DNA of 64,000 nucleotides from Natronobacterium haloterrestre (lineage in GTDB: Archaea; Halobacteriota; Halobacteria; Halobacteriales; Natrialbaceae): positions 310,001 to 374,000 of the forward strand of contig NZ_FOKW01000002.1 of NCBI RefSeq assembly GCF_900112205.1, written 5' to 3'. A program made the translations under genes and the position numbers. Of this stretch, positions 1 to 64,000 are shown one piece after another (positions within the stretch are counted from its first letter, which is position 1; each line of letters begins with the position of its first letter). Under the pieces are notes generated by a model. It ran no database searches. It saw only the letters and a list, made by a program, of their open reading frames with translations, and was not told the origin of the DNA.

Positions 1-1013
1 GCCTCGTCCCACTCGATCTCCACGCGCTCCCACTCGTCGCCGAAGTCGTCGGTGACGAACAGCCCCCGGTTGGTCACGGCGTAGACGACGCCCGGCCGTC
101 CGGGGGTGTCGAAGACCGCCCGGACGACGCCCTCGCCGGTCGGCAGCCCTCGATCCTCGAGTCGCTCCCACGGCTCCCCGTCGGCCTTCCGGTAGACGTA
201 CGACTCCGCCGACCCGGCCGTGTGAGCCCGGGAGGCGCCGCTCGCGCTCGAGACGAGGACGCGACCCGGGTCGCCGGGGTCGGGAACGACGCTCCAGCAG
301 TAGGTGTGCTCGAGCCCTCGCTGGGGCTGTCTCCAGCGTTCGCCGCCGTCGTCGCTCTCGGCGTAGCCGTCGCCGGCCGCGGCGTAGACCCGTCCCTCGC
401 GGTCGGGGTGGGTCGCGAGCGAGTGGTTGTCCCGGCGCGCTCCCTCGGGCCGTTCGTGCCACGTCTCCCCGCCGTCCTCGGTGTAGACGAACGCGCCGGC
501 CTCGATCCCCGCGTAGAGCCGGTCGGGATCGACCGGGTCCACCTCGAGCCAGCGGACGTGGTGGGTGTGGGGCCGCGGCGGGAAGTACCACTCCTCGGCG
601 GAGGGGAGGTCGACGATCCCCTCGAGGTGGCTCCAGGAGTCGCCGCCGTCCGTACTGCGGTAGACGCGGCTGGGCTCGGTCCCGGCGTAGACGACGTCGG
701 GGTCGTGCGGGCTCACGGTCAGCGACATCACGGTGTCGCTGACGAAGTCGGATCCAGTCTCGAGGCGTTCGAAGGTGTCGCCGCCGTCCGTGCTCCGGTG
801 GAGGCCGCCGAGTTCCGAGGCGCCGCGCGCCTCGCTCCCCTCGAAGGTACCGACGAAGACCCGCTCCGGTGCGTCCGCCGACGCGGCGACACACTCGAGC
901 GTGTGGCCCTCGAGGCGCGTCACGGTCGTCCAGTCGCTCGGAACGGGGTCGTGATCCCCGACGGCACGACAGACGAGCAGGCGGTCCCGAAGTGCTGCGT
1001 ACGCTCTCGCCAT
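1..1013 (-). CDS. BNR/sialidase-type beta-propeller protein (3' end outside window)
   Basis: This minus-strand reading frame begins at the ATG at 1013-1011 (MARAYAALRDRLLVCR) and runs off the left edge, so the C-terminus is missing. The visible 337 residues contain repeated Asp-box/BNR-type units such as STDGGDTFERLE, STDGGDSWSHLE, TEDGGETWHERP and SDDGGERWRQP, spaced about 60-70 residues apart. Each resembles the S-x-D-G-G-x-T-W motif of sialidase/Vps10/YCF48-like propellers. No signal peptide is visible, so a cytosolic location is likely. The family is often annotated as glycosyl hydrolase, but no catalytic residues for that activity can be pointed to. A propeller fold of unknown role is the safest reading. 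Confidence 0.8.
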   Translation of the reverse strand, partial: MARAYAALRDRLLVCRAVGDHDPVPSDWTTVTRLEGHTLECVAASADAPERVFVGTFEGSEARGASELGGLHRSTDGGDTFERLETGSDFVSDTVMSLTVSPHDPDVVYAGTEPSRVYRSTDGGDSWSHLEGIVDLPSAEEWYFPPRPHTHHVRWLEVDPVDPDRLYAGIEAGAFVYTEDGGETWHERPEGARRDNHSLATHPDREGRVYAAAGDGYAESDDGGERWRQPQRGLEHTYCWSVVPDPGDPGRVLVSSASGASRAHTAGSAESYVYRKADGEPWERLEDRGLPTGEGVVRAVFDTPGRPGVVYAVTNRGLFVTDDFGDEWERVEIEWDE

Positions 1014-1193
1014 GGTCGACGTACGTGCCCCTCGTACAAACGAGGTGTGCTGGCGGCGATCACCCCGTAGCTCTCGGCAACCCGCCGACTCGGCGGCCGG
1101 CGTGCAGTGCGTGCCAACCCTGTCACCCCCTGCCGTTCCGGCAGGAGGTAGCTATCTCGTCTCCGAGCGCCTGCTCTCCCCTGGGGACCAGCC

Positions 1194-1367
1194 ATGCCAC
1201 AAGCACACCGACTCGACTGCGAGAAGGAAGCCGCCGACTGTCGATTCATCGTCCAATCGGAGGACGAATCCGAGGCCATCGAACTGGCGAGAAACCACAT
1301 GCGGGAGGTCCACGGGCAGGAGTTCACCGACGACGACCTGCGACACGAACACATGGAGACCGTCTGA
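1194..1367 (+). CDS. DUF1059 small protein
   Basis: This is a 57-residue ORF starting MPQAHRLDCEKEAADCRF and ending at TGA. The pattern of Cys9 and Cys16, a following F-x-V-x-S/x-E-D-E segment, an ARNHMREVHG helix with two histidines, and an acidic end matches the DUF1059 family of small, possibly metal-binding proteins of unknown function. It is shorter than most automatic gene-calling thresholds. It sits between the divergent BNR gene and the regulator at 1460. Codon use (GC-ending third positions) is like that of real genes here. Confidence 0.75.
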   Translation: MPQAHRLDCEKEAADCRFIVQSEDESEAIELARNHMREVHGQEFTDDDLRHEHMETV

Positions 1368-1428
1368 TCGGCGGGAACCGACCCCAATTCGTTCTTCGCG
1401 ACGGGACCGTCCGGCTCGAGCGACTGAA

Positions 1429-1439
1429 TAGTTATATCC
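1429..1439 (+). promoter_or_regulatory. TATA box of the HTH gene at 1460
   Basis: The AT-rich word TAGTTATAT in GC-rich surroundings is centred about 26 nt before the ATG at 1460. That spacing puts the transcription start on or next to the start codon, as in haloarchaeal leaderless mRNAs. It supports choosing 1460 over any upstream in-frame codon. Confidence 0.6.
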
Positions 1440-1459
1440 GCGCTGGGAGTAGTCCTTCT

Positions 1460-2281
1460 ATGTGCCCTGCTATCAAGAGCCGTGTCTCTACAGGGTCGGC
1501 TATCGACGACATCGCGTACCTCGTCCGTTCGGAGCATCGAGTCCCGATTCTCGTCGCACTAGCGGCCCGGCCGCGGAGTCGGGCGGACCTGCGCGAACTG
1601 ACCGGCGCCTCGTCGTCGACGGTCCGGCGCACGCTCCGCGCGTTCGAGGATCGCGCCTGGATTCGTAGAACCGGGAACCGCTACGAGGCGACGCAACTGG
1701 GGACGCTCGTCGCGACTACGATGGAGGAACTGATCGACCGCCTCGAGACGGAACGGGCGCTCCGCGACGTCTGGCATCTGCTCCCGGACGAGGAACGGGG
1801 GTTCACGATCGAGATGTGTGCCGACGCGACGGTAACCGTCGCCGAGCCGACCGATCCCTACGCGCCGGTGAACCGGTTCGAGTCGCTGCTCCAGGAGACG
1901 TCGGAGTTTCGGTTCGTCGGCTCCGATCTCGCCCTGTTCGAGCCGTGCAAGGACGTCTTTCGCCGCCGGATCGTCGGCGGGATGGAGACGGAGGTGGTCG
2001 ATCCGCCGGACGTGGCCAGGTACATCCTCGAGACATACCCCGACTACTGTTCGGCGCTGTTCGAGAGCGGCAATCTCACGCTGCTGGTCCACGACGAGTT
2101 GCCGCCCTATGGGATCGGGATCTTCGACGAACGGATCGCCGTCGGCTGTTACGAGCGGACCAGCGGCACGGTTCGGGTGCTGCTCGATACCGACGATCCG
2201 GCGGCCCGCGAGTGGGCTGAGTCTGTCTACGGGGCCGCCAGGCGCGAGGCGCGGCCGCTGATGGCCGAACCGGCGAAGTAA
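1460..2281 (+). CDS. winged-helix transcriptional regulator (haloarchaeal ArsR/MarR-like)
   Basis: The protein has 273 residues. An N-terminal winged-helix domain spans about residues 15-85 (AYLVRSEHRVPILVALAARP, then a recognition helix around SSSTVRRTLRAFEDRAWIRR and a wing RTGNRYEATQLG). A C-terminal domain of roughly 180 residues may bind a ligand (LPDEERGFTIEM; DVARYILETYPDYCSALFESG). This layout is typical of the large haloarchaeal family with an N-terminal HTH and a C-terminal methanogenesis-regulatory-like domain. The start is fixed by the TATA box at 1432-1437. Its effector and targets are unknown; it stands alone. Confidence 0.8.
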   Translation: MCPAIKSRVSTGSAIDDIAYLVRSEHRVPILVALAARPRSRADLRELTGASSSTVRRTLRAFEDRAWIRRTGNRYEATQLGTLVATTMEELIDRLETERALRDVWHLLPDEERGFTIEMCADATVTVAEPTDPYAPVNRFESLLQETSEFRFVGSDLALFEPCKDVFRRRIVGGMETEVVDPPDVARYILETYPDYCSALFESGNLTLLVHDELPPYGIGIFDERIAVGCYERTSGTVRVLLDTDDPAAREWAESVYGAARREARPLMAEPAK

Positions 2282-2318
2282 GCCGTCTCGGCCCGCCGAC
2301 TGGGAGGGTTCCGTCCGC

Positions 2319-2729
2319 TCATTCCACGAGGAACGCTTCTCCGTCCAACCCGACGCCACCCAGCAGACACTCGAGCGCGGCCAGCGCGAGCAACAGCGCG
2401 GTAAACAGCGCGAGCGCCGCCTGAGCCAGCCCGAAGATGTCGGAGGCGGTGAACAGTCGTCCGAACCCGAGCGTGCTCGAGCCGATCGAGAGCATCGCTA
2501 GCCCGACGGCCGCGACGCGCGGCCAGCCGACCGCCACGACGCCCAGCGGAAGCCGCTCGAGGCGACCGGCCGCGAGCAGCGCCGCCCCGCTGACGACGAG
2601 CCACGCGAACGGGAGCACCTCCGTCGGGGCCGTCGGCGTGCCGACCGCGAGAACCAGCAGCCCCGCTATCGCTATCGACACCGCGCCGCCGCCGGCGAGT
2701 CGGCGACGGACGTCCTCCTTGCGAGTCAC
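2319..2729 (-). CDS. small integral membrane protein, unknown function
   Basis: This 136-residue protein probably uses a GTG start (VTRKEDVRRRLAGGG). The frame stays open upstream to an ATG at 2957, but that stretch is basic, low-complexity and overlaps the mobile-element relic. Four hydrophobic segments are visible (AVSIAIAGLLVLAVG; LPFAWLVVSGAALLAAG; VGWPRVAAVGLAMLSIG; AQAALALFTALLLALAALE). No domain was recognised. It converges with the regulator at 1460-2281. Confidence 0.6.
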   Translation of the reverse strand: MTRKEDVRRRLAGGGAVSIAIAGLLVLAVGTPTAPTEVLPFAWLVVSGAALLAAGRLERLPLGVVAVGWPRVAAVGLAMLSIGSSTLGFGRLFTASDIFGLAQAALALFTALLLALAALECLLGGVGLDGEAFLVE

Positions 2730-2780
2730 GGTGGCTCCGTTTCGCGGCCCGGTGGGTAACGGTTGGGGTTTCCGCAGCAA

Positions 2781-3155
2781 GTGACCTCCTCCTCGCCGTG
2801 AACGGCGAGGCTTCCCACGGCACCGTACCGCTGGGTTGGGATATTTGCTGGTTTGCGACTCGTCGGTATGACGGGCCGATGGCGGGGCCACACCGCCGTT
2901 ACTCCTATCCCGGGAGGGACTCGGAGTTATCTTGACAGAGACACCACAGCGGTTCAAGAGTGTGTCTCAAACGTTCTGGGTCTCGGAGTCCCGATATTGT
3001 CCGATTAGGTGGGCGGTCATGCCGCCTCGGTGTACGTCATACTACGAGCCGATTCGACTTAAATATCCGTATATCTGCTGAACGTGGTTTGTGTCGACGT
3101 TGTCGGATTCACACCCGTCGTAAACGACGGGATTCTCTCCTTGGAAGAAGATAGT
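2781..3155. mobile_element. IS200/IS605-derived non-autonomous relic (PATE/MITE-like)
   Basis: This 520-bp gene-free gap holds two perfect hairpins about 300 bp apart. The first is a 9-bp stem at 2791-2799/2802-2810 whose GTGAAC apex and adjoining GACCTCCTCCTC border match the right-end hairpin of the intact IS200/IS605 element at 15948-15973. The second is an 8-bp stem at 3114-3121/3124-3131 followed by GATTCTCTCCTT, a pattern I associate with other haloarchaeal IS1341-type ends. Between them there is no convincing transposase frame. This fits the palindrome-associated (PATE) elements reported in haloarchaea. Exact ends are uncertain. Confidence 0.5.
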
Positions 3156-3249
3156 CGATCGGAGTCGGGGTAGCGTACGGACTGCTCTCCGTCAGTTCCG
3201 GCGCAACCCGTTCTGCGGCCGCGCCGGGAAATCGGTACAGTAATCCGTC

Positions 3250-6276
<3,027 letters not shown>

Positions 6277-6517
6277 GTTTCGGCGACGAAGAGGGGTCGC
6301 TCGATCGTCCGACGCGGTGCTCGATTCATCGTGTGCAGTCAGTGGTCGGAGGGACTTAACGGGTCTGAAAGCCCAACACCGTGATATGTGCTAGCAATTT
6401 AGCAGCGGGTGGCCGACCGCTCGAGGGATCGACCGGCGACCTGCCGAGGAACACGGGTCGCCGGCCGATCCAGCGAGCGGACCAAAGTGTCTTCGGACGG
6501 TAGCACCAACGGGGCGT

Positions 6518-7147
6518 ATGGACGACGACGGGGACGCAGCTCCCGATCACGATCCCGATGCGGACGCGGATGCTGACGTCGACGCCGATGCCTCGGCCGC
6601 TACGAGCGACGGGACGGATTCGAACCCCTCGCTTTCGGTCGACGAACTCGTCGACTACTGTCACACTCAGGCCGGCCTCCTCTCCGGACGGGTCGATACG
6701 ATGGCCACCGAAGCCGACGCCCTGCTCGACGAGATCGACCAGCGGACTGCAGAGATCCGTTCCCGGCTCGAGGACCTGCCGGACGACGTCGAGGCGACCG
6801 AGCGCCCGCCGTCGACGACCGCGCCAGCCAGCGGCGAGAGCGACGTCGACCTCGAGGCCATCGAGGCACTCCAGGACGAACTCGAGGAGAAACAGCTGCT
6901 CGCCGAAGCCAAGCATACGCGGATGCAGGCGTTCCAGGAACTGGCGGCCGACTACACCGAACTCGCGGCGGACCTGGCGACCGACGTCGAGTCGGGCACG
7001 GACGCGATCCGGCGCGTCGTCGAGTTCGAGGCCGACAACGACGCGCCCGCGTACTTCGAGGAGCAGGACCGGACGACGCTGCTCGAGATGGCGGCCGAGG
7101 CGGACGATACGGACGGCGACGCCTCGACCGACGACGGAACCGAGTAA
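6518..7147 (+). CDS. acidic coiled-coil protein, unknown function
   Basis: This 209-residue protein has a very acidic, low-complexity N-terminus (about residues 1-38, DPDADADADVDADAS). Two predicted helical coiled-coil segments follow, around 40-85 (VDELVDYCHTQAGLLSG, EADALLDEIDQRTAEIRSRL) and 105-160 (LEAIEALQDELEEKQLLAE onward). An acidic tail closes it. No enzymatic motif or membrane segment is seen. It resembles other haloarchaeal conserved hypotheticals of unknown role. It is divergent from uvrA with a 240-bp gap and ends 7 nt before the aminotransferase remnant. Confidence 0.7.
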   Translation: MDDDGDAAPDHDPDADADADVDADASAATSDGTDSNPSLSVDELVDYCHTQAGLLSGRVDTMATEADALLDEIDQRTAEIRSRLEDLPDDVEATERPPSTTAPASGESDVDLEAIEALQDELEEKQLLAEAKHTRMQAFQELAADYTELAADLATDVESGTDAIRRVVEFEADNDAPAYFEEQDRTTLLEMAAEADDTDGDASTDDGTE

Positions 7148-7153
7148 CCGCCG

Positions 7154-7460
7154 CTACCACGCCGGCGACAGCGCCTCGAGGACCCGGTCGACCTCCTCGC
7201 GGGTGTTGAACGCGTGCAGCGAGACCCGGATCGCCTCGGGGGTCGGGAGCGACCGGACGACCACGTCCGACTCGGCGACCCGATCGACGATCCGCTCGGG
7301 TTCGTCGACCGCGACGGTGACCAGTCCCGACTCGAACTCACGCGGACTCGCCAGGTTCTCGGCCGGCGCTCGGAACTCGTGGTCCTCGAGCGCCTCCCGT
7401 GCGGCGTTGACGACAGGACGGGGACTCGGTCCGCCCGCACCCCAGTTGCAGTAGGTTGTC
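7154..7460 (-). pseudogene. class V aminotransferase remnant with internal deletion
   Basis: Reading the minus strand gives TTYCNWGAGGPSPRPVV and then NAAREALEDHEFRAPA. That is the start of a haloarchaeal class V aminotransferase/cysteine desulfurase-like protein. It continues directly with SPREFESGLVTVAVD and VVVRSLPTPEAIRVSLHAF, which is the C-terminal domain of the same family, and stops at TAG. Roughly 250-300 residues that should lie between, including the PLP-binding lysine, are absent. The first codons are also lost at the junction with the recombinase. It cannot be catalytic. Confidence 0.75.
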
Positions 7461-8353
7461 GACTCGAAACGCTATCGGCTCGGCACCTACGTCCGGCTGT
7501 ACGACGACGTCCACGCGACCGGCACGATCGTCGACCGCGTGATGGCCGAGGCCAACCAGTACGACGTACTCCGGCGGGTCGAAGCCGTCTGTGACGAACT
7601 CGAGCACGACCTCGAGAGCTACCAGTCGATGCTGCGGTACCTCAGCGACGTCCGCCAGTTCTACGACCATCTCGTCACCCGCCACGGCGCGGCGTTCAAC
7701 CCGGCCGAGAACGTCGACCATGCGGAAATCTGGGACCCGACGAACCGGACAACCCGATACTCACCAGCGAGCAAGTCAGCGAGCTGTACGCGCCCGCCGA
7801 GACGCCAGCCGAACGCGTACTCGTCCTCGCGGTGTGTGCATGGGACCTGCGGCGCAACGAGGTCGCGTCGTTGCACGACTCACCGTTCGAACGCGACGGC
7901 GACGATCCACATATCACGTTCGACGAGCGCAAGAACGGGCCGGGCACGGTCGCGCTGATTTATGGGGGAGAGGCGTTGTCGGAGCGGATCGATCAACTCG
8001 AGCGTCGCGAGGAGTGGTCGGGGTATCTGTTCCCCTCGCGGCAGTCCGCAACCGGCCATATCACGGGTGGCACCGTCCAGGCGCGGTTCAAACGACTGGC
8101 CGAACAGGTAAACGTCCGGGTATACGGGGAGGAACCGACCTCGAAGATGGGCCGGCGGTTCTGGTACACGATGTACAACCAGGCGATGAACGACCTGCTC
8201 AAGAATCTCGACGTGATCGCTGCTGAACGGGGGAGTAGCGATCCGTCTGTGGTCCTGAAAAACTACCTCTCGGAGTACGAACGCCGAGAGTATCGACGCG
8301 AGTTCATGCGGAAACGGCTTGTAGAGGTGTTCGCATGGACTGATCGAATTTAA
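7455..8353 (+). pseudogene. tyrosine recombinase/integrase relic (5'-truncated, frameshifted)
   Basis: One frame from 7455 encodes YQSMLRYLSDVRQFYDHL and related residues of a SAM-like core-binding region, up to EIWDP near 7740. The +1 neighbouring frame then continues with PDNPILTSEQVSELYAPA, AVCAWDLRRNEVASLHDS (the R-box region), ERKNGPGTVALIYG, SKMGRRFWYTMYNQAM and KNYLSEYERREYRREF, ending at TAA. Restoring a single C in the CCC run near 7739-7741 would join the two frames, so a 1-nt deletion is inferred. No plausible start codon survives at the 5' end. It overlaps the convergent lipoprotein gene by 4 nt. Confidence 0.7.
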
Positions 8354-8766
8354 CACTCAGAATAGGTATGCGAATCAGAAAACATTGTACTCTCTGGTTC
8401 AATCCGAAATATCGGACTGATACAGGGTTCTTCTTCTGAAATATGCTCGGAAATATTCATTTCCCGTGTAGTGGTTAACTCTTCAATAGTAACCTCCACA
8501 GTGTACGTTCCTGGTTCGTGAGGCGGAATCTCTACGCCTTCTCTAATATTTGGAGGAATGTGTGTCTCTTCATTATATACTGTTTCATCGTTGTGGATCC
8601 GTACAGTTGCAGTGTACTCCTCGTTAGTATTATTATCAATATCGACCTGATCCACTATACCAAGGGTGTCTTGGTTTGAAAATTCAGTACAACCAGCAAG
8701 TCCTCCTATCAAAACTACTGCAACGGATATCACCTGACGCCTGAAGGGCATATATGGATTACTCAT
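8350..8766 (-). CDS. small AT-rich lipoprotein, unknown function
   Basis: The protein has 138 residues. The N-terminus MSNPYMPFRRQVISVAVV has two arginines followed by a hydrophobic stretch, ending in the lipobox LAGC at about residue 26. This fits a haloarchaeal lipoprotein, perhaps Tat-exported. The rest is a beta-rich domain (EEYTATVRIHNDETVYNEE; PPHEPGTYTVEVTIEE) resembling Ig-like or CARDB-type folds, though no family was recognised. The gene is far more AT-rich than the chromosome around it, like its upstream neighbour. Both appear to be island cargo. Confidence 0.65.
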   Translation of the reverse strand: MSNPYMPFRRQVISVAVVLIGGLAGCTEFSNQDTLGIVDQVDIDNNTNEEYTATVRIHNDETVYNEETHIPPNIREGVEIPPHEPGTYTVEVTIEELTTTREMNISEHISEEEPCISPIFRIEPESTMFSDSHTYSEC

Positions 8767-8833
8767 CTAAATCTATGTGTTACTCCACATCAATTTATTA
8801 AATTCCTGGAGTGAAATACCCTTGGATACTCAA

Positions 8834-10732
8834 TTAGTTACCAGACAACAGTTCATGAGCATCCTGGGCAAGTTCCATAAGGGCTTGGGCAGTTCGGTAG
8901 TGCACGTATGACCTCTTACGATAGTGATCTGTCCCGTAAATATCAAAATCACGAAGGCATTGGTTCCCTTCGCCCAATTCCATCTTCGCAACATTCAGAA
9001 TTGGTAGAGCAATCAGTGACTCTGCACTACTTGCCATTTGATTGAATTCATCCGTAGTGAGTTCCTGCTCTACAGTTAGTGTATCTCGATCTTTTGCGTT
9101 CAGATCGTCTGAAGCCACTAGCGACGAGGCGTCAATATAGGTCCGTGCATAAAGCAAGTCCAGCAATGCTAAACCGATGTATTCCTGCTCGTATCTCTCC
9201 CTTGCTCGCTCGAAATATACTTCAGCGTTTTCAAGCACATAGCTGGCGTGATCACCGTCATGAGAGACACCACTCAGCCTCGTCGAGATGGCCTTAGAGA
9301 AGCGTTCATACTGATCTCGAATGTTGGACTCATAGTCAGATCCATTGTGGTCAGCAGAGTCAACCGCTTCCTGGAAGATTTTCGCGTCATGCAGGTTGCC
9401 ACGGGCGAATTCAAGTCCCGATTCAGCATACATCGCTCGTGTTTCGTTATCCAAATTATTATTTTCTAATATTTTTGGGACTTGGTTGGACCACGTCTGG
9501 GAAGAAATTAAACTCCGCTCAATCTCTGAAGCTTTTGCAAGCGCTTCAGGAAGCGATTCTCCAGTATAAGCGAGTCGGGATTGATGTGAATCAATCTTAT
9601 CTTTTAGCGATTCTGTATGTTGGGGGAGTCGTTCTCTGTCTAGTTCATCGGCGCGAGCTCTCTGCTGTGCGATACTTCCTGCAGCAAGCGCTGCAGCCGA
9701 ACGATATGCAACTAGGCGCCTAAATGGATCATCTAACTTTTCAGCAATATCAACATTTGCTTTGGCTTGCTCACCAAACTCACTCGATTCAACTGTAGAT
9801 ATTTCTGCTGCTTGAGATTGGGCATGTTCGATGTGAGAATCTGTAATATCGATTGCAAGATCTAGTGCATCAACTTCACAGCATTGGCTCTCTTCAGGTG
9901 TAATTCCTCCCGGTGGTTCATCAAACTCACAATCGCTGGAATCTGAGCGGTAGTAACAAAAAGCAGATATCATTCGGAGTTGGTGTTCTGACTCATTTTC
10001 GAACGTCGTTTGACCGCTTGATAAGTAGTAGTACCCGCGTTCGACTTCTCTATTAGCACCCACATGGTGCCATCCTGACTCTGGAGTACCCATTACATCC
10101 CATTTCCAGTCAACAGATTGCGTCGTACTAGATTCGTCATCAATTGCTGGTGTCGGATCGTCAAATGAGATATCGACTGTTGTTCGGTCAATCTTAGTCT
10201 TTTTGTCGTCCTCATCCTCAACCCCCATAAGACCTGTTGGGGATGGAATTGGGAATGGAGCACTATCGGTAGCAATAGCCCAGACTGCATCAAATGCCCA
10301 TTCTGCATATTCGGAGGGGAAGTCGTCGTCATCTTCATCACCTTTGTACAGATGCACTGTTTCAAGAACGAGCTCTGACGGCGCACTACCCGTTTGCTCA
10401 ATGGTTACTCGACTATTGTCACACCCTGAAAACCAGACATCACCCGTCCACGTATTGCTATCACTACTATCATCAGATGCATTAACCCATGACCCAGCTT
10501 GCCAGGTTGAGGGTGACGTAGCAGGATTCTCTAAGTCTCTCTGCTCTACATAGTCAATGGCACCACTATTTGTTATTGTTTTCTCATCGAATTCATCACT
10601 GTGGTGATCGACACTGTAGTCCATTTCGTTTCGCTCATCACTAGCAGTAACTGGAGTACTCGCAAATGGAGTGAGTAATCCTGCAGCTGCAAGCAGCTTC
10701 ATCGTCCTCCGTCGGGAAAGGTTAGTTCCCAC
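8834..10732 (-). CDS. large Tat-secreted protein of AT-rich island, unknown function
   Basis: This 632-residue protein begins MGTNLSRRRTMKLLAAAG, a twin-arginine signal peptide with cleavage expected near ASTPVTASD. Residues about 60-290 look beta-rich and include cysteines (SGCDNSRV; SAFCYYRSDSSDCEFDEPP; ESQCCEVDAL). From about 300 to the end the sequence is helical and repetitive in character, with predicted tetratricopeptide-like or bundle helices. A TATA box about 28 nt before the ATG supports this start. Base composition is strongly AT-rich with an untypical codon choice, pointing to horizontal acquisition. No domain was recognised. Confidence 0.7.
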   Translation of the reverse strand: MGTNLSRRRTMKLLAAAGLLTPFASTPVTASDERNEMDYSVDHHSDEFDEKTITNSGAIDYVEQRDLENPATSPSTWQAGSWVNASDDSSDSNTWTGDVWFSGCDNSRVTIEQTGSAPSELVLETVHLYKGDEDDDDFPSEYAEWAFDAVWAIATDSAPFPIPSPTGLMGVEDEDDKKTKIDRTTVDISFDDPTPAIDDESSTTQSVDWKWDVMGTPESGWHHVGANREVERGYYYLSSGQTTFENESEHQLRMISAFCYYRSDSSDCEFDEPPGGITPEESQCCEVDALDLAIDITDSHIEHAQSQAAEISTVESSEFGEQAKANVDIAEKLDDPFRRLVAYRSAAALAAGSIAQQRARADELDRERLPQHTESLKDKIDSHQSRLAYTGESLPEALAKASEIERSLISSQTWSNQVPKILENNNLDNETRAMYAESGLEFARGNLHDAKIFQEAVDSADHNGSDYESNIRDQYERFSKAISTRLSGVSHDGDHASYVLENAEVYFERARERYEQEYIGLALLDLLYARTYIDASSLVASDDLNAKDRDTLTVEQELTTDEFNQMASSAESLIALPILNVAKMELGEGNQCLRDFDIYGTDHYRKRSYVHYRTAQALMELAQDAHELLSGN

Positions 10733-10754
10733 AGTCCGAATGTCACACCGATAA

Positions 10755-10766
10755 AAATATATTTTT
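10755..10766 (-). promoter_or_regulatory. TATA box of the Tat-secreted island gene
   Basis: The stretch AAAATATATTTTT lies centred about 28 nt upstream of the minus-strand ATG at 10732, giving a leaderless transcript. It lies in an AT-rich intergenic stretch (10733-10806) that otherwise shows nothing recognisable. Confidence 0.55.
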
Positions 10767-10806
10767 CTTATAATTTCTAGTAGTTTCTAATGACTATTAT
10801 TATTGG

Positions 10807-11049
10807 TTATGTGTTATAGATGCTGTGGATTAGGAATGTAACCTTTAGCACGGGTAGGGGGACGGACTCGAGGCGGTCCCAACCGGTCCCGCGCAAGTCG
10901 GCGAGCGAGTCGTACTCGCGGGCGATCGCCTTCGAGATCGCCGGCCCGACGCCGGAGACATCCTCGATGACGGCCCGAATCCGGTCGTTGCGGTCGTCCA
11001 GGTGGAACTCGAGCGCGGGGATCGTCTCACGGATCTCGATCGGATCCAT
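10807..11049 (-). pseudogene. helix-hairpin-helix protein truncated at island border
   Basis: The ATG at 11049 starts MDPIEIRETIPALEFHLDDR, leading to a first helix-hairpin-helix, EDVSGVGPAISKAIAREY, as in non-specific DNA-binding HhH proteins. Where a second HhH (…LESVPGVG…) would be expected, the text reads ESVP and then changes to LPVLKVTFLIHSIYNT. That segment is encoded by AT-rich island sequence and stops at 10807. The 80-residue product therefore looks like the 5' part of a longer gene with an accidental tail. It could still be translated. Confidence 0.55.
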
Positions 11050-11161
11050 ACCACGGGGTACGCTCGAGATCGTAGTGTTCGTTGGGGTCGCCGGGACGAC
11101 GCAACTGCGCCCCCGAGCTATATGCCCTCCCGGACCGACGGTACGTCCGAGGAGAACGCCC

Positions 11162-11311
11162 ATGACAAACACGCTCGAGATCGACGACGACCTCATGGAC
11201 CGCATCGAAAGCCACCGCGACGAGGGTCAGTCCCCGGAGGAGTTCGTCGCCGAACTGGTCGCGATGTACGAGACCGAGGGAACGTTCCTCCAGGAGGGCT
11301 ACTCCGAGTAG
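11162..11311 (+). CDS. ribbon-helix-helix-like mini-protein
   Basis: This 49-residue protein reads MTNTLEIDDDLMDRIESHRD, then a helix around SPEEFVAELVAMYETEG. A short beta strand followed by two helices is the layout of ribbon-helix-helix DNA-binding or antitoxin-like proteins, common in haloarchaea. It ends 6 nt before the TpiA-like gene, suggesting co-transcription. No toxin partner is adjacent, so a role as antitoxin is unsupported. Confidence 0.6.
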   Translation: MTNTLEIDDDLMDRIESHRDEGQSPEEFVAELVAMYETEGTFLQEGYSE

Positions 11312-11317
11312 CGCCGT

Positions 11318-12019
11318 ATGGGGCTGTCGTATCCGCTCTTTCTCGTCAACGTCAAGACCGCCGAGGGGACCGCCGGCGACGACGGCCTCGCGGTCGCCGA
11401 AACCATAGACCGGGTCGCGTCCGAGACCGGTCGCCGGTTCGCCCTCGCACCCCAGCTCCCCGACCTCGCGCGGGTCGCCGAACGGACCGACCTGCCGGTC
11501 GTCGCCCAGACTGCCGTCCGGCGGGAGGAGGCGGGGATCGGCGAGGTCACCTGCGAGGCCGTCGCCGCAGCGGGGGCCGACGGCGTCTTCGTCACTCACC
11601 CCGGCAACCGGCTCCCCTTCTCCGCCGTGGGTCCGACCCTCGAGCGCTGTGCGGAACTGGACCTCGAGTCGATCGTCTGGGTCGAGAGTCTCGCAGCCGC
11701 ACGGGCCGCGCTCGCGCTCGAGCCGGGGCCCGACTGTCTGCTCCTCGAGCAGCCCAACGACATCGCCGCCGAGGAGGGAACGGTCCGGAGCCGTCCCGAG
11801 CGGATCGCGGCGTTCGTCGAAGCGGTCGACGGGATCGCCCCGGAGACGGCGGTGTTCGTCGGCGGCGGGGTCAGGACGGCCGACGACGTGGCTCGGGCGT
11901 TCGACTGTGGCGTCGACGCAACCGGTGCGGCTTCGGCCGCGGTCGAGGCGCTCGAGTCGGGCGACCTGGAGCCGTGGCTGCGGTCGATCGCGGAGGCCGT
12001 ACCTGCTCGGCTCGAGTGA
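11318..12019 (+). CDS. triosephosphate-isomerase-like TIM-barrel protein
   Basis: The protein has 233 residues. Archaeal TpiA features recur in order. An N-terminal FLVNVKTAEG resembles the N-x-K substrate site. THPGNR is near the position of the NHSE histidine loop. LLLEQPND resembles the catalytic-glutamate loop VEPPELIG. FVGGGVRTADDVARAF matches the phosphate-binding C-terminal GAG-x-T motif. The divergence from orthodox archaeal TpiA is large, for example in loop 6, so this may be a paralogue acting on another phosphorylated sugar. It shares an operon-like arrangement with the RHH mini-protein upstream. Confidence 0.65.
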   Translation: MGLSYPLFLVNVKTAEGTAGDDGLAVAETIDRVASETGRRFALAPQLPDLARVAERTDLPVVAQTAVRREEAGIGEVTCEAVAAAGADGVFVTHPGNRLPFSAVGPTLERCAELDLESIVWVESLAAARAALALEPGPDCLLLEQPNDIAAEEGTVRSRPERIAAFVEAVDGIAPETAVFVGGGVRTADDVARAFDCGVDATGAASAAVEALESGDLEPWLRSIAEAVPARLE

Positions 12020-12042
12020 GCGCAAAAAGCCGCGGAAGGGCT

Positions 12043-13377
12043 TCAGTCGTGGCTCCCTTCCTCGTCGCGTTCGGCCCGCAGGTGCTCGATCGCGTGGAGT
12101 TCGACCACCGGCACGACCTTCGCGATCGAGAGGAAAAACAGCGCGACCATCCCGATCGTTCCCGTGATCGACGAGAGTTCGATCAGGCTCGGCACGTACG
12201 TCCCCGGGGTCGCGCCGTAGATCTCGAAGGCCGGGTGAAGGAAGCCCTCGACGACGAACAGCACCTTCTCGGTGAGCGTCGCGGAAAGGACCGCGACTGC
12301 ACAGAGGAGGGCACGACCCTTGGTGAACAGCGTCGGGCGGATCGTCTGGGCGAAGATGTACGCCAGGACGATCAGTACCAGACTCATCGAAATGAGATAG
12401 CCGATTTCCTCGAGGGTCGCGTGCCAGGCGGCGTCGAGTTCGACGGGCGGGAAGAACGTGCCCGTGGTGACCTGCTGGAGTTGCAGCCAGAGAAAAAGCA
12501 GCGAGAAGAAGCCGAGCCACAGCGTTAGCCCACGGAAGATGTCGTCGGTGATGATGTGTTCCCAGTCGTACGCACGCCGGAAGCCGTACGAGAGGATGAT
12601 CACGCCGCTGATCGCGGAGGTGAGCGCGATAGTGAGGAACTGCGGCCCCTGGACGCCGCCGAACCAGCGCGGATAGGTCGGCAGCACGGCGAACAGCCAC
12701 GGAATGACGCCGCCGTGGAGCAACAGGGGGGCCATGATGATGATCGCGAGTGCGAGCCACCAGACCATCCGCTGAACGATCTCGTCTTCCTTCTCGGTGT
12801 AGCCGATCGTCATGATGCTGTAGATCGGCCCGAAGTGATCCGGCAACTCGTCGCGCAACCGTGTGACGTCGTACCGCAGCGTCAACCCGAGGTACGTCGC
12901 GGTCAGGACGAAGTAGGCGGTGATGACCGTCACGTCCCACACCAGCGGCGAGTTGTGGACCGTGATGTGGTAGTGTCCGAGGACGCTGGTGACCATTCGG
13001 TCGGGCCGGCCCATGTGGACGATAATGTAGAAGCCAGCCGCGGACAGGCCGGCGAGCGTCAGCATCTCGGCCAGCCGAGCGACGGGCATGTACCGCTCCA
13101 TTCCGAGCAAGCGTACCGCTGCCGAGAGGATGATCCCCCCGTGGGCGATGCCGACCCACCAGATGAACGCGCCGATGTAGATTCCCCAGGTGACGCCGCC
13201 GCCGGTCCCCCAGTCGGCCAGTCCGGTCACGACCAGCCCCTCCCAGAGCTGATAGGCCCAGCCGACGAGGAAGACGAGCAAGGCGAGTCCGGCGATCGCG
13301 ACCGCCGCGTAGTATTTCGTCGACGTGGTCTGGATCGGCCGTAGGATGTCCGCTTCTCGCGGCTCTTTGGTGCTCAT
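12043..13377 (-). CDS. nrfD: NrfD/PsrC-family membrane quinol subunit
   Basis: This 444-residue polytopic membrane protein has about ten hydrophobic helices. NrfD/PsrC proteins anchor molybdopterin or iron-sulfur oxidoreductases and exchange electrons with menaquinone. Recognisable family features include GGGVTWGIYIGAFIWWVGIA, VARLAEMLTLAGLSAAGF, FGPIYSIMTIGY and MSLVLIVLAYIFAQTI. The start MSTKEPREADILRPI was chosen because upstream residues are atypical. The catalytic and ferredoxin-like partner subunits that normally neighbour such genes are absent here, so its electron donor cannot be assigned. Confidence 0.85.
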   Translation of the reverse strand: MSTKEPREADILRPIQTTSTKYYAAVAIAGLALLVFLVGWAYQLWEGLVVTGLADWGTGGGVTWGIYIGAFIWWVGIAHGGIILSAAVRLLGMERYMPVARLAEMLTLAGLSAAGFYIIVHMGRPDRMVTSVLGHYHITVHNSPLVWDVTVITAYFVLTATYLGLTLRYDVTRLRDELPDHFGPIYSIMTIGYTEKEDEIVQRMVWWLALAIIIMAPLLLHGGVIPWLFAVLPTYPRWFGGVQGPQFLTIALTSAISGVIILSYGFRRAYDWEHIITDDIFRGLTLWLGFFSLLFLWLQLQQVTTGTFFPPVELDAAWHATLEEIGYLISMSLVLIVLAYIFAQTIRPTLFTKGRALLCAVAVLSATLTEKVLFVVEGFLHPAFEIYGATPGTYVPSLIELSSITGTIGMVALFFLSIAKVVPVVELHAIEHLRAERDEEGSHD

Positions 13378-13546
13378 GAGACGCGTTCGCAAACCTACGC
13401 ATCCGACCCCCATCGTTCCGGAGGTTGGCTTTGCAAGGCGTATACCCCTCGGCGTCCGTCCGGTCCGATCGGTTCCTCGTTTCGTCCGGAAACCGTCGGC
13501 CCCGACCGTGCTCACACTCAAGTGTTGGCTCGCCGTACATTCGCGT

Positions 13547-13969
13547 ATGGATCTGCTCGTCGCGCTCGACGACTCCGAACCCGGCTGGGCCGCACTCGAG
13601 TACGCGCTCGAGGAACACCCGGAGGCCGACATCACAGTAACCCACGTCGTCGACCTCTCGGAGAGCGGCTACGGCGAGTTCGCACACCTCGGGTCGGACA
13701 CCATGGCGGAGAGACGTCGCGAGCGGGCCGAAGAGCTGTTCGAGGAGGCCCGAGAGCGGGCGACCGGGCGGGAGCCGCCGGCCGAGATCGAAACGGAACT
13801 GCTCGAGGGGCCGCCGGCGACGGAGATCATCGAGTTGGCCGCAGAGCGCGGGGTCGACCGCATCTGCGTGGGGAGCCACGGTCGGACGGGCGTCTCCCGA
13901 ATCCTGCTCGGGAGCGTGGCCGAGCGGATCGCACGGCGTGCGCCGGTGCCGGTGACGATCGTCCGCTGA
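13547..13969 (+). CDS. universal stress protein (UspA family)
   Basis: This 140-residue single-domain USP starts MDLLVALDDSEPGWAALEYA and has the nucleotide-binding signature G-x2-G-x9-G-S/T at its end (GSHGRTGVSRILLGSVAERI). This points to the ATP-binding subclass with a Rossmann-like alpha/beta fold. The conserved early Asp (VALDDS) and the C-terminal strand PVPVTIVR are also present. It is monocistronic and divergent from nrfD. Confidence 0.9.
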   Translation: MDLLVALDDSEPGWAALEYALEEHPEADITVTHVVDLSESGYGEFAHLGSDTMAERRRERAEELFEEARERATGREPPAEIETELLEGPPATEIIELAAERGVDRICVGSHGRTGVSRILLGSVAERIARRAPVPVTIVR

Positions 13970-14072
13970 GAGCGGTATCGGAGGCCACGGGAGGACTCGT
14001 GAGGGGGGGGCAGGGAGCTGACGGGAGCCGGTCGGATGGGGTTTTTTCGGAACGACACGCCTCGGTGGGGCT

Positions 14073-14402
14073 ATGTCACACCTCGCCGTCCGTATCGGCG
14101 TCCCGGACGAGTCGGACGCCACCGAACTGTCGCGGTTACTCGTCGAAAACCGGCTCGCTGCGGGAACCCGGATCACGTCGGGCACGAGTCACTACCGGTG
14201 GGACGGCGAAGTCGCCGAACGAACGTACTGGACGGTGACCGCGTTCACCCACTCGGCACAACTCTCCGCGCTGTACGAGTTCGTCGAGAAACGCCACGAG
14301 GACGACCTGCCCGGGATCACTTATACGGAGATCGACGCCGACGACGAGTACCTCCGGTGGATCCGAGACGCGATCGGTTTCGAGGCCGAGTCGGACGCGT
14401 AA
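14073..14402 (+). CDS. cutA: CutA1 divalent-ion tolerance protein
   Basis: This 109-residue protein is the usual CutA length. It shows family features: an N-terminal ferredoxin-like strand-helix (VRIGVPDESDATELSRLLVENRLAAGTRI is abbreviated here by its landmark LLVENRLAAG), SHYRWDGEVAE resembling the S-x-Y-x-W-x-G-x-V/I signature, and a C-terminal region around LPGITYTEID, the place of the metal-adjacent P-x-I/V motif. CutA forms trimers linked to copper and other metal tolerance. The gene stands alone. Confidence 0.85.
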   Translation: MSHLAVRIGVPDESDATELSRLLVENRLAAGTRITSGTSHYRWDGEVAERTYWTVTAFTHSAQLSALYEFVEKRHEDDLPGITYTEIDADDEYLRWIRDAIGFEAESDA

Positions 14403-14597
14403 TCGGGGTCGCCGATCGCCGTGCGTTTCACGCGTCCCGGACCGTTCGGCGACTCGAGGACGCGAGAAGACGGCGTGCTCGAGGGGATGATCGACGGTGA
14501 CGAGTACCGTGGACGCTGCGACGAACGGAACCGAACCGAAGTACGATAGAGTCGGAGAACGGACGGTGACGGGCGATCCCGGGCCTGGCTCTACTGC

Positions 14598-15833
14598 TTA
14601 CTGCTGGGCGGGTGCCAGTTCGTCCAGGTCGACGGACTGCTCGAGCAGCACTTCGGCCTGGTCGGCGACCTCGCGCTGTTCGCGCATCAGCTGTTTGAAC
14701 TTGCTCTGGGGCGAGAGGTCGCCGATGAGGACGCCGCCGACGATCTTGCCGTCCTTGAACGCGATGCGACGCCACTCGGTGTCGCTGTACTTGCGCTCGG
14801 CGTGTTCCTCGCCCAGCGTCGGGTGGCCGAACGAGAGGAACGGGAAGTCGAAGTGCGTGATCGAGTACGAGGAGACCCACTCGAAGACCTCCTCCTCGTC
14901 GTCGGCGGCCATGTTGACCGCGGCGACCCGACCCTGCTCCTTGGCCGAGCCCCAGGAGCCGTTCTGGGCACGCTCGCCGAGCAACACGTCGTGGAACCGG
15001 GTGATGTCGCCGGCCGCGTAGACGTCCTCGACGTTGGTCTGCATGTACTCGTCGACGATGATCCCGTTGTCGCGCTCGATGCCGGTCCCGCGGAGGAACT
15101 CGGTGTTGAAGGTCAGCCCGATCGCGACGCCGGCGAAGTCACACTCGTAGCGGTCGCCGTTCGGGTCGACGGCCGCGCTCACGTGGCCGTCGTCGTCCGT
15201 TTCGAAGTGATCGACGCCGCTGTCGAACACCGGCTCGACCCCTTTCTCGCGCAGGCCGTCGTGGATGATCTCCGCGCCGTCGCTCGTGAGCGCGTAGCGC
15301 CACCAGCGGTCGCCCCGCATCAGGTACTTGCCCTCGACGCCCTGTGCGCCACAGACCGCCGCGAAGTCGATGCCCAGCAGACCGGCACCGACGACGACGC
15401 CCTTCTCGGCTTCCTCGGCGCTTTCCTTGATCGCTCGAGCGTCCTGGAAGGTCCAGAAGTGGTGGATACCGTCGGCGTCGCTGTTGTCGACGGGGAGCTG
15501 GGTCGGGGTGCCGCCGGTCGCGACCAGCAGCTTGTCGTAGCCGAACTCCTCGCCCTCGTGGGTGTGGACGACCTTCTCGTCGGTGTCGACCGAAGTGACG
15601 TAGGTGTTCAGCGAGAGGTCGATGTCCCGCTCTGCGTACCAGTTTTCCTCGTGAATCGAGATCGGGGCCTCGGGGAGTTTCCCTTTCGCGTGTTCCTTGA
15701 TCAGAATCCGATTGTACAGTGCCTCCCCCTCATCGGTGATGACGGTAATCTCCGAATCCGGGTCTTCCTCCCGGAGGGTCTCGGCAGCCGAACTGCCCGA
15801 GATCCCGTCACCGATGATGACGTACTCTGTCAT
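14598..15833 (-). CDS. FAD/NAD(P)-dependent pyridine nucleotide-disulfide-type oxidoreductase
   Basis: The protein has 411 residues. The N-terminal FAD-binding Rossmann motif is VIIGDGISGSSAAETL. The second, NAD(P)-binding, motif is VVVGAGLLGIDFAA near residue 145. The third FAD contact is VYAAGDITRF near 275. This is the layout of nitrite-reductase NirB N-domains, rubredoxin reductases and NADH oxidases. No redox CxxC active-site pair typical of thioredoxin reductase is present. The substrate is unknown. The IS element lies just upstream of its start, between 15946 and about 17860, and may affect its promoter. Confidence 0.87.
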   Translation of the reverse strand: MTEYVIIGDGISGSSAAETLREEDPDSEITVITDEGEALYNRILIKEHAKGKLPEAPISIHEENWYAERDIDLSLNTYVTSVDTDEKVVHTHEGEEFGYDKLLVATGGTPTQLPVDNSDADGIHHFWTFQDARAIKESAEEAEKGVVVGAGLLGIDFAAVCGAQGVEGKYLMRGDRWWRYALTSDGAEIIHDGLREKGVEPVFDSGVDHFETDDDGHVSAAVDPNGDRYECDFAGVAIGLTFNTEFLRGTGIERDNGIIVDEYMQTNVEDVYAAGDITRFHDVLLGERAQNGSWGSAKEQGRVAAVNMAADDEEEVFEWVSSYSITHFDFPFLSFGHPTLGEEHAERKYSDTEWRRIAFKDGKIVGGVLIGDLSPQSKFKQLMREQREVADQAEVLLEQSVDLDELAPAQQ

Positions 15834-15945
15834 ATCCGGACCGTTCGTAATGCGGGTTAAAGTGGGTTGCTATCTCGTTCATTTTGCTCGTTCAGCTGAA
15901 CCGTCCGGACGTTTGTCGCGTAATACCCGAATATATTCCCACGTT

Positions 15946-16090
15946 GACCTCCTCCTCCGCGTGAACGCGGAGGAATCCCACCACGGGATTTCAGGCCGAG
16001 TGTAGCGGCCTGTTGGTCTCAAGACGCATACGTTCCAAGCGTCGTCTGCTGGTTTTCAGCATCGGCTTGGCTGTCTTGTGGCCCGGTCAA
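15946..16090 (-). ncRNA. probable omega-RNA (TnpB guide RNA) at the IS right end
   Basis: In active IS200/IS605 elements the transcript overlapping the tnpB 3' end and right end folds into the guide scaffold for TnpB. The flanking bases just past the right end serve as guide. Here the tnpB 3' end, the right-end hairpin and a conserved GGGATT/CCCAC segment occupy this span. The guide would correspond to the flanking bases 15926-15945. This is inferred from family knowledge; no RNA evidence exists. The 5' boundary is arbitrary. Confidence 0.4.
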
Positions 16091-17389
16091 AGAGGTCGTT
16101 CGAAAGGCGCAAAGCGCCTTTCGTGATGACGAGAGAGCTTCGCTCTCTCGAACCACCCCATCCGTAGCCGAGTTCTTGGAAATCGAAGATTTCCAATGGT
16201 CGAAAAATCTTCGATTTTTCTCGACATCGTCACCGGCCTTCTGCCGGGAACTCCGGTCGCTTCGGCGGTGACTCTCTCCACTACGGTAGCGGTCTGCAAT
16301 GTTTATCGCCCCGTTCACGTCGGCTTGATACTCACCGACCCAACAGCCGTCGTTCGAGCATCTGAACGTCGCCTGTCGTGGCCGGTAGCCATGTTCACCG
16401 CAGGCGTGGCACGCCTTCGACGTGTTCCGGGGATTCACCGTCTCGACGGAAATCCCCTTCTCGGCGGCTTTGTAGCGAATCTGTGCGTGGAGCTTGGCAA
16501 AGCCCCACCCGTGCAACCGTCGATTCATGTACTCGCCGTAGTCCATGTTTTCGCGGATGTACGTCAGGTCTTCCAGCACCAGCACTGGGTTCTCGACAGA
16601 CTCGGCGTACTCAACGACCTCGCTGGTCACACGGTGGAACACATCGTCAATCTGGTCCCACAGCGAGTCGCCGTAGGACTCCGCGATTCGCTCACTGCCG
16701 CGCTGCTGAAGCCGTCGCTTGGCGGTGAAGTAGGTTTTGCGGAGCCGACGAACGGCTTTGCCGTCGTCGGCCCACAGGTGAGGGCGAACAGGAGAACCAG
16801 AGTCGTCGCGGTGACACACCGTGACGAGACTCGCTTCTCCGATGTCCACACCAATGGGCGTCCGCTCGTCGGCGGACGCCTCAGATTGGTCCTCCACGTC
16901 GCGGGTAGCGGTGACGTGGAGATACCACGTTCCGTCCCGCTCGAACAGCCGACTCTCACCCATCTCGGCGTCGTCTGCGTACACCGCTTCGAGCCAATCC
17001 CGCTGTTCGGGATTGGCGCGTGCCGGAATCCAGAGGTGGTAATCCTCGTGGTGCGGGATTTTGACGTACCACTCGATAGCGTTCTGTGGCTGGTGGTCAA
17101 GTTGCAGTCCCTCGTTAGTGAACCGCACCGGGTGGTCGTCGTGAAGCTCGTCGGCGTCGTAGCTGTTTCCACAGAGTTGTGGGACGTACTTCTTGAGGGC
17201 GTTTTTCGCGTAGCCGCTCAGGTCGTACTCGACAACCACGTCGTTGGTCGCTGACTGTGTGTCACAACCAGCGGCGAACGCGGCCTGAAGCGCCTGCTGG
17301 TAAGCGTCCCCTGTCTCACGAAGCTTCTGACGCTTGTGGACGTTCGGGTCCACAAGCTTCAGTTCGAGCGTTTTCGTGAGTTCGGTCAC
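16019..17389 (-). CDS. tnpB: TnpB RNA-guided nuclease of IS200/IS605
   Basis: This 456-residue TnpB starts at a GTG (VTELTKTLELKLVDPN) within the GTGA overlap with the tnpA stop. The RuvC catalytic residues look intact: GVDIGEASLVTV (Asp), LVLEDLTYIREN (Glu) and YQADVNGAINIADRY (Asp). Between them is a zinc finger, CHACGEHGYRPRQATFRC plus a further cysteine. TnpB proteins are omega-RNA-guided DNA endonucleases that help retain the element. After residue about 390 the tail is unusually long. It carries an in-frame block encoded by four palindromes before the typical ending TGPQDSQADAENQQTTLG. Confidence 0.93.
   Translation of the reverse strand: MTELTKTLELKLVDPNVHKRQKLRETGDAYQQALQAAFAAGCDTQSATNDVVVEYDLSGYAKNALKKYVPQLCGNSYDADELHDDHPVRFTNEGLQLDHQPQNAIEWYVKIPHHEDYHLWIPARANPEQRDWLEAVYADDAEMGESRLFERDGTWYLHVTATRDVEDQSEASADERTPIGVDIGEASLVTVCHRDDSGSPVRPHLWADDGKAVRRLRKTYFTAKRRLQQRGSERIAESYGDSLWDQIDDVFHRVTSEVVEYAESVENPVLVLEDLTYIRENMDYGEYMNRRLHGWGFAKLHAQIRYKAAEKGISVETVNPRNTSKACHACGEHGYRPRQATFRCSNDGCWVGEYQADVNGAINIADRYRSGESHRRSDRSSRQKAGDDVEKNRRFFDHWKSSISKNSATDGVVRESEALSSSRKALCAFRTTSLTGPQDSQADAENQQTTLGTYAS
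16101..16220. repeat. four perfect hairpins inserted in the tnpB 3' coding region
   Basis: Four perfect palindromes with 3-nt loops lie in 120 bp. They are a 10-bp stem (16101-16110/16114-16123, loop AAA), a 9-bp stem (16130-16138/16142-16150, loop TTC), a 9-bp stem (16176-16184/16188-16196, loop GAA) and an 8-bp stem (16202-16209/16213-16220, loop TTC). The reading frame remains open through all of them. They encode the atypical low-complexity part of the TnpB tail. Confidence 0.8.
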
Positions 17390-17826
17390 GCTTCGGCCCC
17401 CTTGTGTCGGCTGATGTAGTTTTCGACAGTTTCGCTGGAGACGTGCCCGGCTGTTCCGGCGTAGTAGCCGCGTGCCCACTGGATTTTCTCGCCGTCGTGG
17501 TCGGCGTGGCGGTGGTTGTATTTCCGTGAGGAAATGCCCTTGAACCAGTTGGCGAGCAGCGATGGGCTGTGTTTGGGCGGGCTACTGACGAACAGGTGAA
17601 CGTGGTCAGGCTGAACAGTCAGGTTTTGAATGTCCAAGCCTTTCTCGTCGGCAATTTCGTGGAGGATGGATTCCACACGGTCGGCAACCTCTCCCGTCAG
17701 TACCGCGTTGCGGTATTGAGCGGACCCCTGTTCCGCGATATCCGCAGAACCGTCGGTTCTGCGAGACTTCGGGAGCCACACTATGTGGTAGTTAAGATTG
17801 TAGGTTGCGTGCCGTGTGGTCTTCAT
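17386..17826 (-). CDS. tnpA: TnpA Y1 (HUH) transposase of IS200 type
   Basis: At 146 residues it is the usual IS200 TnpA length. The HUH metal site is QPDHVHLFVSSPP (His-hydrophobic-His). The nucleophilic tyrosine lies in TVENYISRHKG near the C-terminus. The N-terminal YNLNYHIVWLPKSRR is a hallmark of the family. All catalytic residues are present and the frame is unbroken, so the protein should be active. It excises and inserts single-stranded circles at hairpin ends and may mobilise related relics in trans, such as that at 2781. Confidence 0.95.
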   Translation of the reverse strand: MKTTRHATYNLNYHIVWLPKSRRTDGSADIAEQGSAQYRNAVLTGEVADRVESILHEIADEKGLDIQNLTVQPDHVHLFVSSPPKHSPSLLANWFKGISSRKYNHRHADHDGEKIQWARGYYAGTAGHVSSETVENYISRHKGAEA

Positions 17827-18081
17827 CCGTGCTACATACTATGGTCATGTCATGGCGAATATCTTGCGGAAATGGTGGGAAATCCAACCCTGCAATAGAA
17901 CGGTGGACTGTCACACTATGCTGTCCGCTCGACCCCCGCCTGTTCGCTCCTCGGTTCCGACAGAGCGTCGGAACACTCGTCACTCACGGGAAGGCGGGGT
18001 ATGCGCTCATATCTCTATCATTCCCCGTTTACGGGTTCCGGGTCCGAACCGCTCTTTAGCGCTCCCTCCATAGGACGGTGT

Positions 18082-18684
18082 ATGAAACTCCAGCAGAACG
18101 TACGTCACTTCGCGTCCCGCAAGGCCCTCGAGACGCCGGTCGTTCGCTCGGCGGCCAAGTCGGGACTCGTCCGGCTTCACACGCGAGTCTTCCTGGGGAA
18201 GGCCGATCCGGAGCGGGCCGACGAACGGAAGGACCACCTCGACGGCCTGTTCGATGCGACGGTCGACACCTACCTCCGGGCGCTCCAGGACGGCTATTCC
18301 GAGGCCGAGGCCCGCGAGATCACCCACATCCAGGCCAACTTCGACTTCTACAACCACGGCTGGACCGAGATGATGGAGTTCCCGGTCGACGAACTCGAGG
18401 CCCACTACGAGCGCTACCGGGACTTCTTCGAGACGTGGGAGATCACGATCGACGACCCGCTTGGCCAGTTCGCGCCGCGGGACGGGCTGGCGCCGGCCCC
18501 GTCGACGCCCGAGAAACTCGAGGATCCCGAACACCCCCACGCGGAGGGCGGGTTCGCGGACGACGCCTACGTCGAGACCGAGGACGGCGAGCTCGTGGTC
18601 GGCGGACGCGACGGACCCGACGAGGTGGACGTCTCGAAAGCGGTCGGCGTCGAGGACTCGTCGGCCGATGCTGCCGAAAACTAG
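18082..18684 (+). CDS. conserved haloarchaeal protein (DUF6149-like)
   Basis: The protein has 200 residues and starts MKLQQNVRHFASRKALETP. It is soluble and largely helical, with a conserved-looking core YSEAEAREITHIQANFDFYNHG, then WTEMMEFPVDELEAHYERY, and a tail HPHAEGGFADDAYVETEDGE. I recognise it as a haloarchaeal family I believe is DUF6149; function unknown. Its 3' end overlaps the convergent binding-protein gene by 4 nt. Confidence 0.7.
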   Translation: MKLQQNVRHFASRKALETPVVRSAAKSGLVRLHTRVFLGKADPERADERKDHLDGLFDATVDTYLRALQDGYSEAEAREITHIQANFDFYNHGWTEMMEFPVDELEAHYERYRDFFETWEITIDDPLGQFAPRDGLAPAPSTPEKLEDPEHPHAEGGFADDAYVETEDGELVVGGRDGPDEVDVSKAVGVEDSSADAAEN

Positions 18685-20048
18685 GATCGAGCCTCCCGTA
18701 ACCACGGCGGTGCCTCGTACTCCGCCGTCGCCAGTTCGTCCGGCCAGATGACCTCCTGGACGCCAACCCCGGCGGCGTTCTCCTGCCACTGGAAGAACGG
18801 GAACTGTTCGGAGCCGTACTCGAGGTCGTGAGCGAACTCGTGGTCCGGACCGTAGAACTCGAGGGTTCCGACGGTGCCGGTAAACGAGATCGACTCGAGT
18901 TCGTCGACCAGTTCCCCGTCGTCGAAGGTCCCGGCGCTTTCGACGGCCTCGGCGTACAGCATCACCGCGTCGTAGGTGTGATAGCCGGTGTAGACCGGGT
19001 TCGACTCGTACTCTTCCCGATAGCTATCGACGAAGGGCTGGGTCTTCTCGGTGTTCCGGCTGCGGGCCGTCGCGCTAGTGTGGCCGATCCCGTACCGACA
19101 GGCTCCCCCGGTCTGCCGGTAGTAACTCGGCAACTGCATCGGGACGTGGATCCCGCCGAAGTCGAACGGTCGCGGCTGGGGTACCTTCCAGTCCCGCAGG
19201 GCGTCGGTCCCCGTGTGTGCGGTGGTGATCAACGCGATGTCCGCACCCGACTCCTGGACCTCGTCGTACAGTCCCGAGAAGTCGTCGGTCGCGGGCGGGT
19301 ATCGCCGCTCTAGCGTAACCCTGACGCCGGTGTCCTCGAGTCGTTCCTGGTAGACGTCCCACGGCCCTTCGGTCCAGTCGTAATCCTCGGCGAGGACGGC
19401 GACCGACTCCCAGCCGATCTCCGGGGCCATGTCTGCGAGGAAGTCGACGACGCCGCGCCCGAGGTCGCGGTCGTTCGTCGGGCCGACGCGAAAGTGATAC
19501 CTGTAGTCCTCGTACTGCCGACTGACCAGCCTGCTCGCGGCGGAGGTCGCCGCACCGGTCGTGAGGTGAAGCGTTTCCTGTTCGGCGACGTCGTCGAGGA
19601 CGTTCAACAGCGCGGGGCTGTCGAAGATCCCGACCGTCACGTCCGCGTCGTCCTCGAGGACGAGTTGCTGGTACTGGCGGCGGGCCTCGAGCGGACTCGC
19701 GTTCGTGTCGCGAACGGCGAGTTCGACCTCGTGGCCGGCGATCCCGCCGGCGTCGTTGAGTTCGTCGACGGCGATCCGCGCCGAGCGGGCCATCGACCGG
19801 CCGACGAAGTCGCCGTCCGGGTCCGGCGCGAGCAGGCCGATCGTCACCCCGTCGTCTGCCGTCTCGCTGCCGACCACGGCGCCGTACGCTTCCGTACCCG
19901 CGTCGTCCAGACACCCCGCGGACGCGACCGCGAGGGCTCCCGCCGCGCCCTCGAGAAACCGACGCCGACGCCGGCCGGTCGCCGTGTCGTTTCGCTCCCC
20001 GTGCTCTCCGGTTGCCCCCTCTTCGAACCCGTGCTCCGATCCGGTCAT
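18681..20048 (-). CDS. periplasmic-type ligand-binding lipoprotein (Bas-like, transducer-linked)
   Basis: The protein has 455 residues. A Tat signal with a basic RRRRRFLEGAAGALAVASAG ends in a lipobox cysteine (AGC), so it is exported folded and lipid-anchored. The mature part is a type I periplasmic binding fold of the branched-chain amino acid/amide class: VTIGLLAPDPDGDFVGRSM, GIAGHEVELAVRD, and VYTGYHTYDAVMLYAEA near the end. No ABC permease or ATPase genes are near. It is divergent from a chemotaxis transducer across 248 bp. This points to a chemoreceptor accessory role like BasB/CosB of Halobacterium rather than to import. Confidence 0.85.
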   Translation of the reverse strand: MTGSEHGFEEGATGEHGERNDTATGRRRRRFLEGAAGALAVASAGCLDDAGTEAYGAVVGSETADDGVTIGLLAPDPDGDFVGRSMARSARIAVDELNDAGGIAGHEVELAVRDTNASPLEARRQYQQLVLEDDADVTVGIFDSPALLNVLDDVAEQETLHLTTGAATSAASRLVSRQYEDYRYHFRVGPTNDRDLGRGVVDFLADMAPEIGWESVAVLAEDYDWTEGPWDVYQERLEDTGVRVTLERRYPPATDDFSGLYDEVQESGADIALITTAHTGTDALRDWKVPQPRPFDFGGIHVPMQLPSYYRQTGGACRYGIGHTSATARSRNTEKTQPFVDSYREEYESNPVYTGYHTYDAVMLYAEAVESAGTFDDGELVDELESISFTGTVGTLEFYGPDHEFAHDLEYGSEQFPFFQWQENAAGVGVQEVIWPDELATAEYEAPPWLREARS

Positions 20049-20296
20049 CTCGACCAGTATTTCTGTTTATAATTCTTAATAGTTGTGGGAGTGACGTGAT
20101 GGTGTGGATTCACTTTCGCGGAGTCGACCAGGAAATTGTGAAAGATAGTAACGATATATCGCCGATTTAAACAACGATATTCGTCCATTGGTCCCGTGCA
20201 GTTTCCGATCGAAGGCCGATCGCGATGCCAGCGGTTATCGGATCTGATAATAATACGTCATAATTTATATGTCGTTGTACTCATGTGTCCGGTGGC
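20049..20296. promoter_or_regulatory. divergent promoter region of binding protein and transducer 1
   Basis: This AT-rich 248-bp gap lies between oppositely oriented genes. On the plus side TTTATAT at 20264-20270 sits about 30 nt before the ATG at 20297, fitting a leaderless transcript. On the minus side the stretch around 20065-20090 (TTTATAATTCTTAATAG) is a plausible TATA region for the binding protein. No operator repeat is obvious. Confidence 0.5.
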
Positions 20297-23038
20297 ATGG
20301 ATTTCCCTCGAGGATTGGTACCGGCAGCCATCCGACGCAGGTACGCGGTCAAGTTCGGGATCGCGTTGCTCGTGCTCGGACTGTCGGTGGGGTTGATCGG
20401 GTTCGTGGCGACGGCCGGCATCACACACGAGGTCGAAGAACGGGTGCAGGACGACCACGCGGAGTTCGCCGGCCAGGAGGCACAGGGGCTACAGATGTGG
20501 AACGAGCAGAACGAGCACACGATCGGGGTGATCGCCTGGTCCGGCGTCGTCGCCGCCGACGATCCGGCGGCGATCCAGGAACGGTTCCTCGACTGGGAGG
20601 AACACTTAGACGCCGACACCTTCGCGATCAGTTACGTCGACACCGACGAGGGGACCGTCCTCGCGAGCACCGAGGGCGACCTCCGCGAGGCGTCCGCCGA
20701 CGAGATCGAGAACGTGCCGGAGGAGGCCTACGAGAGCGCCACCGAACAGGTGCCCTGGGTCTCGAGTCCGTACGTGCTCGAGGGCGAACTCGGCGAGGAG
20801 ACCGCGGTCATCACGTACGTCCTCTCGGTCCCCGGACAGGACGACAGGGCGATCGTCTACACCGCCGACCTCGAGGCCTACGGGAGCCAGTTCCAGGACG
20901 ACGAGCAGGTGACGACGGTCGTCGTCGACGGGGCGGATCGGATCATCCTCGACGACGCCGGCTACGGCGACGAGTACGAGACGCTCAACAGCGCCTACGA
21001 CGGCGATGCCGGCCTCCTCGAGGCTGCACGGACGGAAGGGGCGAGCACGCAGGAACTCGACGGTGCCCCGAGCGTCCTCGAGAGCTACGGGTTCGAGGCC
21101 GACGAGTACGTCGCCAGCGCGGCCCGTGTCTCGGGCACGGACTGGGTCGTCGTCACCCACGAGCCGATCGAGGAGACCTACGGCTTCGTCGCAGCGGTCA
21201 ACGAGTGGGGACTGATCGCGACCGCCGTCGGGGTCCTCCTGATCGGCGCGGTCGGGGCCGTGGTCGGCCGGAACACGGCCTCGTCGATCGACAAACTGAC
21301 CCGGAAAGCCGAACGGATGGAGGAAGGTGACCTCGACGTCGATCTCGAGACGAAACGGATCGACAACATCGGCCGGCTCTACGACGGCTTCGACTCGATG
21401 CGGGTCGCTCTGCGCGACCAGATCGAGGAGGCCGAGGCTGCCCGCGAGGAAGCCGAACACGAGCGCGAACGCGTCGAGGCGATCAACGAACGGCTGGAGC
21501 GGAAGGCCGACGAGTACAGCGACGTGATGGAGGCCGCCGCCGATGGCGACCTGACCGCGCGGATGGACGTCGACGGCGGCGACGCGGACGACGAGGCCAT
21601 GGCCGCGATCGCGGCCGAGTTCAACGAGATGCTCGCCGAGATCGAAACCACGGTGGCCGAGGCCGAGCGGTTCGCCACCGCCGTCGCGACCGCCTCCGAA
21701 CAGGTCACGGCCTCGAGCGAGGAGGTCCGGTCGGCCTCCCGGCAGGTGACCGAGTCGATCCAGGAAATCTCCGACGGCGCGGAACGGCAGAACGAGGCGC
21801 TCCAGTCGGTCGATGGGGAGATGAGTGCCCTCTCGACGACCACGGAGCAGATCGCCGCCTCCTCGAACGAGGTCGCGGATCTCGCCGAACGGACCGCCGA
21901 AACCGGCGAAAGCGGACGCGAGGCGGCCCGGGACGCGGTCGTGGCGATGGACGAGATCGAGGACGACGCCAAGGGAGCCGTGACGGAGATCCGTCGTCTC
22001 GAGGAAGAGGTCCAGCAGATTGACGAACTGATCGCGACCATCTCGGAGATCGCCCGCCAGACGAACATGCTGGCGCTGAACGCGAACATCGAAGCCTCCC
22101 GCTCGGCGTCCGGCGAGGACGACGAAGGGTTCGCGGCGGTCGCCCAGGAGGTCAAGGCGCTGTCCGAAAACGTCGCCGAGGCGGCCGACGAAGCCGAGAA
22201 ACGCCTCGAGGCGATCCGGGAACGGACCGAACGCTCCGCGGCGGAGGTCGAAGACACCACGGCCGAAATCGAAGATGCCGGTCGGAAAGTCCAGGAAGCG
22301 GTCGACGCGCTCGAGGAGATCGCGGACCTGGCCGGCGAGACGAACGTCGGCGTGCAAGAGATTTCGGCGGCCACGGAGGAACAGGCCGCGTCGACCGAGG
22401 AGGTCGTCGCGATGGTCGACGGCGCGGCGACGATCTCCGAGGAGACGACTGCCGAGGCAGAGAACGTCGCGGCGGCGGCCGAGGAACAGACCTCCGCGCT
22501 CACCGAGGTTACCGAATCGGCCTCGAGTCTCTCGGAGCAAGCGGGGCGGCTCTCGGAGGCGCTCGACCGGTTCGAGACCGACGCCGAACCCGAACCCGAC
22601 GGGGCCGGGCCGGAACTCGAGACGCCGGCGGTCGATGGGGCCGGCGAGAACGGCCAGTCCGAGTCGACCGTCGATTCCGGAACTGCCGACGGTTCGGTCG
22701 CCGATTCCACAGGGGGAGCCGACGACGAATCGGTCGGTCTCGAGGGCATCGAAGACCCGGAGTCGGTGCGGGAAAGTGAGGGCGAACAGGGACAGGTAAA
22801 CGACGCGGGGGACGGCGTCGGTTCCGATCCCCTCGGGGTCATCGATGGGGCCGACGGCCGTATCGAGGACGATCCGGCGGGCGACGGCGCGGGTGTCGAC
22901 GCAACCCGGGAGTCGACCGACGGCGGTGATGCCGGCGCTGACACCGTCGACCGAGACGCTGACACGACCGAGCAATCGGACGACGATTCAACCGACGGCG
23001 AGGACGTGTTCACGTTCGGCGACGGATCGGACGGATGA
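20297..23038 (+). CDS. methyl-accepting chemotaxis transducer 1 (Htr)
   Basis: The protein has 913 residues from ATG 20297; a GTG at 20285 is a weaker alternative. It has TM1 at about 20-42, an extracellular sensor domain at about 45-300, and TM2 near 305-325 (WGLIATAVGVLLIGAVGAVVG). HAMP modules follow (MEEGDLDVDLETKRIDNIGRL and a second ADGDLTARMD). Then come the cytoplasmic helices with the hairpin tip QTNMLALNANIEASR near 585-598, the CheA/CheW contact. A low-complexity acidic tail of about 145 residues ends in DVFTFGDGSDG. It likely signals with the divergent binding protein. Confidence 0.93.
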   Translation: MDFPRGLVPAAIRRRYAVKFGIALLVLGLSVGLIGFVATAGITHEVEERVQDDHAEFAGQEAQGLQMWNEQNEHTIGVIAWSGVVAADDPAAIQERFLDWEEHLDADTFAISYVDTDEGTVLASTEGDLREASADEIENVPEEAYESATEQVPWVSSPYVLEGELGEETAVITYVLSVPGQDDRAIVYTADLEAYGSQFQDDEQVTTVVVDGADRIILDDAGYGDEYETLNSAYDGDAGLLEAARTEGASTQELDGAPSVLESYGFEADEYVASAARVSGTDWVVVTHEPIEETYGFVAAVNEWGLIATAVGVLLIGAVGAVVGRNTASSIDKLTRKAERMEEGDLDVDLETKRIDNIGRLYDGFDSMRVALRDQIEEAEAAREEAEHERERVEAINERLERKADEYSDVMEAAADGDLTARMDVDGGDADDEAMAAIAAEFNEMLAEIETTVAEAERFATAVATASEQVTASSEEVRSASRQVTESIQEISDGAERQNEALQSVDGEMSALSTTTEQIAASSNEVADLAERTAETGESGREAARDAVVAMDEIEDDAKGAVTEIRRLEEEVQQIDELIATISEIARQTNMLALNANIEASRSASGEDDEGFAAVAQEVKALSENVAEAADEAEKRLEAIRERTERSAAEVEDTTAEIEDAGRKVQEAVDALEEIADLAGETNVGVQEISAATEEQAASTEEVVAMVDGAATISEETTAEAENVAAAAEEQTSALTEVTESASSLSEQAGRLSEALDRFETDAEPEPDGAGPELETPAVDGAGENGQSESTVDSGTADGSVADSTGGADDESVGLEGIEDPESVRESEGEQGQVNDAGDGVGSDPLGVIDGADGRIEDDPAGDGAGVDATRESTDGGDAGADTVDRDADTTEQSDDDSTDGEDVFTFGDGSDG
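22200..22527 (+). repeat. 328-bp tract identical to 26516-26843 (copy 1)
   Basis: By direct reading this segment of transducer 1 is identical, base for base, to the same domain position in transducer 2 at an offset of 4316 bp. On both sides the two genes differ at synonymous and non-synonymous sites. It covers the descending part of the signalling domain. Confidence 0.85.
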
Positions 23039-23409
23039 GACTCGAGCCGGGAGGAACCCGAACCGGACGAGCGGGGCCGCCTGTTACCTTTCGTCGCCGG
23101 CCGCAGTTCGTCAGGGTGCTGTCGGGGAGCGTGACGTCGCGGTCATCCGCGAACGACCTCCGTCGGTAGCGTTTCGCTTCCGACGGCGAGAACGGTGCTC
23201 GGCCTGCCGTCGAATCCGTTTCTCGAAACGGCTGGCTCGTATATCGTCACAAGTCGTTTTTGCCTCCGTTTCTCTTCTCCCGTCGAACGGTACCTGCTGT
23301 GTATATTGGCACAATATATCAACCGAACCATGAAGGTCTATTTCAACAACTCTGGAGTAGTCATATGAGATTCCATTAATCTAATATATGGTTGGTTAGA
23401 TCTGCAAAC
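23039..23409. other. intergenic gap with promoter for binding protein 2
   Basis: This is 371 bp without a supportable gene. The only signal seen is the TATA-like TAATATAT at 23382-23389, about 24 nt before the ATG at 23410. The stretch 23260-23400 is relatively AT-rich, as expected of a haloarchaeal promoter region. No hairpin terminator or repeat was recognised. Confidence 0.5.
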
Positions 23410-24678
23410 ATGAACAGGAATTCAACCCGACGGCGACTGCTCGCGGGGCTTGCCGGCTCCGCCGTCGCCGCCTTCGCAGGTTGTAACGACGTCGTCTCCG
23501 ATGGCTCAACAGGCCTCACCTCCTCCGAAACCGATCGTGCCAGTACCGATCGAACGATCAAACTCGGTACCATGCTCCCTCTGAGCGGCCCACGAAGCGC
23601 CGTCGGGGAGGGAATCCGCGACGCCGCCGTTTTGCCGATCGAACAGGCCCGCGACGGCCTCGAGATTCCCCTCGAGATCGAGCATACGGCCGCCGACACG
23701 GAAAGCGACCCGGCGGCCGCGGCTCAGGCGGCCGCCTCGCTCGTGGACGACGGGTATCCGATGGTGACCGGCCCGCTGGACTCCGACATCGTCCTGCAGG
23801 CCACCCAGCAGGTGTTGATCCCCTACCAGACCGTCTGTTGTTCGCCCGGGGCGACCACTCCCACGCTCACTACGCTCAACGACGGCGGGTTCGTCTTCCG
23901 GACTGCTCTCTCGGACAACGTCCAGGGGACTGTCATGGCCGAGATCGCAACCGCCGAACTCGGCCACGACACCGCCGCCACCCTCTATGTCAACAACGAC
24001 TACGGGTGGCAACTCAGCCAGGCGTTTAGCCGTGCCTTCCGCGACCGCGGAGGCACCGTCACCGACCAGATTCCCGTCGACGTCACCGCAGATTCCTACG
24101 CAGACGCGCTCGAACGCGTAGGCGAGGCCGACCTGGCGATTCCGGCGATCTACCCCGAGATGGCCCAGACGCTGTTTACCGATCTCGGGCCCTCTCCCGA
24201 CCTCGACGTTCTCTGTACCGACGCCCTGCGGGAGCCCGACCTCTCCGAGCAGGTCGACTACTCGCTGAACGGCATCAAAGGTACCGCGCCGCTGATCGAC
24301 GGGCCTGGCACCGAGACGTTCGTCGACCGCTACACTGCCGAGTACGGCACCGAGCCCGGGCTGTTCGCGTACTACGCCTACGATGCCACCGCAGTGTTGC
24401 TGCTGGCCAACGCTTACGCCGGCCAGAACGACGGTCAGGCGATCCAGAGCGCGATCCACTCGGTGACCAGCCCCGGCGGCGAAACGATCACGCCGGAGTC
24501 GATCGCCGACGGCATCACCCTCGCCGCACAGGGGTCGGCCGTCGAATACCGCGGCGTGGCCAACGATACCGGCTTCGACGACAACGGCGACCCGACCGAG
24601 ACCACCTTCGAGTACTGGGAGTTCGACGACAGCGCCGACGGCGGAATCGCCGAACTCGACCGCATCGACCCCTATTAA
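23410..24678 (+). CDS. periplasmic-type ligand-binding lipoprotein (transducer-linked)
   Basis: The protein has 422 residues. The signal NSTRRRLLAGLAGSAVAAFAGC is a Tat lipoprotein signal ending in a lipobox. The mature protein is a type I periplasmic binding fold: IKLGTMLPLSGPRSAVGEGI, LYVNNDYGWQLSQAFSRAF, and an AYDATAVLLLANAYAG helix. That is the branched-chain amino acid-binding class. The start at 23410 rather than an in-frame ATG at 23392 follows from the TATA box. It ends 6 nt before transducer 2, so the two are surely co-transcribed. This is the arrangement of BasB/BasT in Halobacterium, where the binding protein presents ligand to the receptor. Confidence 0.88.
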   Translation: MNRNSTRRRLLAGLAGSAVAAFAGCNDVVSDGSTGLTSSETDRASTDRTIKLGTMLPLSGPRSAVGEGIRDAAVLPIEQARDGLEIPLEIEHTAADTESDPAAAAQAAASLVDDGYPMVTGPLDSDIVLQATQQVLIPYQTVCCSPGATTPTLTTLNDGGFVFRTALSDNVQGTVMAEIATAELGHDTAATLYVNNDYGWQLSQAFSRAFRDRGGTVTDQIPVDVTADSYADALERVGEADLAIPAIYPEMAQTLFTDLGPSPDLDVLCTDALREPDLSEQVDYSLNGIKGTAPLIDGPGTETFVDRYTAEYGTEPGLFAYYAYDATAVLLLANAYAGQNDGQAIQSAIHSVTSPGGETITPESIADGITLAAQGSAVEYRGVANDTGFDDNGDPTETTFEYWEFDDSADGGIAELDRIDPY

Positions 24679-24684
24679 CAGACA

Positions 24685-27243
24685 ATGTCACTCGCAACAA
24701 CACTCGTCCCCTCGTTCATCCGGCGCAGTTACCTCGCCAAGTTCGTGCTCGCCATCCTGACTATCGTCCTCGTCATCGGCGTCGTCGGCGCTGGCAGCTA
24801 CGTCGCCATCGACGATACCGTCCGGGCCGACGCCAACGCCCAACTCGAGACGACGGCGGAGATGCAAGCGGACGAAATCAGCACCTGGATGGAATCGATG
24901 TCCGTCCAGACACGCACCGCATCGTCCTCACCCGTCCTTCAGGAGGGGAACCCACAGGAGGTCCAGGGCCACCTCGTCGAAGAACAGGCTCGCATGGGCG
25001 TCAACGTTCGCGCGATCCACTACGTCGACACCGACGCAGACGAAATCGTCACCAGCACGACAGCCTCCTACCGCGACCGCTCGCTCGCGGACCTCGAGGA
25101 GCCGTGGCGTGACCACGACTTCGACGCCGAGTTCGAGTTAGACGAGGAGGTCTGGTACACGGAGTCGGCCTACGAGTCGCCGACGTTGAACGACCAGGTG
25201 ATGGCGTTCGCCAGCCCGGTGCCGGACCGCGACGACAGGGTCGTCGTTGTCATCGGTACCCTGGAGTACCAGATCGAACAGCTCCACCTGGAGAACACGT
25301 CCGAATCGACGTCCATCCTCGATGCGGACGGCAACGACGTCTTCCGGGCCGACGAGGCATCGTCCGACGTCGACGACGATGCTCTCGAGGCGGCGCTTGG
25401 TGGCCGAGTGGGCCTGGTAAACGACGAGGAGACGGTTCAGGCGTACGTCCCGGTGAGCGACACGCGGTGGGTGGCGGTCTCGAGCGTGCCGACCGACGAG
25501 GCCTACGGCGTGGCCGCAAGCGTCCGGAACAACGTGTTGACGATGCTGCTGGTGAGCCTGGGTGGACTGAGCCTGGTCGGGGTCGTCCTCGGGCGACAGA
25601 CGGTCGGACCGCTCCGGACCCTGCAGGACCGGGCTGCGAAGATGGAATCCGGTAATCTCGAGGTCGACCTCGAGACGAATCGGATCGACGAGATCGGCCA
25701 GTTGTTCGACGGCTTCGATTCGATGCGGGTCGCCCTGCGCGACCAGATCGAGGAGGCCGAGGCCGCCCGCGAGGAAGCCGAACGCGAGCGTGAACGCGTC
25801 GAGGCGATCAACGTTCATCTCGAGGAGAAGGCCGACGAGTACAGCGACGTAATGGGAGCAGCCGCCGCCGGTGACCTGACCGCGCGGATGGATACCGACA
25901 GCACCAACGAGGCGATGGCGGAGATCGCTGCGGAGTTCAACGAGATGCTCGCCGAGATCGAGGCTACGGTGGCAGGGCTAAACCGGTTCGCGACGGAGGT
26001 CGCGACCGCATCCGAGCAGGTGACCAGTTCGAGCGAGGAGGTCCGATCGGCCTCCCAGCAGGTCTCCGAGTCGATCCAGGAGATTTCCGACGGCGCGGAG
26101 CGCCAGAACGAGTCCTTGCAGTCGGCCAACCAGGAGATGAGCGCCCTCTCGACGACGACCGAAGAGATCGCCGCCTCCTCGAACGAGGTTGCCGATCTCG
26201 CGGAGCGAACGGCCAACACCGGCGAGGACGGACAAGAACCGGCTCGAGAGGCGATCGCGGCGATGGACGAGATCGAGGTCGAGGCCGGCGACGCGGTCGC
26301 GGAGATGCGCCGCCTCGAGGAGGAGGTCCAGCAGATCGACGAACTGATCGCGACGATTTCCGAGATCGCCCGCCAGACGAACATGCTGGCGCTGAACGCG
26401 AACATCGAGGCTTCGCGGTCGGCATCCGGCGAGGACGACGAAGGGTTCACGGCGGTCGCCCAGGAGGTCAAGACCCTCTCCGAGGACGTCGCCGAGGCGG
26501 CCGACGAGGCCGAGGAACGCCTCGAGGCGATCCGGGAACGGACCGAACGCTCCGCGGCGGAGGTCGAAGACACCACGGCCGAAATCGAAGATGCCGGTCG
26601 GAAAGTCCAGGAAGCGGTCGACGCGCTCGAGGAGATCGCGGACCTGGCCGGCGAGACGAACGTCGGCGTGCAAGAGATTTCGGCGGCCACGGAGGAACAG
26701 GCCGCGTCGACCGAGGAGGTCGTCGCGATGGTCGACGGCGCGGCGACGATCTCCGAGGAGACGACTGCCGAGGCAGAGAACGTCGCGGCGGCGGCCGAGG
26801 AACAGACCTCCGCGCTCACCGAGGTTACCGAATCGGCCTCGAGCCTCTCCGAGCAGGCGGTCCAGCTTTCCGAGGCGCTCGATCGGTTCGACACCGACGC
26901 CGAACCCGCCGACCTCGAGACGGCGGCCGGAGTCGAGGCGAGCGCCGACGCCGCTTCCGGGGACGACGAGACGCCGTCCGCGACGGCGGGGGACGATGGC
27001 GCGGCAGTCCTCGGAGCTATCGAGGAGTCGGAGCCGGACCGGGAGCCGAATCCGGCGGACGACGGCGACGCTGATCCGCTCGATCCCGACGTCGACTCCG
27101 CGGATCGACGCACCGACGATGACGACGAGGCCGAAACCGGATCCCGAAGCCAAGGCCGGGCCGGAAACGGACTCGAGGACGCTGACGCCGACGGAGAAAC
27201 GGACGGAGACGTGTTCACGTTCGAGGACGACCCCGAGGAGTAA
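24685..27243 (+). CDS. methyl-accepting chemotaxis transducer 2 (Htr)
   Basis: The protein has 852 residues. TM1 is at about 20-40 (VLAILTIVLVIGVVGAGSY). The extracellular region of about 240 residues has a Cache-like ending (AYVPVSDTRWVAVSSVPTDEA). TM2 lies near 283-303. HAMP (KMESGNLEVDLETNRIDEIG), the hairpin tip QTNMLALNANIEASR and an acidic tail with DVFTFEDDPEE follow. The extracellular domain is unlike those of transducers 1 and 3, while the cytoplasmic half is nearly the same. That suggests domain swapping with a shared signalling module. It is translationally close (6 nt) to the binding protein upstream. Confidence 0.93.
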   Translation: MSLATTLVPSFIRRSYLAKFVLAILTIVLVIGVVGAGSYVAIDDTVRADANAQLETTAEMQADEISTWMESMSVQTRTASSSPVLQEGNPQEVQGHLVEEQARMGVNVRAIHYVDTDADEIVTSTTASYRDRSLADLEEPWRDHDFDAEFELDEEVWYTESAYESPTLNDQVMAFASPVPDRDDRVVVVIGTLEYQIEQLHLENTSESTSILDADGNDVFRADEASSDVDDDALEAALGGRVGLVNDEETVQAYVPVSDTRWVAVSSVPTDEAYGVAASVRNNVLTMLLVSLGGLSLVGVVLGRQTVGPLRTLQDRAAKMESGNLEVDLETNRIDEIGQLFDGFDSMRVALRDQIEEAEAAREEAERERERVEAINVHLEEKADEYSDVMGAAAAGDLTARMDTDSTNEAMAEIAAEFNEMLAEIEATVAGLNRFATEVATASEQVTSSSEEVRSASQQVSESIQEISDGAERQNESLQSANQEMSALSTTTEEIAASSNEVADLAERTANTGEDGQEPAREAIAAMDEIEVEAGDAVAEMRRLEEEVQQIDELIATISEIARQTNMLALNANIEASRSASGEDDEGFTAVAQEVKTLSEDVAEAADEAEERLEAIRERTERSAAEVEDTTAEIEDAGRKVQEAVDALEEIADLAGETNVGVQEISAATEEQAASTEEVVAMVDGAATISEETTAEAENVAAAAEEQTSALTEVTESASSLSEQAVQLSEALDRFDTDAEPADLETAAGVEASADAASGDDETPSATAGDDGAAVLGAIEESEPDREPNPADDGDADPLDPDVDSADRRTDDDDEAETGSRSQGRAGNGLEDADADGETDGDVFTFEDDPEE
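26516..26843 (+). repeat. 328-bp tract identical to 22200-22527 (copy 2)
   Basis: This is the transducer 2 copy of the identical tract described for transducer 1. The corresponding part of transducer 3 (about 29260-29580) differs at many positions, so the identity is specific to this pair and not forced by protein constraint. Confidence 0.85.
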
Positions 27244-27359
27244 CACGGCGTCGGACCCTCGGATCGTCGGCGACAGCCCGGGTTCCGCTACCGGGTAGCT
27301 ATCAGCTTCGATAACTGCGTACCATAACTTATGTAGTGACGAGACTGTCCGTGGCTATT

Positions 27360-30200
27360 ATGAGTCTCGTCCGACGGCTAGTACCCGCAGTTATCCGCCG
27401 ACGGTACGCGGTCAAGTTCGCGATCGCGTTGCTCGTTCTCGGGGTAACTGTCGGGATGATCGGGTTCGTTGCCACGGCGACGATCACCGACGAAGTCGAA
27501 GAGAGCGTCCAGGACGACCATCGAACGGCCGTCCAGCAGGAAGCACAGAGTCTACAGATGTGGCACGAACAGAACGAGCGAACGGCGTCGCTGATCGCGA
27601 CTTCCGACGTGGTCGCGTCCGACGACGCCGCGGCGATCGAGAGCAGCCTCGGGGACTGGCGGCTGGAACACCGCACCGAGGTGTTCGAGATTTCGTACGT
27701 CGACACCGGGGAGCGTGAAGTCCTCGCCAGTACGGCCGACCGGTTCCGCGGCGAGTCGACCGACGTCCTCGAGAGCGTCGACGACGAGGCCTACGACGCG
27801 GTCGGTGAGGACGGTACCTGGGTCTCCGAGCCGGCGCTCGTCACCGGTCTCAGCGACGAGGAGACGCCGGTCGTCTCCTACGTCGTGGCATCGGACGACG
27901 ACCGCGCGATCGTCTACTCCGCGGACCTGATGTCGTACATGCACAGCGTCCACGTCGACGACCACGTCACCATGATGGCGCTTTCCGGCGAGGGGACGGT
28001 GATGGCCGACAGCGAGAACCTCGGCGAGAACTACACCACTTTCGGCCTCGAGTACGGCGACCGGTCGGTGCTCTCGCTGGCCGACGGCGAGGGTGGCGGC
28101 GCGGACGTCGTCGAGGGAACGGCCTCGGGTGCGCTCGCGGACGGCACGTACGGGTTCGACGCCGACGAGTACGTCGTCAGTGCCGCGTCGGTCGAGGGTA
28201 CCGACTGGACGATCGTCTACCACGAACCGACCGAGCACGCCTACGGGTTCGTCAACGACGTCAACGAATGGGGGATGATCGCGACCGCGGTCAGCGTCCT
28301 CACGATCGGCCTGATCGGGGCCGTGCTGGGACGGAACACCTCCCGCTCGATCGACAAACTGACCCGGAAAGCCGAACGGATGGAGGAAGGCGACCTCGAC
28401 GTCGATCTCGAGACGAAACGGATCGACAACATCGGCCGGCTCTACGACGGCTTCGACTCGATGCGGGTCGCTCTGCGCGACCAGATCGAAGAGGCCGAGA
28501 CCGCCCGCGAAGAGGCCGAGCAGGAACGCGAACGCGTCCAGCAGATCAACGATCACCTCGAGGAGAAGGCCGGCGAGTACTGTGCGGTGATGGGCGACGC
28601 TGCCGACGGCGACCTGACCGTGCGGATGGACGCAGACAGCGAGAACGAGGCGATGGAGACGATCGCCACCGATTTCAACGGGATGCTCGCCGAGATCGAG
28701 GCCACGGTCGCGGGGCTGAACCAGTTCGCGACGGAGGTCGCGACCGCCTCCGAACAGGTCACGGCCTCGAGCGAGGAAGTCCGCTCGGCGTCCCAGCAGG
28801 TGACCGAGTCGATCCAGGAGATCTCCGACGGCGCGGAACGCCAGAACGAGTCGCTCCAGTCGGTCAACCAGGAGATGAGCGCCCTCTCGACGACGACCGA
28901 AGAGATCGCCGCCTCCTCGAACGAGGTCGCCGACATCGCCGAACGGACCGTCAACACCGGCCAGGGAGGCCAGGAGGCGGCCCGCGAAGCGATCGCGGCG
29001 ATGGACGAGATCGAGGTCGAGGCCGGCGACGCGGTCGCGGAGATGCGCCGCCTCGAGGAGGAGGTCCAGCAGATCGACGAACTGATCGCGACCATCTCGG
29101 AGATCGCTCGCCAGACGAACATGCTGGCGCTGAACGCGAACATCGAGGCCTCCCGCTCGGCGGGCGGCAACGACGACGAAGGGTTCGCGGCGGTCGCCCA
29201 GGAGGTCAAGGCCCTCTCCGAGGACGTCGCCGAAGCGGCCGACGAGGCCGAGGAACGCCTCGAGGCGATTCGTGACCGGACCGAACGCTCGGCTGCGGAG
29301 GTCGAGGGAACCAGTGCGGAGATCGAAGACGCCGGTCGGAAAGTCCAGGAAGCGGTCGATGCACTCGAGGAGATCACGGATCTGGCCGGCGACACGAACG
29401 TCGGCGTCCAGGAGATCTCGGCGGCGACCCAGCAGCAGGCCGCGTCGACCCAGGAGGTCGTGGCGATGGTCGACGATGCGGCGACGATCTCCGAGGAGAC
29501 GACCGCCGAGGCGGAGAACGTCGCGGCGGCGGCCGAGGAACAGACCTCCGCGCTCACCGAGGTCACCCAGTCGGCCTCGAGCCTGTCCGAGCAGGCGGTC
29601 CAGCTTTCCGAGGCGCTCGACCGGTTCGACACCGACGCCGAACCTGAGGACCTCGCCTCGGACGTCGCCGTCGACGTCGGCGAGTTCGCGACGGACGTGG
29701 TCGCCGAAGCCGAAGGTGAGGACGCGGCAGAGACCGAGGTCGACGACGCGCCGGCCGAGATCAGCGCCGACGAGATCCTCGGCCTCGAGACGGAGGGCGA
29801 CGCGGAAGCAGACGTCGAAACCGACGACGGGACGGACCCACTCGAGTTCGACGACCAGTCGGCGGACGAGGACGCGGATCCGCTCGCGGTGTCGGGAACG
29901 ACGACGGCCGATGACGACGTGGTCGAGGCCGACACGGAGCCGATCGCGTTCGACGACGAGGCGCCGTCCGACGCCGCAGATCCGCTCTCCCCGGTCGACG
30001 AGGGGGCGGACGACGCCGCGGCCGTGACGGACGCCGGCGGCTCGGACCCACTCGCGCCGACCGGTTCCGACGGCGAGGCTGACGACGAGAGCGAAACCGA
30101 ACACGACGACGTATTCACGTTCGGTGAAGGCGGGGACGAAAGCGAAGGAGAGGACGAAGACGAAGACGAGGACGAGGACCCAACCGACGACTCCGAGTAA
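27360..30200 (+). CDS. methyl-accepting chemotaxis transducer 3 (Htr)
   Basis: The protein has 946 residues from ATG 27360 (MSLVRRLVPAVIRRRYAVKF); an ATG at 27336 is also in frame. The TATA-like CATAACTTA at 27323-27331 favours 27360. TM1, sensor, TM2 and first HAMP are close relatives of transducer 1 (MEEGDLDVDLETKRIDNIGRL is shared exactly). The hairpin tip QTNMLALNANIEASR is present. The acidic tail of about 190 residues carries DDVFTFGEGG and then an Asp/Glu run. No binding protein is attached. It probably senses its ligand directly or borrows a binding protein from its neighbours. Confidence 0.92.
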   Translation: MSLVRRLVPAVIRRRYAVKFAIALLVLGVTVGMIGFVATATITDEVEESVQDDHRTAVQQEAQSLQMWHEQNERTASLIATSDVVASDDAAAIESSLGDWRLEHRTEVFEISYVDTGEREVLASTADRFRGESTDVLESVDDEAYDAVGEDGTWVSEPALVTGLSDEETPVVSYVVASDDDRAIVYSADLMSYMHSVHVDDHVTMMALSGEGTVMADSENLGENYTTFGLEYGDRSVLSLADGEGGGADVVEGTASGALADGTYGFDADEYVVSAASVEGTDWTIVYHEPTEHAYGFVNDVNEWGMIATAVSVLTIGLIGAVLGRNTSRSIDKLTRKAERMEEGDLDVDLETKRIDNIGRLYDGFDSMRVALRDQIEEAETAREEAEQERERVQQINDHLEEKAGEYCAVMGDAADGDLTVRMDADSENEAMETIATDFNGMLAEIEATVAGLNQFATEVATASEQVTASSEEVRSASQQVTESIQEISDGAERQNESLQSVNQEMSALSTTTEEIAASSNEVADIAERTVNTGQGGQEAAREAIAAMDEIEVEAGDAVAEMRRLEEEVQQIDELIATISEIARQTNMLALNANIEASRSAGGNDDEGFAAVAQEVKALSEDVAEAADEAEERLEAIRDRTERSAAEVEGTSAEIEDAGRKVQEAVDALEEITDLAGDTNVGVQEISAATQQQAASTQEVVAMVDDAATISEETTAEAENVAAAAEEQTSALTEVTQSASSLSEQAVQLSEALDRFDTDAEPEDLASDVAVDVGEFATDVVAEAEGEDAAETEVDDAPAEISADEILGLETEGDAEADVETDDGTDPLEFDDQSADEDADPLAVSGTTTADDDVVEADTEPIAFDDEAPSDAADPLSPVDEGADDAAAVTDAGGSDPLAPTGSDGEADDESETEHDDVFTFGEGGDESEGEDEDEDEDEDPTDDSE

Positions 30201-30341
30201 CGCCAGCCGACTGCTCGTTCTTTTCTGCGGTGTTCCCGATGAGCCGTGCTACCGGCGTCACAGTCGGCACCGCGTCGAGAGGGGCGACTCGAGTGCCACT
30301 CGTTCGCTACCTTTTTCCCTGCCGTCTGGAAAGGAATCGGC

Positions 30342-31223
30342 ATGCTCACCGTGCGGGCTCCGGCGACGAGCGCGAACCTCGGGAGCGGTTTCGACGTCTT
30401 CGGCGTCGCGCTCGGGACGCCCGCCGACGTGGTTCGGGTCGAGCGCGCCCCGGAGACCACGATCACCGTTACCGGAGCCGGCAGTCAGTACATCCCGGAA
30501 GACCCGGCGAAGAACACCGTCGGTGCGGTCGCCGACGCGCTCGACGCTCCGGCGCGCATTCGGATCGACAAGGGGGTCAGACCCTCGTCGGGGCTCGGCT
30601 CCTCCGCCTCGAGCGCCGCCGCCGCGGCCGTGGCCCTCAACGAACTCTACGATCGCGGCCTCTCCCGGAGAGAACTGGTTCCGATCGCCGCCGAGGGCGA
30701 GGCGCTGGTCTCCGGCGAGGCCCACGCGGACAACGTGGCGCCGTCGCTGCTGGGCGGCTTCACGGTCGTCACCGACGACGGCGTTACCCAGATCGACGCC
30801 TCGATCCCGGTCGTCGCCTGTCTGCCCGACATGGCCGTCTCCACGCGTGACGCCCGCGAGGTCGTCCCCGAACGGGCCCATATGAGCGACGTCGTCGACA
30901 CCGTCGGCAGTGCGGCGACCCTGACGATCGGGATGGCCCGGAACGATCCCGAACTCGTCGGGCGCGGCATGGAAGACGAGATCGTTACGCCCGAACGCAG
31001 CGCGCTCATCGACGGCTACGACCGCGTCCGTGAGGCCGCCTTCGAGGCCGGCGCGACCGGCGTCACGGTAAGCGGCGCGGGGCCGGGCGTGCTCGCGGCC
31101 TGTTACCGGTCGGATCGACGGGCGGTCGCCGCGGCGATGGTCGAGGCCTTCGACGCGGTCGGCGTCGACAGCCGAGCATACCAGACCGTCGTCGGGGACG
31201 GCGCGCGGCTTTACACGGAGTAA
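30342..31223 (+). CDS. thrB: homoserine kinase
   Basis: This 293-residue GHMP kinase phosphorylates homoserine on the way to threonine. N-terminal MLTVRAPATSANLGSGFDVF is the hallmark of ThrB. The GHMP ATP-binding motif P-x3-GLGSSA is seen as RPSSGLGSSASSAAAAA near residues 80-97. A C-terminal glycine-rich GVTVSGAGPGVLA completes the fold. Length and motifs are standard. Its start follows the transducer 3 stop by 141 bp. Confidence 0.95.
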   Translation: MLTVRAPATSANLGSGFDVFGVALGTPADVVRVERAPETTITVTGAGSQYIPEDPAKNTVGAVADALDAPARIRIDKGVRPSSGLGSSASSAAAAAVALNELYDRGLSRRELVPIAAEGEALVSGEAHADNVAPSLLGGFTVVTDDGVTQIDASIPVVACLPDMAVSTRDAREVVPERAHMSDVVDTVGSAATLTIGMARNDPELVGRGMEDEIVTPERSALIDGYDRVREAAFEAGATGVTVSGAGPGVLAACYRSDRRAVAAAMVEAFDAVGVDSRAYQTVVGDGARLYTE

Positions 31224-31242
31224 CCCGGATCGTACCACTGCG

Positions 31243-31593
31243 ATGGGACGGCGTACCGACGGACTCCTCGCTGCGGTCGTACTCGTCGTGCTCTCGAGTG
31301 CGTTCGTCGCCAGCGACGCGCAGGTCTCGATCCCGGCGTTCGTCGCCGGCTGTATCGTCGTGCTCGCGCTGGAGGCCGCGATGGCTCCACACGCGGATAC
31401 GGTTCGCCGGTGGTGGGCTCGGCCCGCGGTCAGGCTCGGCTCGCTCGCCGTCGCGATCGTGCTCGTGATCGGCGGGGCGCTCGTCTCGCCGACCCCGTTC
31501 CTGTCGGCCGGGATCGGCGCGACGGCCGCGTATCTTCTCCTCCTCGGACTGGTCGCGGCTGGCGTCGTTCAGCCGGTCGCCGAGTGGTTCTGA
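31243..31593 (+). CDS. small membrane protein, unknown function
   Basis: This 116-residue protein has four predicted membrane helices (GLLAAVVLVVLSSAFVAS; SIPAFVAGCIVVLALEAAMA; LGSLAVAIVLVIGGALVS; GATAAYLLLLGLVAAGVV). It begins 19 nt after thrB and is probably co-transcribed with it. No family was recognised. Confidence 0.65.
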   Translation: MGRRTDGLLAAVVLVVLSSAFVASDAQVSIPAFVAGCIVVLALEAAMAPHADTVRRWWARPAVRLGSLAVAIVLVIGGALVSPTPFLSAGIGATAAYLLLLGLVAAGVVQPVAEWF

Positions 31594-31627
31594 CGCTACT
31601 CTACCCGCTTCGGGCCGGTTCGGACGG

Positions 31628-32743
31628 CTACAGTGGCTCGAGTGCTCCGGGGTCCGGTTCCCCTGTGAGCTCGAACTCGTACTCGTACTCGTATTCGTGT
31701 TCCGTCGCCGCCCACGGACAGAGCGGGTCGCTTCCGGTCGGGTCGCCGGTCGCCGCGTAGGCGCGGGAGCGGGAGCCGCCACAGGTTTCGACCGCCGGAC
31801 ACTTCCCGCAGGGCCCGGTGAACGACGATCGGTCCCGCAACCGTTGCATGAGGTCTGACTCGCGGTAGATCGATACCAGCGACTCCTCGCGGACGTTGCC
31901 CGCCGACAGCGGCATGAACCCAGACGGGTAGACCTCCCCCGTCGCGCTGACGAAGACGAATCCGTTGCCCGCACCCGTCGTGCCGACGGCGGCGTCCTCG
32001 CCGCGCAACTCGTTCGCGACTCGCCTGTAAAAGGGTGCTTCGACGGTGATGATTCGATAGGGGCGCGTCTCGTTCTGTCGGTACAGCCAGCCCGCGACCG
32101 TCCCTGCCCGTTCGGGCGCGAGTTGGGCCAGTTCGACGCCTCGACCGACCGGCACGAGGAAGAACACCTCCCACATCACTGCACCCAGGTCCTCAACGAG
32201 GTCGGCGATATCGGGTAGTTCGGCCACCGTATCGGCCGTGACGGTCGTGTTGACCTGAATCGAGAGTCCCAGTTCTCGAGCCCGCTTTGCCGCCCGGATC
32301 GCCGTCTCGAAGGTTCCCGACTCGCCGCGGAAGGCGTCGTGGCTCTCGGCCGAAGCGCCGTCGAGGCTCACCGCGATCCGGCTCACACCCGCATCTGCGA
32401 GTCGCTCGAGCGTCCCGTCCTCGAGATTCGGCGTGGTCGCGGGCGTCACGGCCGGCGTGATGCCTGCCGCTCGCGCACCCTCGATGAGGTCGTACAGGTC
32501 GGGTCGCTCCAGCGGGTCGCCGCCCGAGAGGACCACCATCGGGGTTCGCTCGCCGAAGTCGGCGATCCCTTCGAACAGCGCGATCCCTTCCTCGGTGTCG
32601 AGTTCGTTCGGATCGCGATCCGGCGTCGCGTCGGCCCGGCAGTGGTCGCAGGCGAGTTCGCAGGCCTGTGTGAGTTCCCAGGTGACCACGAGCGGGGTCC
32701 GATCGTACCGCCGTCCGGGGCCGCTGGTGGCGTGATCAGTCAC
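31628..32743 (-). CDS. radical SAM/SPASM-domain enzyme
   Basis: The protein has 371 residues. The radical SAM cluster motif CELACDHC gives Cys28, Cys32 and Cys35. It is followed by VVLSGGDPLERPDL and VSLDGASAESHDAFRG of the SAM barrel. A C-terminal SPASM domain (GPCGKCPAVETCGG near 313-325, plus a late PLCPW) binds auxiliary Fe-S clusters. This is the PqqE/NirJ/AhbD-like group, whose members modify peptides or haem precursors; the substrate here cannot be assigned. The C-terminus contains a Glu-Tyr alternating run (HEYEYEYEFEL) encoded by a hexanucleotide repeat. Confidence 0.85.
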   Translation of the reverse strand: MTDHATSGPGRRYDRTPLVVTWELTQACELACDHCRADATPDRDPNELDTEEGIALFEGIADFGERTPMVVLSGGDPLERPDLYDLIEGARAAGITPAVTPATTPNLEDGTLERLADAGVSRIAVSLDGASAESHDAFRGESGTFETAIRAAKRARELGLSIQVNTTVTADTVAELPDIADLVEDLGAVMWEVFFLVPVGRGVELAQLAPERAGTVAGWLYRQNETRPYRIITVEAPFYRRVANELRGEDAAVGTTGAGNGFVFVSATGEVYPSGFMPLSAGNVREESLVSIYRESDLMQRLRDRSSFTGPCGKCPAVETCGGSRSRAYAATGDPTGSDPLCPWAATEHEYEYEYEFELTGEPDPGALEPL

Positions 32744-32873
32744 ACCGACCGGTTGTCAGCACGGCAGGGAAACGAGGACGGTGTATTGTTCAGCCGCTTT
32801 TAGGAGCGAGCGGCGGACCGCGATGTCCGCTTTCGGCCGGGCTGTCGATGCCGGTTGGAGCGAGAGATCCGGT

Positions 32874-33782
32874 TCAGACGCCGCGATCCTGCATCTGCTC
32901 TTCTTCGGGCAGGTCAGCGTTCGCGTCGCCTTTCATCCCTTTGCCGAGGTTCTTCGAGATTTCGGCGAGCGCCTCGGGGTCGTCCCAGTTGTTGACGGCC
33001 TCGACGATCGCCTCGCCCATCGCGGGCGGGTTCTCCGCGCCGAAGATGCCGCTGCCGACGAAGATACCGTCGCACTCGTGGTGCATCATGAGCGCGGCGT
33101 CGGCGGGGGTGGCGATGCCGCCGGCGGCGAAGTTGACGACCGGCAGCCGTCCCATCTCGGCGGTCTCGTGGACCAGTTCCGCGGGAGCCTCGATCTCGCG
33201 GGCGTAGGCCTCGCGCTCCTCGTGGGTCATCCCCTCGATCTTGCGGATCGCGCCCTTGATCGAACGCTGGTGGTGGACGGCCTGGTTGACGTCACCGGTA
33301 CCAGCCTCGCCCTTGGTGCGGATCATCGCCGCGCCCTCGTCGATGCGCCGGAGGGCTTCGCCGAGGTTGCGAGCGCCACAGACGAACGGCGCGGTGAAGT
33401 CGCGCTTGTCGATGTGATAGGCGTCGTCCGCGGGGGTCAGCACCTCGGATTCGTCGATCATATCGACGCCGACCGCCTCGAGGATCTGGGCCTCCTTCGT
33501 GTGGCCGATGCGGGCCTTCCCCATCACCGGGATCGAGACGGCGTCGACGATCTCCTCGACGTCCGCGGGGTCGGCCATCCGCGCGACGCCGCCGCGCTTG
33601 CGGATGTCCGCCGGGACTGCCTCGAGGGCCATCACTGCGACTGCGCCGGCCTCCTCGGCGATGCGGGCCTGTTCGGGGTTGACGACGTCCATGATGACGC
33701 CGCCTTTCTGCATCCGGGCGAACCCCCGCTTGACGAGGTCGGTCCCGCGTCGTAGCTCCTCGAGATCGGTGGTATCTGCCAT
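32874..33782 (-). CDS. pdxS: pyridoxal 5'-phosphate synthase, PdxS subunit
   Basis: This 302-residue TIM-barrel synthase makes PLP from ribose 5-phosphate, glyceraldehyde 3-phosphate and ammonia supplied by PdxT. Key residues are visible: Asp32 in GGVIMDVVN, Lys89 in [10 protein letters not shown] (the ribose-5-phosphate-binding lysine) and Lys157 in [12 protein letters not shown] (the second, swinging lysine). The phosphate site [14 protein letters not shown] is near residue 215. The start [18 protein letters not shown] is standard. pdxT is not in the window. Confidence 0.97.
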
Positions 33783-33918
33783 ACTGCGCGGTTAGGAGCC
33801 ATCGCACTTACGCGTGTCCTTTACGGATAACAGGCTATATGATAAGTGTATATCTACAGACGCATATTATCTAAGATAGAATTTGGTGGAAAAGATTAAT
33901 AGCTATTGGAAAATATGA

Positions 33919-35010
33919 ATGCTCATGGTTGATAATAATCGGCGGAGGATGATTCAAATCGGTGGAATAGCAGTTGGCTCAATAGTTGGATCGGGTATTG
34001 GGATGGCAAAGTCTGAAAGCAATACTGGTCTAGCACTTCGAGGAGACGCTTCAGACCCTATTTCAAAATCGGAGATATTCTCAAGAAGAAGCCAAGAAAT
34101 AAATAAACACCTGGATTATAGTACTATAAATAATGGTGTAGTGAGCAACCCAAAAACACCAGAAAATGATATTATCGTTGCGTATAATCTTGACTTTGTA
34201 GGAGAAGGAATAGATGAATACTTCGGAATTGTTTCGAGTGAAACAGGGGATAAAGCTATATCTGGGTCAGATAATTCGGAAAATAGTGTCCAAAAAATTC
34301 ACAAAAGGGCAAATAATAAAAAGAACAAATCATTTAAGAGGAGAGCATAACTTAGAACTGGATTAGATTCAATCAAAGATAAATCAAATAAATCCCATAA
34401 TGAATATGATTTCGATGAATTTGATTTAATACATAATTATAATCATGATAAAGCAGACAGTCGTGGAAATGTTACGAACTATGAAGTGGTTTATAGAAAT
34501 CACTCTGACCCCAGTGTTCCTATCTGTGCCATGGACGTACAAGTAGAACCAGAGATCGGTGGTGATAAACAAGATCGTACCCGTATAAGACATGATTGGA
34601 ATTCAGATCATGCTGAGTTAGAGTCATATGGTCCTGGTAATACTGAAGGGACTTCTTCTGAGGGGTGGTCACTTGGATTTAGTTCTGATGGTATAGTGAA
34701 TGTAGGACGTACATGGAGTAGGACAGAACCAGATTTAGATGTTAACAATGAGAGTGAAAAGAGTCTTGATCTAGCAAGACACAAGTTTGATTTCAGTGGT
34801 GATTTGAAGAGTAATACTGTTCGAGTTAACAATTCAAGCGTAGCAGAATTCGATTCGGTAGACAGTCCTGATGGTGTAGCTGTCACGGTTGAATGGATTG
34901 TGGTCTATGAAGGTACAAGTCATACTTATGAAACAGAATTCCTAACAAATGGTGGGGGGAGTGGAGGCGGTGGGTGTAACCCACGGCCATGCCCGACTAC
35001 CAAGGAATGA
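33919..35010 (+). pseudogene. AT-rich Tat-secreted protein gene interrupted by an in-frame TAA
   Basis: A single frame stays open from ATG 33919 (or 33925) to TGA at 35010 except for one TAA at 34348-34350. The first part (143 codons) starts with a twin-arginine signal, NNRRRMIQIGGIAVGSIVG. After the stop the same frame continues as LRTGLDSIKDKSNKSHNEYD, then VVYRNHSDPSVPICAMDVQ and a beta-rich end with a glycine-rich GGGSGGGGCNPRPCPT tail. A nonsense mutation (for example CAA to TAA) is the simplest explanation. Internal translation from a later ATG (34486) is possible. Composition is strongly AT-rich, suggesting foreign origin. It lies between pdxS and a lipoprotein gene. Confidence 0.65.
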
Positions 35011-35031
35011 GGCTAATACATTAATTACTTT

Positions 35032-36111
35032 ATGCGAAACGATACGCGACGTGCGTTTCTTTCATCCAGTGGCACTATTTTGTTCAGTGGGTGTAGCGTA
35101 TTGGACTATCGGACCGATTCAGGGTCGTCGTACACAGAACTAGCCGAAAAATGGTCGGTCGACCAAGAGTTCAGCATCACTACTTCGCCGCTCGTACTGA
35201 ATGACCGTATTTACGTTTCTACCAGAGGGCGTCTGAAATCCATAGGGATAGGATCGGACAGCTACCCGGAAACGGTGTTCGAAACGGGGATAACGGCAAC
35301 CCCCGCAATAGCTGGCGATACGATCGTCCTTCCTACATTCGAAGGCAATGGGATGCTGTACGCGGTTGGTTCGGATGGAGACATCGACTGGCAATGCGAT
35401 CTTCCGGGTGGTCGACCGTTCGCTCCAATACTCTCCGATGACGACCTATTCATCAAATCGAGATCGGCAGTAACAGCACTATCGTATCAGCAGCAAACCG
35501 TCGAATGGTCGGTCGACACACCGAGGTATCCAGCCACTAGCGGTGGTCGCTGGGCCGATCTGTCACCTGCCGTAACCGAGGATCACGTCTATGTTCCCCG
35601 CAAAGACGGCCTGCAGTGTCTCGAGCGGGCGACCGGCGACGACATCTGGCATGAGCGAACGGACCCGGTCGCGACGACGCCAGCCGTTGCTGACGGGCAG
35701 GTCTACGCTCCGACGATAGGGGACGGGGTCGTCGCAATGGACGCCGACACCGGTACCATCGAATGGACGACTGAGGAGTTCGAGTGTTGGACGACGCCCG
35801 TCGTCGACGACGGCGTGGTCTACACACCGGCCCGGTTCGATCTCGTCGCGCTCGACGCCGACAGCGGTGTCGAGCAGTGGCGGTATACCGATCCGGGACT
35901 CGGCGGGCGGAGTTACACGAACCTCACACTGATCGACGATCTGCTCGTTGCTGGTTCGACCGGCTACGCGGTGGTCACCGTCTCGACCGACGGGACTGTT
36001 CGGGCGATTGCGGACGGTTCGTCGACGGAGTTCTCACACGTCATCGAAGACGGCACGGTCTACGTCGCAACGCGCGACGGTCTCAGTGCCTACAGCCTCG
36101 AAAGCGAGTGA
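35032..36111 (+). CDS. PQQ-type beta-propeller Tat lipoprotein
   Basis: The protein has 359 residues. The signal NDTRRAFLSSSGTILFSGCS is a Tat lipoprotein signal. The mature part has repeated propeller blades with the pattern A-x-D-x-x-T-G-x-x-x-W (RATGDDIWHERTDP; DADTGTIEWTTEEF; DADSGVEQWRYTDP) about every 40 residues. It is typical of PQQ-like or BamB-like extracellular propellers in haloarchaea, probably a binding or scaffold protein rather than a dehydrogenase. The 5' third is less GC-rich than the rest, as if the gene borders acquired DNA. Confidence 0.8.
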   Translation: MRNDTRRAFLSSSGTILFSGCSVLDYRTDSGSSYTELAEKWSVDQEFSITTSPLVLNDRIYVSTRGRLKSIGIGSDSYPETVFETGITATPAIAGDTIVLPTFEGNGMLYAVGSDGDIDWQCDLPGGRPFAPILSDDDLFIKSRSAVTALSYQQQTVEWSVDTPRYPATSGGRWADLSPAVTEDHVYVPRKDGLQCLERATGDDIWHERTDPVATTPAVADGQVYAPTIGDGVVAMDADTGTIEWTTEEFECWTTPVVDDGVVYTPARFDLVALDADSGVEQWRYTDPGLGGRSYTNLTLIDDLLVAGSTGYAVVTVSTDGTVRAIADGSSTEFSHVIEDGTVYVATRDGLSAYSLESE

Positions 36112-36356
36112 TCCAGTTGGACCACACTCCGACCTCGAGAACCGCTGTGTCTACTGGTCTATCGATCCCGCCCGATTGTCTCACCGTCTCATCGACGGTC
36201 TCCGCTCGAGCGCCTCGTGGACAGCGAGAACGATGACAGGGAACGAGAACGACAACGAGAGCGAGAACGAGAGTACGATCGCAAGCGAGATCTGGAACGG
36301 GAACCGGAACCGCCAACCGCTACTGTTTTGCGACTGTCGTCCGTTCCGACGGGTAG
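36112..36356. repeat. hexanucleotide-rich intergenic stretch
   Basis: The gap between the propeller gene and the DUF1405 gene contains, at about 36217-36312, a run of degenerate GAGAAC/GAACGA hexamers. All six frames over it give Arg/Ser, Glu/Asn or Leu/Val/Pro alternations with no gene-like structure. No gene was found in it. Confidence 0.6.
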
Positions 36357-37064
36357 ATGGTGTTGACCACGTCGCTTCCCGAGCGCGACCGCCTGCCGAC
36401 GTATCTGGCACCGGTGCCGAAGGTCCTCGAGGATCTCGGACTCCGCTTTGCGTGGCTCGTCGTCGCGATCAACCTCGCGGGGACGGCCTTCGGCTTCTGG
36501 TACTACTCCGGGCAGTTGGCCGACACCGCCCTCGTCATGTGGCCGTGGGTGCCCGATAGCCCGCTGGCGACGCTGTTTATCGCCCTTGCGATCGCCGCCT
36601 GGAAACTCGGCCACGAACAGCCATGGCTCACGTCGCTCGCCTTCTTCGGGAACGTCATCCTGGGGTTGTGGACGCCGTACACCCTGCTCGCCTTCTCCGA
36701 CGCCTACGGCTACCTCCACCCGCTGATGTTCCAGTTTCTCTTCTGGAGCCACCTCGCGATGGTCGTCCAGGCATACGTCCTCCATCGGATCTCCGACTTT
36801 CCCGTCTGGGGGATCGCCGTCGCGCTCGTCTGGTACGGCAGCAACCTGGTCGTCGACTACTTCGTCCCGATCGTCGGCGAGCCACACCACACGTTCATCC
36901 CCGTCCCCCGCGACGCGCCGATGTTCCTCGGTGCCGACGCGCTCGGGGTCGTCGCCGCCGGCGAGGTGACGTTCGCGATGCTCGCGCTCTTTCTCGCGCT
37001 CGCGACACGGATCAAGAAATGCGAACTCGGACGGGCTCGGTCGGACGGCACGGCCACGCAGTGA
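36357..37064 (+). CDS. DUF1405 family membrane protein
   Basis: This 235-residue polytopic protein has about six helices (FAWLVVAINLAGTAFGFWYY; ATLFIALAIAAWKLG; LAFFGNVILGLWTPYTLLAF; FLFWSHLAMVVQAYVLHR; FPVWGIAVALVWYGSNLVVDY; GEVTFAMLALFLALATR). The NLxGxxFGFWYY and W-x2-YGxNxxxDY landmarks match the DUF1405/YpjA family found in Bacillus and haloarchaea, function unknown. The ATG at 36357 is the only early start. Confidence 0.8.
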   Translation: MVLTTSLPERDRLPTYLAPVPKVLEDLGLRFAWLVVAINLAGTAFGFWYYSGQLADTALVMWPWVPDSPLATLFIALAIAAWKLGHEQPWLTSLAFFGNVILGLWTPYTLLAFSDAYGYLHPLMFQFLFWSHLAMVVQAYVLHRISDFPVWGIAVALVWYGSNLVVDYFVPIVGEPHHTFIPVPRDAPMFLGADALGVVAAGEVTFAMLALFLALATRIKKCELGRARSDGTATQ

Positions 37065-37126
37065 CCGCCCTCGAGCGGACGTCTCACTCGCGGTGGTAGT
37101 TACCGATCTTGCGGGTTGGGATATGG

Positions 37127-37133
37127 TTTATAT
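37127..37133 (+). promoter_or_regulatory. TATA box fixing the start of the gene at 37159
   Basis: TTTATAT at 37127-37133 lies about 29 nt before the ATG at 37159. In-frame ATG codons at 37093, 37123 and 37132 lie upstream of, or within, this box and so cannot be on the transcript it starts. Confidence 0.55.
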
Positions 37134-37158
37134 GACTCGCCGCTCACGAGCACGCAAG

Positions 37159-37731
37159 ATGCGACTCGATGCACGGCTCGAAAACGGACAACGGGTGATC
37201 GACGGCTGGAACCGCGTCTTCGAGGCGCTCGCCGCCGAACCGCGGCGCCAACTCGTCGTCTCGCTGCTCGACGCGTCGCCCGACGCGACGGTTCCGCTGC
37301 CCGAGAGCGCGGTCAATCCGAACGCGCCCACCGACCCCGACGTCCTTCGGCGGGAGTTGCACCACCAGCACCTCCCGATCCTCGCCGACGGCGGGTTCGT
37401 CGAGTGGGACTCGGAACCGCTGGTCGCCTCCCGCGGGCCGAACTTCGACGAAATCGCCGCCGTCATCGAGTCGCTACAGTCTTCGGCGACGTCCGTCCCC
37501 GACTCGCTGGTGATCGGCTGCCAGCGCCTCGAGGCGGAGCGCCAGGAGGCGTTCGCCGACCGGTCGCCGGGTGCCGAGGGTGAGAGCCGGCGGGACCGGC
37601 GGTCGGCTCCGATGAGCGACGGACGCGGGGATCGGAGTCGGGCGCGGGACCGCCGCATCGGCCACCGAACGGGTTCAGGCGTCGGGCTGTGGGTCCGGCC
37701 GTCGCTTACGCCCCGTCCGCGGGACGAATAG
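37159..37731 (+). CDS. DUF7344-like winged-helix regulator
   Basis: This protein has 190 residues from the start chosen by the TATA box. Residues 10-110 form a haloarchaeal winged-helix domain, IDGWNRVFEALAAEPRRQLV, continuing through VLRRELHHQHLPILADGGFVEWD. This pattern is characteristic of the HTH family I know as DUF7344. After about residue 135 the sequence becomes Arg/Asp-rich and low-complexity (GDRSRARDRRIGHRTG). This may be a degenerate extension past the natural stop. Targets are unknown. Confidence 0.7.
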   Translation: MRLDARLENGQRVIDGWNRVFEALAAEPRRQLVVSLLDASPDATVPLPESAVNPNAPTDPDVLRRELHHQHLPILADGGFVEWDSEPLVASRGPNFDEIAAVIESLQSSATSVPDSLVIGCQRLEAERQEAFADRSPGAEGESRRDRRSAPMSDGRGDRSRARDRRIGHRTGSGVGLWVRPSLTPRPRDE

Positions 37732-38351
37732 TCTTCCCCTCGACGCGAACCGGCCGACAGAGCGGGATCACAACCCGGCGTCGGCGGTCGCGCTCGGGGT
37801 GACTCGAGGCCGTGCCGTCCGCCGGTTTCGATGCGGCGGCCGTCGACCGCCGGTCGCTGCGTCGAGTCCGATGAATAGCGGACCGAATCGGACCGTCCGG
37901 TTTTCGAGTTCGTACGTCCGGGCCCTGTAGTGGTCCTTCGTAGGCGTAGACCCAATCGCTTTCGTGGCCGAGAATTGGGTGCGTCGCGTCGTACTCCTCG
38001 AGGAGCCGCCGAGGCGGTCGCCGTCGTCGATCCAGGCGCTGTCGGCGGTGACGGACCAGGTGTGGCTCCCGCCGGGGCCGACGTTCTCGTTCACCGTGGC
38101 CCTCTCCGAGAACGACGGTCGGTAGCTCGAGCCCGGTGGAGCGTGTTCGTGCCTGCCCGCGACTCCGGCGACCCCACTGGGGGTGATTTTGCGGTCGACC
38201 CGGGACGGTCTGCTAAGCCAACCATCATTTTATGATCCGTCGCGGCGTCCGTTGAGTCACCGATCGCTGCGGGCGGCTGTGAGTCACCGTTCCCGGACAT
38301 CGATTCGACTCGAGTTCACAGTCCGACCGGAAACCCGGAGGTACCCGATCC
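37732..38351 (-). pseudogene. 620-bp gap with possible decayed coding remnant
   Basis: No intact gene is seen. On the minus strand one frame (38094 downwards) gives NENVGPGGSHTWSVTADSAWI and then IDDGDRLGG. The next frame from about 38005 gives LLEEYDATHPILGHESDWVY and then AYEGPLQGPDV. The two look like one protein broken by a frameshift near 38005, followed by Arg/Pro-rich noise. I do not recognise the family. The region also holds the promoter of the ABC operon before 38352. Confidence 0.3.
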
Positions 38352-39335
38352 ATGCGTCCCCAGACCGACGCCGACGATCCTGCGGCCGAGACCGGCTCCA
38401 CGACCGAATCCGACCCGGAGAGCGCTCGAGGGTCCGCCGTCATCAGCATCGACGGTCTCACGAAGCGGTACGGCGACGTCACCGCCAACGACGGCGTCAC
38501 CTTCGACGTCGGAGCGGGCGAGATATTCGGCTACCTCGGCCCGAACGGGGCGGGAAAGACGACGACGATTCGGTTACTCCTCGGACTCATCAAACCGACC
38601 GCCGGAACGGCGACCGTTCTCGGCGCGGACGTCCGGGATCGGCGGGCGCTCACCGAGGTGAAATCCGACGTCGGCTACCTCCCGGACACGCTCGGGTTCG
38701 AGGACCGACTGACCGGGCGCCAGGCGCTCGATTACTTCGCGCGGATGCGGGGCGACGAGCGACGCGAGGAGTTGCTGGAACTGTTTCGTCCGCCGCTCGA
38801 CAAGCGGATCGAAACCTACTCGTCGGGGAACCGGCGGATGCTCGGGATCGTTCAGGCGTTCATGCACGATCCGCAACTCGCGATCCTGGACGAACCCACG
38901 TCCGGGCTGGACCCGCTCAAGCAGGATCGAATGCACGCGTTCCTCGAGGCGGAACGCGACGCGGGGAAGACGATCTTCTTCTCGTCACACGTTCTGAGCG
39001 AGGTCCAGCGCGTCTGTGATCGCGTCGGGATCATCCGGGACGGGGAACTGGTCGCCCTCGAGGACATCGACGACTTGCTCGAACGCGGCGGGAAGGACGT
39101 TCGAGTGGAACTGGCGGAGTCAGTCGACGAGGACGCGTTCGTCACGTCGGAGATGATCGATGTCGAGTCCGTCGAGGGAACGGTCCGTTTCACCTACACC
39201 GGCGAGGCCGGCGCGCTCCTGGAGCACCTCGTCCGGTTCGAGGTCGTCGACGTCGAGATCGGGGATCCACAACTCGACGACATCTTCAAACACTACTACG
39301 GGGACGAACGGGAGCCGCTCCCGGGGGACGGATGA
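38352..39335 (+). CDS. ABC transporter ATP-binding protein (ABC-2/exporter type)
   Basis: The protein has 327 residues. Walker A is GPNGAGKTT near residue 64-72, the Q/P loop is VGYLPDTLGFEDRLTG, the signature is YSSGNRRML in place of LSGGQ, and Walker B is LAILDEPTSGLD near 180. A C-terminal accessory region of about 100 residues follows. The unusual YSSGNRRM signature occurs in the CcmA-like ABC-2 exporter class. An acidic N-terminal extension of about 30 residues precedes VISIDGLTKRYG. It overlaps the first permease gene by 4 nt (ATGA), so the three genes are one operon. Confidence 0.92.
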   Translation: MRPQTDADDPAAETGSTTESDPESARGSAVISIDGLTKRYGDVTANDGVTFDVGAGEIFGYLGPNGAGKTTTIRLLLGLIKPTAGTATVLGADVRDRRALTEVKSDVGYLPDTLGFEDRLTGRQALDYFARMRGDERREELLELFRPPLDKRIETYSSGNRRMLGIVQAFMHDPQLAILDEPTSGLDPLKQDRMHAFLEAERDAGKTIFFSSHVLSEVQRVCDRVGIIRDGELVALEDIDDLLERGGKDVRVELAESVDEDAFVTSEMIDVESVEGTVRFTYTGEAGALLEHLVRFEVVDVEIGDPQLDDIFKHYYGDEREPLPGDG

Positions 39336-40114
39336 CCGCCGTCCTGCGCGTCGAATCCCGAAAACTGTTTCGCAGCACGCTTGTACTGACCGGGCTGCTC
39401 GCCCTGCTCTCGGCGTTTTTCCTCCTCGTCTTCCCGAGCATCCAGGCGGAGGCGGAACTCGTCGAGCAGGTGTACCCGGCGTACATGCTCGAACTGCTCG
39501 GCATCGAGGAACTCCACACGATCGAGGGGTTCGCCGGCGGTTACATCTTCCCGTTCGCCTGGGTGCTCCTCGGCGGGATCTACTTCGCGTACGTCAGTGC
39601 AGGCACGATCTCCCGGGACGTCCGGACGCGGCGGATGGATCTCACGCTCTCGAACCCGGTCTCGCGGGAGTCGGTCGTCCTCCAGAAGGTCGCCGCGCTG
39701 TGGGTCCCCCTGGCAGGGCTGACGATCGGGTTGGCGGTCGTGTTGTTCGCCGGCGCGAGGCTCCTGGGGGAGCCGTTCGATCCCGTCCCGCTCGCGATGG
39801 TCCACCTGCTCGGCGTGCCCTACCTGCTGGTCTGTGCCGCCATCGGGACCGTCCTGTCGGTCACCGTCGACCGCGTCGAAACCGCACAGGCCGCGGCACT
39901 GGTCCTCGTGTTCTCCCTCTGGCTGGTCGACGGCCTCTCGCACATGAGCCCCGATTTCGAATGGGTCAGCGACCTCACGCCGAGTCGGTACTACGATCCG
40001 TCGGCGATCCTCGTTCACGAGGAGTACGCATTCGGAGACGCGGGAATCCTCCTCGCGGCTTTCCTCGTCCTGTTGGCCGCCGCCGTCGTGATCTTCACGC
40101 GGAGGGATATCTGA
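39332..40114 (+). CDS. ABC-2 type permease A
   Basis: The protein has 260 residues and six predicted helices. It starts within the ATPase stop (ATGA). Landmarks include LTLSNPVSRESVVLQKVAALWV and SPDFEWVSDLTPSRYYDPSA. It is the membrane half of an ABC-2 exporter whose substrate is unknown. It is plainly homologous over its full length to the next gene, down to the same length and the same ending FTRRDI. Confidence 0.88.
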   Translation: MTAVLRVESRKLFRSTLVLTGLLALLSAFFLLVFPSIQAEAELVEQVYPAYMLELLGIEELHTIEGFAGGYIFPFAWVLLGGIYFAYVSAGTISRDVRTRRMDLTLSNPVSRESVVLQKVAALWVPLAGLTIGLAVVLFAGARLLGEPFDPVPLAMVHLLGVPYLLVCAAIGTVLSVTVDRVETAQAAALVLVFSLWLVDGLSHMSPDFEWVSDLTPSRYYDPSAILVHEEYAFGDAGILLAAFLVLLAAAVVIFTRRDI

Positions 40115-40115
40115 G

Positions 40116-40898
40116 ATGACGGCCGTACTCCGACTCGAGTCCAGAAAGCGCGTCCGTGGCTCGGTGATCCTGCTCGTCGTCTTCGCTCTGCTGTCGGCGC
40201 TGTACTTCTCGATGTTCCCCGGCATTCAGGCGGAGATGGACGCGTTCGAGGAGGCGTTCCCCGAGTACATGTTCGACCTCTTCGGGATCGAAGCGCTCCA
40301 CACGATCGAAGGGTTCGTCGCCGCCGAACTCTATGCCTTCTTCTGGTCGCTGTTGCTCGCGATCTACTTCGCGTACGTCGGTGCCGGCCTGATCGCGGGC
40401 GACGTGCAGGACCGGCGGATGGACCTCACGCTCTCGAATCCGGTCTCGCGGGAGTCGGTCGTTCTCCAGAAGGTCGCCGCGCTGTGGGTCCCGGTGGTCG
40501 CGCTGAACGTCGGCGTGCCGATCGTCGTCTACGTTGCCGCGCTCGCCATCGGCGAGTCGTTCGATCCGGTCGCCCTCGCGATGGTCCACCTGCTGTCGAT
40601 ACCCTACCTGCTGGTCTGTGCCGGGATCGGGCTCGTGCTGTCGGTGTTCGTCGATCACGTCCGGATCGCCAGGGGGACGGCCCTGGTACTCGTCTTCCTG
40701 CTGTGGCTCGTCGACGGGGTCTCGAGGCTGGATCCCGACTACGAGTGGATCGGCGACCTCGCGCCGAGCCGATACTACGACGAGACCGCGATCCTCGTCC
40801 ACGAGGAGTACGCGTTCGGTGACGCCGGAATCCTCCTCGCCGCGTTTCTCGTGCTGGTCGCGGTCTCGGTCGTGATCTTTACCCGCCGGGACATCTGA
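40116..40898 (+). CDS. ABC-2 type permease B (tandem duplicate)
   Basis: The protein has 260 residues and starts one nucleotide after the stop of permease A. It shares LTLSNPVSRESVVLQKVAALWVP and the ending VVIFTRRDI with A, while loops differ (EAFPEYMFDLFGIEALHTIEG against VYPAYMLELLGIEELHTIEG). The pair probably forms a heterodimeric channel with two copies of the single ATPase. The nucleotide similarity shows an ancient but clear tandem duplication. Confidence 0.88.
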   Translation: MTAVLRLESRKRVRGSVILLVVFALLSALYFSMFPGIQAEMDAFEEAFPEYMFDLFGIEALHTIEGFVAAELYAFFWSLLLAIYFAYVGAGLIAGDVQDRRMDLTLSNPVSRESVVLQKVAALWVPVVALNVGVPIVVYVAALAIGESFDPVALAMVHLLSIPYLLVCAGIGLVLSVFVDHVRIARGTALVLVFLLWLVDGVSRLDPDYEWIGDLAPSRYYDETAILVHEEYAFGDAGILLAAFLVLVAVSVVIFTRRDI

Positions 40899-40958
40899 CG
40901 GTCGCCCCCACTTCGACGCGGTGCTGACCGTCAGTCGAAACCGAAGGAAGGCCCCGCC

Positions 40959-40963
40959 TATAT
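40959..40963 (+). promoter_or_regulatory. TATA box of the Tat-secreted protein at 40990
   Basis: TATAT stands in a GC-rich background about 29 nt before the ATG at 40990, again implying a leaderless mRNA and excluding the in-frame upstream extension. Confidence 0.5.
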
Positions 40964-40989
40964 CGGGGTCGGCGGTGTGGCACACGGCT

Positions 40990-42018
40990 ATGACACCGAG
41001 CCGACGGGATCTCCTCGAGTTCGCCGGGGCGATGGGAGTCGCGACGGTCTCCGCCGTCGGAACCGCCGGCGTACTCGCCTCCGACGTGACGGCCCAGGAA
41101 GACGGTACCGACGACACCGACGACGTCCCCGAGTACAGCCGGTGGCTCACCCTCGAGGACGACGCCCTCGAGTTCGTCTCCGTCGACTGGACGAGCGTCG
41201 GCGACGACCTCCGGGCGGAACTCGAGGCGGGCCAACCGGACGAGGAAGTGCCGCCGGAGTTCGAGGCGGATCCGATGGTCGCACCCGTCTCTGAGGCGCT
41301 GCTCTCGGCGTACTTCTACGTCGGGCTGGATCTCGCCCGGTACAGGATCGGGCGAATCCTCGAGGAGGAGGCGTTCGACTCGACCGTCGAGGAGCTGCTG
41401 TTGACCGATCGGGCGTTCGTCGCGACCGGTGACATCGACCCCGACGAGGTCGACGCGCGCGTCACCGCCGAAGCGGAGGCCGACTTCCTCCGGCAACTCG
41501 AGCGCACGGACGAGATCGGCGAGTACGTCGTTTACACGCCGGTCGATCCGGGAGACGACGCGGCGATCGCCGTCGGAGCGGACGCGATCCTCGCCAGCGA
41601 GGCCCGTCCGGCCATCGACGATCCCGCGGACGCACTCGAGACCGCGATCGGGGCCGCCGCCGGCGAGATCGATCGGGCGACGGACGACTCGGAGACGGTC
41701 GCGTGGCTGCTCGAGAACGCTGGCGACGGCGACGTAGCCGTCGGGCGGTACGGCGATCCGCTCGACGATTCGGGCGACGGACTCGCCGACGTCGAGTTCG
41801 AGTACGACGAACTCGAGGGCGCGGCGGGGATCGTCTCCTCGTTCACGGTAGAAGACGAGGAGACGGCTACCGGCGACTTCGCGGCCGTGATCGACGATCC
41901 GGACGAGGCCGCGCTCGAGGCGACACTCGGCGCTTCGGGGGAGAACCGATCGCTCGAGGTCGACGGCGACCGCGTGACCGCGACGGCGACCTGGCGGGAG
42001 GAACTGGTGATCAACTGA
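40990..42018 (+). CDS. Tat-secreted acidic protein, unknown function
   Basis: The protein has 342 residues. The twin-arginine signal is TPSRRDLLEFAGAMGVATVS, with cleavage likely around TAQEDG. The mature protein is acidic and follows an alternating alpha/beta pattern (LSAYFYVGLDLARYRIGRIL; EYVVYTPVDPGDDAAIAVGA; DSETVAWLLENAGDGDVAVG). No membrane anchor or lipobox is present. I do not recognise the family; similar haloarchaeal secreted hypotheticals exist. It follows the ABC operon but has its own promoter. Confidence 0.75.
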   Translation: MTPSRRDLLEFAGAMGVATVSAVGTAGVLASDVTAQEDGTDDTDDVPEYSRWLTLEDDALEFVSVDWTSVGDDLRAELEAGQPDEEVPPEFEADPMVAPVSEALLSAYFYVGLDLARYRIGRILEEEAFDSTVEELLLTDRAFVATGDIDPDEVDARVTAEAEADFLRQLERTDEIGEYVVYTPVDPGDDAAIAVGADAILASEARPAIDDPADALETAIGAAAGEIDRATDDSETVAWLLENAGDGDVAVGRYGDPLDDSGDGLADVEFEYDELEGAAGIVSSFTVEDEETATGDFAAVIDDPDEAALEATLGASGENRSLEVDGDRVTATATWREELVIN

Positions 42019-42078
42019 TCGGCTCCCGACTCGTTTCCGTCGGTGAGGGAATCGGAACGGACTGAAGGCCAGGGGGCC

Positions 42079-44766
42079 TTACTCGACGATGACGACCGCC
42101 GACTCCGTCTCGAGCATCTCGCCCTCGCCGGAGTAGGTCCGCTCGCGTTCGACCTCGAACAGGTCCTCGGCGAGTTCTTCGCCGGCGACGCGGAGGACGC
42201 CGTCCTCGCGGTCGAGTTCGTAGTCGCCGCTCTCGATGCCGGCGTCGATCTCGCCGACCTTCTCGCCGTACTTCGGCCCGACCTGCGAGTAGTCGAGGTC
42301 GATCGAGGCGACCTGGGTGGTGATCTCCGGCTGATCCGAGAGCACCTCGAGGTCCGCGACGTGCATCACGTTCGCGATCGCGTCCGCGAAGCCGTCGACC
42401 TCGCCGTAGACGGCGACGGCCTCGAGGTCGGCGTTCAGCGGCAGCTGGTTCTCGCTCTTGTAGCGACGCAGCGCGGAGATGACCTCCATCGCCGTCTCGC
42501 CGGCCTCGAGGTCGGCGTCGTACCCCTGCGGGTCGGGCCAGTCGCGGAGGTGGATGCTGGTCTCCTCGAGGTCCGCATCGCCGTCGGGAGCGTAGACGGC
42601 CTGCCAGATCTCCTCCGTGACGTGGGGCAGGAACGGTGCCCACAGCTCGAGGAAGGTACGGTGGGCCGTCCGCAGCGCGTACTGGGTCGACGGGTTGTCC
42701 TCGCGTTCCTTGGCGATCTCGAGGTAGTCGTCACAGAAGGTGTTCCAGAAGAACGTCCGCAGGCGGTCGCGGGCCTTCGCGAACTCGTACTCCTCGAGTT
42801 GGGCCGTCAGCTCCTCGGTGGCGTCGTCGAGTTCCGCGAGCAGCCAGCGGTCGATCGGCTCGAGGTCCTCGGGTTCGTCGGGCTCGCGCGGCGCGAGGGT
42901 GTCGACGAGCTTGGAGGCGTTCCAGAGCTTCCGCAGGAGCTTCTCGCCCGCGGTGAGGTCCTTCTCCTGGTACGGGAAGTCGTCGCCGACCGCGGCGCTT
43001 GCCGCCCAGAAGCGGACGGCGTCGACGGGATACTCCGCGAGCACCTCGTCGGGTGCGACGATGTTGCCCCGCGATTTGGACATCTTCTCGCGGTTCTCGT
43101 CTAACACGTGGCCGTTGATCATCGTCGCGTCGAACGGCACCTCGCCGGTGTGCTCGTAGCACTTGACGACGGTGTGGAACAGCCAGAACGAGATGATGTC
43201 GTGGCCCTGCGGGCGCAGATCGAACGGGTAGAGTTCCGGCTTCGACATGGTGAACTCCTCGGCGTCTTCGTCCCAGTCCCAGCCGGCGTTGATCAGCGGG
43301 GTCAGCGACGACGTGGCCCACGTGTCGAAGACGTCCTCTTCGGCGACGAACTCGTCGCCGCCACACTCGGGACAGGTCTCGACCGGCGAGTCGTCCGAGA
43401 GGGGATCGACGGGCAGGTCCTCCTTCTCCGCGATGATCTCGTGGTCGCAGTCCTCGCAGTACCAGACCGGGAACGGGATCCCCGAGTCGCGCTGGCGCGA
43501 GATCAGCCAGTCCCACTCGAGGCCCTCGATCCAGTGTTTGTACCGGGTGAACATCTTCTCCGGGTACCAGTCCATCTCCCGGCCGGCCTCGAGGTACTCC
43601 TCCTTGTGATCGAGGATCTCGACGTACCACTGCTTGGAGACGCGGAACTCGACGGGCGTGTCACACCGTTCGTGGACCTGCACCGTGTGGGTGATCGATT
43701 CGCGGTCCCGCAGGTAGCCCGCGTCGTCCAGATCCTCGACGATGGCCTCGCGGGCCTCGTCGGTGGACATGCCCTCGTAGTCGCCGGCGAGGTCGGTCAT
43801 CGTCCCCGACTCGTCGATCGCCACCCGCAGCGGGAGGTCGTGGGCCTGGTACCACTCGATGTCCTTCTGGTCGCCGAAGGTACAGCACATCACGACGCCG
43901 CTGCCTTTCTCCATGTCGACGCGGTCGTCGGCGATGATCGGCACCTCGTGGCCGAAGATCGGGATGCGGGCGGTCTCGCCGACCAGGTCCTGGTTCTCGT
44001 CGTCGTCGGGGTGGACGAACACGGAGACGCAGGCCGGGATCAGTTCGGGCCGGGTCGTCGAGATGACGAACTCGTCGCGGGGGGCGTCCCCGGCGAGTTC
44101 GAAGGCGATGTCGTTGAAGTGTGCGCCCTTCTCCATGTCCTCCATCTCGACCTGCGAGATCGCCGTCTCGCACTCGGGACACCAGATGGCGGGCGCTTTC
44201 TGGCGGTACTCCCGTCCCTGCTCGTAGAGGTCGATGAACGAGAGCTGCGAGATCCGCTGGACGCGGGGCTCGATCGTCTTGTAGGTGTTCCCCCAGTCGA
44301 TCGAACAGCCGAGCCCCTGCATCTTCTCCGTGAACTCGGCCTCGTACTCCTGGCAGACCTCGCGACAGAGCTGCTGGAACTCGCGGCGTTCGTAGTCCTG
44401 ATGGCGGATGTCGAGTTCCTTCTCGGTCAGCCGTTCGGAGGCGATCCCGTTGTCGTCGTAGCCGAACGGGAAGAGGACGTCGCCGTCGTGCATCCGCTGG
44501 AAGCGCGCGGCGAAGTCCTGCAGCGTGTGGCCATAGAGGTGGCCCATGTGGAGGCTGCCCGACACCGTCGGCGGCGGCGTGTCGATGGCGTAGACGGTGT
44601 TTGGGTCCTTCTCGGGGTCGCTCTCGTAGGCGTAGACCTCCTCGTCGACCCAGCGCTGCTGCCAGCGCTCCTCGACGGCTTCGGGGTCGTACCCGCCCTC
44701 GAGGGTCGGTTCGTCCTCGGAGGCCGGCTGCTGTTCCCCCTCTCCTTCGGGTGCGTCCGTACTCAT
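42079..44766 (-). CDS. valS: valyl-tRNA synthetase
   Basis: This 895-residue class Ia synthetase joins valine to tRNA-Val. The HIGH-type motif is HMGH at about 73-76 (TVSGSLHMGHLYGH), and KMSKS is at about 560-566 (REKMSKSRGN). The editing-domain region lies between (WYVEILDHKEEYLEAG precedes the zinc pairs CEDCDHE and CPECGGDEF). A C-terminal anticodon-binding helical region and a short coil follow. The start MSTDAPEGEGEQQP is preferred. An in-frame ATG at 44883 would add 39 residues of low-complexity Thr/Ala/Pro sequence. Confidence 0.95.
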   Translation of the reverse strand: MSTDAPEGEGEQQPASEDEPTLEGGYDPEAVEERWQQRWVDEEVYAYESDPEKDPNTVYAIDTPPPTVSGSLHMGHLYGHTLQDFAARFQRMHDGDVLFPFGYDDNGIASERLTEKELDIRHQDYERREFQQLCREVCQEYEAEFTEKMQGLGCSIDWGNTYKTIEPRVQRISQLSFIDLYEQGREYRQKAPAIWCPECETAISQVEMEDMEKGAHFNDIAFELAGDAPRDEFVISTTRPELIPACVSVFVHPDDDENQDLVGETARIPIFGHEVPIIADDRVDMEKGSGVVMCCTFGDQKDIEWYQAHDLPLRVAIDESGTMTDLAGDYEGMSTDEAREAIVEDLDDAGYLRDRESITHTVQVHERCDTPVEFRVSKQWYVEILDHKEEYLEAGREMDWYPEKMFTRYKHWIEGLEWDWLISRQRDSGIPFPVWYCEDCDHEIIAEKEDLPVDPLSDDSPVETCPECGGDEFVAEEDVFDTWATSSLTPLINAGWDWDEDAEEFTMSKPELYPFDLRPQGHDIISFWLFHTVVKCYEHTGEVPFDATMINGHVLDENREKMSKSRGNIVAPDEVLAEYPVDAVRFWAASAAVGDDFPYQEKDLTAGEKLLRKLWNASKLVDTLAPREPDEPEDLEPIDRWLLAELDDATEELTAQLEEYEFAKARDRLRTFFWNTFCDDYLEIAKEREDNPSTQYALRTAHRTFLELWAPFLPHVTEEIWQAVYAPDGDADLEETSIHLRDWPDPQGYDADLEAGETAMEVISALRRYKSENQLPLNADLEAVAVYGEVDGFADAIANVMHVADLEVLSDQPEITTQVASIDLDYSQVGPKYGEKVGEIDAGIESGDYELDREDGVLRVAGEELAEDLFEVERERTYSGEGEMLETESAVVIVE

Positions 44767-45100
44767 GCTCTCACCGCCCGTGGCGGGCGTCGTCGGTGCG
44801 TCGGTCGCGGGAGCGTCGGTCGTCCGTGTCGATGATCCATAGCTGGTACTGGCCGTTGCTCGGTGAAATTCGGTCGGGGACAATACATCCGTCGAAACGG
44901 GGTAGGGAATGCGGGGCTACGGGGCCCCTACGAACACGCCACGCGGACCGTCGAAGCGGCCCGTCCGGACCGCGACGGAGCGATTCATACCGGGAAATGA
45001 CGGCGGGCTCCGTGTTAGGTGTTTCGCGTCCGCGAGTCGTCGCTCGAGTTTGCCCTGCCGGCAGCACCACTAAGGAGGGCGTTCCCGTACTGACGTCGGT
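44767..45100. other. divergent intergenic region valS / hydrolase
   Basis: This 334-bp region contains GTCGGTCG/GCGTCGGT repeats at about 44784-44822 and a small hairpin CGCCCG-TGG-CGGGCG near 44771-44785 directly upstream of the valS start. No TATA box is obvious. No gene is supportable besides a possible N-terminal extension of valS. Confidence 0.4.
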
Positions 45101-45923
45101 ATGAACCGATGGACTTCGACGGCGACCGAATCGGGTCGCGGCGTCGACGTCGCCGGCCCGCCCGAAGCGCAGTCGATCGTCCTCGCCCACGGGGCGATGT
45201 TCACGCGGAAGATGTGGGGACCACAGCGGGACGCGCTGGCCGAGGAGTTTCGCGTCGTCGCACCCGATCTTCCCGGCCACGGGGACCGATCGGGCGAGTC
45301 GTTCGACCTCGAGCGCGGGATCGCGGTGCTCGACGACGCGATCGAATCCTACGCCGGCGGGAGCGCCGTCCTCGTGGGGCTGTCGCTCGGCGGCTACCTG
45401 GTGACAGAGTACGCGAGCCGGTACCCCCGGAAAGTCGACGGCCTCGTCGTCGTCGGGAGCAGCGCCAACCCGATCCGGGGGCTGAACCTCGCGACGCGGC
45501 TCACCGGCGCCGTCGTGCGGCTGGCGACGCGCAGCGACCTCGTCGAGCGGGCGGCCCAGCGACTCGGCAAGCGGTGGGTGCGCAACCGGGACCTCTCGCC
45601 GGAACACGAACGGGAGATCCTCGAGTCGGGCATCTTCCCGCGGGAGTTCGGCACGCCCGGCCCGGACATCGCCGGGCGGAACGCCCGGCCCGGACATCGC
45701 CGGGCGGAACGCCCGGGCGAAACTGGAGTCGTACCCGGGACCGGTGCTCGTGGTCAACGGCGAGCGCGACGCGCTCATGCGCCGCGGCGAACGGGAGCAC
45801 GCGGCGGCCTCGGGTGGGGACGTGGTCGTCCTGCGGGACGCCGGCCACATCTGTAACCTCCATCGCCCGGAGGCGTTCACCGACGTCGTGCGGCGGTTCG
45901 TCCGGGACCTCGACGGGCAGTGA
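45101..45923 (+). pseudogene. alpha/beta hydrolase frameshifted by a 28-bp tandem duplication
   Basis: From ATG 45101 the frame encodes an alpha/beta hydrolase: oxyanion region VLAHGAMFTRKMWG, nucleophile elbow GLSLGGYL, then the lid. At 45656-45711 a 28-bp unit occurs twice in tandem. After it the frame is wrong, but the correct continuation sits in another frame: KLESYPGPVLVVNGERDALM (acid Asp) and DAGHICNLHRPEAF (catalytic His), ending at TGA 45923. Removing one unit restores a perfect 264-codon gene (795 nt). The damage is therefore a single recent event. Confidence 0.85.
45656..45711 (+). repeat. perfect 28-bp tandem duplication
   Basis: Two identical head-to-tail copies, 45656-45683 and 45684-45711, followed by a 5-nt partial third copy (CCCGG). 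The unit is itself GC-rich and partly palindromic (CCCGG…CCGGG), which favours replication slippage. Confidence 0.95.
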
Positions 45924-45948
45924 TCGACGTCCCGGGGTACGTCACTGG

Positions 45949-46623
45949 TCAGTCCCCGCCGTCGTCGCCGCCGTCACTGTTCTGCTCGCCCACCAACTCG
46001 ATGACAGCCCGCGAGTCGGTTTCCCGTCTGACCTCCCCCTCGAGGTACGTCGCCAGCCGCTCGAGGAACTGGTCGTCGACGCCCTCGGCGTCCGTCCCGA
46101 CCAGCGAGATCGATTCGTGGCGTGCGGGATCGTCCTCGCCGCGCATGATCAGCGAGAACAGTTCGCGGGGCGTCACCGGCTCCCCCGCCTCGAGGCGCTT
46201 CGCGACCCCCTCGAGCGGCGTCTCGCTCGTCGTCTCGACGTCGAACGTGACGTCGACGGAGACGTTCGCGTTCGCCCGTTTGGCCGCGGCCGCTTCCTCG
46301 GACGCCCTGATGGCGGGCACGAGCACCTCGTCGAACTCGAGGCCCTGCTCTTTCGTGCCGACGTAGGCGAACGCGACCATCGCGCGGAGCCCGTCCAGCA
46401 GCGCCTGGTCGGTGTGGACGTCGTCGAAGATCTGTCGTCGATCCTTCTCCGCAAGGGTATGCAAGAGGAGATCGAAGTCGAGGATGGCGTTCTCGACGCG
46501 CTGCCGGATGCGCGCCTCGGCGTTCCGGCGGCTCTGTTCGTGGCTCATCGTCGTTTCGCCGAGCAGGTACGACCGATCGGCGGGCGAGAGGACACCACGG
46601 TCGCGGTCCGGGTCGGTGTTCAT
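45949..46623 (-). CDS. conserved soluble haloarchaeal protein, unknown function
   Basis: This protein has 224 residues from MNTDPDRDRGVLSPADRSYL. The first 35 residues resemble the short N-terminal 'LSPADRxYLLGE' element found in several haloarchaeal regulators. A helical segment follows (RQRVENAILDFDLLLHTLAE), then acidic C-terminal regions (DQFLERLATYLEGEVRRE). No classic HTH is evident. It is divergent from the MMPL transporter, and an inverted repeat covers its start codon, so it may control itself or its neighbour. Confidence 0.7.
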   Translation of the reverse strand: MNTDPDRDRGVLSPADRSYLLGETTMSHEQSRRNAEARIRQRVENAILDFDLLLHTLAEKDRRQIFDDVHTDQALLDGLRAMVAFAYVGTKEQGLEFDEVLVPAIRASEEAAAAKRANANVSVDVTFDVETTSETPLEGVAKRLEAGEPVTPRELFSLIMRGEDDPARHESISLVGTDAEGVDDQFLERLATYLEGEVRRETDSRAVIELVGEQNSDGGDDGGD

Positions 46624-46641
46624 AATCGGATTCGGATTATG
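46621..46641. promoter_or_regulatory. inverted repeat across the start codon, possible operator
   Basis: Perfect 7-bp arms CATAATC (46621-46627) and GATTATG (46635-46641) flank a 7-nt spacer. They overlap the start codon of the minus-strand gene and face the transporter gene 98 bp away. The size and symmetry suit a dimeric regulator. No second copy was found. Confidence 0.35.
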
Positions 46642-46738
46642 CGTAGTCCTTTGAGGGCGAAGGGTTATCAGCGGTCGGGTTGCAATACCCGTTCGATGAA
46701 CCCACCGGAGTCCGGACGCGGGGCGAACGGGTGGTGCC

Positions 46739-49360
46739 ATGGCGCGTAACCTCGCCGAGCGGTACGCGGCGGCGCTGGTCGGCCGGAGCAAACTCGTCGT
46801 CGTCCTGCTCCTGGTCCTGACCGCGGCCGTCGCGGCTGGAGCCGTCGTCAACGAAACCGAGGACGCCGGTATCGGCGAGTTCGAGACCGATTCCGAGGAG
46901 GAGGCCGCCCTCGAGTACGTCGAGGAAAACTACGAGACCGACGATGCGATCGTCACCCAGATCGTAGTCCGCGACGAGCGCGAGGGCGGCGACGTCCTCA
47001 CCAGGGAGTCGTTGCTCGAGGGGCTGTACCTCCAGCGGGACGCCCGCGCGAACGAGTCGGTGAACGAAACGCTCGCGGAGGAGGGCTTCGTCGGCCTCGA
47101 GAACGTCGTCGCCGCCGCGGCCGTCTACGAGGACCGCGCTGCCGCGGCCAACGGCCCGCCGGACACGAGCGAGCCGACCCTCGAGGAGGGGATCGAGGCG
47201 CTCGAATCCCGCTCGGACGAGGAGGTCGAGGCGTTGCTCGCGGAGGTGCTCGATCCCGACTCGGAGTTCGACTCCCGGGCCGGCGAGGACCCGACCGAGT
47301 TCCTCCCGAGCGACTACGAGCCCGGTGAGACGGAGGCCGAGGCGCGGATCACGTTCCTCTTCCAGGAGGACGCCGGCGAGAACGAGGAGCCAGAGGCCGC
47401 CTACGCGGCCCAACTCGAGGTCGAGTCGCTGTTCGAACAGCGGTTCGACGACGGGTTCGTCTTCGGCGAGGGGATCACCGACGCGGCCTCCGCGAGCGCG
47501 GTCGGCGACAGCTTCGTCGTCATCACGCCCGTCGCCCTGATACTCGTCCTCGGAATCCTCGCGATCACGTACCGGGACGTCGTCGACGTCCTGCTCGGCC
47601 TGGCCGGCATCGCCGTCGTGATGGCCTGGCTCGCGGGGCTGATGGGCTGGCTGGAGATCCCCTCGAGCCAGTTGCTGATCGCCGTCCCCTTCCTCCTGAT
47701 CGGGCTCTCGATCGACTACGCGTTGCACGTCGTGATGCGCTACCGGGAGGCTCGGGCGGGCACGCTCGACGTGGACGTGGCGGAGGACGGGGGACGACCG
47801 GACGGCGAATACGAAGCGGAGGCCGTCTCGAGTGCGACCGCTCCCGCGGCCCGCGGCGTCCGAACCGGGATGGCCCTCGGGGTCGGCGGCGTCGTACTCG
47901 CGCTGGCCGCCGCGACGTTCTCGACGGGGGTCGGGTTCCTCTCGAACGTCGTCAGTCCCCTACCCGCGATCCAGGACTTCGCGATCCTCAGCGCCGGGGG
48001 GATCTTCGCGACGTTCGTCGCGTTCGGGATCTTCGTTCCCGCACTGAAAGTCGAGGTCGACGGCCTGCTCGAGAACCGGTTCGACCGAGACCGGGCCAAG
48101 CCCGCCTTCGGCGTCACACCGGGCCGGATCAACCGCGTCCTCTCGGGCAGCATCGTCCCGGCGCGGCGCGCGCCGATCGCCGTCGTCGCGGTCGCGCTTC
48201 TGCTGGCGGTCGGTGGGGCGTACGGCGCGACCGGCATCGACACGGAGTTCAACGAGGCGGACTTCCTGCCGGAGGACGCTCCCGAGTGGGCGAAATCCTT
48301 CCCGGAGCCGTTCGCGCCCGACACCTACACGATCAGCGAGGATGCCGAGTACCTGGGCGAGAACTTCCAGGACCGCGGCTCGCAGGCCGAAGTGGTGATA
48401 CGCGGGGACGTGACCGATCCCGCGACGCTGGCGGCGATCGAGGACGCGCGGTCGGGGGTCGCCGGTGGCGGGACGGTCGACGTCCGTCCCGACGGCAGTG
48501 CCGCCGTCGACGGGCCGCTGTCCGTCCTCGAGGACGTCGCCGCGGACAACGAGACCGTCGCGGCGGGACTCGCCGAGCGTGATACGAACGACGACGGGGT
48601 TCCGGACGAGGACCTCGAGGGCCTGTACGACCTGCTCTACGGGGCCGACGCCGAGAGGGCTGCGACGGTCCTCGAGCGAACCGACGATGGAACCTACGAA
48701 TCGGCCCGCCTCGTGGTCAGCGTGCGCGGCGACGCGGCGGCCCAGCGCGTCGCCGACGACACCCGCGCCTTCGCGAGCGGGATCGAAGGCGGCGCGCCGG
48801 TGACGGCGGTCGCGACCGGCGGCCCGGTGACGACCGCCGTCATCCAGGACGCCCTGCTCGAGACGCTGATCCAGGCGTTCGTGGTGACGCTGGCCGTTAT
48901 CCTCGTCTTCCTGACGGCGCTGTACTGGGTACGCCACCGGACGCTCTCGCTCGGGGTCGTGACCCTCGCGCCCGTCGTTGCCGCGCTGGCGTGGCTGCTC
49001 GGGACGATGGCGGCCCTCGGCGTCCCGTTCAACAGCGAGACGGCCGTCATCACGAGCCTCGCGATCGGACTGGGCGTCGACTACAGCATCCACCTCGGCG
49101 AGCGGTTCGTCGCCGAACGCGAACGTGCGGACTCGATCGAGGCGGCCCTCGAGGCGACGGTCACCGGCACCGGCGGCGCGTTGCTCGGCAGCGCGCTGAC
49201 GACGGCCGCCGGGTTCGGCGTGCTCGCCCTGGCGCTCGCGCCGCCGCTTCGTCGGTTCGGCCTCGTTACCGGACTGAGCATCGTCTTCGCCTTCGTCGCC
49301 TGTCTGACGGTGTTGCCGAGCCTGCTCGTGCTCCGCGAGCGGGTGCTTGGCCGGGAGTGA
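46739..49360 (+). CDS. MMPL/RND-superfamily transporter
   Basis: The protein has 873 residues with the duplicated RND layout. TM1 is near 20-38, then a large extracellular loop to about 255 (rich in EALESRSDEEVEALLAEVLD). A five-helix sterol-sensing-like block lies at about 258-430 (VVITPVALILVLGILAITYRD; LLIAVPFLLIGLSIDYALHV). A second extracellular domain follows and a matching C-terminal five-helix block (AVITSLAIGLGVDYSIHLGE). The GLSIDYALH and GLGVDYSIH repeats with their Asp are the proton-relay type motif of MMPL proteins. The cargo is unknown, possibly lipids. It is divergent from the gene at 45949. Confidence 0.88.
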   Translation: MARNLAERYAAALVGRSKLVVVLLLVLTAAVAAGAVVNETEDAGIGEFETDSEEEAALEYVEENYETDDAIVTQIVVRDEREGGDVLTRESLLEGLYLQRDARANESVNETLAEEGFVGLENVVAAAAVYEDRAAAANGPPDTSEPTLEEGIEALESRSDEEVEALLAEVLDPDSEFDSRAGEDPTEFLPSDYEPGETEAEARITFLFQEDAGENEEPEAAYAAQLEVESLFEQRFDDGFVFGEGITDAASASAVGDSFVVITPVALILVLGILAITYRDVVDVLLGLAGIAVVMAWLAGLMGWLEIPSSQLLIAVPFLLIGLSIDYALHVVMRYREARAGTLDVDVAEDGGRPDGEYEAEAVSSATAPAARGVRTGMALGVGGVVLALAAATFSTGVGFLSNVVSPLPAIQDFAILSAGGIFATFVAFGIFVPALKVEVDGLLENRFDRDRAKPAFGVTPGRINRVLSGSIVPARRAPIAVVAVALLLAVGGAYGATGIDTEFNEADFLPEDAPEWAKSFPEPFAPDTYTISEDAEYLGENFQDRGSQAEVVIRGDVTDPATLAAIEDARSGVAGGGTVDVRPDGSAAVDGPLSVLEDVAADNETVAAGLAERDTNDDGVPDEDLEGLYDLLYGADAERAATVLERTDDGTYESARLVVSVRGDAAAQRVADDTRAFASGIEGGAPVTAVATGGPVTTAVIQDALLETLIQAFVVTLAVILVFLTALYWVRHRTLSLGVVTLAPVVAALAWLLGTMAALGVPFNSETAVITSLAIGLGVDYSIHLGERFVAERERADSIEAALEATVTGTGGALLGSALTTAAGFGVLALALAPPLRRFGLVTGLSIVFAFVACLTVLPSLLVLRERVLGRE

Positions 49361-49445
49361 AACTCCTATATAACTGTCGGGGGTCGCTTGGCCGGTCGCC
49401 AGTCGCGACTCCGGATTAAGGTGGGTAGTGTCCGTACGCGTATCC

Positions 49446-50297
49446 ATGACGATCGATTCGAACTCGAACCCGGACGTGAGCAGACGAACGCTACTCGGGG
49501 GGATCGCCGTAACCGCAAGCGCCGCCCTCGCCGGCTGTACCGGCACGACGCCGTTCGTCGGCCAGCAACTCGCCAGGTCCGACACCGTCCCCGCAGCGGA
49601 CGTCGACGCGCTGCGCGTCTACGGGAAGACCGGCGAGATCACGGTGACCGGCGGCGACCGCGACGACGTCGCGGTCGACATCGAGAAGCAGTCCAGTTCG
49701 GTCCGGACCGACCTCGAGAACCTCGAACTCCGTTCCGAGCGCACTGACGGCACCCTCGAACTCCGCTCGGAGTGGGACGGCACCGAGGGCTGGCTCCGGA
49801 GTCGGCCCTCGATGGACCTCGAGATCGACGTGCCCCGCGAGCTAGCCCTCGAGGAGGTTTCGACGAGCGTCGGCGAGGTGACGGTCAGGGACGTCGCCGG
49901 CGACCTCCGGGTCGACACCAGCACCGGACGGATCGACGTCGCGAACGTCGACGGCGGAGTCGGCGCGAGCGCGAGCACGGGTCGCGTCGAGATCCGCGAC
50001 GTCGAGCGCCTCGACGACGTCTCCACGAGTACGGGTCGCATCGAGGTCGACGTGCCGGCGATCGACGGCGATACGTCGGTCACGGCCAGTACGGGCCGCA
50101 TCGAGGCGGCGATCGATCCGGATCTCGACGCCGAACTCCGGGTGGAGACGAGCACCGGACGCATCGAGATCGAAGGCCTCGAGTTGCAGGACGCGACCCG
50201 GGGCGACGACGTGGTCACGGGGGCGCTCGGCGACGGCGGACCGACGCTCCGGTTCGAGACGTCGACCGGGCGGATCGAACTCCGGGCGCTCGAGTAG
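49446..50297 (+). CDS. DUF4097-like beta-helix Tat lipoprotein
   Basis: The protein has 283 residues. The signal SRRTLLGGIAVTASAALAGCTG is a Tat lipoprotein signal. The mature part is a right-handed beta structure with six copies of S-T-G-R-I/V at about 20-residue intervals: DTSTGRIDVANV, SASTGRVEIRDV, STSTGRIEVDVP, TASTGRIEAAID, ETSTGRIEIEGL, ETSTGRIELRAL. That is the pattern of DUF4097/LiaX-like cell-surface proteins. It is probably surface-exposed and structural or sensing; no partner is linked. Confidence 0.8.
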   Translation: MTIDSNSNPDVSRRTLLGGIAVTASAALAGCTGTTPFVGQQLARSDTVPAADVDALRVYGKTGEITVTGGDRDDVAVDIEKQSSSVRTDLENLELRSERTDGTLELRSEWDGTEGWLRSRPSMDLEIDVPRELALEEVSTSVGEVTVRDVAGDLRVDTSTGRIDVANVDGGVGASASTGRVEIRDVERLDDVSTSTGRIEVDVPAIDGDTSVTASTGRIEAAIDPDLDAELRVETSTGRIEIEGLELQDATRGDDVVTGALGDGGPTLRFETSTGRIELRALE

Positions 50298-50392
50298 TCC
50301 GTCGACGTCGACCGTCGACGCGTTCGCATCCGTGACGGTCCCCAGGAGACGTGAAACCTTTTTGCCGACGGACGGGGTGGCGAGAACGCGCT

Positions 50393-51445
50393 ATGCGAGC
50401 GTTCGTTATGCAAGAGATCGGGGAAACGGGGATGACCGAGAAGGACCGTCCCGAGCCGGGACCGACCGATGCGATACTGGAACCCACGAAGGGGTTGATC
50501 TGTACTTCGGACTGTCACACGGTCCACGGCGCCATCGGCGAGCGTGAGGACCTCACGCTCGGGCACGAGATCGTCGGCACCGTCGACGCGGTCGGCGACG
50601 CCGTCGAGGACTTCGAACCCGGCGACCGGGTCGTCGTCGGCGCGATCACGCCCGACTGGAACTCGAGGGCGGCACAGGACGGCCACCCCTCGCAGTCGAA
50701 CGGCGCGCTCGGGGGCTGGAAGTTCGCGAACGTCAAGGACGGCACGTTCGCGGAGTACGTCCACGTCAACGACGCCGACGGAAACCTCGCGCACATCCCC
50801 GACGGGGTGAGCGATCACGAGGCCGCGTACACGACGGACATGATGTCGACGGGGTTCGCCGCCGCGGAGAACGCCGACGTCCCCGTCGGCGGTACCGTCG
50901 CCGTCTTCGCCCAGGGCCCGGTCGGCCTGATGGCGACCAGGGGCGCGGCGCTGCAGGGTGCCGGCGAGATCATCGCGGTCGAAACCGTCGAGAAGCGCCA
51001 GGAACTCGCCAGGGAGTACGGCGCGGACCGGATCGTCGACTTCGAGGAGGGGGACCCGGCCGATCGGATCATGGACCTCACCGACGGCGAGGGAGTCGAC
51101 GCCGCAGTCGAGGCGCTCGGCGCGGATGCGACGTTTCAGGACTGCATCCGGGTCACGAAACCCGGCGGGACCGTCTCGAACGTCGGCTATCACGGCGAGG
51201 GCGAGTTCCGTCACGTCCCCCGCGAGGAGTGGGGCGTCGGCATGGCCGAAATCGACATCGTCACCGACCTCTGTCCCGGCGGCCGACTCCGGATGGAGCG
51301 CCTGCTACGGCTCCTCGAGAACGGCCGGGTCGATCCGACGCCGATGACGACTCACGAGTTCGCGTTCGACCAGATCGAGGAGGCGTTCGAGATGATGGAC
51401 GAGAAGGCGGACGGGATCATCAAGCCGCTTATCCACTTCGACTGA
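50393..51445 (+). CDS. zinc-dependent alcohol dehydrogenase, Thermoanaerobacter secondary-ADH type
   Basis: This 350-residue medium-chain dehydrogenase has its catalytic zinc ligands laid out as in T. brockii ADH: Cys37 (ICTSDCHTVHG), His58-Glu59 (TLGHEIVG) and Asp149 (TTDMMSTGF). It lacks the four-cysteine structural zinc lobe of classical ADHs. The coenzyme fold is FAQGPVGLMA, and the acidic Glu at the end of the second strand (IIAVETVEKRQ) suggests NAD+ rather than NADP+; this is an inference. It likely oxidises secondary alcohols or reduces ketones. It is a single gene with its own upstream region. Confidence 0.9.
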   Translation: MRAFVMQEIGETGMTEKDRPEPGPTDAILEPTKGLICTSDCHTVHGAIGEREDLTLGHEIVGTVDAVGDAVEDFEPGDRVVVGAITPDWNSRAAQDGHPSQSNGALGGWKFANVKDGTFAEYVHVNDADGNLAHIPDGVSDHEAAYTTDMMSTGFAAAENADVPVGGTVAVFAQGPVGLMATRGAALQGAGEIIAVETVEKRQELAREYGADRIVDFEEGDPADRIMDLTDGEGVDAAVEALGADATFQDCIRVTKPGGTVSNVGYHGEGEFRHVPREEWGVGMAEIDIVTDLCPGGRLRMERLLRLLENGRVDPTPMTTHEFAFDQIEEAFEMMDEKADGIIKPLIHFD

Positions 51446-51492
51446 TCGCGGCGGGAGGCGATCGGGGTGAGGGGGAGAGCTCTCCCGTCCCG

Positions 51493-52152
51493 TCACTCTT
51501 CGTCGTCGTCGACGGTCAACAGCCGCTCGGCGACGACCGCCGCCAGCCGGCCGGCGAGGTTCACGCCCAGGAGCGTGGCGTAGCCGACGACGACGCCGCC
51601 CGCGGCCGCGGCCAGCGCACGCGGGAAGGTGTCGATCTCGTACCAGCCGGCGACGACGACGTGGTCGCCGTAGTACAGCGGCGTGACCAGGAGGCTGGCC
51701 GCAAGCGAGAGGCCGACGACGATTCCGACGAACGCGACGAACCCGAGCAGCGTCTTCCACAGCAGGTAGACCGCGCCGAGCCACGTCGCCCGGCCGAGCA
51801 CGAGTTCTCGCAGGAACTCGACGACGCCAGCCTCCGTCTCCGGAAAGCCGGGCGAAACGTCCGCCTCGAGCAGCCCTTCGGTCACCGCGCCGTCGAGCCA
51901 CGCGAGCGCGACGATCGACAGGAGCGTCGCGACGAACGCGAGCGGGCCAAGCAGCGTGATGCTCAGTCCGAGGGTCGTCGATGCCCCCGCGACGACGACG
52001 GCGAAGTAGAGGACCCCAAGCGGGAACGCGAGCAGCAAGTACGCGAGCGAACGGTACGTCCAGGGGTCGACCGGAGCGGCGGCGATCCCGCGACCGCCGG
52101 ATGCGGCGTCGGTCGACCGCGATCGTGCCGAATCGGATGGTGTCGTAGCCAT
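51493..52152 (-). CDS. stand-alone 'putative sensor' membrane protein 1
   Basis: This 219-residue polytopic protein has paired helices (YLLLAFPLGVLYFAVVVAG; LLGPLAFVATLLSIVALAW; VYLLWKTLLGFVAFVGIVVG; a late AAAAGGVVVGYATLLG). The order TYRSLAYLLLAFPLG … helices … LVTPLYYGD … PRALAAAAGG is that of the 'putative sensor' domain found at the N-terminus of some histidine kinases. Here there is no kinase domain. It is homologous to the protein at 53466. Confidence 0.75.
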   Translation of the reverse strand: MATTPSDSARSRSTDAASGGRGIAAAPVDPWTYRSLAYLLLAFPLGVLYFAVVVAGASTTLGLSITLLGPLAFVATLLSIVALAWLDGAVTEGLLEADVSPGFPETEAGVVEFLRELVLGRATWLGAVYLLWKTLLGFVAFVGIVVGLSLAASLLVTPLYYGDHVVVAGWYEIDTFPRALAAAAGGVVVGYATLLGVNLAGRLAAVVAERLLTVDDDEE

Positions 52153-52234
52153 GCGTTCTCGTTCCCATCGACGGGCGCGATTCCCCTAAACCGGGGTCGC
52201 GAACTGGCGAGTCGTCCACTCGGCGAAACGTTTA

Positions 52235-52525
52235 TCAGACGGCCTCGAGCGAGTAGAGGATCGCGAGCAGGCCGGCGATGTTCGAAAGCAAGACGCCGAG
52301 CAGCGTCACGGCCTGTGACAGCGCCAGTGCGGGTGCGAGCCCGTAACTGACGAGGAACGGGCCGACGGTGATGCAGACGACCCCGACGGCAAGGAACCGC
52401 ATCGGTTCGCTGTCGTTGCGCTGGTACCCACGGTATGCGAGGCCGGCGACGACGGTTCCCACGAGGGCCGTCGCGAGCGCCGTCGCGAAGAGGACGGCCG
52501 CGGGCTCGAGGTCAGCGACGACCAT
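52235..52525 (-). CDS. small three-helix membrane protein B (coupled to HTH gene)
   Basis: The protein has 96 residues. Helices: AVLFATALATALVGTVVAGL, FLAVGVVCITVGPFLVSYG, ALSQAVTLLGVLLSNIAGLL. The start overlaps the end of the upstream membrane protein by 14 nt, so translation is coupled. The motif RGYQRNDSEPMRFLAVG parallels RGYRRGGGVGMLVLG in that neighbour, showing they are homologous (haloarchaeal DUF7521-like family). Confidence 0.7.
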   Translation of the reverse strand: MVVADLEPAAVLFATALATALVGTVVAGLAYRGYQRNDSEPMRFLAVGVVCITVGPFLVSYGLAPALALSQAVTLLGVLLSNIAGLLAILYSLEAV

Positions 52526-52961
52526 AGACCACCCCCAGGATCAGGAGCAATCCGAGTAGCTGTACCGCCGTCGCGACGGTTTCCCGCCAGACCGGCGAGA
52601 CGCTCGGCGCGTTCGAAAGGGCGAGTCTGAGCAACATGGGAACGGTGGTGAGCAACACCAGCCCGGTACCGAGGACCAGCATGCCGACGCCGCCGCCGCG
52701 GCGGTAGCCCCGGTAGAGCCGGATTGCCAGATAGATCGACAGCAGCGTGGCGACGAGCAGGGAGAGAAACACCAGCGCGACCAGTTCCGGCGCCCCGCCG
52801 GTCGTCCCCTGCAGGGGGACCGCGACCGACTCCGGGGCGGCGATCGGTCCGCCTTCGAGGGCGGCCGGGACGTCGACCGGACCGATGGACTCGAGGCCCG
52901 GCCCCGGCCCCGGCCATTCCCCGGTGATCCCGACAGTTGGCTCCCGTGGCTGGCGAGTCAT
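52512..52961 (-). CDS. small membrane protein A (coupled to HTH gene)
   Basis: The protein has 149 residues. The first 60 are low-complexity and Gly/Pro-rich. Then come three helices (LVALVFLSLLVATLLSIYLA; GMLVLGTGLVLLTTVPMLL; TAVQLLGLLLILGVVYG). It begins inside the HTH gene's stop (ATGA, 4-nt overlap) and runs into gene B by 14 nt. The three genes form a translationally coupled operon in the order HTH, A, B. Confidence 0.7.
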   Translation of the reverse strand: MTRQPREPTVGITGEWPGPGPGLESIGPVDVPAALEGGPIAAPESVAVPLQGTTGGAPELVALVFLSLLVATLLSIYLAIRLYRGYRRGGGVGMLVLGTGLVLLTTVPMLLRLALSNAPSVSPVWRETVATAVQLLGLLLILGVVYGRR

Positions 52962-53305
52962 TTGAATCCCTCGTAGAGTCTGGTGAAGCGGTCGGCCGCC
53001 GACTCCTCCGGCCCTCGATCGACGTCGACTCGGAACCCGTCTTCCCCGAGCTGGATCCGCACCTCTCGGAGCCGGGCGCTGTAGACCTTGTAGTGGTGGC
53101 CGCCGGGGTCGAGCTTCTGCTGGTCCTCGAGGAGGTCACGCTCCTGGAGTTGCTCGACGCGGCGGTAGATAGTGGACGGATCGGCCCCGCAGGCGTCGCT
53201 CAGCGCGTCGACGGACTTGGGCTCCTCGCGGGTCTGCTCGAGGATCGTCCGCGCGTAGTCGTCGCTGAGCACGTCGACGACGTCGGCCTCACCGTCGTCG
53301 TTCAT
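52958..53305 (-). CDS. winged-helix transcriptional regulator
   Basis: The protein has 115 residues. Residues about 10-75 form an ArsR-like winged helix: DDYARTILEQTREEPKSVDAL, recognition helix DPSTIYRRVEQLQERDLLED, and wing HHYKVYSARLREV. The start at 53305 (MNDDGEADVVDVLSDD) follows an AT-poor 160-bp gap facing the sensor gene at 53466. It heads an operon with two membrane proteins, an arrangement repeated in many haloarchaea. The membrane proteins probably tune its activity, but that is inference. Confidence 0.8.
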   Translation of the reverse strand: MNDDGEADVVDVLSDDYARTILEQTREEPKSVDALSDACGADPSTIYRRVEQLQERDLLEDQQKLDPGGHHYKVYSARLREVRIQLGEDGFRVDVDRGPEESAADRFTRLYEGFK

Positions 53306-53465
53306 CGTGATCCGGTTTCGCTGACAGGACAAAAGTTCCATTGGTCCTCGTGCCGATCGTACCGGTCGATTCCCCTGCCGTGACCATCGCCACCTCACCG
53401 GTCGGCCGCCGACGGAGTATACCGTCGGGACGAACTGTTCGTTCGCCAACCGGAGCCGAACGTTT

Positions 53466-54269
53466 ATGTCCTCGCGTCCAGCAGTCACGCTCGAGATGGC
53501 ACGGTCGGCAGCCACCGCGTCCGACGATCGAGTCGAACGGTTCGGGGGACGTCTCGGGCGGTTCGTCTCGGTCCCGTTCGAGCGGCGAACGTATCTCAGC
53601 CTGGCGTATCTCTTGCTCGCGTTCCCGCTTGGCCTTGCGTACTTCCTGTTCGTGACGATCGGCGTCTCGCTGGGGCTCGGACTCGCGGTCGTGCTGGTCG
53701 GGATCCCGATCCTCGCGTTCACGCTCGCCGTCGGCCTCGCGCTCGCGGGCTTCGAGCGCTGGCTGACCTCGACCATGCTCGAGCCCGAGATCGAACCCCG
53801 GACGGAGCTGTCCGGCGAACGCCGACGGGACCAGTTCGTCTCCCTAGTCACCGACCACAAGACCTGGTCTTCGTTGCTCTACCTCCCCGCGAAGTTCGTC
53901 ATCGGGCTGGCGGGGTTCGTCCTCGCGACGACGGGCCTGTCGACGAGCCTGAGCATGCTCGTGCTCCCGCTGTACTACGACCGGCCGGGGCTGTACGTCG
54001 GGCTCGTCCCCGATCGCGCGCCCGAAATCAGCCAGACGCTGTACCTGGGGTGGAACTACCTGCTCGTCGGCTTCGATGCAGTGTTTACGTTCGGGCACTG
54101 GAAAATCACGACACTGCCCCGGGCACTCGTCGCCGCGGGGGTCGGCCTGTTGCTCCTGCTCGTGACGTTGCACGTCCTGAACGCCCTCGCCCGCGTCTCC
54201 GGCTGGTTCGCCCGCGTAATGCTCGAGGGCGGCTACGATCCGTTCGCCGTGGTCCGCCGGTCGCTGTAA
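53466..54269 (+). CDS. stand-alone 'putative sensor' membrane protein 2
   Basis: This 267-residue protein is homologous to the protein at 51493. It shares YLLLAFPLGLAYFLFV, LYLPAKFVIGLAGFVLATTG, VLPLYYDRPGLYVG and PRALVAAGVGLLLLLV. Four or more helices and extracellular loops fit the 'putative sensor' family without a kinase. It could start at 53466 or at the in-frame ATG at 53496 (MARSAATASDD). It is divergent from the HTH operon, which suggests a joint regulatory circuit. Confidence 0.75.
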   Translation: MSSRPAVTLEMARSAATASDDRVERFGGRLGRFVSVPFERRTYLSLAYLLLAFPLGLAYFLFVTIGVSLGLGLAVVLVGIPILAFTLAVGLALAGFERWLTSTMLEPEIEPRTELSGERRRDQFVSLVTDHKTWSSLLYLPAKFVIGLAGFVLATTGLSTSLSMLVLPLYYDRPGLYVGLVPDRAPEISQTLYLGWNYLLVGFDAVFTFGHWKITTLPRALVAAGVGLLLLLVTLHVLNALARVSGWFARVMLEGGYDPFAVVRRSL

Positions 54270-54277
54270 CAGCCCGG

Positions 54278-55219
54278 CTACGGTCCCGCCTCGTCGCCGC
54301 TCTCGAGGTCGAGCGACTCCTCTGAGTCCGAGTGGGCCCGCACCCACAGTTCGCCGATCCGGGAGAGCCTGGTCCGGTAGGACTTCCCGCGTTCCTCGCG
54401 CTCGATGTAGCCCTTGCCGCCCGGGCCCAGGCGGTCGACGTTGTAGATCACCTTCGAGCGGAAGCTATCGGTGTACTCCTCGTTGAGTTCGCGGGCGAGC
54501 GACTCCGCCAGCTCGGAGACGGAAGCGAACTCGCCGTCCTCGCCCAGTTTGTAGAGGATGAGTTCCTCGAAGGGTTTGACGTTCGAGAAGGAGGCGACCG
54601 GCAGTTCGACGATGTGGCTCCCGCCGATCTCCTTCGCGCCGATCGTGGTCCCCCGCTCGTCGAACTCGGCCAGCAGGTCCCGCGCGCTCTCGAGACGGGT
54701 CCCGACGCGGTCGTCCTCGAGCGCGTCGTCGTCATCGAGTGCCGCGAGGTCCTCGAGGAGATCGATCTGTTCGCGCAGTTCCTCGGCCAGTTCCGTCTCG
54801 AGGTACTTCTCCGGGGCGGTGTAGTAGGTGTGGATCGCCTCGCGGTCGTCCTCCCGCTCGACCATCAGGGAGTTGGCCGCGGTCGCGAACGCGAAGCTCA
54901 CGGTCCGGGGCATCGCGGCGACGTTGACCCAGACGTCGTTGCCGCGATCGAGTTCGGCCGTGATGAGGTCGTAGGCCTGTTCGAACGCCTCGTCGTAGTC
55001 GTAGACGTCCTCGAGGACGAACCGCTCGGTGCTCGCGCCCAGGAGGTTCCGAAAGTCGGTCTCGAGTTTCTCCGAGAGGTGCTGGGAGTACTCGACGTTG
55101 GCCTCGCTGCCGATGGCTCCCTCCAGCAGGATGACGCGGTCGACGTCGATCTGATCGCGTACGAGCGGCGCGATCAGCCGGTCGTAGTCGAACCCGACCG
55201 GAACGATGTGCGTTTGCAT
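54278..55219 (-). CDS. CARF-like / winged-helix regulator (DUF6293, HFX_2341 family)
   Basis: The protein has 313 residues. The N-terminal Rossmann-like domain, THIVPVGFDYDRLIAPLVRD through VDRVILLEGAIGS, DVWVNVAAMPRTVSFAFATAAN and VEREDDREAIHTYYTAPE, recalls the CARF domain of Csa3-type regulators. A C-terminal winged helix spans residues about 215-290 (KPFEELILYKLGEDGEFASV; ELNEEYTDSFRSKVIYNVDRL). This is the haloarchaeal HFX_2341/DUF6293 family. CARF domains often bind cyclic oligoadenylates, but no CRISPR-Cas genes are present here, so a different ligand or a distant locus is possible. Confidence 0.75.
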   Translation of the reverse strand: MQTHIVPVGFDYDRLIAPLVRDQIDVDRVILLEGAIGSEANVEYSQHLSEKLETDFRNLLGASTERFVLEDVYDYDEAFEQAYDLITAELDRGNDVWVNVAAMPRTVSFAFATAANSLMVEREDDREAIHTYYTAPEKYLETELAEELREQIDLLEDLAALDDDDALEDDRVGTRLESARDLLAEFDERGTTIGAKEIGGSHIVELPVASFSNVKPFEELILYKLGEDGEFASVSELAESLARELNEEYTDSFRSKVIYNVDRLGPGGKGYIEREERGKSYRTRLSRIGELWVRAHSDSEESLDLESGDEAGP

Positions 55220-55296
55220 ACGCCCGGATTGGAGCGTCCGACTCCTAACAGTATTGATCGAGGTGACTGTTTCGCTCGAGCGGGGAACGAGGGTCG

Positions 55297-56010
55297 CTAC
55301 GCCTCGAGTTCTCGGATCAGCGTGGCGATCGTTTCCCGGTCGCGGTCGGGGTCGAGGTCGAGGTCGAGGTTGCGGTCGAACTCGAGGTCGCGGTCCGGGC
55401 TCCGTCGGTCGGAACCGGGGTCGGCCTCCGCGTCGCCGCTTCCGTTCCCGTCCGCGAGCGACTCGAGCGGCCCGGACTCGAGGTCGCTCCCATCGCCGTC
55501 GGGAGAGAGCGGGATCGTCCCGCCGGCCATCCCGTAACTGCGCTCGGTGGGCCAGACCGCGACGTGGGCCTCCGCGGGGAGTGCAGTCGCGGCTTCCTCG
55601 TCGCCCCCGAACTCGAGCGGGTACGAGGCGTCGAGCACGTACCACTTCCCGGCGGCGCCGTTGGGCGCCTCGAACTCGAGGGTGTCCCGCGTCCGCTCGA
55701 CGACCAGGCCTTCGTCCTCGATGGTATTGACGAACTGCGATTTCGCGGTGGGCGCAGCCATCGAGAACACCGACGCGGGCGAGACGCCGACGGACGGCAG
55801 CGGCGGCGAGAAGGTCATCTCCACCGTAAACAGCGAGCGAAGCGGAACGTCGCTCGGGCCCACATCGATCCTCGTGGGGCCTGCCCCGTCGGTGGGTTCG
55901 TACAGCGTCGTCTCCGCGGTGATCGTGGCCATCAGCACGGTCGTCTCGGCGGTTCGAGTACCGACCCGCTGCCACGCGTCGGAAAGCGACTCCGGAAGAT
56001 CGAGGGCCAT
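55297..56010 (-). CDS. conserved haloarchaeal protein, unknown function
   Basis: This 237-residue protein starts MALDLPESLSDAWQRVGTRT. The beta-rich core (VLMATITAETTLYEP; SLFTVEMTFSPPLPSVG; FVNTIEDEGLVVERTRD; GKWYVLDASYPLEFGG) lies in residues 10-155. A long acidic tail ends in an Asp-Leu/Asp-Pro/Arg repeat (DLEFDRNLDLDLDPDRDRE) encoded by a hexanucleotide-rich stretch. No motif known to me; widely conserved-looking. It lies 78 nt upstream of the DUF6293 gene on the same strand. Confidence 0.65.
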   Translation of the reverse strand: MALDLPESLSDAWQRVGTRTAETTVLMATITAETTLYEPTDGAGPTRIDVGPSDVPLRSLFTVEMTFSPPLPSVGVSPASVFSMAAPTAKSQFVNTIEDEGLVVERTRDTLEFEAPNGAAGKWYVLDASYPLEFGGDEEAATALPAEAHVAVWPTERSYGMAGGTIPLSPDGDGSDLESGPLESLADGNGSGDAEADPGSDRRSPDRDLEFDRNLDLDLDPDRDRETIATLIRELEA

Positions 56011-56143
56011 CGGTTCTCGGTTCCCCCTACGCGGGGCGTGCTTTTCGGTGTGTTGCTCCCCGCCGATCCCGTTCACCGGGGTCGAGCGGACACGATATCC
56101 TAGAGGGAACGAGGGAACCGGAGAATCGATACAGCGGCCAGTC

Positions 56144-57697
56144 TCAGTCCGCGCCGAGCCCCTCGAAGTAGATCGCCCGCCGCTCGTCGGCCGCGGGCGT
56201 CGTCACCAGCGAGACGCCGACGGTGACGACGAGGCCGACGGCCATCCCGACGATGCCCGCGGACCATCCCAGGTAGCTCCCCTGAAAGACAGTCGTGACG
56301 ACCGCGATCAGGGCCGGCGCGATTTCCCCGACGACCGGCGCGAGCCCGACCACCTCGAGTCCGCCGACGATCGTTCCGACGAAGAGGTTCGCGAGGTAGA
56401 ACCCCTGGCTGGCGGCGATCCCGGCGGTGATCCCCGTCCGGGTCGTCCCCCGCCAGTAGAGCGCGACGAGCACCGGCAGCGCGAGCTGTGCGAAGCCGCT
56501 GAAGGCCGCGTCGCCGAGTTCGAACAGCGTCGCGGGCTCGAGCAGACTGCCGAGGAACGCCGCCGTCGCGAAGACGACGACGCCGGCGCGGGCGATCAGG
56601 TCCTCGCGCCGGGCCGAGGCGTCGCGCTCGAGGTACGGCCGGTAGATGTCCCGGGTGAAGTACGACGATCCCGAGAGCAGCATCGAGTCCGAGGAGGACA
56701 TCATCGCCGCCATCGCGCCCGCGATGACCAGCGCGGCGAACCAGATCGGGGTGTACTCCGCCAGCACCGCCGGGAGGACGTTCCCGCCCTCGGACACCGT
56801 CACGTCGAGCCCTCGGGCCCACGCGCCGAGCATGAACGCGGGCACGAAAAGCGCCACGCAGAGGATCGGCCACAGCGCGAACGACCGCTTGAGCACCGTC
56901 CGCGAACCGGCCGCGAAGAACCGCTGGTTGACCTGCGGGAACATCGCCACGCCGAAGCCGATCACGATCGCCGTCGAGAGCATCCACTGGGGCGTGTAGT
57001 GATCGCTGCCGAGCGCGAGGTACTGGGCCGCCTCGGCTTCCAGCGCGGCGGTCGCCGCCGTCGGCCCGCCGACCGCGGCGAGCACCCAGATCATCGCGAT
57101 CCAGGTGGTGACGAGCATGAACAGCCCCTGCAGCGTGTCGGTCCAGGCGATCCCCCGCATCCCGGCGACGACGACGTAGAGGATCATGAACGCCGTGATC
57201 AGTCCGGCGCCGACGGCGTACGGAACCGTCCCGTCGGTTAGCGCCTCGAGCGCGGTGCCCGCCCCGGCCTGCTGGAGCATGACGTAGGGGAACAGCCACA
57301 GCAGGCTGATGCCCGCGACCAGCCCCCGGAGCCGGGTCGAGGCGAACCGGTCGCCGAGCATCTCCCCGAGGGTGACGTAGCCGTGCTCCCGTCCGAGGAG
57401 CCACTGCTTGTAGCCGACGACGTACCAGAGGATCGCGAAGATGATCCCGTCCATCAGCCCCATGACCAGCACCCATTCGGGGCCCTGGCGGTAGGCGACG
57501 TTCGGCCCGGCGAAGAACGTAAACGCCGACAGGAGCGTCGCGAACGTCGTAAAGAGGAGGACGACGGTTCCGAGGGTGCGGCTCGCCAGATAGAAGTCCT
57601 CGGCCGTGCGGTCGGTCAGCCGGTAGGCTACCAAGCCGACGGCGAGCGCGAGCAGGAGGTAGCCGACGATGATCCCCAACTGGAGCGTCGCGCTCAC
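56144..57697 (-). CDS. sodium:solute symporter (SSS family)
   Basis: The protein has 517 residues and about 13 helices. SSS landmarks are TAEDFYLASRTLG, the family signature near WTDTLQGLFMLVTTW, GSDHYTPQWMLSTAIV with the residue pattern for Na+ coordination, and FPQVNQRFFAAGS. The helix VIAGAMAAMMSSSDSMLLSG, containing the conserved Ser pair, is typical of the LeuT-type Na2 site. The substrate cannot be assigned. It starts within the stop of the DUF3311 gene (ATGA), a pairing commonly seen for this transporter subgroup. Confidence 0.9.
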   Translation of the reverse strand: MSATLQLGIIVGYLLLALAVGLVAYRLTDRTAEDFYLASRTLGTVVLLFTTFATLLSAFTFFAGPNVAYRQGPEWVLVMGLMDGIIFAILWYVVGYKQWLLGREHGYVTLGEMLGDRFASTRLRGLVAGISLLWLFPYVMLQQAGAGTALEALTDGTVPYAVGAGLITAFMILYVVVAGMRGIAWTDTLQGLFMLVTTWIAMIWVLAAVGGPTAATAALEAEAAQYLALGSDHYTPQWMLSTAIVIGFGVAMFPQVNQRFFAAGSRTVLKRSFALWPILCVALFVPAFMLGAWARGLDVTVSEGGNVLPAVLAEYTPIWFAALVIAGAMAAMMSSSDSMLLSGSSYFTRDIYRPYLERDASARREDLIARAGVVVFATAAFLGSLLEPATLFELGDAAFSGFAQLALPVLVALYWRGTTRTGITAGIAASQGFYLANLFVGTIVGGLEVVGLAPVVGEIAPALIAVVTTVFQGSYLGWSAGIVGMAVGLVVTVGVSLVTTPAADERRAIYFEGLGAD

Positions 57698-57927
57698 GGC
57701 GACTCACCCCCGATCGCTCCACCGTCGGTTTCGATGCCGATACCCCACGCACGTCTGGCGAAGTAGTGGAACACGACCGCGGCGAGCAGCATCCATCCGA
57801 CGTGCCACCAGAGCCACAGCGGGAGGCCGACGACCGTCGTCGCGTTACCCCAGAGGAACCACGGGATCGCGAGCGCGGAGAGGACGATCGCGACGGCGGT
57901 CCAGCCGACGAGTTCCAGGCGACGCAT
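57694..57927 (-). CDS. DUF3311 small membrane subunit
   Basis: This 77-residue protein has two helices (LVGWTAVAIVLSALAIPWFLW; LWLWWHVGWMLLAAVVFHYFA). Proteins of this type (DUF3311) sit directly upstream of SSS symporters in archaea and bacteria and are thought to be accessory subunits. The 4-nt overlap with the symporter supports that here. Confidence 0.8.
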   Translation of the reverse strand: MRRLELVGWTAVAIVLSALAIPWFLWGNATTVVGLPLWLWWHVGWMLLAAVVFHYFARRAWGIGIETDGGAIGGESP

Positions 57928-58184
57928 GTTCGGAGGTTCGAGTCGACGTTGGTAACTGTTTCCCTTCAACCCTGACTATCGAAGACTATCTCCCATCGAT
58001 CGCTCGCTCTCGAGATCGATCACGAAACGCTCGCCGAAGACGCCGAGAAATAGTCCCTTTCGTCACAGCGCCGGTGAGATGGAGTATCAGGGCCTCTCCG
58101 GCCGTTTTACGGCAAGCTAAAACCGCTCTTTCAGGTAGGAAAAGGAGTATAAGTGTTGGAGAGAAAACGAGTAGCGAATCCCAT

Positions 58185-59123
58185 ATGGCCCGTCTGTTTC
58201 CCTTCCGCTCGGAGACGTCCCCGCAGGAAGGGGCACCCCGCGTCGTCGACCTCGAGGGGGAGGACGCCGACGCGGTCTTCAGCGCCCTGTCCTCGACGAC
58301 CGCCCGGGAGATCTACTCGCAACTCGATGACCAGCCCGGAACGCCAAGCGACGTCGCCGACGCGATCGACTCCTCGATCCAGAACGTTCGCTACCACCTC
58401 GAGAACTTGGAGGAGGCCGGCCTCGTCGAGGTCGTCGACACCTGGTACTCCTCGCGGGGCAACGAGATGAGCGTCTACGCGACGACCGACGGCCCGCTGA
58501 TCGTCACCAGCGACGAGTCCAAAGCGAGTCAGTTGAAATCGGCTATCTCGCGGTTGATCGGCGGTATCGGGGCGCTGGCCGGCGGTAGTCTCCTCGTCCA
58601 GTACGGGCTCTCGAACTGGCTGATGCCCGGCCAGCGGGCGCGACCCGAAGGCGGTGCCGGCGGCGACGCAGCGGCCGTCGACGACCAGGCATCGGGCGAC
58701 GAGTCGGCGGACAGTAGGGATGCCGAAGTCGATGCGGATGCCGACGCCGAAGCCGACGCCGACGCCGACGGTGAGGCCGGAACCGACGACGCCGGCGACG
58801 ACGTCGGCATCACGTCCCAGGAGGACGGCGCGGAGGAAACCGAGGACGCCGAAGCCACCGGGGACAGTGGCGACATGGATGCGGCGGATGCACCCGATGC
58901 GGGCGCGGACGCCGGCGGCGATCCGGACGTCTACGCGGACGACCCCGGAGCCTACAACGTCGACGATCCCGGCGTGTACGACGTCGACGCCGTCGCCGAC
59001 GGCGGTGCGGACGCCGTCTTCAACACGATCCCGCCGGGCGCGCTGTTCTTCCTCGGCGGACTCGTCGTGTTGCTCGCGGTGACCTGCTACTGGTACTGGT
59101 ATCGGTACCGGCCGATGCACTGA
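58185..59123 (+). CDS. membrane-anchored winged-helix regulator
   Basis: The protein has 312 residues. A winged helix is at about 25-95 (DADAVFSALSSTTAREIYSQ, VADAIDSSIQNVRYHLENLEEA, wing SRGNEMSVYATTDGPLIV). A first hydrophobic stretch is near 122-142 (LIGGIGALAGGSLLVQYGLS). A long Asp/Ala-rich spacer (about 145-280) follows, then a strong C-terminal membrane helix, ALFFLGGLVVLLAVTCYWYWY. A TATA-like GAGTATAAG near 58147 supports the start, the transcript beginning about 10 nt before the ATG. A DNA-binding domain tied to the membrane by an acidic tether is unusual. Confidence 0.8.
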   Translation: MARLFPFRSETSPQEGAPRVVDLEGEDADAVFSALSSTTAREIYSQLDDQPGTPSDVADAIDSSIQNVRYHLENLEEAGLVEVVDTWYSSRGNEMSVYATTDGPLIVTSDESKASQLKSAISRLIGGIGALAGGSLLVQYGLSNWLMPGQRARPEGGAGGDAAAVDDQASGDESADSRDAEVDADADAEADADADGEAGTDDAGDDVGITSQEDGAEETEDAEATGDSGDMDAADAPDAGADAGGDPDVYADDPGAYNVDDPGVYDVDAVADGGADAVFNTIPPGALFFLGGLVVLLAVTCYWYWYRYRPMH

Positions 59124-59275
59124 CCGATCGGCCCCTTCGGACGACCCGAAGCCTCGAGCGCGAATTTCCCCGGATGTCAACAGCTATTTGCCCGTCACGA
59201 TTCTATCTTACATAAACCGATCTCGCGCGCGACCGCGCCTCTCGCGTCGTTGCCCCTCTCGGGGACGGATCTCCA

Positions 59276-60742
59276 ATGGAAGACACCTCGAAATACCTCA
59301 TTCACGCGGACGTCACGGCTGACGGGGTCGTCGAGCGGAGCGACGTCGTCGGCGCTATCTTCGGTCAGACGGAAGGCCTGCTCGGCGACGAACTCGATCT
59401 CCGGGACCTCCGCCAGTCTCAGAAAGTCGGTCGTATCGACGTCGAAATAGCAAGCACCGCGGGCCAGTCTCACGGCCACCTCACCATCGCAACCAGCCTG
59501 GACAAAGTCGAGACCGCGACGCTGGCCGCTGCCCTCGAGACGATCACCCGGGTCGGGCCCTGTCGGGCCGACCTCGAGGTCACCGAGATCGAGGACGTCC
59601 GGGCCGCAAAGCGCAAGGAGGTCGTCGAGCGTGCGAAGGAACTGCTCGAGACCGGATTCGACGACAGCGTGATGAGTTCCGAGGAGATCCTCGCGGAGGT
59701 CCGCCAGCACGTCCGCGTCGAGGACATCACCGAGTACGAGGGGCTCCCTGCCGGCCCGCGGGTGAGCGACAGCGACGCGATCATCGTCGTCGAGGGTCGC
59801 TCCGACGTGGTCACGCTGCTGAAGTACGGCATCAAAAACGCCATCGCGGTCGAGGGGACGAACGTTCCGGACGCCGTCGCGGAACTCACCCGTCACCGGA
59901 CCGTGACCGCCTTCCTCGACGGCGACCGCGGCGGAGACCTCATCCTCGAGGAACTGGCCCAGGTCGGGGACGTGGACTACGTTGCGTTCGCGCCGTCGGG
60001 CGAGTCAGTCGAGGACCTCGACCACCACCAGTTGTTCACCGCGCTCCGGAACAAGGTGCCATACGACACCGTTTCGGGACTGAACGAGCCCCGGGAAGCC
60101 ATCGCGGCCACCGACGGGAGCACGACGCCGGCGCCGACCGCCGGCGAAGCGGATGCGGAGCCGTCAAGGGCCGAGTCGACGCGTTCGGCGGAGCCGAACG
60201 CCGACGGCGAGACGGGGGCCGACACGGAGTTCGCCACCCCGACCTCCCGCCAGCCGTCGACGGTCGGTGCCCGGCCCGGCGGCGACGCGTCGGTCGGCTC
60301 CGAGAGCGGCGTCCACGAGGACCGATCGTCGACGGAGACGACGGAAACGGCGGAATCGCCGGCCGATACCGAGGACGAAGGAAAGGCGGATGACGCGGCC
60401 GAGGCGACACCCGAAACCGTCTACGGACACGCGAAAGAGGTCGTTCGGGACGGCACCGATCGGGTCCGGTTCCTGGACGCCGACGGTGACGCCCTCGAGG
60501 AGGCGGACGCGAACGACGCGTATGACGCCCTGGACGACCTCGAGACGGTTCCGACGACGGTGCTGCTCGACGGCATCCTGAGTCAGCGGCTGCTCGATCT
60601 GGCGGCGGATCGTGGGGTCGATCGCATCGTCGCCCGTTCGCTGGGTCAGTTCACGAAGCGGCCGACGAGCGTGCGGATCCACGCGGTCGACGACATCGCT
60701 GCGGAGGCGCCGGCGACGGGCGGCGACTCCGACGACGGCTGA
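59276..60742 (+). CDS. dnaG: archaeal DnaG-type primase / exosome-associated protein
   Basis: The protein has 488 residues. The archaeal DnaG N-domain starts MEDTSKYLIHADVTADGVVE. A Toprim domain at about 165-260 carries the catalytic Glu (AIIVVEGRSDVVTLLKYG) and the D-G-D motif (VTAFLDGDRGGDLILEEL). A linker rich in Glu/Thr/Ser follows (residues about 285-390). The C-terminal conserved domain ends with DRIVARSLGQFTKRPTSVR. Archaeal DnaG has primase activity in vitro and is also a subunit of the RNA exosome. The linker is long compared with non-halophile homologues. Confidence 0.95.
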   Translation: MEDTSKYLIHADVTADGVVERSDVVGAIFGQTEGLLGDELDLRDLRQSQKVGRIDVEIASTAGQSHGHLTIATSLDKVETATLAAALETITRVGPCRADLEVTEIEDVRAAKRKEVVERAKELLETGFDDSVMSSEEILAEVRQHVRVEDITEYEGLPAGPRVSDSDAIIVVEGRSDVVTLLKYGIKNAIAVEGTNVPDAVAELTRHRTVTAFLDGDRGGDLILEELAQVGDVDYVAFAPSGESVEDLDHHQLFTALRNKVPYDTVSGLNEPREAIAATDGSTTPAPTAGEADAEPSRAESTRSAEPNADGETGADTEFATPTSRQPSTVGARPGGDASVGSESGVHEDRSSTETTETAESPADTEDEGKADDAAEATPETVYGHAKEVVRDGTDRVRFLDADGDALEEADANDAYDALDDLETVPTTVLLDGILSQRLLDLAADRGVDRIVARSLGQFTKRPTSVRIHAVDDIAAEAPATGGDSDDG

Positions 60743-61171
60743 CGCGAACCGCTACGCTACCGCTGTGTCACTTGTTCGCCCGTGACTCGAGAACCGTTCG
60801 CCCGCCGATTCCGGTTCGAGAGGTTGATAGCTCGTCGGGATCGACCGCCGAGTATGTCACCACCACCGGCGGCGGCATGGCTGTTTCTCGGCGCATGGAT
60901 TCTCATGACGTTCGCGGTGACGAACGCCGCTGGCGGGACGCAGCGACGGTCGCTCGAGGAGCGGCCGGTTCGGACGCCCGCCAGCGAGGACCGAGACCCG
61001 GCGACGTCCCCGAACTCGAATTCGAACTCGAACTCGACCGAGTGCACGGGCCAACGACGCTCCGGGGAGGGTGTCGGGAGGCCGGCGGACGACTGACGAC
61101 TGGGGATCGGCGACTGGGGATCAGCGACTGGCGACTGACAACTGAGCGGAAGCAACGCGCACGACTGCTCG
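60743..61171. other. 429-bp gap with doubtful mini-ORF and heptamer repeats
   Basis: No certain gene. An ORF at 60854-61096 (80 codons, + strand) begins with a convincing hydrophobic segment PAAAWLFLGAWILMTFAVTN and ends in Asn/Ser low complexity; it may be a real small membrane protein (probability about 0.25). At 61091-61139 the heptamer GACTGGC/GACTGAC and a 14-bp variant GACTGGGGATCGGC are repeated head to tail. A hexanucleotide run (GAACTC) lies at 61014-61036. Confidence 0.45.
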
Positions 61172-62509
61172 TCACCCGAACGCCGCGAACGAGACGACGA
61201 GCAGCGCGGCGACCACCGCGCCCGACAGCGTCGCCAGGAAGTTCACGCTCTGGTTGCCGAGCAGCCGTCCCTCGAGCGTCGCCCCGAGGAGGCTGTCGAC
61301 GGTCATTCCGACGAAGCCGGCCGCGACCACGATAGCCGCGCCGACGGTATCGACCTCGGGGAACAGCCAGAAGGAGATCCCGGCCACGACAGTCGCGCCC
61401 GCGAGACCGGCCAGTTCCCCCTGCCAGGTGACGCCGCCGTCGGTCCCCGGTTCCACGGGCTCTAAGGTCGTGATCAGCCGAGGCGTCTCGAAGACGCTCC
61501 CGATTTCGCTCGAGAGCGTGTCGCTCATCGCGGTCGCTACCGAGCCGGTGAAGGCGAACAGGAACAGGTGTGGGTCGGGATCCGCGGGCAGCAGCGTCGC
61601 TGAACTGGCGGCGTATCCGAGCACGGCGGCGAGCGCGACGGCAGCGTTCCCCAACACGTTGCCGCTGCCCCGTGCACCGTCGTTGTCCTCGGCGACGCCG
61701 AGGTCCCGTTTCCGCTCGTATCGGAACTTCGTCGCGAGGCCGCCGATCCCGAAGAACGAGATGAGGACGACGAACCAGCCGTACCCCCCGAGAACGATCG
61801 TCAACAGCCCCAGGAGGACGCCGGTGAGCATCCCAGCCACGGAGGCGGTCTCGAGCGCGTAGGAGACGTAGCCGAGCGCGACCGTGACCGCGAGGGCGGC
61901 GACGATTTCGACGGCCCCGAGTGCGGGCTCGAGTTCCGCGAGCAGCCACAGGAGGAGGCCGACCGAGAGCATGACCACGGGGTCGTCGTAGAGCAACAAC
62001 ACGGTACGCAGCAGGGCGGCGAGGAGCGCCCCGCTGGCCGCGAGGAAGACGACCCGTGGGAGCGCCGATTCGACGGCTGCGACGGACGCGTCGACCGCGA
62101 GGGTTCCGGACTGGCCGACGACGCCGGCGGCCGTCGCCGCGACCGAGAAGCCGATCACGTGGGCCACGTCGTCGTCCGTTCGCAGGCGGACGGCCTGTTC
62201 GCCGAGGTTTCCGTAGCCGACGAGGAAAACGGTCCCGACGAAGATGGCCGTCGACATCGCGGTCCCGACGGCGAGCAGTCCCAGGGCGACGCCCGCGAGA
62301 ACGAACGTGAGCAGGCCGTAGAGGCGACCGTCCTCGTAGTCCCCCGGGTAGGCGAGGAGATCGAAGAGGGGGCCGTCGGTGACGACGAACGCGCCGAGCA
62401 ACAACGCAGCGGCGAGTGCCCCCGCGACCTCGGGTCCGAAGAGCGGAACGGCAAGCGACAGCGTACAGAGTGCCGCGAAGACGCCGGCTCGCCGAACGGG
62501 TGCTGTCAC
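61172..62509 (-). CDS. DUF92 family membrane protein
   Basis: This 445-residue polytopic protein has around a dozen helices. The DUF92 core is in the C-terminal half: FFGIGGLATKFRYERKRDLG, ARGSGNVLGNAAVALAAVLG, FTGSVATAMSDTLSSEIGSV, PRLITTLEPVEPGTDGGVTW and GFVGMTVDSLLGATLEG. This family includes plant phytyl-phosphate kinase relatives. A role in isoprenoid alcohol or lipid metabolism is possible, which is interesting beside the UppS-like gene, but unproved. Confidence 0.88.
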   Translation of the reverse strand: MTAPVRRAGVFAALCTLSLAVPLFGPEVAGALAAALLLGAFVVTDGPLFDLLAYPGDYEDGRLYGLLTFVLAGVALGLLAVGTAMSTAIFVGTVFLVGYGNLGEQAVRLRTDDDVAHVIGFSVAATAAGVVGQSGTLAVDASVAAVESALPRVVFLAASGALLAALLRTVLLLYDDPVVMLSVGLLLWLLAELEPALGAVEIVAALAVTVALGYVSYALETASVAGMLTGVLLGLLTIVLGGYGWFVVLISFFGIGGLATKFRYERKRDLGVAEDNDGARGSGNVLGNAAVALAAVLGYAASSATLLPADPDPHLFLFAFTGSVATAMSDTLSSEIGSVFETPRLITTLEPVEPGTDGGVTWQGELAGLAGATVVAGISFWLFPEVDTVGAAIVVAAGFVGMTVDSLLGATLEGRLLGNQSVNFLATLSGAVVAALLVVSFAAFG

Positions 62510-62679
62510 GATATCGGTCTCTTTCTGTCGGCTTTACTTGAAGGTTCCCGAACTCGTATCGACCGGGTTTTCGGGCGACAGCGCCGGCCTCTCGCAGCTT
62601 TCTGTCCTGGCTGTGAGGGCAGGATTCACACGCTCGAGCGCGTCGAGGCCGGAGTCGCGTGGCAAAGAACGTAACGCGT

Positions 62680-63312
62680 ATGATACCGGGCGGGATATCC
62701 GGCGGTGTGGGTCTGTACGAACGCTACCTCGCCCTCCGGATTCGCCGCCACGAGGCCGATCCCCCCGACCACGTCGCCCTGGTCATCACCGAACGCGACC
62801 TGCTCGAGGACGGGGCCTACGAGACGCTGGCGGACTTCTTCGAGTGGGCGACCGAGTACGCCTCGCTGGTGACCGTCTACGTGAGCGTCCTCGACTCCGA
62901 GGCGGTCCCCGCCCTGCGGCGCGAACTCGAGACGATCGACGCCCCGCGGGAGGTGGCCGTTCGTGGTCCCGACGACCGGGCGCCCGCGGACGCGCCGATC
63001 CGGGTCGGGATCGGACTGGGTGGCAAACACGAGTTTACCAGCGCAGTGCGGACGCTGGCGGAAAGCGTCGACGAGGGCACCCTCGAGCCCGAGGAGATCG
63101 ACGACGAGGCGGTCGAACAGCACCTCGTCTTCCCCTCCGAGCCCGATCTCGTCATCAAGACCGGCGCGGAGCGACTCTCCGATTTCATGATCTGGCAGTC
63201 GGTTTACTCGGAACTGTACTTCACCGACGTCAACTGGCGGGACTTCCGCAAGCGGGACTTCCTGCGGGCGGTACGGGAGTACTGTAACCGGTCGCGGCGG
63301 TTCGGGCGATAG
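62680..63312 (+). CDS. UppS-like cis-prenyltransferase homologue
   Basis: The protein has 210 residues from ATG 62680; an in-frame GTG at 62659 is an alternative. The C-terminal half matches undecaprenyl diphosphate synthases: PDLVIKTGAERLSDFMIWQS and ELYFTDVNWRDFRKRDFLRA. The N-terminal DGN-R-W catalytic signature is replaced by DHVALVITERDLLED, so the diphosphate-binding Asp region is atypical. It could be a divergent prenyltransferase or an inactive paralogue. It is divergent from the DUF92 gene. Confidence 0.75.
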   Translation: MIPGGISGGVGLYERYLALRIRRHEADPPDHVALVITERDLLEDGAYETLADFFEWATEYASLVTVYVSVLDSEAVPALRRELETIDAPREVAVRGPDDRAPADAPIRVGIGLGGKHEFTSAVRTLAESVDEGTLEPEEIDDEAVEQHLVFPSEPDLVIKTGAERLSDFMIWQSVYSELYFTDVNWRDFRKRDFLRAVREYCNRSRRFGR

Positions 63313-63334
63313 CCCGCGGAGCCGTTTCCCGACG

Positions 63335-63637
63335 TCACTTCGCGGTGACGTACGTCAGGAAGGCCAGCGCGACGGTCTGGAAGGCTCGAAGGGTTGCGAC
63401 CGACTGCTGGACGCCCGGCGAGTCGGCGTAGAGCATCCCGCTGCTGAAGAAGAAATAGATCGCGACGATGTTCTCGAGCAGCATCGCGACCCCGAACACG
63501 GCCAGCCCTGCGGTCATCTCGGAGCCGAAGGTCCGGTAGTTCCGGATCCAGATGATCGTAAGCACCCCGAGGAGGAGTACGTTCGCTCCCGAGAGGAGGG
63601 TCGCGACCATCAGCCAGGGACCCATCGCGGTCTCCAT
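63335..63637 (-). CDS. small three-helix membrane protein
   Basis: The protein has 100 residues: MVATLLSGANVLLLGVLTIIW, TAGLAVFGVAMLLENIVAIYF and AFQTVALAFLTYVTAK. It starts right next to the stop codon of the HTH gene (stop 63640-63638, ATG 63637), so the pair is translationally coupled. The pattern HTH plus small membrane protein mirrors 52235-53305. Confidence 0.75.
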   Translation of the reverse strand: METAMGPWLMVATLLSGANVLLLGVLTIIWIRNYRTFGSEMTAGLAVFGVAMLLENIVAIYFFFSSGMLYADSPGVQQSVATLRAFQTVALAFLTYVTAK

Positions 63638-63910
63638 TCACATCGCCTCCAGGACGGTTTCGAACTCCTCGCGGTGTCGCTCGAACCGGTCGGTGAGGAA
63701 GTACAGCTTCCCGTACTCGTCGCCGCCGGACTCGATCACGTCGTGTTCCTGTAGCATATCGAGGTGGTGTCTCACTGTATTGTAGTCGACGTCGAGGCAC
63801 TCCGCGAGTTGATTGGCGTTCCGGGGTCGCTCGTCGAGGGCGGCGATGATGCGTGCACGGTTCTCACCGCCGCGGGTTCCGACGAGGAGGTACCAGAGTG
63901 CCTTCTCCAT
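63638..63910 (-). CDS. winged-helix transcriptional regulator
   Basis: The 90-residue protein is a single winged helix: LLVGTRGGENRARIIAALDE, helix NANQLAECLDVDYNTVRHHL, and wing GGDEYGKLYFLTDRF. It matches small haloarchaeal ArsR-like regulators. It directly precedes a coupled membrane protein gene. Beyond it, 63911-64000 shows nothing. Confidence 0.85.
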   Translation of the reverse strand: MEKALWYLLVGTRGGENRARIIAALDERPRNANQLAECLDVDYNTVRHHLDMLQEHDVIESGGDEYGKLYFLTDRFERHREEFETVLEAM

Positions 63911-64000
63911 CCGTGCGTGGTCTCGTAACGAGGCACTATGAGTCCGGCGGTCATCCGTTTACGGTCCTGCTGACCCACCCCGTTGCGCCGCTGGGGAACG

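Follow-up and report, generated by a model that had tools for sequence, protein, structure and literature searches.

A haloarchaeal chemoreceptor locus shows how apparent partnerships between receptors and binding proteins arise, multiply and recombine

Introduction

How chemoreceptors gain binding-protein partners is little known. In E. coli, Trg, Tar and Tap read loaded periplasmic binding proteins (two in the case of Trg), which are shared with importers. In Halobacterium, the CosB/CosT pair concerns compatible solutes, CosB being of a glycine-betaine-binding family, and the BasB/BasT pair of Halobacterium salinarum was reportedly described by Kokoeva et al. One source (PMC3579733) lists CosB/CosT of Halobacterium, the signals and co-purification of Htr3/BasT, and the co-purification with Htrs of BasB, CosB and two further proteins that are putative binding proteins.

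Here, we analysed a locus of Natronobacterium haloterrestre (Natrialbaceae; GCF_900112205.1, contig NZ_FOKW01000002.1) where two binding-protein genes lie among three transducer genes. The window is the whole stretch analysed, 64,000 nt at positions 310,001-374,000 of the forward strand. What do binding proteins do beside transducers, and how did they get there? A preliminary description had cited BasB/BasT as precedent and had called a combinatorial sensing hub plausible.

Results

The five genes and their spacing are as first described: BP1 and T1 separated by 248 bp, BP2 and T2 by 6 nt, and T3 alone (Table 1). The two binding proteins had been called Tat-lipoproteins of type I, and this is borne out by their Peripla_BP_6 matches (E 5e-49 for BP1, 1e-31 for BP2), which assign to both the fold of HAAT/Liv importer binding proteins, and by RR...C Tat-lipobox N-termini that predict exported, lipid-anchored proteins. 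R28, R29, G45 and C46 of BP1 are invariant among 31 homologues. A domain search detected HAMP and MCPsignal domains in all three transducers. The reported lack of a nearby ABC permease was also confirmed: neither binding-protein gene has a permease or ATPase gene beside it in the window, and the 12 matches to the Liv-type permease PF02653 in the genome all lie on other contigs. The genome has eight Peripla_BP_6 genes (one with an internal stop), of which four lie beside Liv-type permeases and four have no permeases and are all beside transducers.

Table 1. Features of the locus (positions in the window)
Feature	Positions	Strand	Description
BP1	18681..20048	-	Tat-lipoprotein type I solute-binding protein, Peripla_BP_6 (urea/amide/branched-chain class); putative T1 partner
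BP1/T1 divergent intergenic region	20049..20296	.	248 bp
T1	20297..23038	+	Transducer: double-CACHE sensor, HAMP, MCP signalling domain; ATG 20297, alternative GTG start 20285
Identical tract in T1	22200..22527	+	328 bp, identical to T2 26516-26843
DVFTF C-terminal motif of T1	23003..23017	+	After variable acidic linker
BP2	23410..24678	+	Tat-lipoprotein type I solute-binding protein, LivJ-like Peripla_BP_6; putative T2 partner; start ATG 23410, ORF opens at TTG 23392
T2	24685..27243	+	Chimeric transducer: sensor of the BP2-partner family; the later HAMP and the signalling domain are of T1/T3 type; start 24685, 6 nt past BP2 end
Matching tract in T2, probable donor	26516..26843	+	328 bp
DVFTF C-terminal motif of T2	27208..27222	+	Candidate docking motif
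T3	27360..30200	+	T1-related transducer, clade found without BP1; ATG 27360, alternative GTG start 27336
DVFTF C-terminal motif of T3	30108..30122	+	Candidate docking motif

The pairing of binding proteins with transducers, without a transporter, is strongly conserved. Among 121 genomes of the family, BP1 is divergent to 52 of the 55 T1-type receptors with at least 57% identity, an orientation retained in every paired relative. These 52 loci have one (31), two (13) or three (8) adjoining copies of BP1. All 48 homologues of BP2 (at least 46% identity, same genomes) have T2 directly downstream. A neighbourhood survey covered, among the matches listed, BP1/T1 entries of at least 50% identity and BP2/T2 entries down to about 38-39%. 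This recurrence among relatives makes the arrangement more than a chance one. G039 confirms the five-gene order. Of the genomes examined, just two have BP2-T2 placed between T1 and T3; where relatives carry the pair at other sites, it stands alone. G004 C6 is an orphan homologue of BP1. Since three of the 55 T1-type receptors (in G083, G100 and G116) have no adjacent BP1, and other T1-clade receptors also lack it (in G043, G050, G063 and G075), T1 may not strictly depend on BP1.

We found that the T1 sensor and the nearest BP1 co-diverge beyond what is seen for two flanking genes (partial r 0.36, Mantel p 0.0002, 20 loci), whereas no such signal links this sensor to the signalling domain of T1 itself (r 0.00, 20 loci). 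Co-divergence with the distal BP1 copy is weaker (r 0.21, p 0.066).

The nearest outgroups of BP1 and of BP2 are mostly in Liv-type ABC operons. The absence of ABC genes holds for receptor-linked homologues of BP1 and BP2 (none within 3.5 kb in the fetched loci), but not for more distant homologues of BP1: ABC genes lie beside those that three genomes of one genus carry at 48-50% tblastn identity, and beside 10 of the 11 fetched at 33-43% (taken from more than 60 matches listed below 45%). No ABC genes occur within 20 kb of the homologue L176 (40%). Trees of full-length proteins (420 aa or more for BP1, 400 aa or more for BP2) place the receptor-linked and the ABC-linked binding proteins in distinct clades; coordinates served to mark some tandem BP1 copies as receptor-linked, and L170 was assigned manually. 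The AU test rejected one clade uniting every receptor-linked binding protein (p 4e-76), which implies at least three independent recruitments from transporters to transducers: for BP1, for BP2 and for the H. salinarum protein that we take to be BasB. The placement of the L044 binding protein is unsure, with support of 47 in one tree and grouping with BP2 at 100/98 in another.

Sequence comparisons with this presumed BasB indicate that neither BP1 (BLASTP 1e-5 over 132 aa) nor BP2 is its orthologue. Orthology of BP2 was rejected by its BLASTP match (E 0.011) and by the AU test against one clade of BP2-type and Halobacterium proteins (p 0.002).

T1 and T3 share their sensor (54% identical) and HAMP segment (90-97%), as had been noticed. 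The T2 sensor had been called unrelated to these, which does not hold: comparing the profiles of the T1/T3 and T2 families gave a probability of 99.9 (E 2e-36) and 26% identity over 324 columns, so that the T2 sensor is, at the level of profiles, a distant homologue. The predicted structure of the T1 sensor (pLDDT 77) resembles double-CACHE domains (E ~1e-7); the assignment of T2 and T3 to this fold comes from weak dCache_1 matches in Pfam, below the curated cut-off, and from profile homology.

T2 is a chimera, with its own sensor and a signalling domain of T1/T3 type. The 328 bp shared identically by T1 and T2 indicate recent gene conversion, with an assembly artefact possible in this 31-contig draft. 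Within this tract, at T2 residues 631-660, identity between T1 and its orthologue in G039 is just 73-74%; T2 is the probable donor. In the receptor tree, built from the larger fetched loci only, the clade of T3 occupies the same chromosomal address without BP1 in four of the four rows examined. Hence, T3 probably works without BP1.

The ligand of BP1 could not be read from fold searches, since leucine-, urea-, aromatic- and amide-binding proteins match alike. BP2 is LivJ-like and has an Asp aligned with the acid of solved amino-acid-binding proteins, which makes a hydrophobic amino acid its likely ligand. Close to the place of this Asp, the alignment puts an invariant His in BP1, whose ligand may thus be other than an alpha-amino acid.

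Finally, the pentapeptide DVFTF is near-invariant at the tail of these receptors, after an acidic linker of 55-300 residues, and is a candidate docking motif. The tether of pentapeptide receptors is defined as xZxxZ (Z = F, W, Y) at the extreme C-terminus (PMC7390727). DVFTF differs from these NWETF-type tails: it is not fully terminal, and its second position is V. One CheR was found in the genome. We rejected DVFTF as a general tag: the DNA pattern occurs in 59 of 332 genomes of the class, with only seven outside the family, where it is not a transducer tail in the five readable cases (L186 and L187 gave no reading).

Discussion

Our results suggest that the locus is likely to encode two binding-protein-dependent chemoreceptors, BP1-T1 and BP2-T2, which work in the manner of BasB/BasT, next to a third receptor, T3, that probably acts alone. 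BP1 and BP2 would be lipid-anchored descendants of ABC-importer binding proteins that no longer serve a transporter. We infer that T1 receives loaded BP1 on its double-CACHE sensor, and that T2 does the same with loaded BP2. Judging by homology, by BasB/BasT and by the co-purification of Halobacterium Che proteins, HAMP and the signalling domain would then relay the signal to CheA/CheW. T3 would most likely sense by itself or via a partner encoded elsewhere.

The precedent invoked for this locus is supported as a working type. As in BasB/BasT, an exported, lipid-anchored Peripla_BP_6 protein is encoded beside a two-TM dCache-type transducer (sensor, HAMP, MCP) without a permease, an adjacency conserved in relatives; the sensors are homologous (24-30%), and BP2-T2 has the same gene order, the H. 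salinarum genes overlapping by 4 nt. The binding proteins differ in not being orthologues of the presumed BasB, and BP1 also in being divergent instead of upstream and frequently present in two or three copies. CosB/CosT share the design of binding protein plus transducer. The proposed reading of a loaded binding protein also recalls Trg, Tar and Tap, but here the binding proteins are dedicated, and relatives have up to three paralogues beside the receptor.

BP1 and BP2 share fold and family with the binding proteins of Liv/HAAT importers (the LivJ, UrtA and AmiC fold group), from which they differ in having no adjoining permease or ATPase genes. They might therefore be orphans of an importer, supplying a Liv-type ABC transporter encoded far away; co-regulation alone would then explain their adjacency to transducers. 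The 12 permease matches elsewhere in the genome leave room for this, as do permease pairs on contigs C8 and C12 with no Peripla_BP_6 gene listed beside them. Yet, the BP1-T1 pairing holds in 52 of 55 cases and the BP2-T2 pairing in 48 of 48, ABC-linked proteins fall in other clades, the permease-free Peripla_BP_6 genes of this genome all adjoin transducers, and co-divergence ties the T1 sensor to the nearest BP1. We regard this explanation as very unlikely. Direct binding of ligands is common among the dCache domains of chemoreceptors, and the modelled fold of T1 would be that of such sensors; BP1 and BP2 could then be mere modulators or scavengers, which fits the existence of T3-type and some T1-clade receptors without BP1. 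The strong conservation of the pairing argues against it. Moreover, the aromatic/arginine amino-acid motif described for dCache_1AA (PMC10104139) does not look intact, by eye, in either the T1/T3 or the T2 alignment. Such direct sensing seems unlikely.

The hub put forward in the preliminary description, with both binding proteins serving all three transducers, draws on the likeness of the T1 and T3 sensors and on Trg reading two binding proteins. It found no support and is quite unlikely: the T2 sensor is far from those of T1 and T3 (17-33% identity over most blocks), T3-clade receptors exist without BP1, and BP2-T2, which stands alone elsewhere, is a separately recruited second pair. The many-to-one relation seen in relatives is the reverse of a hub, a single T1 being accompanied by as many as three paralogues of BP1.

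With two dedicated pairs and T3 alone as the preferred reading, the locus would have arisen when both states of a single receptor locus, BP1-T1 and a lone T3, came together with a BP2-T2 pair in which the T1/T3 type had replaced the signalling half. Gene conversion would keep the signalling halves alike. A further idea, which we hold as doubtful, sees an evolvable receptor cassette in the T1/T3 address, with one dCache receptor alternating between acting alone and reading one to three dedicated binding-protein paralogues, and takes the DVFTF tail of all its receptors as a new archaeal tether for an adaptation enzyme, similar to NWETF in bacteria. If DVFTF does dock an adaptation enzyme, it would fill a gap for the Halobacteriales, where a survey counted no pentapeptide receptors among 2730 (PMC7390727).

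Our search of the literature on haloarchaeal binding-protein and transducer surveys, archaeal receptor tails and chemoreceptor gene conversion, with subscription journals thinly covered, found no direct prior report of this locus. Overall, it shows how apparent partnerships between receptors and binding proteins arise, multiply and recombine. On at least three separate occasions haloarchaea have drawn on importer binding proteins for one receptor family, a single locus displays forms with zero, one, two and three partners, and one receptor carries a visible domain swap. Together, these make the evolution of receptors and their partners testable through natural variants.

Results

The window occupies positions 310001-374000 of contig 16 (C16) in a genome of 4.5 Mb in 31 contigs, and its receptor locus holds two solute-binding proteins (BP1, BP2) and three transducers (T1-T3). 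In its AlphaFold model (pLDDT 85) BP1 shows the fold of type I binding proteins; its structural relatives bind leucine, urea, amides or aromatic compounds. The modelled T1 sensor (pLDDT 77) gives matches to double-CACHE domains. The preliminary description of the genes at the locus was sound as a whole, with one correction: the T2 sensor, which it called unrelated to those of T1 and T3, is their distant homologue (profile probability 99.9, 26% identity).

Features of the locus and its surroundings
Feature	Position	Strand	Remarks
BP1	18681-20048	-	ORF intact; Peripla_BP_6, Tat-lipobox start
T1	20297-23038	+	ORF intact; HAMP + MCPsignal
BP2	23410-24678	+	ORF intact; Peripla_BP_6, Tat-lipobox start
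T2	24685-27243	+	ORF intact; HAMP + MCPsignal
T3	27360-30200	+	ORF intact; HAMP + MCPsignal
DVFTF of T1	23003-23017		near C-terminus, after long acidic linker
DVFTF of T2	27208-27222		near C-terminus, after long acidic linker
DVFTF of T3	30108-30122		near C-terminus, after long acidic linker
Identical tract in T1	22200-22527		328 bp
Identical tract in T2	26516-26843		328 bp
IS200/IS605-type element	16019-17826	-	two ORFs, TnpA- and TnpB-like by eye
Low-GC islands	8001-10000; 34001-36000		47-48% vs ~66%; encode secreted proteins
Transporter-like gene, ~421 aa (relatives' loci)	L138-L145, e.g. L140:8307-9572		MFS by eye

Both pairings are conserved among 121 genomes of the family. BP1 homologues lie near 52 of the 55 T1-type sensors among the matches listed (at least 57% identity), always in divergent orientation and in one (31), two (13) or three (8) copies; the other three sensors have none nearby. 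BP2 homologues (at least 46%) are directly followed by a T2 sensor in 48 of 48 cases among the matches listed, the homology ends being 5-31 nt apart; two genomes from a different family (G320, G358) have the pair as well. T1 and its BP1 copies have a fixed address: FAD oxidoreductase, DUF6149, (MFS gene), BP1 copies/T1, homoserine kinase, (radical SAM) and PdxS, a setting kept in the main by all 19 BP1-T1 loci among the first 20 fetched, the remaining one (L105) being an ABC operon. Many relatives carry the conserved transporter-like gene between DUF6149 and the receptor; it is absent from the window. The IS200/IS605-type element separates the FAD oxidoreductase and DUF6149 genes in the window; in the congeneric G039 (L086) this interval is short.

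Four of the genome's eight Peripla_BP_6 genes adjoin Liv-type permeases (C15:79946, C20:346082, C13:204278, C15:464747) and four adjoin transducers, two of these within the window and the others at C16:71183 and C15:305519. One of the eight has an internal stop (L048, C15:464747-465226), although the Liv-type permease and ATPase genes next to it are intact. The further pairs of binding protein and transducer are L043 (C16:70072-72262) and L044 (C15:305399-307590, genes overlapping by 4 nt). Transducers number 23 (24 search rows, two being parts of one gene).

Homologues below ~50% identity are mostly in ABC operons: three of BP1 at 48-50% (one genus), 10 of 11 fetched at 33-43%, and six of seven fetched BP2 homologues at ~40% without T2. 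Orphan BP1 homologues are L176 and the closer L146. Halobacterium salinarum DSM 3754 has a single Peripla_BP_6 gene, overlapping by 4 nt an 805-aa transducer gene; given the length of BasT and the lack of another such gene, we take this pair to be presumed BasB/BasT. Trees and AU tests rejected one clade of BP1-type and BP2-type receptor-linked proteins (p 4e-76) and one of the BP2 type with three Halobacterium-family proteins (p 0.002); binding proteins were thus recruited to transducers on three or more occasions. The sensors of the receptors are homologous and make up one family, the H. salinarum sensor sharing 24-30% identity with those of T1-T3.

Discussion

By its blockwise identities, T2 is a chimera. 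Its first ~330 residues are 70-93% identical to the genome's second BP2-T2 pair and 17-47% to T1; residues ~331-720 mostly share 77-100% with T1 per block (60% at 511-540), and identity to the second pair drops mostly to 40-67% from residue 361 onward. The longest run of identity between T1 and T2 in G039 is 56 bp; the identical tract that they share in the window points to recent gene conversion, provided that the draft assembly is correct here. Conversion probably ran from T2 to T1; within the tract, at T2 residues 631-660, the T1 proteins of the window and G039 share no more than 73-74% identity.

T3 clusters in the sensor tree with receptors of G039, G058 and G105, and none of these four has BP1 directly adjacent as its own partner; G058 and G105 have the receptor at the same address and no BP1 at all. 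Some receptors of the T1 clade lack BP1 too (G083, G100, G116; G050, G063, G075; G043), so the BP1-T1 partnership can be lost. T3 probably acts without BP1. At this address BP1-T1 stands alone in the congeneric G013, and the T3 form stands alone in G058. Among the genomes compared, just the window and G039 have BP2-T2-T3 inserted after T1 and before homoserine kinase; these two loci seem to unite the two forms and a BP2-T2 pair.

Co-divergence favours contact between the T1 sensor and the nearest BP1, in Mantel tests on distances at 20 loci, with two flanking genes partialled out and related rows not independent. Partial r was 0.36 (p 0.0002) for this combination, 0.21 (p 0.066) with the farthest BP1 copy and 0.00 with T1's own signalling domain, which gave -0.33 against the nearest BP1. 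BP2's best solved relatives bind branched-chain amino acids, and BP2 retains an Asp that aligns with those of 4gnr and 3td9, at a site that presumably corresponds to LivJ's ammonium-binding acid. In the corresponding part of BP1, H278 and H301 are invariant, so its ligand may perhaps not be an alpha-amino acid. Most likely, loaded BP1 would dock on T1 and loaded BP2 on T2, modulating the Che pathway through these transducers. The proposal follows the precedent of H. salinarum, whose Htrs co-purified with BasB, CosB, OE2170R and OE2196F (PMC3579733).

The receptor tails offer, as a guess, a candidate docking motif. DVFTF lies close to the C-terminus behind a variable acidic linker in 31 of the 32 T1/T3-type receptors whose tail is complete (hand count, rows of at least 50% identity), and L103 has SFTF instead. 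Elsewhere, T2-type receptors in most cases lack the motif or carry F[TS]F variants. In a published survey (PMC7390727), 0 of 2730 Halobacteriales receptors carry its strict C-terminal pattern, which DVFTF does not fit.

The design of binding protein plus transducer, common to BP1-T1 and BP2-T2, was already known from BasB/BasT; what is new are the members, their separate origins, the arrays of one to three copies, the alternative receptor forms and the chimera.

Follow-up and report, generated by a model that had tools for sequence, protein, structure and literature searches.

The window, that is, the whole 64-kb stretch of DNA that was analyzed, carries three genes for MCP chemoreceptors (H1, H2 and H3) on its forward strand, each with PF00015 and PF00672 matches above cut-off. 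H1 (917 aa; 20285..23038) consists of an N-terminal sensor region, a HAMP domain, an MCP signalling domain and a low-complexity acidic tail of about 158 aa (22562..23035). H2 (852 aa; 24685..27243) and H3 (27336..30200; 954 aa from a GTG start, or 946 aa from the ATG at 27360) each have a dCache_1 match under the Pfam cut-off in addition to the HAMP and MCP signal domains, and end in acidic tails of about 121 aa (26878..27240) and 194 aa (29616..30197), respectively. The D/E content of the three tails is 32-41%. Near the end of each tail stands the pentapeptide DVFTF, hereafter the tip, which occupies aa 907-911 of 917 in H1 (23003..23017; C-terminal sequence EDVFTFGDGSDG), aa 842-846 of 852 in H2 (27208..27222; C-terminal sequence GDVFTFEDDPEE) and aa 925-929 of 954 in H3 (30108..30122; DDVFTFGEGG), at distances of 6, 6 and 25 residues from the C-terminus; a representative tip peptide is DDVFTFGNTDDE. 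A six-frame scan of the window found exactly three matches to DVFTF, one per receptor, which bears out the preliminary description in placing the motif near the ends of all three acidic tails.

Divergent from H1 lies a gene for a Peripla_BP_6 substrate-binding lipoprotein (18681..20048, reverse strand), homologues of which are found beside most orthologous receptors, and a second Peripla_BP_6 lipoprotein gene is located between H1 and H2 (23392..24678, forward strand). The downstream anchor of this conserved locus is a GHMP kinase gene (homoserine kinase-like, named from a sequence motif; 30246..31223, forward strand), present at 25 of the 27 loci compared. In other genera, a single-copy orthologue of the receptors is flanked by the divergent lipoprotein gene and the kinase gene, and the window's genus has the expanded order binding protein, H1, binding protein, H2, H3, kinase. 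Given the Peripla_BP_6 genes beside them, H1-H3 probably sense the ligands of such proteins. Halobacterium BasB/BasT is a binding-protein/transducer pair, and the two kinds of locus are alike in having a substrate-binding lipoprotein gene beside an Htr-type transducer; the single Halobacterium receptor obtained (L098), which is not BasT, carries no tip. As candidates for a partner of the tip encoded beside the receptors, these neighbours were rejected, since the substrate-binding protein and the GHMP kinase explain the ligand side and the synteny, not the tip.

Among the 23 receptors of the window genome, four were found to be tipped; DVFTF itself is limited to H1-H3, and the fourth (L016) carries DAAFEFDEDG. 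Three others (L005, L006 and L020) have acidic tails of 68-95 aa containing nothing that resembles the tip, and an acidic tail alone is therefore insufficient for it. One further receptor frame of 1108 aa (L015, G000:C15:110671) has a long non-acidic extension past the signalling domain, possibly a fused extra domain.

Haloarchaeal genomes were then searched with a degenerate DNA pattern for (D/E)DVFTF(G/D/E), with the reversed pattern as a control. Matches were obtained in 43 of 75 genomes of the window's family versus 4 of 217 from other haloarchaea; the reversed control gave none. All 26 in-family matches read outside the window's genus were at the ends of acidic receptor tails, with the protein stopping 5-18 residues past the motif, and the four matches outside the family were not receptors; the search for [DE]VFTF that had been proposed with the preliminary description thus returned real receptor C-termini within this family. 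Synonymous codons within the tip DNA vary (GTG/GTC/GTA, ACG/ACC/ACA and TTC/TTT), which indicates that selection acts on the protein.

A tail-blind sample, gathered by the HAMP and signalling region only and consisting of the family receptors of the tipped clade (see below) with tails of at least 40 aa (n=125), contained F-x-F within the last 40 residues of 118 tails and F-x-[FL] in 123, the additional five being F-x-L. When six receptors found via the motif were included (n=131), F-x-F was observed in the last 40 aa of 124 tails, compared with a mean of 3.8 and a maximum of 9 in shuffled tails, and its density was 125 in the 5,240 residues of the last 40 aa against 7 in the 20,633 residues of the remaining tail. 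The tip consensus is D-D-[VM]-F-[TSE]-F-[GD], usually followed by 2-9 mostly acidic residues (most often 4-7), and F-x-F itself is followed by 2-21 residues (most often 6-7); positions −3 and −2 are each D or E in 108 of the 124 tips. Variants include DMFSFAQ, DEVFSFG, DSFQFD, DVEFEFG and ETFSLDG, and some tails have two tips (e.g. L218). The tails preceding the tip vary from 40 to 658 aa within the clade (median 212), cannot be aligned, and have a D/E content mostly of 30-45%, a composition suggesting that they are probably disordered.

Receptors with an F-x-F tip came from at least 24 genera of the window's family, which includes Natrinema, Natrialba, Haloterrigena, Halopiger, Natronorubrum, Haloarchaeobius and Halorubellus, and which we infer from these members to be Natrialbaceae sensu GTDB. 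To this family the tip is nearly confined, and it is not general among haloarchaea. Outside it, one unplaced genome (L082) carries DMFSFADD, and tipped receptors numbered 0 of 10 and 1 of 9 in single genomes of two other haloarchaeal families. Such near-absence in other families, together with the untipped acidic tails of the window genome, led us to reject the tip as a general feature of haloarchaeal acidic tails, and with almost no tips in the two other families, the suggestion of a haloarchaeal counterpart of the bacterial pentapeptide does not extend to haloarchaea at large. A receptor of another haloarchaeal family (L367) has the end SDGGFDFDA, an F-x-F tip outside the tailed clade. In a Hyphomicrobiales bacterium (L125), two nearby chemoreceptors end in GGFDFAMDEIEDD... 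and GGFAFDMDGGEDQDD... after basic linkers, which may possibly be independent bacterial F-x-F tips.

A quick FastTree tree built on the signalling region placed every tipped receptor (n=129) in one clade of 136, with a support of 97. Seven members of this clade are untipped, and four of these have tails of only 17-35 aa; a Salinarchaeum member (L081) lacks the tip and has an end resembling a helix-hairpin-helix domain. H1, H2 and H3 each group with their own orthologue in a sister species, and the triplication therefore predates the split of the two species. It could be argued that the tip is a relic of a recent duplication of three genes, or that it arises by chance in sequence that is acidic and of low complexity. 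In the signalling domain, H2 and H3 indeed share 88% and 82% identity with H1, and the triplication is common to the sister species; nevertheless, the tip has been kept in at least 24 genera while the tails were randomised, at a frequency (124/131) far from that of the shuffles (3.8), so that we regard this explanation as already refuted and give it practically no weight. Recent duplication, which the preliminary description had named as a finding that would refute its proposal, is therefore no explanation for a tip that marks one clade over at least 24 genera, and the tip, judged from the tree, is much older than the H1-H3 triplication. The same distribution bears on an action of the tip in cis, independent of any outside partner, in which it would fold back onto the helices or HAMP domain of its own receptor or act as a C-terminal signal for stability or degradation. 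Limitation to one receptor clade and loss together with the tail would fit such a role, but tails of 40-658 aa without conserved spacing, the occurrence of double tips and the persistence of clade members without tail or tip all argue against it, and a general degron would not be limited to one receptor clade; we therefore consider a role in cis improbable.

The only CheR found genome-wide in the window genome is encoded inside a cheY-B-A-C-C-D-R operon, the CheA of which has 1419 aa, and a short CheA is also present as a 686-aa open frame on another contig (L395, G000:C28:14001-34000). The same operon, with a 1576-aa CheA, has been described for Natrialba magadii (PMC3403918), and the accessible part of that account draws no link to tipped receptors or to an adjacent pilus cluster. 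Across 76 family genomes, CheA frames were bimodal, with lengths of 1099-1588 aa versus up to 835 aa, and three genomes with a broken or shorter CheA frame (G293, G304 and G308) were classed as long-type by the adjacent cheR. Of the 61 long-CheA genomes with at least one clade receptor read, 59 showed tips (F-x-F or F-x-L), six further genomes being unread; in the two exceptions (G296 and G307), one of five or six receptors was read. No tip was found in the nine genomes without a long CheA (five without CheA and four, of one genus, with a short CheA only), nor at 30 receptor loci of the short-CheA-only genus. Because this one genus gives all four informative negatives, the pattern is strong though not an independent count, and the association is phylogenetically clumped. 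All seven receptors inside short-CheA loci lack both tail and tip, and G118, which has a long CheA only, carries F-x-F tips on three of its five receptors, a fourth ending in KFDWQEPQ. The tip thus tracks one chemosensory system, the long-CheA system. In a short-CheA-only genome, a cheR about 70% identical (G057:C1:877184-877726) is interrupted by stop codons, suggesting that a second che system is decaying in that genus.

At least 12 genomes, from 8 genera, have a clade receptor convergent with and next to cheR, with a tip on the receptor ends that were read; at 60 cheR loci of two other families, no receptor of the tipped clade was beside cheR. Such an arrangement is found in a minority of cases and may stem from the che cluster as a whole. 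A type IV pilus cluster follows the long-CheA operon in all the genomes checked (11 loci; L396, L399-L407), at a distance of about 4-7 kb from cheR; it encodes a T2SSF (PilC-type) membrane protein and, in the window genome, additionally a T2SSE/PilB3-like ATPase and DUF7266/7287/7288 proteins. From this gene content, cheYBACCDR and the pilus cluster may possibly form a pilus-linked archaeal chemosensory system. The long-system CheA (L238:6569-10828, L329-L348) has an acidic linker of 430-830 aa ahead of its dimerisation domain, whereas single genomes from two other haloarchaeal families have linkers of 53 and 304 aa, so that both the CheA linker and the MCP tails are expanded in the window's family. 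A motif common to receptors and CheA was considered, as the CheA linker of the window genome contains GGFQFE, and rejected, since CheA linkers outside the window's genus almost never contain F-x-F.

In bacterial chemotaxis, the tethering of adaptation enzymes to receptors is textbook knowledge. E. coli receptors recruit CheR and CheB through NWETF at the end of a flexible linker (PMC7390727, PMC7698151), and in a survey of 247,387 chemoreceptors, pentapeptides were almost absent from archaea, with 0 of 2,730 in Halobacteriales (PMC7390727). Like the tip, the bacterial pentapeptide (NWETF in E. coli Tar/Tsr, GWETF in Pseudomonas) is aromatic and acidic (mostly acidic among bacteria, PMC7390727), ends a linker of unconserved sequence past the MCP domain (flexible in bacteria and probably disordered in the tipped receptors), is carried by only a subset of receptors, and in Pseudomonas is tied to one of several che pathways (PMC7698151). 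In contrast, the aromatic spacing is F-x-F (i,i+2) in the 124 tipped tails and W-x-x-F (i,i+3) in the bacterial pentapeptide, the consensus of which has aromatics at positions 2 (mostly W) and 5 (mostly F) (PMC7390727), whereas DVFTF has V at position 2; the pentapeptide is at the extreme C-terminus, whereas 2-21 residues follow F-x-F; and the median tail is 212 aa for tipped receptors versus about 35 for pentapeptide receptors. The CheR of the window genome best matched B. subtilis CheR (5FTW, 122 bits versus 71 bits for Salmonella 1BC5), and its beta-subdomain segment (LS...NF) has 30 residues versus 33 in 1BC5. The beta-subdomain loop separates pentapeptide-dependent from pentapeptide-independent CheR, and we take the short-loop CheR of the window genome to be of the independent type. 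Because spacing, end position and CheR loop all differ, the tip, on sequence grounds, falls outside the bacterial pentapeptide family. The counterpart envisaged in the preliminary description thus survives in part: a conserved aromatic tip on a diverging tail, with its own long-CheA operon, behaves as a tethered docking peptide would, and the closer fit to the bacterial pentapeptide was not upheld. Bacterial SSB likewise has a conserved amphipathic C-terminal docking tip on a variable acidic disordered linker, the same architecture as that predicted for the receptor tail and tip, in an unrelated protein and process.

A docking motif best explains a conserved tip on a diverging tail, its loss with the tail and its restriction to the receptors of one system, and the tip is quite likely a docking motif of some kind. 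The NWETF analogy, together with cheR being the neighbour where there is one, makes an adaptation enzyme the leading candidate, and the odds that the partner would be CheR or CheB are about even. The reading that we favor, at a probability of roughly 0.5, is therefore a tethered docking motif for the adaptation enzymes of the long-CheA system, CheR first and CheB second. As a short linear docking motif at the receptor end, the tip would be carried on the acidic, probably disordered tail (40-658 aa) as a flexible tether, which would let it present a cytosolic partner close to the methylation helices of receptors belonging to the long-CheA (cheYBACCDR) system. It may thereby concentrate adaptation enzymes at the array and, where a genome has two che systems, help to direct them to the right receptors. 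The family-specific residues of CheR gave no trace of a binding site, as the 39 signature positions are scattered along the protein and are not enriched in the beta-subdomain, the peptide-binding subdomain; the clearest of them, F/Y166, was discounted because it also occurs in short-system CheR.

The tip may instead dock another component of the long-CheA system (CheC, CheD, CheW or CheA), or a polar or pilus scaffold, and serve array assembly, signal termination or localisation rather than methylation. Such a partner would share the same co-occurrence with the long CheA, and would accord with the two CheC and the CheD encoded beside CheR, with the short-loop type of that CheR, with the PilC-type pilus cluster adjoining the operon in every genome checked, and with CheD being the hub in the network of Che interactions of Halobacterium (PMC3579733). 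However, where the two are neighbours, it is cheR and no other che gene that abuts the tipped receptor. To our knowledge, moreover, no receptor-tail docking site is known for CheC, CheD or CheW, and we hold this alternative to be tenable but the less probable one. A bolder extension of the adaptation-enzyme reading would have the tip serve as an address label for a separate long-CheA system beside the PilB3/PilC pilus cluster, selectively recruiting its own adaptation enzymes, thus insulating it from the archaellum-linked system and perhaps steering pili. With one CheR for 23 receptors, four of them tipped, insulation cannot be the whole role in the window genome, and we think this extension rather unlikely; if true, archaea would have evolved an unrelated peptide of their own to take the part of NWETF.

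DVFTF was in none of the open-access papers searched, and targeted searches found no description of the tip in the open literature, in agreement with the preliminary description, whose author knew of none. If archaeal receptors do tether adaptation enzymes by a conserved tip of another sequence, they would have reached the bacterial solution by convergence. The tip moreover singles out the receptors that belong with the long-CheA che operon of Natrialbaceae, adjacent to pilus genes, and gives a ready peptide for binding assays.
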